33,365 bases of DNA from Candidatus Poribacteria bacterium. Its GTDB lineage: Bacteria; Poribacteria; WGA-4E; WGA-3G. The notes below the pieces were generated by a model. It saw nothing but the letters and a program-made list of their open reading frames with translations, did no database searches and was not told the origin of the DNA. The position numbers were made by a program, and so were the translations under genes. Position 1 is the stretch's first letter; each line of letters opens with the position of its first letter. Location: positions 1 through 33,365 of the forward strand of contig JAPOQK010000021.1 in NCBI GenBank assembly GCA_026710795.1. Reading direction: 5' to 3'. Below, piece by piece: positions 1 through 33,365 of the stretch.

Positions 1-82
1 AACGCCTGGCGGCTTCGGCTTTACTGCCGCCCGCCTCAACAAAATCTAAAACGCGTTTACGTAAGTCTATTGAATATCTCAT
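1..82 (-). CDS. IS630-family transposase, N-terminal fragment (runs off left edge)
   Basis: The first 27 codons of a minus-strand gene are present, starting at the ATG at 82-80 and leaving the window at base 1. The translation opens MRYSIDLRKRVLDFVEAGG and continues with SKAEAARR. That is the start of the helix-turn-helix DNA-binding domain of IS630 transposases (pattern YS-DLR-RV-FV--G-S--EAA). The catalytic DDE domain would lie further left and cannot be seen. An inverted-repeat end lies 39 bases upstream of the start codon, at 121-140, which fits a transposase close to its element end. Family assignment is from motif recognition. Whether the gene is intact is unknown. Confidence 0.85.
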   Translation of the reverse strand, partial: MRYSIDLRKRVLDFVEAGGSKAEAARR

Positions 83-120
83 AATATGGATATTAAATCA
101 AAAATGAAAAACTGTCAACT

Positions 121-140
121 TATTTCTATAATCTACTATA
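121..140 (-). repeat. IS630 terminal inverted repeat
   Basis: Twenty bases that, reversed and complemented, match the repeat at 33225-33244 with two mismatches (positions 12 and 18). It marks the element boundary next to the transposase start. Confidence 0.8.
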
Positions 141-244
141 TAGTAGGAGGGAGCGTTCATTAGCAAATCAAATTTACTATGCACATACTAATACGTAAAA
201 GAAACCTCTTTTACAAATATTCGCGACAATTGACTGGTATAAAT

Positions 245-376
245 TGTAAAACTTTAGAGTTTTTAGAGTCAAACCGGATAATGTCAATTTTCGTCTAAGG
301 CAGAATATCCTTGTCAGGACTGGGTTTACGGCTTATTTATGACAATATTAGTCAGGAATGACTCTAAAGTTTTACA
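245..376. repeat. 132-bp element with perfect 16-bp inverted termini
   Basis: TGTAAAACTTTAGAGT at 245-260 is the exact reverse complement of ACTCTAAAGTTTTACA at 361-376. No reading frame lies between them. The size and the perfect ends suggest a small non-autonomous transposable element, with termini only loosely like those of the IS630 copies here. No clear target-site duplication is visible. The rest of the gene-free stretch 141-667 holds this element, the MITE at 420-557 and the presumed deacetylase promoter. Confidence 0.5.
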
Positions 377-419
377 TTTTTCCCATAAGTCAGATAGTTA
401 GGTTGATATTACGGTTATT

Positions 420-557
420 TATAGTGAACATTGAAAATAATAATATAAAGTCCATGTAGGAGCGATCTCCGAATCGTGACAAAACTTAGGAGCAGTCGGG
501 AATCGGAGTTCCCTCCTACAGTTCAGGAATGTAGCGTTAATTCTAATCTCTACCATA
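420..557. mobile_element. MITE-like element 1 (IS630-related)
   Basis: This 138-bp stretch begins TATAGTGAACATT and ends ATCTCTACCATA, which is TATGGTAGAGAT on the other strand, so the ends are imperfect inverted repeats resembling the IS630 ends. It contains a 105-bp block (455-559) that recurs at 1612-1716 with only three differences. The block includes the GTAGGAGCGATCTCCGAATCG motif and a matching inverted GGAGTTCCCTCCTAC segment. It has no coding capacity. Copy number elsewhere in the genome cannot be seen. Confidence 0.6.
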
Positions 558-604
558 AACAACCCTATATGTGAGGTATGGGACCTGCGACATAATGTGT
601 AATA

Positions 605-613
605 TGATATAAT
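605..613 (+). promoter_or_regulatory. Probable extended -10 promoter of the deacetylase
   Basis: TGATATAAT is a perfect TGnTATAAT extended -10 box, about 55 bases before the chosen start codon at 668. No good -35 box is seen 16-18 bases upstream, which is tolerated for extended -10 promoters. It lies just outside MITE 1. Confidence 0.4.
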
Positions 614-667
614 ACAGGAAATTTGAAATTGTGCAGACATTACCTACATGTTGAAAGGTTGAATACG

Positions 668-1384
668 ATGACAAAATTGATACCTGATAAACTTGTTGCC
701 CTCACTTTTGATGACGGTTGTAAATCCCAAGCGGCATATGTAGCACCAATGCTGAAACATTACGGTTTCGGTGCAACCTTCTATATTACAGAGGGAGTTG
801 GTTTTCTTGAGAATAAGGAAGCGTATATGACATGGGAAGAGGTGCAAGGATTACATCAAGATGGTTTTGAAATTGGAAATCATACACGGCATCATCGTAA
901 TGTTACTCAGCAATCAGAAGATGAGTTGAAAATGGATTTAGAACATATTGATGTTCGTTGTGCGGAATATGGGATTTCTCGTCCGACAACATTCTGTTAT
1001 CCTGGATATAGTCATGATGAATCAGCAGTTAAGGTTATTGCTGCACACGGTTTCCACTTTGCACGTCGTGGTGTTGCTCCAGAGTATGCCTACAATTCTG
1101 AAGGGGGACGTGGACCTGCTTATGACCCACTAAATCACCATCCACTTCTGATTCCTACTACCGGTGCTTCTGGACCAAATTGGAATTATGAAGATTTCAT
1201 TTGGGCAATTGAACAAGCTAAAGATGAAAAAATTACAGTATTGACATTTCACGGTGTTCCCGACCTTGAACATGCATGGGTTCACACAGACCCAGAAGAT
1301 TTTGACACATATATGTCATATCTTGCTGAGAACGACTATACTGTCATCGCACTCCGTGATCTCTACCCCTATGTCAAATTATAG
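668..1384 (+). CDS. Polysaccharide deacetylase (NodB domain)
   Basis: A 238-residue protein of the NodB/CE4 deacetylase superfamily, metal-dependent hydrolases that remove acetyl (or related) groups from sugar polymers such as peptidoglycan or chitin-like glycans. The motifs are plain. TFDDG at 13-17 gives the catalytic base D15 and metal ligand D16. HTRHH at 72-76 gives metal ligands H72 and H76. TFCYPGY near 119 and a late LTFHG supply the remaining active-site loops. There is no signal peptide, so it may act in the cytoplasm or on a small substrate. The ATG at 668 is preferred over the in-frame ATG at 623 because GAAAGG precedes it and the NodB fold starts directly after. The TAG stop (1382-1384) lies inside the end of MITE 2, so the original C-terminus may have been trimmed. 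Confidence 0.88.
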   Translation: MTKLIPDKLVALTFDDGCKSQAAYVAPMLKHYGFGATFYITEGVGFLENKEAYMTWEEVQGLHQDGFEIGNHTRHHRNVTQQSEDELKMDLEHIDVRCAEYGISRPTTFCYPGYSHDESAVKVIAAHGFHFARRGVAPEYAYNSEGGRGPAYDPLNHHPLLIPTTGASGPNWNYEDFIWAIEQAKDEKITVLTFHGVPDLEHAWVHTDPEDFDTYMSYLAENDYTVIALRDLYPYVKL

Positions 1385-1543
1385 TGAACTTTAGAATTAA
1401 CGGGATATTTTGAGATGTTCGAGGGAACTCCTATTCCCGATTATCAGTGAGTTTCATCGCGATTCGGAGATCGCTCCTACAGAATGTAAGATGTCGTAGG
1501 TCGCTGTGCTCACTCCGACCTACGAAGACTAATCTCTACCATA
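1380..1543. mobile_element. MITE-like element 2 (IS630-related), overlapping the deacetylase stop
   Basis: It starts TATAGTGAACTTTAGAATTA and ends AATCTCTACCATA, imperfect inverted ends of the same type as MITE 1 and the IS630 copies. Inside are an inverted copy of the GTAGGAGCGATCTCCGAATCG motif (about 1462-1482) and a hairpin, CGTAGGTCG at 1495-1503 pairing with CGACCTACG at 1516-1524. The first five bases overlap the stop codon of the deacetylase. Confidence 0.55.
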
Positions 1544-1550
1544 GTTTGCG

Positions 1551-1714
1551 TATAATGAGTCACAATCTAACAGATTGTGGTACAAAAACCATACTAAAAC
1601 CTGTCACATTCTGTAGGAGCGATCTCCGAATCGCGACAGAACTTAGGAGCAGTGGGGAATCGGAGTTCCCTCCTACAGTTCAGGAATGTAGCGTTAATTC
1701 TAATCTCTACCATA
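1551..1714. mobile_element. MITE-like element 3 (IS630-related)
   Basis: The right end, GCGTTAATTCTAATCTCTACCATA, is identical to that of MITE 1. The left end (TATAATGAG) is a weak match, so the boundary there is uncertain. It contains a perfect 8-bp hairpin with a 3-base loop (CACAATCT at 1561-1568, AGATTGTG at 1572-1579). It also holds the second copy (1612-1716) of the 105-bp block of MITE 1, 102 of 105 bases identical. Together with MITE 2 it accounts for most of the gene-free stretch 1385-1954. Confidence 0.5.
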
Positions 1715-1954
1715 AATTCCATGCTACGGACTTGAAAAATACACATAATTGTTGTATACTTAATAGGCATTATTGTCGTAATATAATTTGGATTTTGCAT
1801 AGTGATGCTGAGACCAATAAAACTGGTACCAATGTGAATAGTCTGTAATGGAAATAATAAGGAGGAAAGATACATTAACGTCCTAAACCTGATTTCATAT
1901 ATTTGGACTAAAAATGTAGTGTGTCCTTTTTCTGTACACATCAATTAACTGCCT

Positions 1955-2494
1955 ATGCTAAGACAATTTACAAATAATGTAACCCGGTGGGATACCTTGT
2001 TATTCCATCGAATCTTTGGTTGGGGTGATAGACGTTTACTCAATCGAACCTTCCGTTTAATATCTTGGAGTGCGAATGGATATCTCTATCCAATAATAAC
2101 CATCTACGTATTTGTGGTGTTTGAATACACGCTAAGTATTACTTTTTTAAAGTCTATAGTTGTTGCATTTCCAATTGAACGATGTCTTTATCATTTGCTA
2201 AAACAATCCTTGAAACGTGACCGTCCATTTATCAAAATTGATACGGTTCACTTCAGAGTCCGCCCACCTGATGAGTTTAGTTTTCCGTCAGGTCACACAT
2301 CATCAGCGTTCCTTGTGATGATGTTGATGTCAAGTTTCTTTCATGTGCCTGCGATACAAATTGGAATATTTCTCTGGGCATCAATGGTAGGTGTAGCAAG
2401 AGTATATCTTGGTGTACATTATCCTACTGATGTATTGGCTGGTGCAATTATTGGGATTTTTACTGCAGAGTTAGGAATGTGGTTTATAATGTAG
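1955..2494 (+). CDS. PAP2-family membrane phosphatase
   Basis: A 179-residue integral membrane protein with the full PAP2 (type 2 phosphatidic acid phosphatase) signature: K83-x6-R90-P91, PSGH at 111-114, and R149-x5-H155-x3-D159. H114 and H155 are the expected catalytic pair. Several hydrophobic segments (about 43-75, 117-129, 134-153 and 160-178) fit a bundle of membrane helices. The position before R149 is Ala rather than the usual Ser. Bacterial relatives dephosphorylate undecaprenyl diphosphate or phospholipids, and the exact substrate cannot be told from sequence. The start is odd: no ribosome site precedes this ATG and an in-frame stop lies at 1946-1948. A strong AAGGAGG at 1859-1865 instead faces an ATT codon (1874) that opens a 24-codon frame ending at that stop. 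Confidence 0.88.
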   Translation: MLRQFTNNVTRWDTLLFHRIFGWGDRRLLNRTFRLISWSANGYLYPIITIYVFVVFEYTLSITFLKSIVVAFPIERCLYHLLKQSLKRDRPFIKIDTVHFRVRPPDEFSFPSGHTSSAFLVMMLMSSFFHVPAIQIGIFLWASMVGVARVYLGVHYPTDVLAGAIIGIFTAELGMWFIM

Positions 2495-2761
2495 TCATAT
2501 GCGATCACATAATATATACCGAAACGCCTTGTAAAAAGATCCATCAATCCACTCTTGCTGGCGAAATACAATCCGTTGACCATCAGGGGACCAGCGCGGG
2601 TATGAACGGTTAATCGAGAATTCCCCTTCCCCGCCTACAGGTGTCGGTATCAGTTTCCGGCGGTCGTGACCATCGACATCCATGATCCAAATCGTGGTAT
2701 GGACTCCGAACGTGATCCATTCTCCACAAATAATATGCTTACCGTCCCACGTTCCAATCAA
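2495..2761 (-). pseudogene. TolB/PD40-like propeller remnant
   Basis: The minus-strand frame encodes about 88 residues with two typical TolB-like (PD40) blade patterns: IWIMDVDGHDRRKLIPTP and later YPRWSPDGQRIVFRQQEW. Full-length members have several hundred residues. The frame opens only at a TTG just after a stop codon and has no ribosome site, and homology begins mid-blade, so this is most likely the decayed tail of a larger gene. The stretch around it (about 2530-2860) is visibly richer in GC than its neighbours, which suggests a separate origin. It is unrelated at sequence level to the WD40 genes downstream. Confidence 0.55.
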
Positions 2762-3390
2762 GCGTGACCCTTATAGGCGGTGTTTTACGTCTCCCGCAAG
2801 ACGCACGGCACCCCCGGCAACCTTCCAACGGCAGTAATCGAACCCACTGACAGGGTAACGCTTTTTAAAGTATAGCATTAGCAGGACAAGTAAACAAATG
2901 TCCTTTTGGTGGTGTATACGTGTATATTGTCTGAACCAGGATTTACCAAATCAAGAAATCAACGGTATGAACACCTGTTGGCGTTCCCCCAAATCAACGC
3001 CAAATGCGCGTATGGCATTTGTCGGGTATGAATGCCTTTTGGCATTCCCCGGGATTTTAGGGTTAGCAGGATAAGAGAAGAGGGATTTGTCTGAATCACT
3101 GAAGGCACTGAGGGCACAGAAGCACACAGAAGGGTTTTTGTCTTTCAAAGTTGTTTTCTAAGTATAAATATGTCTGTAGAATAGTCTCTTTTCAGTGTCT
3201 TCAGCGTACTCTGCGGTTTCTGTGATTCTGACATAAACCTATACACCTAACACAGGGCATAGAATTTTCCTTAAGTTGACACCTATGGGTTTTGCTGCGC
3301 TCTACCCAACCTACATCTACATTTGTGTCTAATTATCAAACTCATGTTTATTATAAACATGACATAGTTTCTTTCGATTTTTGTCAACTA
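2762..3390. other. Gene-free stretch with repeat fragments
   Basis: No convincing gene. It contains a GC-rich piece of unknown nature (2762-2860), the repeat at 2957-3026 shared in inverted form with 33096-33180, a paired AATGCCTTTTGGCATT palindrome (3030-3045), and degraded CACTGAAGGCACTGAGGGC-type sequence (about 3100-3230). It ends with a TTGACACC-TATGGGTTT-CCCAACCTAC block (3276-3313) that recurs near 33087-33209. Confidence 0.5.
2957..3026 (+). repeat. Dispersed repeat, copy 1 (AATCAACGGTATGAA type)
   Basis: It begins AATCAACGGTATGAACACC and carries TGTTGGCGTTC, CCAAATCAACG and GCGCGTATGGCATTTG. The reverse complement of 33096-33180 contains the same modules in the same order, with one extra stretch in the middle. 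The two copies lie on opposite strands at the two flanks of the propeller cluster. Confidence 0.5.
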
Positions 3391-3419
3391 TGCAACCTTT
3401 CCACTTCATAATCGCGTCA
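3391..3419 (+). promoter_or_regulatory. ECF-type promoter, type 1 (TGCAACC-N17-CGTCA)
   Basis: TGCAACC (3391-3397) and CGTCA (3415-3419) are 17 bases apart. AAC in the -35 box and CGTC in the -10 box are classic ECF features. The same pair with the same spacing occurs at 13075-13103 and 30153-30181. The distance from the -10 box to the ATG is 37 bases, identical to that upstream of the start at 13141. Confidence 0.7.
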
Positions 3420-3456
3420 TTAATTAATTGTAAGGATATGTTTGTAGAGGTGTTAA

Positions 3457-6063
3457 ATGGTAATAGATGATGTGCAATTAATTCATGATATATTATCTGG
3501 TGATGAAACAGCATTTAATATTTTAGTCAAAAAATATCAAAAGAACATTCATTCCTTTGCATGGCGTAAAATTGGAGATTATCATATCGCAGAGGAAATC
3601 ACACAAGACACCTTCTTACAGGTATACGATAAATTGTCTACCTTAAAAGATCCAAATCAATTTACTGGATGGCTCTATGTTATCGCTAATCGACGTTGTA
3701 TTGCATGGCTGCGAAAGAAAAGATTGGTGATACAATCACTGGAATTAATTAGTGAAGATATACTTGAAAAAATAGATTATTCATCCTATTTGGCAGAACA
3801 ACGTGAAAATGCATCTGATGAACGTCGACGCGAAATCGTTGATAGTCTACTGGAAAAGTTGCCGGAAACCCAACGTATAACGATGATCCTCTACTATCTT
3901 GGAGAAATGTCCTGTAAAGCTATTAGCAAGTATTTAAATGTTTCTCTGAACACGGTTAAAAGTCGACTCAACCGAGCGCGAAATCGTTTACAACAGGAAG
4001 AACCAATAATTCATGAGATCCTTGATCAAATACAAGGAGATAATTTTATGGAGAACCAAAAACCATCAATTCCTGTGCCGGTTGGTTCACTTGAAGGTGA
4101 TGTGACAACATGGGGCATTTCTGAAGGCGCGATTGCTCGATTGGGACGTGGAAGTGAACCTAAGATGGCGTTCTCACCTGATGGGAAGTATCTTGCTATT
4201 GGCACCTATATTGGACTCTGGTTATATGACCTCGTAACGCTTTCCCCTATTGCACTTTGGGAAGCAGAAGAAGGGGTGGTCGAATCTGTAGCCTTTTCAC
4301 CTAACGGTAAATGGATAGCCGCCAACAAATCAGGTGGAAATATTAAGATTTTGGATGTCCAAAATGGTACGTGCTTGACAGAGATGAAATCAGAGAGTCA
4401 TATACATAGTATGACCCTTTCCTATGATAACTGGTTTCTTGCTGCTGCCTATTACACTACGCCTGACGTTGTAGTATGGAATACGGAAACTGGTAAACCG
4501 TTTGCAAGATTTACACCAGACACTGAAAGAGCTGGTTTCTACCGTCCAATTAGTTTCTCACCTGACACTCGACTTATAGTATCTACGTGCAGATCGGGTG
4601 CCACTGATGAGGTAGAGTCAATAATCGTATGGAGTATGGAAAGCAGAGAACAGATTGCGCGCGTCTCAGCACACACCAATTTGGTAACGACACTCTGCTT
4701 TTCACCGTGTGGACAGTTTCTTGCATCCGGAGGAGAAGATGGAACAGTGTACGTTTGGGATGTTAACACTTGGCAACAAGTACAGTGTTATACCGATTAT
4801 GGTGATGTATATCGCATTATTCCTTCTTATACTTCTGATGGCATTTTACGTGCAGCGGTTATAAATTATGACGATACCGGTCCAGCTACTGTCTCTGTTT
4901 ATGATCTTGTAAGTGATGATCAGCTTTACACTGATCAAGTATGGGGTAATTCAAGTTATTTTTCCCATATTGGTGAATGGGGCAACACTGTGGAATTTTT
5001 ATACGGTACACAACTTGCTTGTGAATGCAGACATGAATCTATCATTGTATGGACTCTTGATCACCCATACAGACGACAGTTCACACATTCACCTATTTCA
5101 TTTCCTGATTCTATGGTATTCTCACAGGATGGAAAAACATTGGCGGTGGAGTATTATCATGAAGGTGTCGTGTTATGGGATATTGAAAGTAAACGTTCCC
5201 GTCCAGCAATTAACGATATATCGGCAGGGAAGAATCAGTTTATATATAAAACCGTAAGAGGAAAACTGTATGCTTCAAGTATTAATAATGACAGTGTGAA
5301 ACTTTGGGAGACAGATAGTGATGGAATACCACTTATTGAAGCAAAGGGACGTCAATACTGGAGTGCATTTCCTGCATTAGCACCGACTGGCACACTATTT
5401 GCTTATGCATGCGAAGATGGCAACATACAAGTATGGGATGTACAGAGTGGGACGAAACTACATGTAATGACACATCCACTTGAACCAAGTGATAACAACG
5501 ACGATGAGGATGAAGGTGATTTTGTATATCAGTTGGAATTCAGTAATGATGGAAAATTACTTGTAAGTGAATCAAAGGCTCGCAATATCAGATTGTGGGA
5601 TATGGAACTTGGTGAAGAGATAGAATTGTTTCCAAGTGATAAGGTCACTGGATTCCGATTTTGTTGCTGTGGACAGCACCTTGTTTTCAATGGAGATGAA
5701 GAAATTCCGTATTGGGATATCACCCACCGAGAATTCTGTGAGGATGATACATGCCAGTATGAATCGAAACAGTATGAAATTGAAAACAGGTTGTCCCTAC
5801 CCAAAGCGTGTGAATATATTGAAAAACCCGTATTTACTACTTGTGGACAGTACATCGCATTTATAACATCGTGGAACAAGGTTACAAAGAGCTTTCCTAT
5901 CTGTTTGTTTGAAGTCGAGAGTGGTAAGCATCTTGTCACTTTCAAGGGACACTCCACAGATATACATGCACTCTCCTTAACTCCAGACAACAAAATTTTA
6001 GCAAGTGCAAGTCATGATGGCACTATTCTGCTTTGGGATCTTACCCCTTACATTGATTGTTAA
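3457..6063 (+). CDS. ECF sigma factor (type 1) fused to 14-motif WD40 propeller (A family)
   Basis: 868 residues. The N-terminal third is an ECF sigma factor. Region 2 spans about 19-90, including AEEITQDTFLQVY and GWLYVIAN at 71. Region 4 spans about 135-182, with LNTVKSRLNRARNRL as the DNA-recognition helix. From about residue 220 a W-x-(L/I)-x-EGAIARLGRG motif leads into 14 WD motifs, enough for two 7-bladed propellers. There is no signal peptide or membrane helix, so it is cytoplasmic. An acidic loop (SDNNDDEDEGD) sits near 678. Its start has GAGG six bases before the ATG and an ECF promoter upstream. An in-frame ATG at residue 198 has its own ribosome site (4034-4039). The closest relative here is the sigma-less gene at 10951, three genes away. 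No anti-sigma gene is near; the propeller is the likely regulator (inference). Confidence 0.92.
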   Translation: MVIDDVQLIHDILSGDETAFNILVKKYQKNIHSFAWRKIGDYHIAEEITQDTFLQVYDKLSTLKDPNQFTGWLYVIANRRCIAWLRKKRLVIQSLELISEDILEKIDYSSYLAEQRENASDERRREIVDSLLEKLPETQRITMILYYLGEMSCKAISKYLNVSLNTVKSRLNRARNRLQQEEPIIHEILDQIQGDNFMENQKPSIPVPVGSLEGDVTTWGISEGAIARLGRGSEPKMAFSPDGKYLAIGTYIGLWLYDLVTLSPIALWEAEEGVVESVAFSPNGKWIAANKSGGNIKILDVQNGTCLTEMKSESHIHSMTLSYDNWFLAAAYYTTPDVVVWNTETGKPFARFTPDTERAGFYRPISFSPDTRLIVSTCRSGATDEVESIIVWSMESREQIARVSAHTNLVTTLCFSPCGQFLASGGEDGTVYVWDVNTWQQVQCYTDYGDVYRIIPSYTSDGILRAAVINYDDTGPATVSVYDLVSDDQLYTDQVWGNSSYFSHIGEWGNTVEFLYGTQLACECRHESIIVWTLDHPYRRQFTHSPISFPDSMVFSQDGKTLAVEYYHEGVVLWDIESKRSRPAINDISAGKNQFIYKTVRGKLYASSINNDSVKLWETDSDGIPLIEAKGRQYWSAFPALAPTGTLFAYACEDGNIQVWDVQSGTKLHVMTHPLEPSDNNDDEDEGDFVYQLEFSNDGKLLVSESKARNIRLWDMELGEEIELFPSDKVTGFRFCCCGQHLVFNGDEEIPYWDITHREFCEDDTCQYESKQYEIENRLSLPKACEYIEKPVFTTCGQYIAFITSWNKVTKSFPICLFEVESGKHLVTFKGHSTDIHALSLTPDNKILASASHDGTILLWDLTPYIDC
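4034..4050 (+). promoter_or_regulatory. Internal ribosome site and start at the sigma/propeller joint
   Basis: AAGGAG (4034-4039) lies 8 bases before an in-frame ATG (4048), codon 198 of the fusion. Initiation here would give a free propeller whose tail to the DVTTW motif (22 residues) is almost the same length as that of the stand-alone paralog at 10951 (23 residues). Confidence 0.45.
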
Positions 6064-6086
6064 AGCGCAAAGATCTAATTTCTTTA

Positions 6087-6112
6087 AACCTTTCTCCTAA
6101 TTTCACTCCTCT
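6087..6112 (+). promoter_or_regulatory. ECF-type promoter, type 2 (AACC-N17-CCTCT)
   Basis: AACC (6087-6090) and CCTCT (6108-6112) are 17 bases apart, just before a type 2 sigma-propeller gene. The gene at 22658 has the same pair at 22602-22627, again with TTTAAACC and CTCCTCT context. The -10 box differs from the CGTCA found before type 1 genes. The flanking TATAATA could also serve a housekeeping sigma factor. Confidence 0.5.
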
Positions 6113-6141
6113 ATATAATAAACCGACCACGGAATTAGTCT

Positions 6142-8844
6142 ATGTACAACGACTTTCACGCATTTAATAACCTGTCTGATGAAGAGTTGATTCAACTTGT
6201 ACAAAATAGGAACGAAGCAGCTTTTGCGGAACTCATTTCTCGCTATACACCACGGATTAGAGGTGTCATTGCGGCTAATTCGAGAGAACTTCGAGACGGT
6301 GAAGAAATTCATATAGACATCTGGATATCTGTATGGCAAAATATCAGTGAACTCAGGAACGTAGATAGTTTCGGTGCATGGCTGCATCGTATTGCATATA
6401 ACGCCTGTAAGCGGTACTACACTTTGGCAAGAAAATCCCGTAGTGAAATACCGCATCAACACTCCGTGATAGTTGAAAATATTGACCAATATGCTGCAGC
6501 GCGATATAGAGAAGCACAATTGATTGCTGATGTAAGAGAAACTATACATCACCTACCACAAAAGGTGCGTTCTGTTGCAGAATTGTTTTACTTAGAATCG
6601 TGGAGTATCAAAGAAATCTCGGATGAGTTCAACCTTGCCATTGGTACAGTTAAAACGAAATTAAGAGAGGTACGAACACTTCTCCGTGAAGAATTTGATA
6701 CAGAATCAATAAGAGGAACAGTAATGTCTTCAATAAATGTTGAACCACATAAGCCAATACATATTGAAAAGAATAAAGAAGAACCAAGTTTAATACCCGC
6801 TCAGCTGAATGTTGCTGCGAACGATCCTACAGGAGGTACTTGGGCACTACCGGAGGGTGCAATTGTAAGGTTTGGTAAAAGTTGTACAGCAGGTGTCAAA
6901 CTTTCACCTGATGGAACACATTTTGCTATAGCTACTTCGATTGGATTATGGTGGTATGATGTTTCCTCAGTGTCGCCTATTTCGTTATGGGATTCGAGGA
7001 AAGGACATATCAGTTCTATTGATTTTTCAACTGACGGCAAACATATCATTATATATACTAAGTACAGAACTATCAAGACTATCAAGGTAATGGATATTCA
7101 AACTGGAGAGTGCGTCAAGCAGCTTGATGATCATGATGCCGATGGAGATCTTGTATGTTCATCAAATGGAAAATGGGTTGCGACAGCAGGTGGGGATGGC
7201 GTTGTAAAGGTGTTGGATTTCCAAACTGGAGAGTGTATCGCTCAGATGGATCGTGGAGAACACAAGTGGCAATCGAACGATATTGACAAACTCCAATTTT
7301 CGCCGGACGGCAAATTACTTGCCGCTGCCGTAGGGAATCCATATCTTTATTCAAACAACGAACTTTTAAACCCTGATGTAGAGGCACCTCAAATTTATGT
7401 TTGGTGTCCTGAAACGGGTGAGGTGATACTCAAGTTTGCAGGAGCAGAATTTACATTTTCCTTGGACAGCCGTTTGTTAGCAGGAGCATGTCCTGACGAA
7501 ACCTTGAACGACGACAGAAGCGATGACCTTTTGGTCTCAGTATGGGATGTAACATCAAGGGAACTCCTTACACAATTTACAGGACATGATGATGAGATAG
7601 ATGCTGTCGCTTTTTCACCTTGTGGACAATTCGTTGCATCAAGTGACGGGATACTACGTGTGTGGAATATTGCAACAGGTTCAGAAGAGAAGTTTTTTTC
7701 TGACTTTCCTGACTATAACAATTATTTCTATTCAGAGGATGGAGAACTGTTTGCAATAATAATTCCCAGTTCACCTAACTTGTCATTTGAAGTATGGAAT
7801 GTAGAACGTCGTGAAAAGATATTTGAGATATCTGATATTGATGGTCTGGCATATTCTTTTGCCCGGATCTATATACAACAATTGGTTAAAACAGCATCCT
7901 ACAAACAGACAGATGCAAAAATACCGAAGTTCTCAACAGTGCGAGAACCTCAGTTCCCTCCGTGGATCGTGCTGCAGATAAATTGGTTGGATGACAAGAC
8001 ACTTGTGAGTAATGATAGCAATGGAATAGTGTTGTGGGATGTCGACAAGAAATGTTGCCGAGAGACAGTATCCATAGACGGATGGATGGATGCTTTCACC
8101 GTTCTAACATCTGGTAAAATACTGGTTTCTTATTTTCTTGAGGATAGCAAAGTGTGTGTTACCAGCATACCTGATAAGCTAATTGCTGAGTTCACTCTTC
8201 CTGATGAACTATTGGAATTGAATCGTTATCGTGCATTTGCCCCGACAGGTGAGTATTTTGCGACAGGAAGTAGGGAAGGCACAATCTATGTGTGGAATTT
8301 CAAGCAACCTGAGCACCCGATACGCCTAAAGGGACATACAGATTTCGTTTACAGAACTGCGTTTTCGTTGGATGGGAAACGACTCGTGAGTGGGGCAGCT
8401 GACGAGACTACCCGTGTATGGGATGTGGAATTAGGTGAAGAAATTGCCAGATTGCCTATGGACGAGTCTGACAGAGGGTGGGGATTTGTGTTCTCACCGT
8501 GCGGTAACTTTATCGCGGGCTCTTTGGATAATGAGATCCGTTTCTGGTGTGCTAATCAGTTCATAAAGGTCCGTTCAATACCGCAACCGGAGAAGAACAG
8601 CCAGACACATCCGCTTGCATTTTCACCGTGTGGACAGTATCTTGCAGCAGCGACTTGTTGGCAGGAGGGATCGGAAAATATGGCAATCCGGATATGGGAT
8701 GTGAATACAGTCGAACAAGTACATGCCTTCCATGGTCATAATTCACTTGTACAATCACTTGTCTTTTCACCAAATGGCTCAATGTTATCGGGTGGTTGTG
8801 ATAATGGCACAATCTTGGTGTGGAACTTGAAACCGTATCTATAA
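6142..8844 (+). CDS. ECF sigma factor (type 2) fused to 14-motif WD40 propeller (B family)
   Basis: 900 residues. The sigma domain is a more diverged ECF type. Region 2 reads DGEEIHIDIWISVWQNI, followed by AWLHRIAYNACKRYY near 79. Region 4 begins at about 138 (LPQKVRSVAELFYLES) and has GTVKTKLREVRTLL as its recognition helix. It closely parallels the sigma domain of the gene at 22658 and differs clearly from those of 3457, 13141 and 17840. The propeller half starts after W-x-LPEGAIVRFGKS near 234 and carries 14 WD motifs, many with SPCG in place of SPDG. No export signal is visible, so it is cytoplasmic. It is followed 19 bases later by its sigma-less twin at 8864, in one probable operon that also includes 10951. 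Codon 195 is an internal ATG with a ribosome site. Confidence 0.9.
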   Translation: MYNDFHAFNNLSDEELIQLVQNRNEAAFAELISRYTPRIRGVIAANSRELRDGEEIHIDIWISVWQNISELRNVDSFGAWLHRIAYNACKRYYTLARKSRSEIPHQHSVIVENIDQYAAARYREAQLIADVRETIHHLPQKVRSVAELFYLESWSIKEISDEFNLAIGTVKTKLREVRTLLREEFDTESIRGTVMSSINVEPHKPIHIEKNKEEPSLIPAQLNVAANDPTGGTWALPEGAIVRFGKSCTAGVKLSPDGTHFAIATSIGLWWYDVSSVSPISLWDSRKGHISSIDFSTDGKHIIIYTKYRTIKTIKVMDIQTGECVKQLDDHDADGDLVCSSNGKWVATAGGDGVVKVLDFQTGECIAQMDRGEHKWQSNDIDKLQFSPDGKLLAAAVGNPYLYSNNELLNPDVEAPQIYVWCPETGEVILKFAGAEFTFSLDSRLLAGACPDETLNDDRSDDLLVSVWDVTSRELLTQFTGHDDEIDAVAFSPCGQFVASSDGILRVWNIATGSEEKFFSDFPDYNNYFYSEDGELFAIIIPSSPNLSFEVWNVERREKIFEISDIDGLAYSFARIYIQQLVKTASYKQTDAKIPKFSTVREPQFPPWIVLQINWLDDKTLVSNDSNGIVLWDVDKKCCRETVSIDGWMDAFTVLTSGKILVSYFLEDSKVCVTSIPDKLIAEFTLPDELLELNRYRAFAPTGEYFATGSREGTIYVWNFKQPEHPIRLKGHTDFVYRTAFSLDGKRLVSGAADETTRVWDVELGEEIARLPMDESDRGWGFVFSPCGNFIAGSLDNEIRFWCANQFIKVRSIPQPEKNSQTHPLAFSPCGQYLAAATCWQEGSENMAIRIWDVNTVEQVHAFHGHNSLVQSLVFSPNGSMLSGGCDNGTILVWNLKPYL
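6712..6726 (+). promoter_or_regulatory. Internal ribosome site and start at the sigma/propeller joint
   Basis: AGAGGA (6712-6717) is followed after 6 bases by an in-frame ATG (6724), codon 195. It sits directly after the last sigma region 4 residues and before the propeller signature. Confidence 0.4.
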
Positions 8845-8863
8845 AGGATAAAGATTAATTACA

Positions 8864-10936
8864 ATGAATAATACAAGACCTGCGGAATTAAATATAATTG
8901 CGAGTGACCCTATCGGGAACACTTGGGGATTACCAGAAGGCGGTATTGTGCGATTTGGAACAGGTAGACTTAACAGAGTGGAACTTTCACTTTGTCCTGA
9001 TGTCAGGTATCTCGCCATTGGCACTGGTGTAGGTCTATGGTGGTATGATACCACGTCTATGTTGCCGATATCGCTCTGGGAAAAAGAAAGAGGGCTTATT
9101 GATTCAGTTAATTTCTCTCATGATGGCAGACAGATTGTGATTTGCAATTGGGATCGTATCATTAAGGTCATGGATGTTCAAACCGCAGAATGTATCTATG
9201 AAATGGAAGTGCAAGGTTCAAATTTCACCTTATCATCAAACTGCAAGTGGATTGCATCATCTGATGGACAAGGAATTGTTAGAGTATATGATATACAGAA
9301 AGGTAAAATTTTAGCACAGATGGATCGAGGACAACATAAATGGAAGTCAAACGATATTTCTCATCTTGAATTTTCACCAGATGGTAACCTCCTTGCTAGC
9401 ACAGCACAAAATCAAAAATTCTGGTCGGCTGACGATGACCGTGTGCCTATCCCCGACAGAGAAGGTGAACAAACATACCTATGGCATCCGGAAACGGGTG
9501 AGGTAATTCTCAAGTTGGCAGGAAGAAATTTCGTCTTTTCGGCAGATAGCTGTTTGTTGGCAGGCGCATCTCCGGATGATTCCGATTCCACCAGTGATGT
9601 TAAGCGTATTGACCGCTGTGTTTCAGTGTGGGATATTAAGAACAGGGAGCGTATTGCCCACTTCACAGAACATGACGATTGGGTACAGGCTATCACTTTT
9701 TCACCGTGTGGCAAGTTCATCGCTTCATGTGATGAAACGCTGCGAGTATGGGAATTGGCAACAGGCAGGCAAAAGATGGCGCATGAAAATTGTTATGATT
9801 CTTTCTATTCCCCGGATGGTGTGCTATTTGGGTTTGTATTTCCTTCCGATGATACGATAGAGGTTTGGAACATGGATTCTCAGCAAAAAGTGCTGGAACT
9901 ACCTCAAAGTTTTAATTTTGAATTAGTAAAAAGTAAGGTTTTCACTTACATGCGAGAACATCAATTCCATATCGCTGATGTAATTTCTAACAAACAAGCA
10001 AATGGCATGCAGTGGACACTTCCAATAGAACATAGAATCTCCTTTTCTATGCCAGATCCACTGGTAGAGTGGATAGATGATCAGACCCTGGCAAGTGGGA
10101 GCCTTAGGCAAGGTATCGTGTTATGGGATATTGTGGAAAAACGGGTTCGTGAAAGGTTGTTAGATGGGGAATATATCCATATCTTCACAGTTCTACCTGA
10201 CGGAAAAATGTTAGCTGCCTTGGTTTGCTCTCAATACGACGCGACTAAGATATGGGATGTTGCAAACCCTGAAAAACCCATCGCTGAGTTTCATACAAAT
10301 TTGTGGTGGGAACGTCACCAAGCGTTTTCTCCTACAGGTGATCGTATGGCTGCAGGGAGTAACGATGGTCCAGTTTATGTCTGGAATTTACAACAACCTG
10401 AGCATCCAATGATACTGACTGGACATGCTAAGAAGCATATTTACTCACTTGCTTTTTCACCAGATGGCAAACGTTTGGTGACTGGCTCAGATGACAACAC
10501 CGCGAGATTATGGGATTTAGAGTTAGGTAAGCAAATCACCATACTGCCTATGGATGAACATCATTTACCGATAAAAGTATTGTTTTCGCCTTGTGGTAAC
10601 ATAATAGCTGGAGGGTTGGGCAACGAAATCCGTTTGTGGTGTGCTGAGCAACTGACAACATTACTCACAATACCACAGCCAGACAATAACCAACGGACTT
10701 ATGCACTCGCTTTTTCACCGTGTAGTAATTATCTCGCATCGGGAACATGGTGGGAGAAGGGCATGCAAAAAATGGCTATCCGATTATGGGATGTTGCTAC
10801 AGGTGAGAATATCCATACTTTCTGCGGACATAACTCAGATGTGCAATCGCTTGCGTTTTCTCCAAATGGCACAATGTTAGCAAGTGGTGGTTTTGATGGT
10901 ACTATCATGGTGTGGGACTTGAAGCCGTATCTGTAG
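8864..10936 (+). CDS. Sigma-less 14-motif WD40 propeller protein (B family)
   Basis: 690 residues, a paralog of the propeller half of the preceding gene with no sigma domain. It begins MNNTRPAELN, and from ELNIIASDPIGNTWGLPEGG onward it runs parallel to the AQLNVAANDPTGGTWALPEG segment of its neighbour. Fourteen WD motifs can be counted, from LWWYDT to IMVWDL, consistent with two 7-bladed rings. No signal peptide or membrane segment is present. The start codon has only a distant AAAGGA, so translation may depend on coupling with the upstream gene, whose stop is 19 bases away. WD40 propellers bind other proteins. A natural guess is that it pairs or competes with the propeller of the sigma fusion, but nothing in the sequence proves that. 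Confidence 0.88.
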   Translation: MNNTRPAELNIIASDPIGNTWGLPEGGIVRFGTGRLNRVELSLCPDVRYLAIGTGVGLWWYDTTSMLPISLWEKERGLIDSVNFSHDGRQIVICNWDRIIKVMDVQTAECIYEMEVQGSNFTLSSNCKWIASSDGQGIVRVYDIQKGKILAQMDRGQHKWKSNDISHLEFSPDGNLLASTAQNQKFWSADDDRVPIPDREGEQTYLWHPETGEVILKLAGRNFVFSADSCLLAGASPDDSDSTSDVKRIDRCVSVWDIKNRERIAHFTEHDDWVQAITFSPCGKFIASCDETLRVWELATGRQKMAHENCYDSFYSPDGVLFGFVFPSDDTIEVWNMDSQQKVLELPQSFNFELVKSKVFTYMREHQFHIADVISNKQANGMQWTLPIEHRISFSMPDPLVEWIDDQTLASGSLRQGIVLWDIVEKRVRERLLDGEYIHIFTVLPDGKMLAALVCSQYDATKIWDVANPEKPIAEFHTNLWWERHQAFSPTGDRMAAGSNDGPVYVWNLQQPEHPMILTGHAKKHIYSLAFSPDGKRLVTGSDDNTARLWDLELGKQITILPMDEHHLPIKVLFSPCGNIIAGGLGNEIRLWCAEQLTTLLTIPQPDNNQRTYALAFSPCSNYLASGTWWEKGMQKMAIRLWDVATGENIHTFCGHNSDVQSLAFSPNGTMLASGGFDGTIMVWDLKPYL

Positions 10937-10950
10937 ACTAAGGAGATGTC

Positions 10951-13005
10951 ATGATGCCTGACAAAACATCAGTAATTTATTCACAAGTAGATGTTAATGA
11001 AAGTGATGTAACAACTTGGGAACTTCCTGAAGGTGCTATTGCGCGTTTGGGGCGCGGACGTGAGCCTGATTTCGATTTTTCACCCGATGGACAGTATCTT
11101 GCCATTGGCACATCATTAGGACTCTGGTTGTATGACCTTGCCGAGCTTTCCCCGATAGCACTTTGGGAGATACAACGCGGTATGGTAGGGTGTGTCGCCT
11201 TTTCACCTAATGGAAAATGGATTGCCACCAGCAATTCAGACAATATTTTAAAGGTATTGGATATACAGAATGGCGTGTGCCTAACGAAAGTAGAATCAGA
11301 TGAGTATATTACAGGACTGACCTTTTCGCCTGATAATCAATATATCGCAGCTGCATATTCCCGATCGTCAAAAGTAGAAATCTGGTATGCTGAAACAGGT
11401 GAACCGGTTGTCCAATTCACTGCAGACACTGAAGAAGCATCTTTCTTTAGACCTATTAGTTTTTCACCTGATACTCGATTGATAGTATCTACATGCAGAT
11501 TCAATACCACTGACGAGGGGTATTCTGTAATCGTGTGGAATATGGAAAGTAGAGAACAAATCGCGTGTTTCTCAGCACACACCAAATGGATCTCAACAAT
11601 TTGCTTTTCACCGTGTGGTAAGTTCCTCGTCTCTGGTGGTGAAGATGGCACAGTAAATCTGTGGGATGTTAATACTTGGCAAAAAGTGCAGACATATTCA
11701 GATTATGGTGATGTGTATCGTATCATTCCCTCCTATACACCAGATGGTATTCTACGCGCAGCAATTATCAATTATGACGAATCTGCTCCCGTCACTATCT
11801 CTGTCTGTGACCTTGAAAGTGGTGAGGAAATTTATAACGACCAAGTTTGGGGCAATACTGTTCAATTCTGTGATGCAGATGATTGGGGTAACTTTCTCGT
11901 ATTTTCAAACGGTTCGCAACTTGCTTACGAATGCAGACATGATTTCATCAACGTATGGACACCTGAATATCCATATAAGCGACAGTTTACTCATTCACCT
12001 ATTTCATTTCCTGCATCTACACATTCACCAAAGGCGTTTCCGACATTTGCAGTGTTTACGGATGATGGCAAAACATTAGCAGTAAAACATCATCATGAAG
12101 GTGTTGTGTTATGGGATATAGCAAGTAGACGTTCACGTCCTGCAATAACAGTGGAATCTGCAGGAAAAAACCAGTTTTTATATAAAACTGAAAGTGGTAA
12201 ACTCTATGTTGCAAGTATCAAAGATGATAATGTTATGCTCTGGGAGGTTGATGGAAATGGTATTCCACTAATTGAAGGAACGGAACGCAAATATTGGAGT
12301 GCATTCCCTGCTTTATCACCAACTGGTAAATTATTTGCTTATGCAGATGAAGAAGGTAATATCAAAGTGTGGGATGTAGATAGTGGAAATCAACTCTATG
12401 AACTGAAACATCCACTTGGACAAAGTGACGACGATGATGACGAAGAGGATGATACAATCTGTGATTTGCAATTCAGTTTTGATGGAAAAATACTTGCAAG
12501 TGAATCAGATTATCCGTGCGCGCATGTTATTTCGTGGGACATGGAACGTGGCGAAGAGATTGATAATTCTCTAAGCGATAATGCTGCTACACGCATCCGC
12601 GGAAGACTCGTCTTTAGGCATTTGAAACCAAGATCTCGTGAGGTTGTCCATATATCTCATGATAGGAAGTATTTATCTTCCATCGGAAATAACCCATACT
12701 TGTATGATGTGAAACAGAATGATTACCTTACTCGGTTTTCTCTACCTAAAGGGTTAGAAGATATGTTTTGGGTTGCTGAATTTTCCATGTGTGGAAAATA
12801 TTTTGCAGCTGGGACATGGTGGCATGAAGGTATGGAGAAAATGGTAATTTGTTTATATGAAGTTGAAACCGGAAAACAGATTGCTACATTTAAAGGACAT
12901 TCAACAGATGTACATGCACTTGCCTTCTCTCCAGACAACAAAATATTAGCCAGTACAAGTTATGATGGTACTATCCTGCTATGGGATCTTACACCTTATA
13001 TATAG
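10951..13005 (+). CDS. Sigma-less 14-motif WD40 propeller protein (A family)
   Basis: 684 residues, most like the propeller of the fusion at 3457, not of its direct neighbours. Shared marks include DVTTW-x-(L/I)-x-EGAIARLGRG, GLWLYDL--LSPIALWE, a stretch around YRIIPSYT-DGILRAA, and an acidic loop, here SDDDDDEEDD near residue 492. Fourteen WD motifs run to ILLWDLTPYI at the C-terminus. There is no export signal. AAGGAG at 10940-10945 serves either the ATG at 10951 or the one at 10954. It is 14 bases after the previous gene, so probably the last gene of the operon starting at 6142. The AGTACAAG-free gap after it carries the next ECF promoter. Confidence 0.88.
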   Translation: MMPDKTSVIYSQVDVNESDVTTWELPEGAIARLGRGREPDFDFSPDGQYLAIGTSLGLWLYDLAELSPIALWEIQRGMVGCVAFSPNGKWIATSNSDNILKVLDIQNGVCLTKVESDEYITGLTFSPDNQYIAAAYSRSSKVEIWYAETGEPVVQFTADTEEASFFRPISFSPDTRLIVSTCRFNTTDEGYSVIVWNMESREQIACFSAHTKWISTICFSPCGKFLVSGGEDGTVNLWDVNTWQKVQTYSDYGDVYRIIPSYTPDGILRAAIINYDESAPVTISVCDLESGEEIYNDQVWGNTVQFCDADDWGNFLVFSNGSQLAYECRHDFINVWTPEYPYKRQFTHSPISFPASTHSPKAFPTFAVFTDDGKTLAVKHHHEGVVLWDIASRRSRPAITVESAGKNQFLYKTESGKLYVASIKDDNVMLWEVDGNGIPLIEGTERKYWSAFPALSPTGKLFAYADEEGNIKVWDVDSGNQLYELKHPLGQSDDDDDEEDDTICDLQFSFDGKILASESDYPCAHVISWDMERGEEIDNSLSDNAATRIRGRLVFRHLKPRSREVVHISHDRKYLSSIGNNPYLYDVKQNDYLTRFSLPKGLEDMFWVAEFSMCGKYFAAGTWWHEGMEKMVICLYEVETGKQIATFKGHSTDVHALAFSPDNKILASTSYDGTILLWDLTPYI

Positions 13006-13074
13006 ACGATAAAGGACTATGAAAAGAGTTGTAGGGAAAAAATAAAAAAGAAATTGTTTCAATTATGACAATCA

Positions 13075-13103
13075 TGCAACCTGACCACCTGAAAATCGCG
13101 TCA
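13075..13103 (+). promoter_or_regulatory. ECF-type promoter, type 1 (TGCAACC-N17-CGTCA)
   Basis: TGCAACC (13075-13081) and CGTCA (13099-13103) are 17 bases apart. The preceding bases extend the match to TGACAATCATGCAACC, identical to the sequence at 30144-30159. There are 37 bases between the -10 box and the ATG at 13141, the same as at 3457. Confidence 0.7.
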
Positions 13104-13140
13104 TTAATTACTGTATGTCCATGTAATTATGAGGTATCTA

Positions 13141-15786
13141 ATGAAGAAAAGCGATGCTGAATTGATTGACGAAATCCTGTCAGGCGACGAGGATGCATTT
13201 AGTACCTTAGTGGAAAAATATCAAAAAAGTGTACATGCACTGGTATGGCGAAAAATCGGTGATTTCCATGTCGCAGAGGAAGTTACACAGGATACTTTCC
13301 TACAGGTATACAAGAAGTTACCCACCGTAAAAAACCCAAAACATTTTCCTGGATGGTTGTATGTAATAGCTAACAGACAATGCATTACTTGGCTACGCAA
13401 GAATGATAAACAAACTGAGCAATCCCTTGAAGCCACAAGACATGATACTTTGGAAGAAACTGCGTATGCGTGTTTTGTTTCGGAAAAACGTGAAGAAACA
13501 GAAGTTGAGAGACGACGTGTAGTGGTTGAAAAACTTCTGGAAAAGTTGCCAGAGAGCGAACGTACAGTAGTCATACTCCATTACCTTGGGGAAATGTCCT
13601 GTGATGCAATAGGCAAATTTTTAGGTGTATCTCCAAACACTGTCAAAAGTCGACTCAGGCGTGCGAGAAATCGTTTAAGAGAGAATGAATCACTTATCAT
13701 AAATACGCTCGGAAGTGTTAAATTATCCCCAAACCTATCTGATAATATTGCGAGGGATATTGCCAATGTTAGTCAGACATCTCCATCCGGAACAAAGCCG
13801 TTATTGCCGTTAGCATCTTTAGGGTCATCCTTATTATTGGTTATACTTCTGATTGGCGCGAGTAATCAATACTTGACTCAATTTCAGTTGCCATATAGTT
13901 ATGACGCACAATCAGAAACCACGATTGAAATTGTGGAATCACCATTCATGCTAAATATTATACCAAGACTGGATGTGCAAAATCGGTTAGGAAGAGAAGT
14001 TGATCGTGGGAAAGGTAACAACGATGGTCTACAAGAAGGAAATACATCTATGAAAAATAACCTTGCAAATGATTCTATACATTGGAAATTACCTGAAGGC
14101 GCAAAAGCCCGTCTTGGAAAAGGATGCCTATTTGAAGTTGCGTACTCTCCAGATGGCACACTACTTGCTGCTGCGGGAACGATCGGTATATGGATTTATG
14201 ATGGACGCACCGGTGAAGAACTCAACCTACTTACAGAACACATAGAAAGTGCTTCAGCAGTCGCTTTTAGTCCCGACAACCGACTTTTGGCAAGTAATGG
14301 TGGTGACAAAACTATCCTATTGTGGGATATACAAACTGGACAGCTTAAAACAACTCTTACGGGACATAATAAAATAGCAAATTCGGTTGCCTTTAGTCCT
14401 GATGGAAAAACCCTTGTAAGCGGTGCGAACGATGAAACTATTCGGTTGTGGGATGTAGCAACAGGTGAACTTCGTCTCACCTTTGCTGGACATGCAAATG
14501 ACGTATCTGAAGTGATGTATTCACCAGATGGTAAGATGCTTGTAAGTTTTGGAGGAGATGATATGATTCATCAATGGGATGCACACACCGGAGAATACAT
14601 TCGCTCACTTACTGGACATGAGAGTTATATTCATTCTATAGCATATTCTTCTGACGGCAAAACTATAGCAGCAGGTATTGATGATGGGACAATTCAAATA
14701 TGGGATTCCAACACCGGAAACCTTAAGACAACCTTAGCACATTCAACAAATTCCAATGGTGTTTGGTCGGTCGTATTCAGTCCGAATGGAAAAACTCTGG
14801 TTAGTAACGATTTCGCAGATGATATGATTCGGTTTTGGGATGTTGCTACTGGTGAACGTCTCAAAACCATTAAATGTCCTCCAGATACACCCAGAAATAT
14901 AGTTTTTTCACCAGACGGTAGTTTGTTGGTATATTCAGGTGAAGATGGTACACTTCGTTTTTGTGATGTTGCGACCAATGCTCCGATACATACCATTACA
15001 GGATACCCAGATATGATTTTTGATATGGTGTATTCTCCAGATGGTAGTAAGTTTGTTGCAGTCAGTGCTGGTCCCATCATTCAGATATGGGAAACTCACA
15101 CCAACAAGTTGATAAAAACATACTCTGTAGATGCCAGAAGAATTGATTGTATTGCTTATTCGCCAGATGGTAAAACACTTGCTTGCGGGGGTGTTACAAA
15201 TGCATACACTGGAGTTTGGTTTTTGAATACTGAAACAGGGGAAATTGAACGCGTTTTCAAAGAGCGTAAGGATACTATTGCAGCCGTTGCGTACAGTCCT
15301 GATGGGAAAATAATTGCGAGTGGAAGTGATGATACAGTGAGATTGTGGGATGTCAATACCGGTGAAACCATAAGAATTCTAACTGAGGAGAAGGATATTT
15401 TAGAAATACACTATTCTCCCGACGGGAAGATGCTTGTGAGTAAGAATTATTCAGGAATCCGTGTTTGGGACATAAATACAGGTGAAATCTTAAAAACCTT
15501 ACATTATAAAAACCTTACACCAGAGTTAGAAAAATATTGGGATGTATATTCACCTGATGGACAGCAATATGTTGGTATAGATGTAGTTGATTCAGAGGGT
15601 AAATTAGCGTTTTTCAATGCAGAAACTGGTGATGTGATTCAGAGTTTTGCCGTTGGACATAAAAGAAGTAATTGGGTAGATAATAGGTGGGAAGATGTTG
15701 GGTTATTTAAATATTCACCAGATGGACGCACCGTTGCCACGGCAGGATGGGACAGCACGATCCTTCTATATGATGTTCCGCAGTAA
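13141..15786 (+). CDS. Membrane-anchored ECF sigma (type 1)-WD40 fusion (C family), 13 WD motifs
   Basis: 881 residues. The ECF domain has region 2 with AEEVTQDTFLQVY and GWLYVIAN at 71, and region 4 from about 136 with NTVKSRLRRARNRL. A single hydrophobic helix follows at about 221-243 (LASLGSSLLLVILLIGAS), then a linker and W-x-LPEGAKARLGKG, then WD motifs. With sigma inside, the propeller should face outward. Only 13 WD motifs are found, against 14 in the near-copy at 17840: one blade around 15480-15640 is missing or fused, and the protein is 30 residues shorter. I place the start at 13141, not at the in-frame ATG at 13129. GAGG then lies 6 bases upstream, and both this spacing and the 37-base distance to the promoter match gene 3457. 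Codon 304 is an internal start. The secreted propeller gene at 15841 follows after 54 bases. Confidence 0.88.
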   Translation: MKKSDAELIDEILSGDEDAFSTLVEKYQKSVHALVWRKIGDFHVAEEVTQDTFLQVYKKLPTVKNPKHFPGWLYVIANRQCITWLRKNDKQTEQSLEATRHDTLEETAYACFVSEKREETEVERRRVVVEKLLEKLPESERTVVILHYLGEMSCDAIGKFLGVSPNTVKSRLRRARNRLRENESLIINTLGSVKLSPNLSDNIARDIANVSQTSPSGTKPLLPLASLGSSLLLVILLIGASNQYLTQFQLPYSYDAQSETTIEIVESPFMLNIIPRLDVQNRLGREVDRGKGNNDGLQEGNTSMKNNLANDSIHWKLPEGAKARLGKGCLFEVAYSPDGTLLAAAGTIGIWIYDGRTGEELNLLTEHIESASAVAFSPDNRLLASNGGDKTILLWDIQTGQLKTTLTGHNKIANSVAFSPDGKTLVSGANDETIRLWDVATGELRLTFAGHANDVSEVMYSPDGKMLVSFGGDDMIHQWDAHTGEYIRSLTGHESYIHSIAYSSDGKTIAAGIDDGTIQIWDSNTGNLKTTLAHSTNSNGVWSVVFSPNGKTLVSNDFADDMIRFWDVATGERLKTIKCPPDTPRNIVFSPDGSLLVYSGEDGTLRFCDVATNAPIHTITGYPDMIFDMVYSPDGSKFVAVSAGPIIQIWETHTNKLIKTYSVDARRIDCIAYSPDGKTLACGGVTNAYTGVWFLNTETGEIERVFKERKDTIAAVAYSPDGKIIASGSDDTVRLWDVNTGETIRILTEEKDILEIHYSPDGKMLVSKNYSGIRVWDINTGEILKTLHYKNLTPELEKYWDVYSPDGQQYVGIDVVDSEGKLAFFNAETGDVIQSFAVGHKRSNWVDNRWEDVGLFKYSPDGRTVATAGWDSTILLYDVPQ
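14036..14052 (+). promoter_or_regulatory. Internal ribosome site and start at the linker/propeller joint
   Basis: AAGGA (14036-14040) is 9 bases before an in-frame ATG (14050), located after the membrane helix. A product from here would be a soluble, sigma-less propeller beginning MKNNLANDSIHWKLPEG. Confidence 0.4.
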
Positions 15787-15840
15787 GTGTTAATGCATAA
15801 TATAGACAACAGATACAATCTTCAACGGAGTTAATATTAG

Positions 15841-17766
15841 ATGAAAATAGTAAGTCTCTTACTAACTATATTGCCACTGATTTCAACGTTATTTCTTTTC
15901 ACGTTTTTGTCCGCGACTGCTTTATCACAAGAACATACACACTTTGGCTTGCTACCGAATACAAAAGCGCGTTTTGGAAAAGGCAGAATACATCAGGTAA
16001 AGTATTTTCCAGATGGCAACCGTTTGGCTGTTGCTACTTCTATTGGCGTATGGATTTATGATGTTCAGACAGGTGAACCGCTTGACCTCCTTACTGAACA
16101 TACAGCACCTGTAAAGTCGATAGAATTCAGTCTAGATGGTGCAACTCTTGCATCAGGTAGTGAGGACAAAACCATCCGACTATGGGACACAAGCACAGGT
16201 AAACTAAAATCTACATGTCTTGAACATGAAGATGAAGTCGTATTATTGGCATTTTGTCCTTCTGGGAAGTCCCTCGCCAGTACCAGTGGAAGTTCGGATA
16301 TCCAAATTTGGGACGTTCAAACCGGTAATGTTTTAAAGACCTTTGAAGCAGGAGTCACACCTATATATTCAATTACCTTTTCTCTGGATGGTACAATGCT
16401 CCTCATCATCGGTAATACTGAAGACTACGACTCTCGCATTGAGTACTGGGATACACAAACCGGTGAACATATAAAAAATGTTCTTATAGAAAGTAAATTT
16501 AAGGCTGCAGCGATGTCACCAAACTGTAAAATACTGGCTTGCGTGGATTATTATCCGCTCCAGTTTTACGATGTGGAGACAGGTAAACACCTGAGGAGTG
16601 TAGAAAAGCGTTTAGGAGAGTTAAATTCGATCCAGTTTTCATCTGATAGACGGACTCTTATCACTGGTGGTCGTTGGGGTACGGTTGATATTTGGGACGT
16701 GAATACAGCAAAAAATCTGAGAAGCATGCTACATAAAAAAGATGATGATGTTGTATCTGTTACTTATTCACCCGATGAACAGACAATCGCAAGTGGAGGA
16801 GAAGATGGCACAGTTAAGTTTTGGGATGTAGCCACTGGAAAACTCACAAAAACCATCACGGGACACATATCATCTGAAATTTACTCTGCTGCATATTCAC
16901 CTGATGACCATACACTTGCTTGTGGCAGCGAGGACAAATTGTTCACATGGAATGCTCGGACTGGTGAATTGTTGAAAACTTCTACTGATCCTAACCGTGA
17001 AGTTTATTCTATAAAATATTCTTCTGATGGAAAAATAATTTCTACTGTTGGTCTTTCTACACGTTCCCATATAACAAATTCTCATAAAGCGCGTCTGTGG
17101 AATGTGAAAACCGGACGGTTCCTCGGCAGTTTTGCCGGACATTTTTCCATAGCCTTTTCACCCGATGGCACTATTCTTGCCACCGGAGGTCGCTTCAGTC
17201 AGGTCTGTTTATGGGAAATTCGTAGAGGTGAATTATATCTGATTGGTGACCGCTTAGCAACATTTACAGAACATACCGAAAACGTAACTTCAGTGGCATT
17301 TTCACCTGATGGAAAAGTGCTTGCAAGTGGAAGCCAAGACAAGACAATTCAAATCTGGGACATGGACACACGCACGCATCTTAAAACATTCACAGGACAT
17401 GATGAGGGTGTCACTGATGTGGTGTTTTCCCCTGATGGAACCACACTTGCAAGCGGAAGTGAGGATGGTACGATCCGTTTGTGGAACGTTAATTCCGACG
17501 GCTTGGTGCTACCACCCATTGAAGGTGCAGGACATATAACTTCCCTGGATTATTCTCCTGATGGTGGTATACTTGCCAGTGGAACTGAGGACGGAAATGC
17601 TATCCACATTTGGGAAGCAAAGACAGGAGAAAAACTTCATACATTTACCGGTCATACGCAACGTGTAAATGATGTGGTATTTTCAACGGATGGCACAACA
17701 TTAGTAAGTGTTAGTGATGATGGGACAGTACTCTTGTGGGATCTATCAACATTAGCAAGTGATTAA
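15841..17766 (+). CDS. Exported 14-motif WD40 propeller (D family)
   Basis: 641 residues with a clear signal peptide: MKIVS, a long hydrophobic core, and a likely cut after ATALS (S29|Q30). No lipobox is present, so it should be a soluble protein outside the inner membrane. The mature part starts with a FG-LP-x-x-x-KARFGKG motif and carries 14 WD motifs ending VLLWDL, which fits two 7-bladed propellers. A distinctive LWEIRRGELYLIGDRLATF segment in blade 10 is shared with the genes at 20641 and 25223 and marks the D family. GGAG lies 10 bases before the ATG. It follows the membrane-anchored sigma-propeller by 54 bases and is probably co-transcribed. Both propellers should then sit in the same outer compartment, so direct contact is plausible (inference). 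Confidence 0.88.
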   Translation: MKIVSLLLTILPLISTLFLFTFLSATALSQEHTHFGLLPNTKARFGKGRIHQVKYFPDGNRLAVATSIGVWIYDVQTGEPLDLLTEHTAPVKSIEFSLDGATLASGSEDKTIRLWDTSTGKLKSTCLEHEDEVVLLAFCPSGKSLASTSGSSDIQIWDVQTGNVLKTFEAGVTPIYSITFSLDGTMLLIIGNTEDYDSRIEYWDTQTGEHIKNVLIESKFKAAAMSPNCKILACVDYYPLQFYDVETGKHLRSVEKRLGELNSIQFSSDRRTLITGGRWGTVDIWDVNTAKNLRSMLHKKDDDVVSVTYSPDEQTIASGGEDGTVKFWDVATGKLTKTITGHISSEIYSAAYSPDDHTLACGSEDKLFTWNARTGELLKTSTDPNREVYSIKYSSDGKIISTVGLSTRSHITNSHKARLWNVKTGRFLGSFAGHFSIAFSPDGTILATGGRFSQVCLWEIRRGELYLIGDRLATFTEHTENVTSVAFSPDGKVLASGSQDKTIQIWDMDTRTHLKTFTGHDEGVTDVVFSPDGTTLASGSEDGTIRLWNVNSDGLVLPPIEGAGHITSLDYSPDGGILASGTEDGNAIHIWEAKTGEKLHTFTGHTQRVNDVVFSTDGTTLVSVSDDGTVLLWDLSTLASD

Positions 17767-17773
17767 TAATTAT

Positions 17774-17820
17774 TTTGTATACTGAGTTCCATTTGTGTAC
17801 CTCAATGAAGTGTATACAAA
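17774..17820 (+). promoter_or_regulatory. Inverted repeat TTTGTATAC between the duplicated units
   Basis: TTTGTATAC (17774-17782) is the exact reverse complement of GTATACAAA (17812-17820), with 29 bases between. It takes the place where the first unit has its ECF promoter. It may be an operator. A terminator is unlikely because the stem is AT-rich and there is no T run. Confidence 0.3.
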
Positions 17821-17839
17821 TGTTATTATGAGGTATTTA

Positions 17840-20575
17840 ATGAAGAGAAGCGATGCTGAATTGATTGACGAAATTCTGTCAGGAGACGAGGATGCATTTA
17901 GTGCGTTAGTGGAAAAATATGAAAAAAGTGTACATGCACTGGCATGGAGAAAAATCGGAGATTTCCATGTCGCAGAGGAAGTCACACAGGATACTTTCCT
18001 ACAAGTATATAAGAAGTTACCCACAATTAAAAACCCAAAACATTTTCCTGGATGGTTGTATGTAATAGCTAACAGACAATGTATTACTTGGCTGCGTAAG
18101 AATGATAAACACGCAATACAATCGCTTGAAGCAACAAGTCAAGATACTTTAGAAGAAACTGCGTATGCATGTTTTGTTTCGGAGAAACGTGAAGAAACAG
18201 AAGTTGAGAGACGACGTGTAGTGGTTGAGAATCTTCTGGAAAAGTTACCAGAGAGCGAACGTACAGTAGTAATACTCCATTACCTTGGAGAAATGTCCTG
18301 CGATGCAATAGGTAAATTTTTAGGTGTATCTCCAAACACTGTTAAAAGTCGACTCAGGCGTGCGCGAAATCGTTTAAGAGAGAATGAATCACTTATCATA
18401 AATACGCTCGGAAGTGTTAAATTATCCCCAAACTTATCTGAAAGCATCATGAGGGAGATCGCGAATGTTAGTCAGACATCTTCTACCGGAACAAAGCCGT
18501 TATTGCCGTTAGCATCTTTAGGATCATCCTTATTATTGGTTATACTTCTGATTGGCGCAAGTAATCAATACTTGACTCATTTTCAGTTGCCTTATAGTTA
18601 TGACGCACCCCAAGAAACCACGATTGAAATTGTGGAATCACCATTCATGCTAAACAACACGCGAAAACTCGATGTGCAAAATCGGTTAGGGAGAGAAGTT
18701 GATCGTGGGAAAAGTAACAATTATGGTCTACAAGAAGGAAATACATCAATGCAAAACGACTTTGTTCAAGATTCTACGAAATGGAAATTACCTGAGGGGG
18801 CAAAAGCACGTTTGGGAAAAGGACATATATTTGATATGGCATACTCTCCAGATGGTACACAGCTTGCTGCTGCGGGAACGATCGGTATATGGTTATATGA
18901 TACACTCACTGGTGAGGAATACAATTTGCTTTATGATAACATGGACAGTGTTTCGACTGTAGCCTTCAGTCACGACAGCAAATATCTCGCAAGCGATGGA
19001 ATAGATAACACAATTATAATTTGGGATCCGAGTTCTGGACAACATATCGATACTTTCAAAGGACATCAAGACTACGTTAATTCGGTTGCGTTTAGTCCGG
19101 ACGGGAAAACACTCGTGAGTGGTGGGGGCGATGAAACAGTCCGTTTATGGGATGTAGCAACTGGTCAACTTCGTCTCACCTTTGCTGGACATGCTGATGG
19201 TGTTTCCGATGTGGTGTTTTCACCCGATGGTGAAATGCTTGCCAGTCATGGAAACAGAGATGGAAATCTTTATCTTTGGGATGCACACACCGGGGAATTC
19301 CTACACTCGCTAACAGGTCATGATGGAGATGTTAATTGCATTACCTTTTCACCTGATGGTAAAACTTTAGCAAGTGGTGGAGAAGACGGGACAATAAGAT
19401 TGTGGAAAACATATACCGGGCAAATGATGAAAACCATAGAAGTCACATCTGGACTTCACGGTATCAAGTCAATCGTTTTCGTTCCAAATGAAAATATAAT
19501 CATTAATACTAACTATGGAGATGATAAGATAAAGTTCTGGGATTGTGCCTCAAATGAACTTCTTTATACAATAAATAGTCCACCAGAGACAACCTATCAT
19601 ATGGTTGTCTCACCGGATGGAATGACACTTGTAAATGCAGGAAGTGACGGGACAATCCAGTTTTGGGATGTTGCTACTTTAACATCAATACGAACTCTTC
19701 ATGGTTATGCGGAGATGTTTCGTGATATGTCGTATTCACCTGATGGAAACATACTCGCTACAGTGAGCACTGGTCCAAGTCTTCGTTTATGGGATCCAAA
19801 TTCAGGTAGACTGAAAACTACTTACTATCCAGGTTCTGTTAGTATAACTTCCATTGACTATGCTCCTGATGGAGTAACACTCGCATGTGCTCCTGGACCA
19901 AATGAATATGACACGGTTTATCTCTTTAATACTGAAACAGGTGAACAGGGACGTGTTTTCAATGGTGATTATGATGGCTTTGAATCCGTAGCCATAAGTC
20001 CTATAGGAAACATACTTGCAGGTGGAGACAATAGTGGGAACATCTATTTATGGGATGTGTTTACCGGTGAAATCATAAGAATACTCAAATGGCACGGTGA
20101 TATTGTAAGGACTTTATCTTTCTCCCCTGATGGAAAATTGCTTGTGGGTACCAGTGATTCAGGCACTCGTTTTTGGGATATAGTCACAGGTGAAACATTC
20201 AAAGACTTTGCATCTGTTTATATTACACTATCCCCAAGTTGGGAAAAGTTTGTTTGTGTGGATTGGGGAAAAAATGGACTTATGCAATTTTGGAACATGG
20301 GGGAAGATGAACCAATCAAAACTATCACAACAGAAGAAAGAACATATTTTCAAACTTATTCACCAGATGGATCTGAAATTGTTGGGATCGGTCCTGGGAA
20401 TAATATTACATTTTGGGATGCAGATTCACTTAAGGTAATTCACAGTATTGCAGATGGACATAAGAAAAGTGCGAAGTCAGAAGGTGTTTGGTTTGTAAGA
20501 TATTCACCAGATGGTGGATCCGTTGCCACCGCAGGTTGGGATAGCACTGTTCTTCTATGGGATGTTCCGCAATAA
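17840..20575 (+). CDS. Membrane-anchored ECF sigma (type 1)-WD40 fusion (C family), 14 WD motifs
   Basis: 911 residues, a tandem paralog of the gene at 13141 with the same order: ECF region 2 (GWLYVIAN at 71), region 4 from about 136, one membrane helix at about 221-243, a linker, W-x-LPEGAKARLGKG near 315, then 14 WD motifs ending VLLWDVPQ. Unlike the first copy the blade set is complete, with LMQFWNM and ITFWDA both present near the end. The start at 17840 has GAGG six bases upstream, as in the other type 1 genes; an in-frame ATG at 17828 is less likely. No TGCAACC/CGTCA pair lies in the 73-base gap, so transcription probably reads through from the upstream unit or uses another promoter. 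An internal start lies at codon 304. Confidence 0.9.
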   Translation: MKRSDAELIDEILSGDEDAFSALVEKYEKSVHALAWRKIGDFHVAEEVTQDTFLQVYKKLPTIKNPKHFPGWLYVIANRQCITWLRKNDKHAIQSLEATSQDTLEETAYACFVSEKREETEVERRRVVVENLLEKLPESERTVVILHYLGEMSCDAIGKFLGVSPNTVKSRLRRARNRLRENESLIINTLGSVKLSPNLSESIMREIANVSQTSSTGTKPLLPLASLGSSLLLVILLIGASNQYLTHFQLPYSYDAPQETTIEIVESPFMLNNTRKLDVQNRLGREVDRGKSNNYGLQEGNTSMQNDFVQDSTKWKLPEGAKARLGKGHIFDMAYSPDGTQLAAAGTIGIWLYDTLTGEEYNLLYDNMDSVSTVAFSHDSKYLASDGIDNTIIIWDPSSGQHIDTFKGHQDYVNSVAFSPDGKTLVSGGGDETVRLWDVATGQLRLTFAGHADGVSDVVFSPDGEMLASHGNRDGNLYLWDAHTGEFLHSLTGHDGDVNCITFSPDGKTLASGGEDGTIRLWKTYTGQMMKTIEVTSGLHGIKSIVFVPNENIIINTNYGDDKIKFWDCASNELLYTINSPPETTYHMVVSPDGMTLVNAGSDGTIQFWDVATLTSIRTLHGYAEMFRDMSYSPDGNILATVSTGPSLRLWDPNSGRLKTTYYPGSVSITSIDYAPDGVTLACAPGPNEYDTVYLFNTETGEQGRVFNGDYDGFESVAISPIGNILAGGDNSGNIYLWDVFTGEIIRILKWHGDIVRTLSFSPDGKLLVGTSDSGTRFWDIVTGETFKDFASVYITLSPSWEKFVCVDWGKNGLMQFWNMGEDEPIKTITTEERTYFQTYSPDGSEIVGIGPGNNITFWDADSLKVIHSIADGHKKSAKSEGVWFVRYSPDGGSVATAGWDSTVLLWDVPQ
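18735..18751 (+). promoter_or_regulatory. Internal ribosome site and start at the linker/propeller joint
   Basis: AAGGA (18735-18739) is 9 bases before an in-frame ATG (18749), conserved with the first copy. The encoded tail begins MQNDFVQDSTKWKLPEG. Confidence 0.4.
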
Positions 20576-20640
20576 TCAGTTATTAATTTCGTTTCCTAAT
20601 TATCATCATCAATACAACTATAATAGGAGTCAATATTAGG

Positions 20641-22584
20641 ATGAAAATACTTGGCACCGTAGCATACATTTTGCCCTTATTTACTATCCCCTTAATAATT
20701 ACTTTCATAACAACAGCCGCTTTCTCTCAAAGCCATATTCACTTAGGATTACCGGATGGTGCTAAAGCACGTTTTGGAAAAGGGAGTATAAACTTGGTAA
20801 AATATTTTCCTGACGGTATACGTTTTGCTGTTGCGACATCCATTGGAACATGGATATATAATGTCAATACTGGTGAGGTAGTTAATTTACTGTTAGGTCA
20901 CACAGCACTAGTTAAGACTATATCATTCAGTCCAGATGGCAAGATAATAGCAACAGGTAGTAAGGACAGGACTATAAAACTATGGGATACAAGCAATGGT
21001 AATCTAATTTCGACATGTATTGGACATAAAGAGGAAATTAATTTAATAGCATTTAGTCCTGATGGAAAGAGTATCGCAAGTACAAGTGCAGACTGGAAAA
21101 TTCGGATTTGGAACGTACAATCCGGAAACACTATAACGACTATTTCTGAATGTGGGGCAGAAGACATGTGTGCAATTGTCTATTTACCCGACGGTGATAT
21201 GCTGCTTACTATAAGGAATGACGATAGGGACGAGTCATATATTGAGTATTGGAACTCTCAAACGGGTGAATTTATAGACTATGTTCTTATAGAGACATCT
21301 TTTGAAACTGCAGCTATTTCACCCGATTGTAAAATTCTTGCTGGTACAGGAAAATATCCACTTCGGTTTTGGGATTTAAAGACAGGTAAATTGTTGAAAA
21401 ATAATGTTAAAGAAAAAGTTAGTCCTGAGTATATGGAGTTTTCAGTGGATGGTAGCAAACTCGTTACAGGAGAAAGATGGGAATCTATATGTGTATGGGA
21501 TACAGTAACAGGAAAATTGATAAATAGTATGTCGCATGGTAAAACAAACAATTCTGTAACATATTCACCGGATGGGAAAACTATTGTAGGTGAAATCGGT
21601 GATGGTACAATTAATGTATGGGATTCTGTTACAGGTAAACTTTTCAACACAATCAGTGGACATAGCAATTCAAGTTTTTACGCTGTTGCTATATCTCCAG
21701 ATGGAAATATGCTTTCCACTGGTGGTGAATCCGAAGTTCAGTTTTGGAATACACTGACAGGTGAAATCCAGCAAACCATCAAAGAACCGCGTTGCGATGT
21801 CCATTCTCTAAGCTATTCATCGGATGGGAAATTTCTTGCTACAGCGGGAACATCCATTAAAGCGCGTTTGTGGGATGCACAAACAGGAAGGTTCCTTGGA
21901 GGTTTTAGTCAACATAAAAAAAACAGTGATTACAGACATCAAGATAATGTTCCTTCAGTTGCATTTTCACCCGATGGTAGTATACTTGCAACCGGAGGAA
22001 CAGATAACCAGGTCAATTTGTGGGAGATTCGCACTGGTGAACAGTACCTTATTGGGGAACGTTTAGCTACATTCTCTGAACATACGGAAGCGGTCACTTC
22101 AGTTGCATTTTCACCTGACGGAAAAATGCTTGCGAGTGGAAGCCAAGACAAGACAATTCAAATCTGGAACACGGACACACGCACGCATCTTAAAACATTC
22201 ACAGGACATGATGAGGGTGTCACCGATGTTGTGTTTTCCCCTGATGGAACCACGCTCGCAAGCGGCAGTGAGGATGGTACAATCTGTTTGTGGATTACTG
22301 ATACAGACGGCTTGGTACTACCACCCATTGAAGGTGCAGGACATGTTACTTCTCTGGATTATTCTCCTGATGGCAATATACTTATCAGTGGAACTGAGGA
22401 CGGAAATGCTATCCACATTTGGGAAGCAAAGACAGGAGATAAACTTCATACATTTACCGGTCATACGCAACGTGTAAATGATGTGGTATTTTCATCGGAT
22501 GGCACAACATTAGCAAGTGTTAGTAATGATGGGACACTTCTCTTGTGGGATCTATCTAACACTGATTTTTTACTCAAAAAGTAA
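20641..22584 (+). CDS. Exported 14-motif WD40 propeller (D family)
   Basis: 647 residues, paralog of the gene at 15841. The signal peptide (MKILGTVAYILPLF and onward) is predicted to be cut after AAFS (S29|Q30), the same position as in the first copy even though the hydrophobic core has diverged. The mature protein begins HIHLGLPDGAKARFGKG and holds 14 WD motifs. It includes the D-family LWEIRTGEQYLIGERLATF segment, with an extra lysine-rich loop (QHKKNSDYRHQDN) before it. The last 160 or so residues are nearly identical to those of the first copy, while the middle differs much more. AGGAG lies 11 bases before the ATG, a rather long gap; an ATT two codons upstream would be better spaced. It follows its sigma-propeller partner by 65 bases. 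Confidence 0.88.
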   Translation: MKILGTVAYILPLFTIPLIITFITTAAFSQSHIHLGLPDGAKARFGKGSINLVKYFPDGIRFAVATSIGTWIYNVNTGEVVNLLLGHTALVKTISFSPDGKIIATGSKDRTIKLWDTSNGNLISTCIGHKEEINLIAFSPDGKSIASTSADWKIRIWNVQSGNTITTISECGAEDMCAIVYLPDGDMLLTIRNDDRDESYIEYWNSQTGEFIDYVLIETSFETAAISPDCKILAGTGKYPLRFWDLKTGKLLKNNVKEKVSPEYMEFSVDGSKLVTGERWESICVWDTVTGKLINSMSHGKTNNSVTYSPDGKTIVGEIGDGTINVWDSVTGKLFNTISGHSNSSFYAVAISPDGNMLSTGGESEVQFWNTLTGEIQQTIKEPRCDVHSLSYSSDGKFLATAGTSIKARLWDAQTGRFLGGFSQHKKNSDYRHQDNVPSVAFSPDGSILATGGTDNQVNLWEIRTGEQYLIGERLATFSEHTEAVTSVAFSPDGKMLASGSQDKTIQIWNTDTRTHLKTFTGHDEGVTDVVFSPDGTTLASGSEDGTICLWITDTDGLVLPPIEGAGHVTSLDYSPDGNILISGTEDGNAIHIWEAKTGDKLHTFTGHTQRVNDVVFSSDGTTLASVSNDGTLLLWDLSNTDFLLKK

Positions 22585-22601
22585 AATAATCGCATTTTTT
22601 A

Positions 22602-22627
22602 AACCATTTCCCTAAAAACTCTCCTCT
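22602..22627 (+). promoter_or_regulatory. ECF-type promoter, type 2 (AACC-N17-CCTCT)
   Basis: AACC (22602-22605) and CCTCT (22623-22627) are 17 bases apart. The TTTAAACC, CCTAA and CTCCTCT context matches the site before 6142, at nearly the same distance to the start codon (30 against 29 bases), although the two propeller genes behind them belong to different families. Confidence 0.5.
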
Positions 22628-22657
22628 TTATATTGAAACCTAATTTGAAATTGGTCT

Positions 22658-25186
22658 ATGGACACCGATTTGATAACTCACAGTGACCTTCAAAACGACG
22701 CGTTGATACGTCTCGTACAAAACCGGGATGAGACTGCCTTTGTAGAACTCATATCACGTCATACGCATCGTATTTGGGGTATAATTGTTGCAAAATCCAG
22801 ACAACACCGAGATGCAGAAGAGATTCTAATGAATGTGTGGATGGCAGTTTGGGAGAATATTGAAGGTCTAAGGAAAATTGAAAGTTTTGATACTTGGTTA
22901 CGCCGAATAACATTAAACGCATGTAGAAGGTACTACAGTTCACATCGTCGTTCACGTGATGTAATCCTGCAGAGACATGAGGAATTATTTGAATATATTG
23001 ACAGAGCAGCACCTTCACGTTATCGCGAAATACAATTACGTCAAGATGCCAGAGAAGCGGTGAATCATCTTCCACAAAGGGTACGTTCCATTGCAAAATT
23101 GTATTATATTGAATCATGGAATGTCAACGATATTGCTGATCAATTAAACATTGCAATAGGCACAGTCAAAACAAGATTAGCAGAAATACGTACACTCCTA
23201 CGAAAAGAATTTGGAGTTGAACATCTACAAGGGGATGTAATGCAGGTAGAGTCTGTAAAAACGCAACAACAAGTGAACTGCTACAAAAGTTATCTACCTA
23301 CAGGCGCGCTTGCGCGATTTGGAAAAGGTTACATTTTTGATTTTGCCTATTCACCCGACGGAACGAGACTTGCCGTTGGATCTACAATTGGTATCTGGTT
23401 ATACGGTACAGAAACTGGTGAAGAGATAAACTTTCTAAAGGGTCATAGTTATTTTGTGAGTGATGTTGTCTTCAGTCCAAATGGAAAAACACTTGCGAGT
23501 TTAAGTAGTTGGAATGACTATACAATTCGTTTATGGGATGTGCCAACAGGTGAATGTAAAGCAGTACTTTCAGGACATACACAGGATGTACATTCTCTTG
23601 TTTACAGTCCTGATGGAAAGAGGATTGCAAGTGAGAGTGATGATGGAACTATTCGATTATGGAACGGTATCACTGGTAAACCAATAGCAACTTGGGAAAA
23701 TCATACGAATTTAATCAAGATATTAGCATTTAATCCAGATGGTAGGGCACTTGCAGGTGGAGGCAGTGATGAAGTTATACGAATTTGGGATGTTGTAACT
23801 GGAGAACTTCAGTTAACTTTTGCAGCACACGCGAATAGCATAGATTCCCTAAAGTATTCTCCCGATGGGAAAATACTCGCAAGTCGGGGAGGCGATAACA
23901 ATGTGTGTTTATGGGATGCACATACCGGTGAGTTTTTACGCCTATTCAAGACGAATGCAAAAACTGTCGATTCAATTGACTTTTCAACAGATTGGAAGAC
24001 GCTTGCGGTTGTTGACAACGATAAAACTCTACATCTGTGGAATACCCATACTGGTAAAAAAATAATAACTATCAATTTGAATAGAAAGTTTGGTTCAGTT
24101 CAGTTTTCTCCAGATGGGTTATATTTTGCATGTGATGTGGATAGTGATGGAGTTGTTTTTCTATTTGATACCGTTAGTGGGAACCTAATTCATGAACTTA
24201 AAATTGAAGGAAGTAGAGAGAGGGTCAATTTTTATCAATTTTCACCTGATGGTGAGTTACTTGCAGCATCCAACGGTTTTGAGATATTTTTCTGGAATGT
24301 AAAAACTGCAGAACATTTAAAGACAATCACAGGATATTCTGAAGTAATAGGTGCTTTAATATATTCTCCAATTGGAAATACAGTAGCGAGTGTAGATAGA
24401 ATGGTACGGATTTGGGATATAAATACACAGAAACTACTAAAGACAATTGCACCAGAAAGTTCAGTTAGATCAATTGTATATTCTCCATGTGGAGAGACAC
24501 TCGCTTGCGGAACTCCCGATAACACTATTTTACTATTGCATGTTGGAACGTGGGAACATTATAAAACATTAGAAGGGCACACCAAGGGTATTTCCTGTGT
24601 AATTTACAGTCCTGATGGACAAACTCTTGCAAGTGGGAGTTGGGACAAGTCAATCAGATTGTGGAATCCAAATTCTGGTGAACTTCAAAATACAATCATT
24701 GGACATACAGATGGAATTCATGATCTGGTTTTTTCACCAAATGGTAGAACACTTGCAAGTGGTGGCTATGATGGAACAATTCGGTTTTGGGATGTTGCAA
24801 CAGGGGAACTGATTAGAACAATTGATACAAAGTCAGACAATAGCATAGATTCTGTTGCATATTCTCCTGATGGAAAGATACTTGCATGCACAGGTGATAA
24901 CGGTGCTGATGGAATCCGTTTTTGGGATGTTAAAACCGGCGAACTTTTGAAAACTATTGAAGTTGAAGCAGGTGCGTTTTCAGTAGTTTATTCACCTGAT
25001 GGCAGCACATTTGCAAGTGGTGGGATGGGTGAACTCTCTGTTTGGGATGCTAAAACTTATGAAATCCTAAAAACTTTCACAGGACATATTGATCCTGTTT
25101 ATTCAGTAGCCTACTCACCAGATGGTAAGACACTCGCAAGCGGTTGTAGAGATAGTACTGTTATTATATGGGATTTAAGAAAATAA
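22658..25186 (+). CDS. ECF sigma factor (type 2) fused to 15-motif WD40 propeller (C-like), no membrane helix
   Basis: 842 residues. The sigma domain is type 2 like that at 6142 (LVQNRDETAFVELISRHT; AWENIEGL-type region 2; region 4 from about 138 with GTVKTRLAEIRTLL). The propeller resembles the C family at 13141 and 17840: LPTGALARFGKGYIFDFAYSP, then IGIWLYGTETGEEINFL. The gene thus joins one sigma type to the other group's propeller. The helix and linker found in the C genes are absent, so the protein should be cytoplasmic. I count 15 WD motifs, one more than the usual 14. Codon 195 is an internal ATG after AAGGGG. No good ribosome site precedes the main start. The partner at 25223 follows by 36 bases. 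Confidence 0.9.
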   Translation: MDTDLITHSDLQNDALIRLVQNRDETAFVELISRHTHRIWGIIVAKSRQHRDAEEILMNVWMAVWENIEGLRKIESFDTWLRRITLNACRRYYSSHRRSRDVILQRHEELFEYIDRAAPSRYREIQLRQDAREAVNHLPQRVRSIAKLYYIESWNVNDIADQLNIAIGTVKTRLAEIRTLLRKEFGVEHLQGDVMQVESVKTQQQVNCYKSYLPTGALARFGKGYIFDFAYSPDGTRLAVGSTIGIWLYGTETGEEINFLKGHSYFVSDVVFSPNGKTLASLSSWNDYTIRLWDVPTGECKAVLSGHTQDVHSLVYSPDGKRIASESDDGTIRLWNGITGKPIATWENHTNLIKILAFNPDGRALAGGGSDEVIRIWDVVTGELQLTFAAHANSIDSLKYSPDGKILASRGGDNNVCLWDAHTGEFLRLFKTNAKTVDSIDFSTDWKTLAVVDNDKTLHLWNTHTGKKIITINLNRKFGSVQFSPDGLYFACDVDSDGVVFLFDTVSGNLIHELKIEGSRERVNFYQFSPDGELLAASNGFEIFFWNVKTAEHLKTITGYSEVIGALIYSPIGNTVASVDRMVRIWDINTQKLLKTIAPESSVRSIVYSPCGETLACGTPDNTILLLHVGTWEHYKTLEGHTKGISCVIYSPDGQTLASGSWDKSIRLWNPNSGELQNTIIGHTDGIHDLVFSPNGRTLASGGYDGTIRFWDVATGELIRTIDTKSDNSIDSVAYSPDGKILACTGDNGADGIRFWDVKTGELLKTIEVEAGAFSVVYSPDGSTFASGGMGELSVWDAKTYEILKTFTGHIDPVYSVAYSPDGKTLASGCRDSTVIIWDLRK
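23229..23242 (+). promoter_or_regulatory. Internal ribosome site and start at the sigma/propeller joint
   Basis: AAGGGG (23229-23234) is 5 bases before an in-frame ATG (23240), codon 195, the same codon number as in the gene at 6142. Confidence 0.35.
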
Positions 25187-25222
25187 AGGTTATTCATATA
25201 TTGAGAGCTATTAGACGAGATA

Positions 25223-27115
25223 ATGCATATACCACAACCCGACACACAATGGTCCCTTCCACCTTTTGCTAAAGTTCGAATCGGCAAAGGCGGAATAAAT
25301 GCAATAAAGTATTTTCCAGACGGTACCCGTCTTGCTGTTGCGGGTACGATAGGAATCTGGATTTACGATGTGGAAACATGTGAACCAATTGAATTGATTA
25401 CTGGACATACTGGACCAATCAATTCATTGGTATTCAGTCCTGATGGTAATGTGTTTGCAACTGCAAGTGATGATCATACCGCACAAATATGGGATGCTAA
25501 CACAGGAAAAAACAAAGGTAGTTTCATTGAACATACAGATGTTATAAACGCAGTGGACATCAGTCCTGATGGTGCAAGAATAGTTACAGCAAGTGATGAC
25601 AAGACCATTGGACTTTGGAACCTACATTCTGGAGAATCGATAGAAATGCTTCATGGACATACGGAGAAGGTCTTGTCAGCAGTTTTTTCTCCCGATGGTA
25701 CTGTGATTGCCAGTAGTGAAGAATTTGGAAAAGAAGGTGGAATTCGAATTTGGGATGCACACACAGGTAAATTTCTAAAATCCTATACTGAAGATACCGG
25801 CTGGGTAGAATATGTAGTATATAGTCCAGACGGTAAGTCACTCATCAGTCGAGATTCTTGTCGAGATATTAATTTTTGGGAAGCAGACACAGGAAAAAAA
25901 CTAAAACCGTGTGAAACAGATGATTGGATGGATAAATATAGTCCTGTAGCATTTTCTCCAGATGGACGCACATTTACGATTGGAGTACGTGATGGTCATG
26001 TCTGTCTTTGGGATATCAAAACCAGGAGATTGCTTAAAGAGTTTGAAATTGATGAAAATTTAGATTCTTCTCCTTCTTCTGTAGCATTTTCTCCAGATGG
26101 AAAAACTATTGCATCTGCGAGTGAAGATGGAACGATTCGCTTTTGGGATATAAAATCTGGGCATATCTATAAAACCATTGTTGGACACACACCGCATTTG
26201 TCCTCAACACAAAAAGCGGAAGCATCATATCAGACAGATAAACGCTTCCTATCTGTCGCATATTCACCTGATAACAGAACTATTGTGAATTCATACGATA
26301 CTGCACTACATATACGTAATTTAGATACATGCGAAATACGAACAGTAATTACCGGACCACGTGGCAATGTTCGAGAAATTACCTTTTCAAATGATGGGAA
26401 AATACTTGCGATTGTTGATGAAAAATCTGTGCGTTTGTGGGATGCACATCATGGAAGATTCCTTGGAACAATCGTAGGACATAGTAATGGTGTTACTTCT
26501 GTAGCGTTTTCACCTGATGGCACAGTGCTTGCTGCTGGCGGTCATGACAATACAATATATTTATGGGAAGTCAGGGAAGATGGACTCTATATTATTGGCG
26601 ATCTAATTCAAACACTTACTGGACATACAGATATTGTATCCTCTGTGATATTTTCACCTGATGGACATATCCTTGCGAGTGGAAGTTGTGATAATACAAT
26701 CCGATTATGGGATGTACAAACTGGAAAAACAAAGAAAAGCCTTACTGGACATTTAGGTATTGTAAACGCAGTTGATTATTCATCAGATGGTAGTCTACTT
26801 GTAAGTGGTAGTCGTGATGGAACGATTCGGTTGTGGAACAGTAATAACGGCAAACTGTTAAAAACCTTAAATGGACCATCACAGAACATCGCATCCGTTG
26901 TATTTTTTCCTAACGATAGATTTATTGCTGGTTGTACTAATGGTCTAATTTATTTGTGGGATGTACAAACTGGAAAACTAATTGACACCTATAAAGGTCA
27001 TGCTGATGTTATAAATAGTCTTGCTGTTTCACAAGATTGCCAGACACTTGTCAGTGGTAGTTATGATGGCACAGTCCTTTTGTGGGATCTTACAACCCTA
27101 ATACCAAATAATTAG
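25223..27115 (+). CDS. 14-motif WD40 propeller, D family without signal peptide
   Basis: 630 residues. It belongs to the D family by its opening (W-x-LP-x-x-AKVRIGKGGINAIKYFPDG) and by the LWEVREDGLYIIGDLIQTL segment in blade 10, yet it starts MHIPQPDTQWSLP with no signal peptide. No better upstream start adds one: the gap to the previous gene is only 36 bases and is not hydrophobic when read in frame. It should therefore stay in the cytoplasm, like its sigma-bearing partner at 22658, which likewise lacks a membrane helix. Fourteen WD motifs end with VLLWDLTTL. The ribosome site is weak (ACGAGA close to the ATG), so coupling to the upstream gene is possible. Confidence 0.88.
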   Translation: MHIPQPDTQWSLPPFAKVRIGKGGINAIKYFPDGTRLAVAGTIGIWIYDVETCEPIELITGHTGPINSLVFSPDGNVFATASDDHTAQIWDANTGKNKGSFIEHTDVINAVDISPDGARIVTASDDKTIGLWNLHSGESIEMLHGHTEKVLSAVFSPDGTVIASSEEFGKEGGIRIWDAHTGKFLKSYTEDTGWVEYVVYSPDGKSLISRDSCRDINFWEADTGKKLKPCETDDWMDKYSPVAFSPDGRTFTIGVRDGHVCLWDIKTRRLLKEFEIDENLDSSPSSVAFSPDGKTIASASEDGTIRFWDIKSGHIYKTIVGHTPHLSSTQKAEASYQTDKRFLSVAYSPDNRTIVNSYDTALHIRNLDTCEIRTVITGPRGNVREITFSNDGKILAIVDEKSVRLWDAHHGRFLGTIVGHSNGVTSVAFSPDGTVLAAGGHDNTIYLWEVREDGLYIIGDLIQTLTGHTDIVSSVIFSPDGHILASGSCDNTIRLWDVQTGKTKKSLTGHLGIVNAVDYSSDGSLLVSGSRDGTIRLWNSNNGKLLKTLNGPSQNIASVVFFPNDRFIAGCTNGLIYLWDVQTGKLIDTYKGHADVINSLAVSQDCQTLVSGSYDGTVLLWDLTTLIPNN

Positions 27116-27146
27116 AAGTATCACCCATTTTTTATATGAAACCATC

Positions 27147-27176
27147 TTAAAGTGCATCCATGAATGTGTATATAAT
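27147..27176 (+). promoter_or_regulatory. Possible housekeeping promoter (TTAAAG-N18-TATAAT)
   Basis: TTAAAG (27147-27152) and TATAAT (27171-27176), 18 bases apart, lie in the 144-base gap before the CBM9-like gene. No ECF-type pair is present here, so this gene may be controlled separately from the propeller genes. Confidence 0.35.
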
Positions 27177-27259
27177 GGCAGACACTGTATTTCAATAGTT
27201 TAGGACAGATAATCTCTTGTAAATCAACACTGACTGAGCTAATACATGGGAGTCAACAG

Positions 27260-27964
27260 ATGAAAACTAAATCCCTTATCAACATGATATTTATCTTATT
27301 GGTATTCCTTGGTTGTAATATACCAATTCTAAGATTCACTCCAAAGGAATTACCTGGTGTGAAAGTAATTACCCCTCCTGTCATAGATGGTAAATTAGAT
27401 GATGATGCATGGAAGAAAGCACCGCGTGGAATTGATTTCACTGACAGAAACGCAAACCATGAATTAGCAAAAGATCAAACCATGATTATGTTGGTATATA
27501 CCGATTTAGCAATTTATGTTGCATGTTATCTATATGATGAAAATCCTGATCAATTAGCAGCATTTGTTACAGAGGATCAGATACGTCCCCAACAGGATGA
27601 CTGGGTTTCTTTCACAATAGATCCATTTCATACACACCAATTCCGAGACAGGATATTTTTTATGACAAATCCGAATGGAATCAAGTATGTAAGTCATCCT
27701 CCCCCAGATATTCCTTTAGAAGATGTGCCACTTATGTGGGATGTTGCTACAGACATTGTTGAGGATGGATGGATCATTGAAATGGTAATCCCTTGGAACA
27801 TGTTAGACTACCCACAGACAGAAGAACCGATTGATATTGGCATCAATTTTGACCGAGGACATCCAAGAACTGGAGAAAATTCATGGTGGTCTGTAGTTCC
27901 ATCAAGTGAAGATAATAGGCCGGATGGACACTGGTTGGATGTCTTACCCCTACAAAAAAAATAG
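27260..27964 (+). CDS. CBM9/DOMON-like carbohydrate-binding lipoprotein
   Basis: 234 residues. A short hydrophobic leader ends in VFLGC (C19), which resembles a lipobox although the -3 residue is Phe, so a lipid-anchored envelope protein is likely but not certain. The rest is a single CBM9-like beta-sandwich: PPVIDGKLDDDAWKKAP near 40 is the typical opening, followed by TIDPFHTHQFRD, VEDGWIIEMVIPW and a final WWSVVP-type strand. Larger relatives carry an outer-membrane barrel domain after this module; here the protein ends directly after it. GGGAG lies 7 bases before the ATG. It is the only non-WD40 gene inside the propeller cluster, and a link to sugar sensing is only a guess. Confidence 0.8.
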   Translation: MKTKSLINMIFILLVFLGCNIPILRFTPKELPGVKVITPPVIDGKLDDDAWKKAPRGIDFTDRNANHELAKDQTMIMLVYTDLAIYVACYLYDENPDQLAAFVTEDQIRPQQDDWVSFTIDPFHTHQFRDRIFFMTNPNGIKYVSHPPPDIPLEDVPLMWDVATDIVEDGWIIEMVIPWNMLDYPQTEEPIDIGINFDRGHPRTGENSWWSVVPSSEDNRPDGHWLDVLPLQKK

Positions 27965-28191
27965 TGTTATTATTTCTTATATTCCATAACGTGAATTCGG
28001 AACAAGTGATGTTGTAGGTTGTCCAGAGTGTATTGATACTCCACAGGTTCTGATTATTGTATCCTGTCGTTATGTTTATGTGATCTACTATTCCACTAAA
28101 TATATTCACGTCTGTAGAAAAATGTGTAAAAAATCCATTGTAAATAAAATCCTAATTATACATAACAAACGGAGACTAATCCATTAAACAA

Positions 28192-30000
28192 ATGCCTCAA
28201 CAAAAGTCATATACTCAATGGGGACTTCCACATGGTGCTATTGCCCGACTTGGTAAGCGTGGCATTGGAGGAATGAGGTATTCACCAGATTGCACGCAAC
28301 TGGCTGTTACCGGTCCATTAGGTATTTGGCTATACGATACATATACTTTCAACGAAGTCGCACTATTGAGTAGGGGACAAGTTTATGGTACTACCACACT
28401 TCCACAATCATGGAGTGGGATAACCTTAGTCAACCATAATTCGGATGATACCGTTTCACTTTGGGATACCAAAGCCGGACACCGTCTAATAAAGCCAGAT
28501 AGACATTCAGATATCTACGATGTAGCATTGTCACCCGATGGAGCAATCCTTGTAACTGGTAGTTCAGATAATACAATCCGTTTTTATGACAGTCACAATA
28601 GTCAATTGCTCTCTGTTTCGGTTGGTCACACTGAGTCAATCACCGGTTTAGCATATTCACATGATGGCAAAATTGTCGCAAGTGGCAGTAATGACAATAC
28701 TATCCGTTTATGGGATGGCAGAAATGGTAAACATATTACAACACTTACCGGACATGAAGATGAGGTTTGGTCATTGGCATTTTCTCCAAACGGTGTAATT
28801 CTTGCAACACGAAGCACTGATCAAACACTCTGCCTATGGGATGTGGCTACCGGTGAGAAAGTGAAAACCCTTGCCTCTGAATTGGATAGGTTTGGACATA
28901 TTGTGTTTTCACCAGATGGAACCCAATTGGCATGTGGGGGAGGTGATAAGTCAGTCCGTATTTGGAATGCTGACACATTCACTGAGCAATTAACCCTTAC
29001 AGGACACAGAGCAACAGTGTGGATAACAGCATTTTCACCAGATGGTAGAACAATTGCAAGTTACAGTGACGATACAACCATGCGGTTTTGGGATCTGAAT
29101 AACGGCAGCGAAAAAGGTATCATTACTGGTCATACAGGATGGATTAATTCGATTGCATTCTCACCGGATAGTAGCATGTTGGCTTGTGGTAGTACGGATA
29201 ATACTCTACATTTATGGGATATGCATAACTATACTGTGTCAACACCATACGACAATTATCCTGATTCTATTAATTATGTTAAGTTTTCTCCTGATGGCAC
29301 AACGCTTGCCATTGTAAATCGTGATGACTGTATATATTTGTGGGATATGAATACCAGTTCTCAGAGAGCGGTATTGCAAGGACACACAAATACGATTCGT
29401 TCTGTGGAGTTTAACCCTATCAACACTAATCTTATCAGCATCAGTGATGATAATACTATCCGTATATGGGATATTGATTCAGCAAAAGAATTAGCAGTAA
29501 TAGTTATTAGAGATACCAATTATATTGGATATGTTGCAATTTCACCGGATGGTAGAATTATTGCCTGTAATACCAACGAGAATGTTCACTTATGGAACGC
29601 AAATACAGGTCATCCATTAACTATTCTCAAAGGACATACTGATAATGTTCGTGCACTTGCATTTTCTCCAGATTGCAGATTATTTACCAGTGGAGGTGCC
29701 GACGAAACTATTAGAATTTGGGATCTACACCATTTCCAACATCTGTCAACTCTTAGAACATCAAGTAGTGTCTTTGCTGTAGCATTTTCACCAGATGGAT
29801 ACACTCTTGCCAGTACTGGTATGGATGGAATTATCCGATTATGGGATCCTATAACAGGAAATCAATATGCTGTCTTAAGTGGACACTTTGATGATGCTGA
29901 CATTGTGACGTTCAGTCCTGACGGAAAAACCCTCGCAAGTTGTGGTGATGGAATCATTTTCTTATGGGATCTCAATGCTGTTGTGAACACACATTATTGA
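28192..30000 (+). CDS. Stand-alone 14-motif WD40 propeller protein
   Basis: 602 residues, no sigma domain, no signal peptide. It opens MPQQKSYTQWGLPHGAIARL, then LGKRG and a first blade ending IGIWLYDT-type (GIWLYDT), the same entry signature as the other propellers here. Fourteen WD motifs follow, the last IFLWDL. It has no sigma partner next to it; the neighbours are the CBM9-like gene and the 7-motif propeller gene. The start is unusual. CGGAG at 28170-28174 is 17 bases from the ATG, too far, but only 8 from an in-frame ATT at 28183, which would add IKQ-like residues. The 227-base gap upstream (27965-28191) shows no clear promoter or repeat. Confidence 0.85.
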   Translation: MPQQKSYTQWGLPHGAIARLGKRGIGGMRYSPDCTQLAVTGPLGIWLYDTYTFNEVALLSRGQVYGTTTLPQSWSGITLVNHNSDDTVSLWDTKAGHRLIKPDRHSDIYDVALSPDGAILVTGSSDNTIRFYDSHNSQLLSVSVGHTESITGLAYSHDGKIVASGSNDNTIRLWDGRNGKHITTLTGHEDEVWSLAFSPNGVILATRSTDQTLCLWDVATGEKVKTLASELDRFGHIVFSPDGTQLACGGGDKSVRIWNADTFTEQLTLTGHRATVWITAFSPDGRTIASYSDDTTMRFWDLNNGSEKGIITGHTGWINSIAFSPDSSMLACGSTDNTLHLWDMHNYTVSTPYDNYPDSINYVKFSPDGTTLAIVNRDDCIYLWDMNTSSQRAVLQGHTNTIRSVEFNPINTNLISISDDNTIRIWDIDSAKELAVIVIRDTNYIGYVAISPDGRIIACNTNENVHLWNANTGHPLTILKGHTDNVRALAFSPDCRLFTSGGADETIRIWDLHHFQHLSTLRTSSSVFAVAFSPDGYTLASTGMDGIIRLWDPITGNQYAVLSGHFDDADIVTFSPDGKTLASCGDGIIFLWDLNAVVNTHY

Positions 30001-30152
30001 TACCTACTAATTACATGATGCCTAATGATTTGAAAATAATTAGAAATCTTACATTTAGGCTTTATCATCCTGTCGGTCCTACAGTATATCAGTGGAAAAA
30101 TTCAAATTGCGCGACTATCAATACAATTACTGAAGATATTATATGACAATCA

Positions 30153-30181
30153 TGCAACCAACTTACAATATTAACGCGTCA
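30153..30181 (+). promoter_or_regulatory. ECF-type promoter, type 1 (TGCAACC-N17-CGTCA)
   Basis: TGCAACC (30153-30159) and CGTCA (30177-30181) are 17 bases apart. The upstream extension TGACAATCA is identical to that at 13066-13074. Here the promoter precedes a gene without a sigma domain, which suggests it is a target in trans of the type 1 fusions. Confidence 0.65.
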
Positions 30182-30257
30182 CCTATATTGAAAAGCTCAA
30201 ATAAACCAATAATTATAGTAACACTCAGTACAACATCAATACAAGGAGAAAAAAGCT

Positions 30258-31190
30258 ATGGAGATGACAAGTGCGGATCACGCACTTTATCTAACATTTG
30301 AAGGACATCAGGAAGGAGTCAATAGTGTCGTATTCAGTAAATATGGTAATACACTCGCAGCAGACATGGACAACACCATTAGATTATGGGATATTTCCAC
30401 CGGACAGGAAAAAAGGGTGTACTGGGTAGATATAGGAGAGCATTCCACAAGTAGTGTTAGAAGTGTTGCCATTAGTCCGAATGGATGTGTTATTGCTGGG
30501 GGTATAAACGAAATAGAGACAATCTGTCTGTGGGATGTAGAAACAACTGAACAAACAAATTTATTGCGTGAGACGGCAAGTGATGCGTTGCATTGGGTCA
30601 ATACTGTCGCATTCAGTATTGATGGTAAGATGCTCGCAAGTGGAAGTGAAGATGGTAATCTTTACTTGTGGAATGTGACGACAGGTGAAAAAATAAAAGC
30701 ACTGACAGAAGATACAGAAAATATTTTTAGTATTGCATTTTGCCCTGATGGAAAAACCTTAGCGAGTGGAGCTGCTGACAACACTATACGTTTATGGGAT
30801 CTTCCATCAGGTGAAAATATCGCGACATTAGAAGGACATACTGATTGGGTCTTCTCTGTAGCGGTTAATCGGGATGGCAAAATGCTCGCAAGCGGAAGTA
30901 GAGATAAAACAATTCGAATTTGGGACACAGCCACAAAAAAAGAAATAATGCCACTTATTGGACATCAGAACGTTGTGTGGAGCGTTGCATTTAGTCCTGA
31001 TGGAAAAACACTTGCAAGTGGAAGTGAAGACCACACAATTCGTCTCTGGGATATTGCTACAGGTGGACAACTCGCCGCTATAACAGGACACACCGCTCCA
31101 GTAAAATGTGTTACCTTCAGTCCAGATGGATCTAAAATTGCAAGTAGTACTGACAACGGTGCTGTATTCATCTGGGAAATTAATGTCTAA
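30258..31190 (+). CDS. Single seven-motif WD40 propeller protein
   Basis: 310 residues, the only propeller here of standard length. Exactly seven WD motifs are present (IRLWDI, ICLWDV, LYLWNV, IRLWDL, IRIWDT, IRLWDI, VFIWEI), one closed ring. The W-x-LP-EGA-x-AR-x-GKG entry signature of the larger proteins is missing. Its blades are the most regular in the window, with repeated SPDGKTLASGS-D-TIRLWD, so it may be nearest to the ancestral building block or recently amplified. There is no export signal. AAGGAG lies 9 bases before the ATG. It has a type 1 ECF promoter 77 bases upstream and an untranslated leader of roughly 70 bases. Confidence 0.9.
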   Translation: MEMTSADHALYLTFEGHQEGVNSVVFSKYGNTLAADMDNTIRLWDISTGQEKRVYWVDIGEHSTSSVRSVAISPNGCVIAGGINEIETICLWDVETTEQTNLLRETASDALHWVNTVAFSIDGKMLASGSEDGNLYLWNVTTGEKIKALTEDTENIFSIAFCPDGKTLASGAADNTIRLWDLPSGENIATLEGHTDWVFSVAVNRDGKMLASGSRDKTIRIWDTATKKEIMPLIGHQNVVWSVAFSPDGKTLASGSEDHTIRLWDIATGGQLAAITGHTAPVKCVTFSPDGSKIASSTDNGAVFIWEINV

Positions 31191-31297
31191 TGAAGATTAC
31201 TATGTTTCTACATTATTATCGCTTAATTCCTTAATCATGACATTTATGCACCATTTTAATGGTCACAACACGTCAATTATGAAGTGGAAACAATAGT

Positions 31298-31480
31298 CAT
31301 AGTAATTTTACAAATAACTTTACATTGTTCAATAGTAGTAGGGAACTCTGATTTCCGACTATCAACTGTTTATGATGAATTCTGATAATAATTAGAAATG
31401 ACACACGTAGGTCGGATTTCGCTACACTCACTCCGACCTACGGACTATAACTGTCTAAAGTAATTCTAAATTCTACTATA
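31298..31480. mobile_element. MITE-like element 4 (IS630-related)
   Basis: The right end (31459-31480), read on the minus strand, is TATAGTAGAATTTAGAATTA followed by CT. It matches 21 of 22 bases of the IS630 end at 33225. The left end CATAGTAATTTTACAAATAA is a looser match. Inside is a 10-bp hairpin, CGTAGGTCGG (31406-31415) with CCGACCTACG (31433-31442), as in MITE 2. It fills much of the gene-free stretch 31191-31667; the remainder shows only a probable promoter. Confidence 0.6.
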
Positions 31481-31597
31481 AATTAACGTGAATTCAGTTT
31501 TAAAGCGGTTAGTATTTATTATTTTCAATTTGCCTTATAGCAGCAGTAGATTCAATTTCTAATTGAAAATTGTGGTGTAATAGTTACTTATACCGAG

Positions 31598-31626
31598 TTT
31601 ACGTTCCAATAGTTCTCTAATATATA
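31598..31626 (+). promoter_or_regulatory. Possible housekeeping promoter (TTTACG-N17-TATATA)
   Basis: TTTACG (31598-31603) and TATATA (31621-31626), 17 bases apart, lie 41 bases before the start of the GspC-like gene. Confidence 0.35.
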
Positions 31627-31667
31627 TACTGGTCTACTTATGATAACTTTAAAGGATATAAATCGCC

Positions 31668-32147
31668 ATGACTATCAAAAGAGTATCATTCGCGGGTTTC
31701 CTTCTTTTGTTAATAATAACATTTGGAGCGTTTCTGTACCAACAGAACGATCCACGTCCAAATACTTCAATAGACCAACCTACGCAAAAAACACCCTTAA
31801 ATCCACACGTTAACAAATCAATACCAAAGAAAAACAAAGACGCTATTAGTAAGAACACAGATGAGTTCTATCAACCGATAATTGACAACAATATCTTTAG
31901 ACGGCTTGGATGGAAACCACCCAAAAAACCAGAGGAGTATGTCCTTATTGGCACCGCAAGTACAAAGAATAAAAATAATTCCAAAGCGTTTATATTGGAA
32001 ACAAAATCAAAACAATTACATACAGTCAAAATCGGGGACTCCATCGGAAAAGCTACAATAACTGAAATACGAGATAAACAAGTAACAATGGTAAAAGATG
32101 GCAAGGAAGTAAAACTACAAGGAGGAAAAAGGCAATTCCTTCGTTAA
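31668..32147 (+). CDS. GspC/PulC-like inner-membrane protein (short)
   Basis: 159 residues: a short basic N-terminus, one membrane helix at about 8-24, a low-complexity Pro/Lys/Asn linker (25-66), and a C-terminal domain from about 68 beginning YQPIIDNNIFRRLGWKPPKK. It continues with EEYVLIGTA and a series of short strands to the end. The pattern NNIFRRLGWKPP-x5-YVLIGT is that of the homology region of type II secretion protein C, which links the inner-membrane platform to the secretin. The PDZ domain usual in GspC is absent, and no other secretion gene is in view. AAAGGA lies 11 bases before the ATG. The gene is 105 bases upstream of a plain ECF sigma factor. Family call moderate, role unknown. 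Confidence 0.6.
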   Translation: MTIKRVSFAGFLLLLIITFGAFLYQQNDPRPNTSIDQPTQKTPLNPHVNKSIPKKNKDAISKNTDEFYQPIIDNNIFRRLGWKPPKKPEEYVLIGTASTKNKNNSKAFILETKSKQLHTVKIGDSIGKATITEIRDKQVTMVKDGKEVKLQGGKRQFLR

Positions 32148-32252
32148 CCATTCAAATTGGATAACAATAATTAATTCTTAAAGTGAATTGTGTTTACAAA
32201 TACTGTTATTTTATGTAGGAACAGACCACTGTTTAGATATATAAGGAGATAC

Positions 32253-32882
32253 ATGGATAAGTCAATTGTAACGCATGTGGAACTAAGTTTTCTTGATGAA
32301 AAGGAACTTATTATACGGACACAGAAGGGAGATTCAGAAGCATTTAACCCGATTGTAAGCAAATATAGACAAAGAATCTATAATTTGATTTTCCATCGAG
32401 TGTCTGACCGAGAAACTGCTGAGGATATTTGTCAAGAGGTATTCCTGAAAGCTTGGAAAGCACTACCAAAATTTAGAGGTGATTCTGCTTTATATAGTTG
32501 GATATATAAAATTGCTATCAATTGTATTATTGATTTCTATCGCAAAGAGAACAAGCAGTATATAAAGAGTCTGGAAGAAATACCAGAATACTCTGATGAT
32601 ATACTTTATACTGTGGAAAATCGTACTCCTCAAACCCAATTTCTTGAAAATAAGGAATTAGAAAATATCATTGGTGAAGCAGTAAGTAGACTACCTACCG
32701 GTCAAAGAAGGGTTTTTCATTTGCGTTATGATGAGGAACTACCGATAAAAGATATTGCATCACGTTTGAATAGATCTGAGGGAACTATTAAAACCCACTT
32801 ACACCATGCCCATCGTAAATTACGGAACATGCTGCTTCCTTATCTGCATAATGAACATTTAGGATGGCTCATTTCTCCATAA
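32253..32882 (+). CDS. ECF sigma factor, RpoE-like, unfused
   Basis: 209 residues with the usual two-domain layout. Region 2 spans about 27-97 (AEDICQEVFLKAWKALPKF, then SALYSWIYKIAINCIIDFYRK). Region 4 spans about 149-194 (LPTGQRRVFHLRYDEELPIK, then EGTIKTHLHHAHRKL). It is a more canonical RpoE-like sequence than the five fused sigma domains and ends with a short tail, without propeller or membrane helix. The ATG at 32253 is chosen over 32190 because AAGGAG stands five bases before it and the extra N-terminal residues look unlike the family. No anti-sigma gene follows; the next 340 bases are repeats and the IS630 end. Its target promoters are unknown. Confidence 0.88.
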   Translation: MDKSIVTHVELSFLDEKELIIRTQKGDSEAFNPIVSKYRQRIYNLIFHRVSDRETAEDICQEVFLKAWKALPKFRGDSALYSWIYKIAINCIIDFYRKENKQYIKSLEEIPEYSDDILYTVENRTPQTQFLENKELENIIGEAVSRLPTGQRRVFHLRYDEELPIKDIASRLNRSEGTIKTHLHHAHRKLRNMLLPYLHNEHLGWLISP

Positions 32883-32996
32883 TGCTATTCTTTTATAGAA
32901 TCACTAATTTTGTGGATTATACGAATTATATGTTTTAGCCAACAAGTATATCTAATACCATTTCTAATAAATAAAGTATCATTTGCTGAGTGATAT

Positions 32997-33030
32997 TTGT
33001 AGGAGCGGCCTCTTGGTCGCTCCTACAAAA
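32997..33030. repeat. REP-like perfect hairpin
   Basis: TTTGTAGGAGCG (32997-33008) and CGCTCCTACAAA (33019-33030) form a perfect 12-bp stem with a 10-base loop. The GTAGGAGCG core also occurs in the MITE-like elements near 455, 1470 and 1612. It lies 114 bases past the sigma gene, with no T run, so it is more likely a dispersed palindrome than that gene's terminator. It is part of the gene-free stretch 32883-33241. Confidence 0.6.
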
Positions 33031-33095
33031 GAAAATCGGGCGGACAAAGCCCTCCCACCAGATAACATCCAGTAATTTTTTCTTAAATTGACACC

Positions 33096-33180
33096 CGCCG
33101 AATACCATACGCGTATTCTGCCGATGGCATTCATACCGTTGATTTGGCTGAATGCCAACAGGATATTCACACCGTTGATT
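33096..33180 (-). repeat. 85-bp insertion splitting a dispersed repeat (copy 2)
   Basis: Flanking sequence reads CTTAAATTGACACC up to 33095 and TATGGGTTT...CCCAACCTAC from 33181. At 3271-3313 the same two halves are joined directly as CTTAAGTTGACACC-TATGGGTTT, so that site is unoccupied. The inserted 85 bases, on the minus strand, correspond to the repeat at 2957-3026 and contain two tandem-like CA(T/C)ACCGTTGATTT modules. Confidence 0.55.
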
Positions 33181-33224
33181 TATGGGTTTCGTTACTCAAC
33201 CCAACCTACGACGTAATTTCTTAG

Positions 33225-33244
33225 TATAGTAGATTTTAGAATTA
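33225..33244 (+). repeat. IS630 terminal inverted repeat
   Basis: TATAGTAGATTTTAGAATTA matches the reverse complement of 121-140 at 18 of 20 bases, and the end of MITE 4 even better. The transposase stop codon (33242-33244) lies inside it. Confidence 0.8.
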
Positions 33245-33365
33245 CTTGAACATATCTATAATTTCGGTAAGTTCTTTCTCTGAGTTATATTTTCTGAGCC
33301 GCTTTATATTAGCGAAGTCGTGTTCAATCGGATTGTAATCTGGGGAATAAGGCGGTAAAAACAAA
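33242..33365 (-). CDS. IS630-family transposase, C-terminal fragment (runs off right edge)
   Basis: The last 40 codons of a minus-strand gene. The translation reads LFLPPYSPDYNPIEHDFANI, then KRLRKYNSEKELTEIIDMFK and stop. LPPYSPDYNPIE is the hallmark of the third part of the IS630 DDE catalytic domain: the E of NPIE is the last catalytic acid. The first two acids lie outside the window. Whether this copy is full length cannot be told. The end of the gene overlaps the terminal repeat. Confidence 0.9.
   Translation of the reverse strand, partial: LFLPPYSPDYNPIEHDFANIKRLRKYNSEKELTEIIDMFK

Follow-up and report, generated by a model that had tools for sequence, protein, structure and literature searches.

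WD40 propellers of the C family, many of them fused to a sigma factor, share a predicted compartment with their adjacent D partners in Poribacteria

Introduction

ECF sigma factors that carry a WD40-like C-terminal extension are known from the ECF57 group, in which two conserved cysteines have been described and for which protein interaction has been put forward as a mode of regulation (PMC8999054). WD40-tailed ECF sigma factors of the planctomycete Tuwongella immobilis were reported in detergent-soluble fractions (PMC8567305), and in IutY/ECF243, ECF48, ECF52 and ECF53 an ECF sigma is fused to a membrane anti-sigma, in some cases with an extracytoplasmic domain (PMC8999054). As far as the consulted part of the account of these groups extends, no mechanism is established for WD40-tailed ECF sigma factors (PMC8999054). 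Poribacteria are rich in WD40 proteins (PMC3909097).

The window analysed here, a stretch of 33,365 nucleotides that is one whole contig of a Candidatus Poribacteria genome (4.70 Mb in 114 contigs), carries ten WD40 genes on the same strand from 3457 to 27115, all ten of which we confirm; five have an N-terminal ECF-type sigma domain. All features given below lie on the + strand, and genes are named by their first position. Among named records, Candidatus Poribacteria MAGs come closest, with 80% identity for the best segment (the 22658 fusion) and 79% to P0123 (13141). A preliminary description of this locus proposed that each sigma fusion and its partner have both propellers on the same side of the membrane, and that each partner works on the propeller of its own fusion.

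Results

Membrane and cytoplasmic versions of a gene pair in one window

Two sigma types are present in the window, sigma-A in 3457, 13141 and 17840 and sigma-B in 6142 and 22658. Sigma-70 regions 2 and 4 only, as in ECF sigma factors, were found with Pfam r2/r4 in 3457 and in sigma-A and sigma-B relatives; the sigma domains of the other window fusions were identified with a profile that was itself made from the window. Of 84 genomes in a phylum sample, 57 have sigma-B relatives that pass a cut-off of E 1e-25, and the genome of the window holds 58 sigma-A matches, 43 of them at E 1.1e-47 or lower, with a helix in 34 of the 43 by the threshold used. Regions were fetched from this genome (26) and from relatives (131 distinct, 127 analysed); genes were called mechanically, and helices and signal peptides were called by Kyte-Doolittle hydropathy, plus checks of n-region charge and AxA sites. 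An Rfam scan of the window gave no match.

Three consecutive pairs consist of a C gene, whose propeller is carried on a sigma fusion (13141, 17840, 22658), and a downstream partner of family D (15841, 20641, 25223). The first C gene (13141..15786, 881 aa) combines sigma-A, a transmembrane helix and WD40 propellers, the helix being predicted at residues 221-239 (13801..13857; best 19-residue hydropathy mean 2.34). It is followed by a 641-aa partner (15841..17766) that is assigned to the secreted version of D by its predicted signal peptide (15841..15930; 12-residue mean 2.80) and its place in the D family tree. The second pair repeats this membrane version, with a C gene of 911 aa (17840..20575; predicted helix 18500..18556, mean again 2.34) and a secreted D of 647 aa (20641..22584; 12-residue mean 2.30). 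The third is a cytoplasmic version: the 842-aa fusion 22658 (22658..25186) joins sigma-B to WD40 propellers without a helix, across a linker of only about 16 residues, and its 630-aa partner (25223..27115) begins with MHIPQPDTQWS, passes directly into the propeller and has no signal peptide by hydropathy. The pattern of helix and signal peptide reported for the three pairs in the preliminary description is thereby confirmed.

Structure prediction models 25223 as a tandem double propeller (pLDDT 86.8, pTM 0.85) with structure matches to 2ymu, ranked first, and 1nr0; 2ymu is the best sequence match of the partner too. The model of the 13141 fusion has a mean pLDDT of 70.2, with good propellers and a poor sigma, helix and linker (residues 205-314 below 50). 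Identities within the window are 39-62% between D proteins, 33-50% between C proteins and 30-36% between C and D. By plain identity 22658 is equally near to its partner 25223 (35-36%) and to 13141 (33-36%); the C and D families rest on trees. The sigma domains of 13141 and 17840 are 93% identical and their propellers 50%; these two are tandem relatives, so the three window pairs are not three independent cases.

Two further couples lie upstream. The fusions 3457 (3457..6063; sigma-A and WD40, by Pfam sigma r2/r4 and WD40) and 6142 (6142..8844; sigma-B and WD40, by the sigma-B profile) have no membrane helix by hydropathy (0.45 and 0.17, respectively), and the sigma-less WD40 proteins 10951 (10951..13005) and 8864 (8864..10936) have no signal peptide by the same measure (-0.04 and 0.63). 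Among the window propellers each sigma-less protein is nearest to that of its own fusion, 10951 to 3457 at 59% and 8864 to 6142 at 47% identity. The couples had been cited as additional concordant cases, and their cytoplasmic prediction holds. They add little to concordance: 8864 and 10951 are probably sigma-less copies of the fusion propellers that may simply have inherited their address.

Predicted compartments agree in complete C-D pairs

Our regions contain 51 adjacent C-then-D rows, of which we kept the 42 with full-length C and D. The predicted compartments agree in all 42. Eleven pairs combine a sigma-A C carrying a helix with a signal-peptide D, 11 combine a sigma-B C without a helix with a D without a signal peptide, and the remaining 20 consist of a sigma-less C and a D that are both secreted by signal peptide. 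The co-occurrence of helix and signal peptide suggested by the window was thus borne out by hydropathy on homologous pairs, and mixed pairs, which would count against a shared compartment, were looked for among the complete C-D pairs of relatives and not found. Six of the nine dropped rows, each a 282-438 aa C piece without an N-terminus followed by a signal-peptide D, are mixed at face value, two of these pieces being cut by the end of the fetched region; the others are two fragment rows (G035:C7) and a 322-aa fragment (G047:C16). A 43rd pair (G042:C79), a sigma-A fusion with a helix followed by a signal-peptide D that the gene caller missed, is concordant by eye and stands outside the count. 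Twenty-two of the 27 sigma-bearing C fusions were paired by the caller and one by eye; two precede another C fusion, one lies at a contig end and one has no partner. C and D genes are closely spaced, with a 19-nt overlap in 11 of the 42 pairs. Flanking charges slightly favour a sigma-inside orientation of the helix in 9 of the 11 membrane fusions that have a partner.

Every signal peptide, 31 of them in D and 20 in C proteins, has a basic n-region and an AxA-like site. Mechanical start sites, and a stop inside the aligned span of two cytoplasmic D matches (G037:C38 and G045:C1), could suggest that D proteins lack signal peptides only because of wrong start codons or pseudogenes. We consider such an artefact hardly credible, given that in all 11 cytoplasmic D proteins the conserved part of the propeller is preceded by only 11-17 residues, which include no hydrophobic stretch, that the ATG of 25223, 36 nt past the end of 22658, has no earlier start codon in its open frame, and that 25223-like pairs are concordant in 9 genomes, including that of the window.

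The agreement does not extend to every couple of fusion and neighbour. In a first set of regions with 154 sigma-WD40 fusions, 45 had a scoreable WD40 neighbour directly downstream, and 40 of these were concordant (helix and signal peptide 15, helix only 1, signal peptide only 4, neither 25; Fisher p 1.6e-7), compared with 18 of 45 for the upstream WD40 neighbour (p 0.23), both p-values ignoring relatedness. This pooled sample mixes C-D pairs with unrelated couples and was replaced by the C-D trees. Outside the C-D pairs there are 23 downstream neighbours, 21 of them full length: 14 couples have neither helix nor signal peptide, 3 have both, and 4 are mixed, with a signal peptide and no helix (G046:C8, G071:C92, G037:C98 and G031:C88). 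The two short neighbours excluded are one of 375 aa (concordant) and a 199-aa fragment (discordant). With 4 of 21 mixed, a concordance rule for all couples is rejected. Partners are not obligatory, 113 of 158 sigma-WD40 fusions being without a scoreable WD40 partner downstream. The stretch called as a signal peptide in G031:C88 resembles the helix and adjoining conserved block of a broken fusion.

Two compartment switches on the C and D trees

In a FastTree phylogeny of 333 propellers, C and D form two clades of 61 members each, with support of 0.999 and 0.983. This separation bears on a decoy or ligand-buffer role for D, in which a propeller without a sigma would compete for the ligand of C and set a threshold without touching C. 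The WD40 architecture and 30-36% identity shared by window C and D would suit a decoy, as would the likeness of 8864 and 10951 to sigma-less copies of the 6142 and 3457 propellers. A decoy nevertheless seems distinctly improbable to us, since C and D are distinct, well-supported clades that are kept adjacent, and since D adjoins C even in the 20 of 42 pairs where C has no sigma to buffer; D evidently needs no sigma next to it.

On IQ-TREE trees of C and of D (INDEPENDENCE), two compartment changes are needed on each. The first separates the G037/G045 pairs within the 13141-like clade, and the second the 22658-like clade from its membrane relatives. The AU test rejects a tree that gives the 11 cytoplasmic pairs a single origin (p 1.3e-45 for C and 2.1e-63 for D), as well as a tree that forces the 11 sigma-A rows into one clade (p 3.4e-35 and 3.0e-52). 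The N-terminal module of C changes five times on the C tree and compartment only twice, and the address of D tracks compartment. These trees show two separate coordinated switches of C and D between predicted compartments. The independent sample is accordingly two switches and not 42 pairs, and with two events only, a sign test on independent switches cannot reach 0.05.

The small number of switches is also what would be expected if operon inheritance were the whole explanation, with C and D as independent sensors of the same compartment that were duplicated as one transcription unit and have no action on each other. In its favour, the nearest C and the nearest D from another genome share an operon in 21 of the 42 pairs, and the 3457/10951 and 6142/8864 couples resemble duplicates. 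For a joint sensor speaks that within a genome each D stays with its own C: distance matrices of C and D matched by operon correlate at r 0.934, and within-genome permutations of partners give a mean r of 0.589 and a maximum of 0.907, none of 2000 reaching 0.934. Operon co-inheritance explains much of the 42/42 count. As a complete account we find it rather unlikely, for both switches altered C and D through distinct address signals in different genes, which linkage alone does not force. In addition, the control order D-then-C, which joins neighbouring pairs of the same clusters, is mixed in 9 of 20 rows (one of the 11 agreeing rows being a fragment row), so a shared neighbourhood is insufficient for agreement.

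A juxtamembrane block follows the helix, and each sigma type has its own predicted promoter

A helix follows the sigma in 121 of 148 sigma-A proteins, and directly after it lies a conserved stretch, FQQPYSLDAQSE-TIEIVDAPIVLNI-SKPDVQNRVG, in which Q and Y are found in 120 of 121. In 13141 this juxtamembrane block, FQxPYSxDAxSExTIEIVxxP...QNRxG (13882..13992), is predicted to lie on the outer side. Among the 121 sigma-A proteins with a helix the block is common to 89 WD40 and 32 other ectodomains; six fusions under Pfam gave Sortilin/BNR propeller, C-type lectin and peptidase M16 domains besides the WD40 type. One of two near-half motifs is present in 119 of the 121, in none of the 27 sigma-A proteins without a helix and in 1 of 50 sigma-B proteins, and the far end of the block directly follows the sigma in three of the 27 helix-free sigma-A fusions (G047:C64, G050:C407 and G075:C99). 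A helix hidden by an overrunning sigma match was sought from residue 150 to the propeller in 68 helix-free fusions, none of which reached a 19-residue mean of 1.3 or more. We take the juxtamembrane block to be a putative shared signalling or cleavage segment.

Each sigma type has its own upstream element. Most sigma-A WD40 fusions have TGCAACC-CGCGTCA promoters, with the upstream consensus CAATyATGCAACC...AAATCGCGTCACTAATTA, and sigma-B genes have TTTAAACC-CCTCTATA, within the upstream pattern TTTTTTAAACC...CCTCTATA. The dyad TGCA-N20-CGTC occurs in 41 of 93 distinct upstreams of helix-bearing sigma-A genes, compared with 9 or fewer for any dyad in 10 shuffles, and in 61 of 84 sigma-A sites the distance from the end of CGTC to the sigma start is 35-51 nt. 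The corresponding sigma-B dyad, AAAC-N19-CTCT, occurs in 33 of 38 distinct upstreams and in at most 8 in shuffles. On a sigma-A matrix, which was trained on the same sites and is hence partly circular, a score of 14 or more is reached by 95 of the 109 fusions of sigma-A to WD40, by 15 of the 39 remaining sigma-A proteins and by none of 48 sigma-B genes. Among WD40 genes without a sigma it is reached by 1 of 67 D, none of 41 C and 9 of 115 that belong to neither family, and among all remaining genes by 11 of 738. The exact sigma-A pattern has 14 matches in the genome of the window, 13 of them within about 135 nt before sigma-A genes, and its reversed control 1. The sigma-B pattern has 4 matches there, two of which precede 6142 and 22658 (reversed control 1), and in the family it matches 54 of 58 genomes, with 153 matches versus 30 for the reversed pattern when the table is added up.

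In the window, predicted sigma-A-type promoters with exact matches in the whole-genome pattern search precede 3457 (3391..3419; PWM 48.0) and 13141 (13075..13103; PWM 45.1), and predicted sigma-B-type promoters, found by pattern match and seen in the aligned-off upstream regions of sigma-B genes, precede 6142 (6083..6115) and 22658 (22598..22630). A further exact sigma-A match (30153..30181; PWM 32.9) lies before 30258 (30258..31190), a solo WD40 protein of 310 aa and the sole sigma-less gene among those behind the 14 exact matches. By the matrix there is no sigma-A promoter match in the window upstream of 15841, 17840, 20641, 25223, 8864 and 10951, which fits read-through from the upstream fusion; 17840 is expected to share the promoter of 13141. 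The single D upstream among 67 that scores as a sigma-A promoter similarly fits co-transcription of D from C. From the location of the matches we infer that each sigma would read its own promoter type, and as the sigma-A type lies mainly before sigma-A genes, the loop is probably autoregulatory. Sigma type, promoter, helix with juxtamembrane block, and partner signal peptide all change together, which is more than the preliminary description had seen.

Discussion

The same-side prediction in 42 of 42 pairs, even across two switches, points to C and D as parts of one sensor. We think it fairly probable that C and the D encoded beside it make up a single sensor of two parts, which governs the attached sigma and exists in two versions, one predicted to face the periplasm and one predicted to be cytoplasmic; the putative contact of C with D and the predicted membrane topology of both are read from sequence. 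Sigma-A of the membrane version would be tethered at the inner face by one helix, and the C propeller would lie outside beside the exported D. When the C-D pair receives a signal, the juxtamembrane block would relay it, and sigma-A would be set free or activated, either through a conformational change or through cleavage, which may take place at the block. In the cytoplasmic version, sigma-B replaces the head made up of sigma-A, helix and juxtamembrane block, D has no signal peptide, and an internal signal would be sensed. In either version the released or active sigma would boost its own operon through its own promoter type.

More tentatively, and with slightly more doubt than belief, we suggest that this is a portable two-protein sensor that was moved across the membrane at least twice by swapping a head cassette of promoter, sigma type, helix and juxtamembrane block, its partner gaining or losing an export signal each time, and that it would read both sides of the membrane through two sigmas that each mainly drive their own genes. 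If so, a sensor can be re-addressed between compartments provided that its partner follows. With the partner, the same-side pairing rule, the juxtamembrane block and two promoter types, one per sigma, the function of these proteins becomes directly testable.

Several described systems resemble parts of this arrangement. The tandem WD40 double propellers 2ymu and 1nr0 (the C. elegans Aip1 homologue) are both matched by the partner model. We know of no link of these double propellers to a sigma factor or a partner gene. The ECF-anti-sigma fusions, as far as the consulted description of them reaches, share a transmembrane helix after the sigma with 13141, 17840 and the 121 of 148 sigma-A proteins; they differ in that the ectodomain here is a double propeller with a separate partner. 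The zinc motif of anti-sigma fusions that are activated by proteolysis was also looked for, and membership by this motif is rejected: none of the 121 proteins has HxxxCxxC in the stretch from sigma to helix.

In domain order the window fusions are like ECF57, in which an ECF sigma is likewise joined to C-terminal WD40 repeats (PMC8999054). Sigma-A has a region 2 cysteine, Cys81, in 149 of 152 sequences and a region 4 cysteine, Cys153, in 101 of 152, a comparison for which the ECF57 positions are known by description only. Sigma-B is unlike ECF57 in that the second cysteine is absent, one column being Cys in 52 of 52 and no other column exceeding 30% Cys. The Tuwongella immobilis proteins, likened here by their description, share an ECF sigma with WD40 repeats (PMC8567305). 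A partner propeller, compartment switching, a juxtamembrane block and a dedicated promoter go unmentioned in the consulted part of the ECF57 account (PMC8999054), as do partner genes and address switching in that of the Tuwongella immobilis account (PMC8567305), and at the level of titles and the beginnings of abstracts, subscription papers aside, the literature describes neither the pairing with a partner nor the change of compartment nor these promoters. WD40 tails on ECF sigma factors are already known; the partner and its re-addressing are a variant new to this literature.

Sigma-less propeller pairs, and sigma-A heads with other predicted sensor domains

The double-propeller family C and its partner family D are not confined to sigma fusions. 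Nearly half of the complete adjacent C-D pairs compared (20 of 42) consist of a sigma-less C protein and a D protein, both predicted to be secreted, as in G029:C1, G044:C52, G034:C212, G081:C1b and others. Because these pairs occur without a sigma of their own, they have another use or serve a sigma encoded elsewhere. The sigma-A head with its predicted transmembrane helix is found in tandem arrays in the own genome (contigs C70, C104, C68 and C105; regions L062, L070, L066, L067 and L074), where many of the proteins are approximately 1000 aa long. Among the array proteins that were domain-scanned, Sortilin/BNR propellers were matched by three, and a C-type lectin and peptidase M16 by one each. 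Judged from these domain matches, many predicted sensor types are joined to one sigma head.

Genes in the 3′ part of the window

A solo WD40 gene (30258-31190, 310 aa) with a predicted sigma-A-type promoter at 30153-30181 is the sole sigma-less gene in the genome preceded by an exact sigma-A promoter match, and comparable 310 aa genes of the relatives G039, G041 and G036 likewise score for this promoter. This gene is a candidate reporter or output of the sigma-propeller system. A putative lipoprotein-like secreted protein, for which a Pfam scan gave no match, is encoded at 27260-27964, after the C-D cluster and ahead of the solo WD40 genes. The neighbouring stretches 31668-32147 and 32190-32882 hold a type II secretion protein C match, weak and under its cut-off, and an ordinary stand-alone ECF sigma gene.

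A sigma-B domain joined to FtsZ and DNA polymerase III alpha

In the own genome (G000:C41:31688-35872, equal to L085:5689-9873, minus strand) and three relatives (L215:4353-8660, L216:3851-8179 and L217:6811-11082), a sigma-B domain shares a single open frame of 1394-1442 aa with FtsZ (both its GTPase and its C-terminal domain), PHP and DNA polymerase III alpha. A fourth relative carries a 1104 aa version without the FtsZ part (L126:4403-7717). A predicted sigma-B-type promoter precedes both the own-genome copy and this shorter version. Sigma-B frames of 1349-1450 aa, known by their sigma-B match and length, exist in many more relatives of the phylum sample. The own genome also encodes a separate FtsZ in a 446 aa frame and two further polymerase III alpha frames. 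As predicted from sequence, the combination of sigma-B, FtsZ, PHP and polymerase III alpha is very odd.
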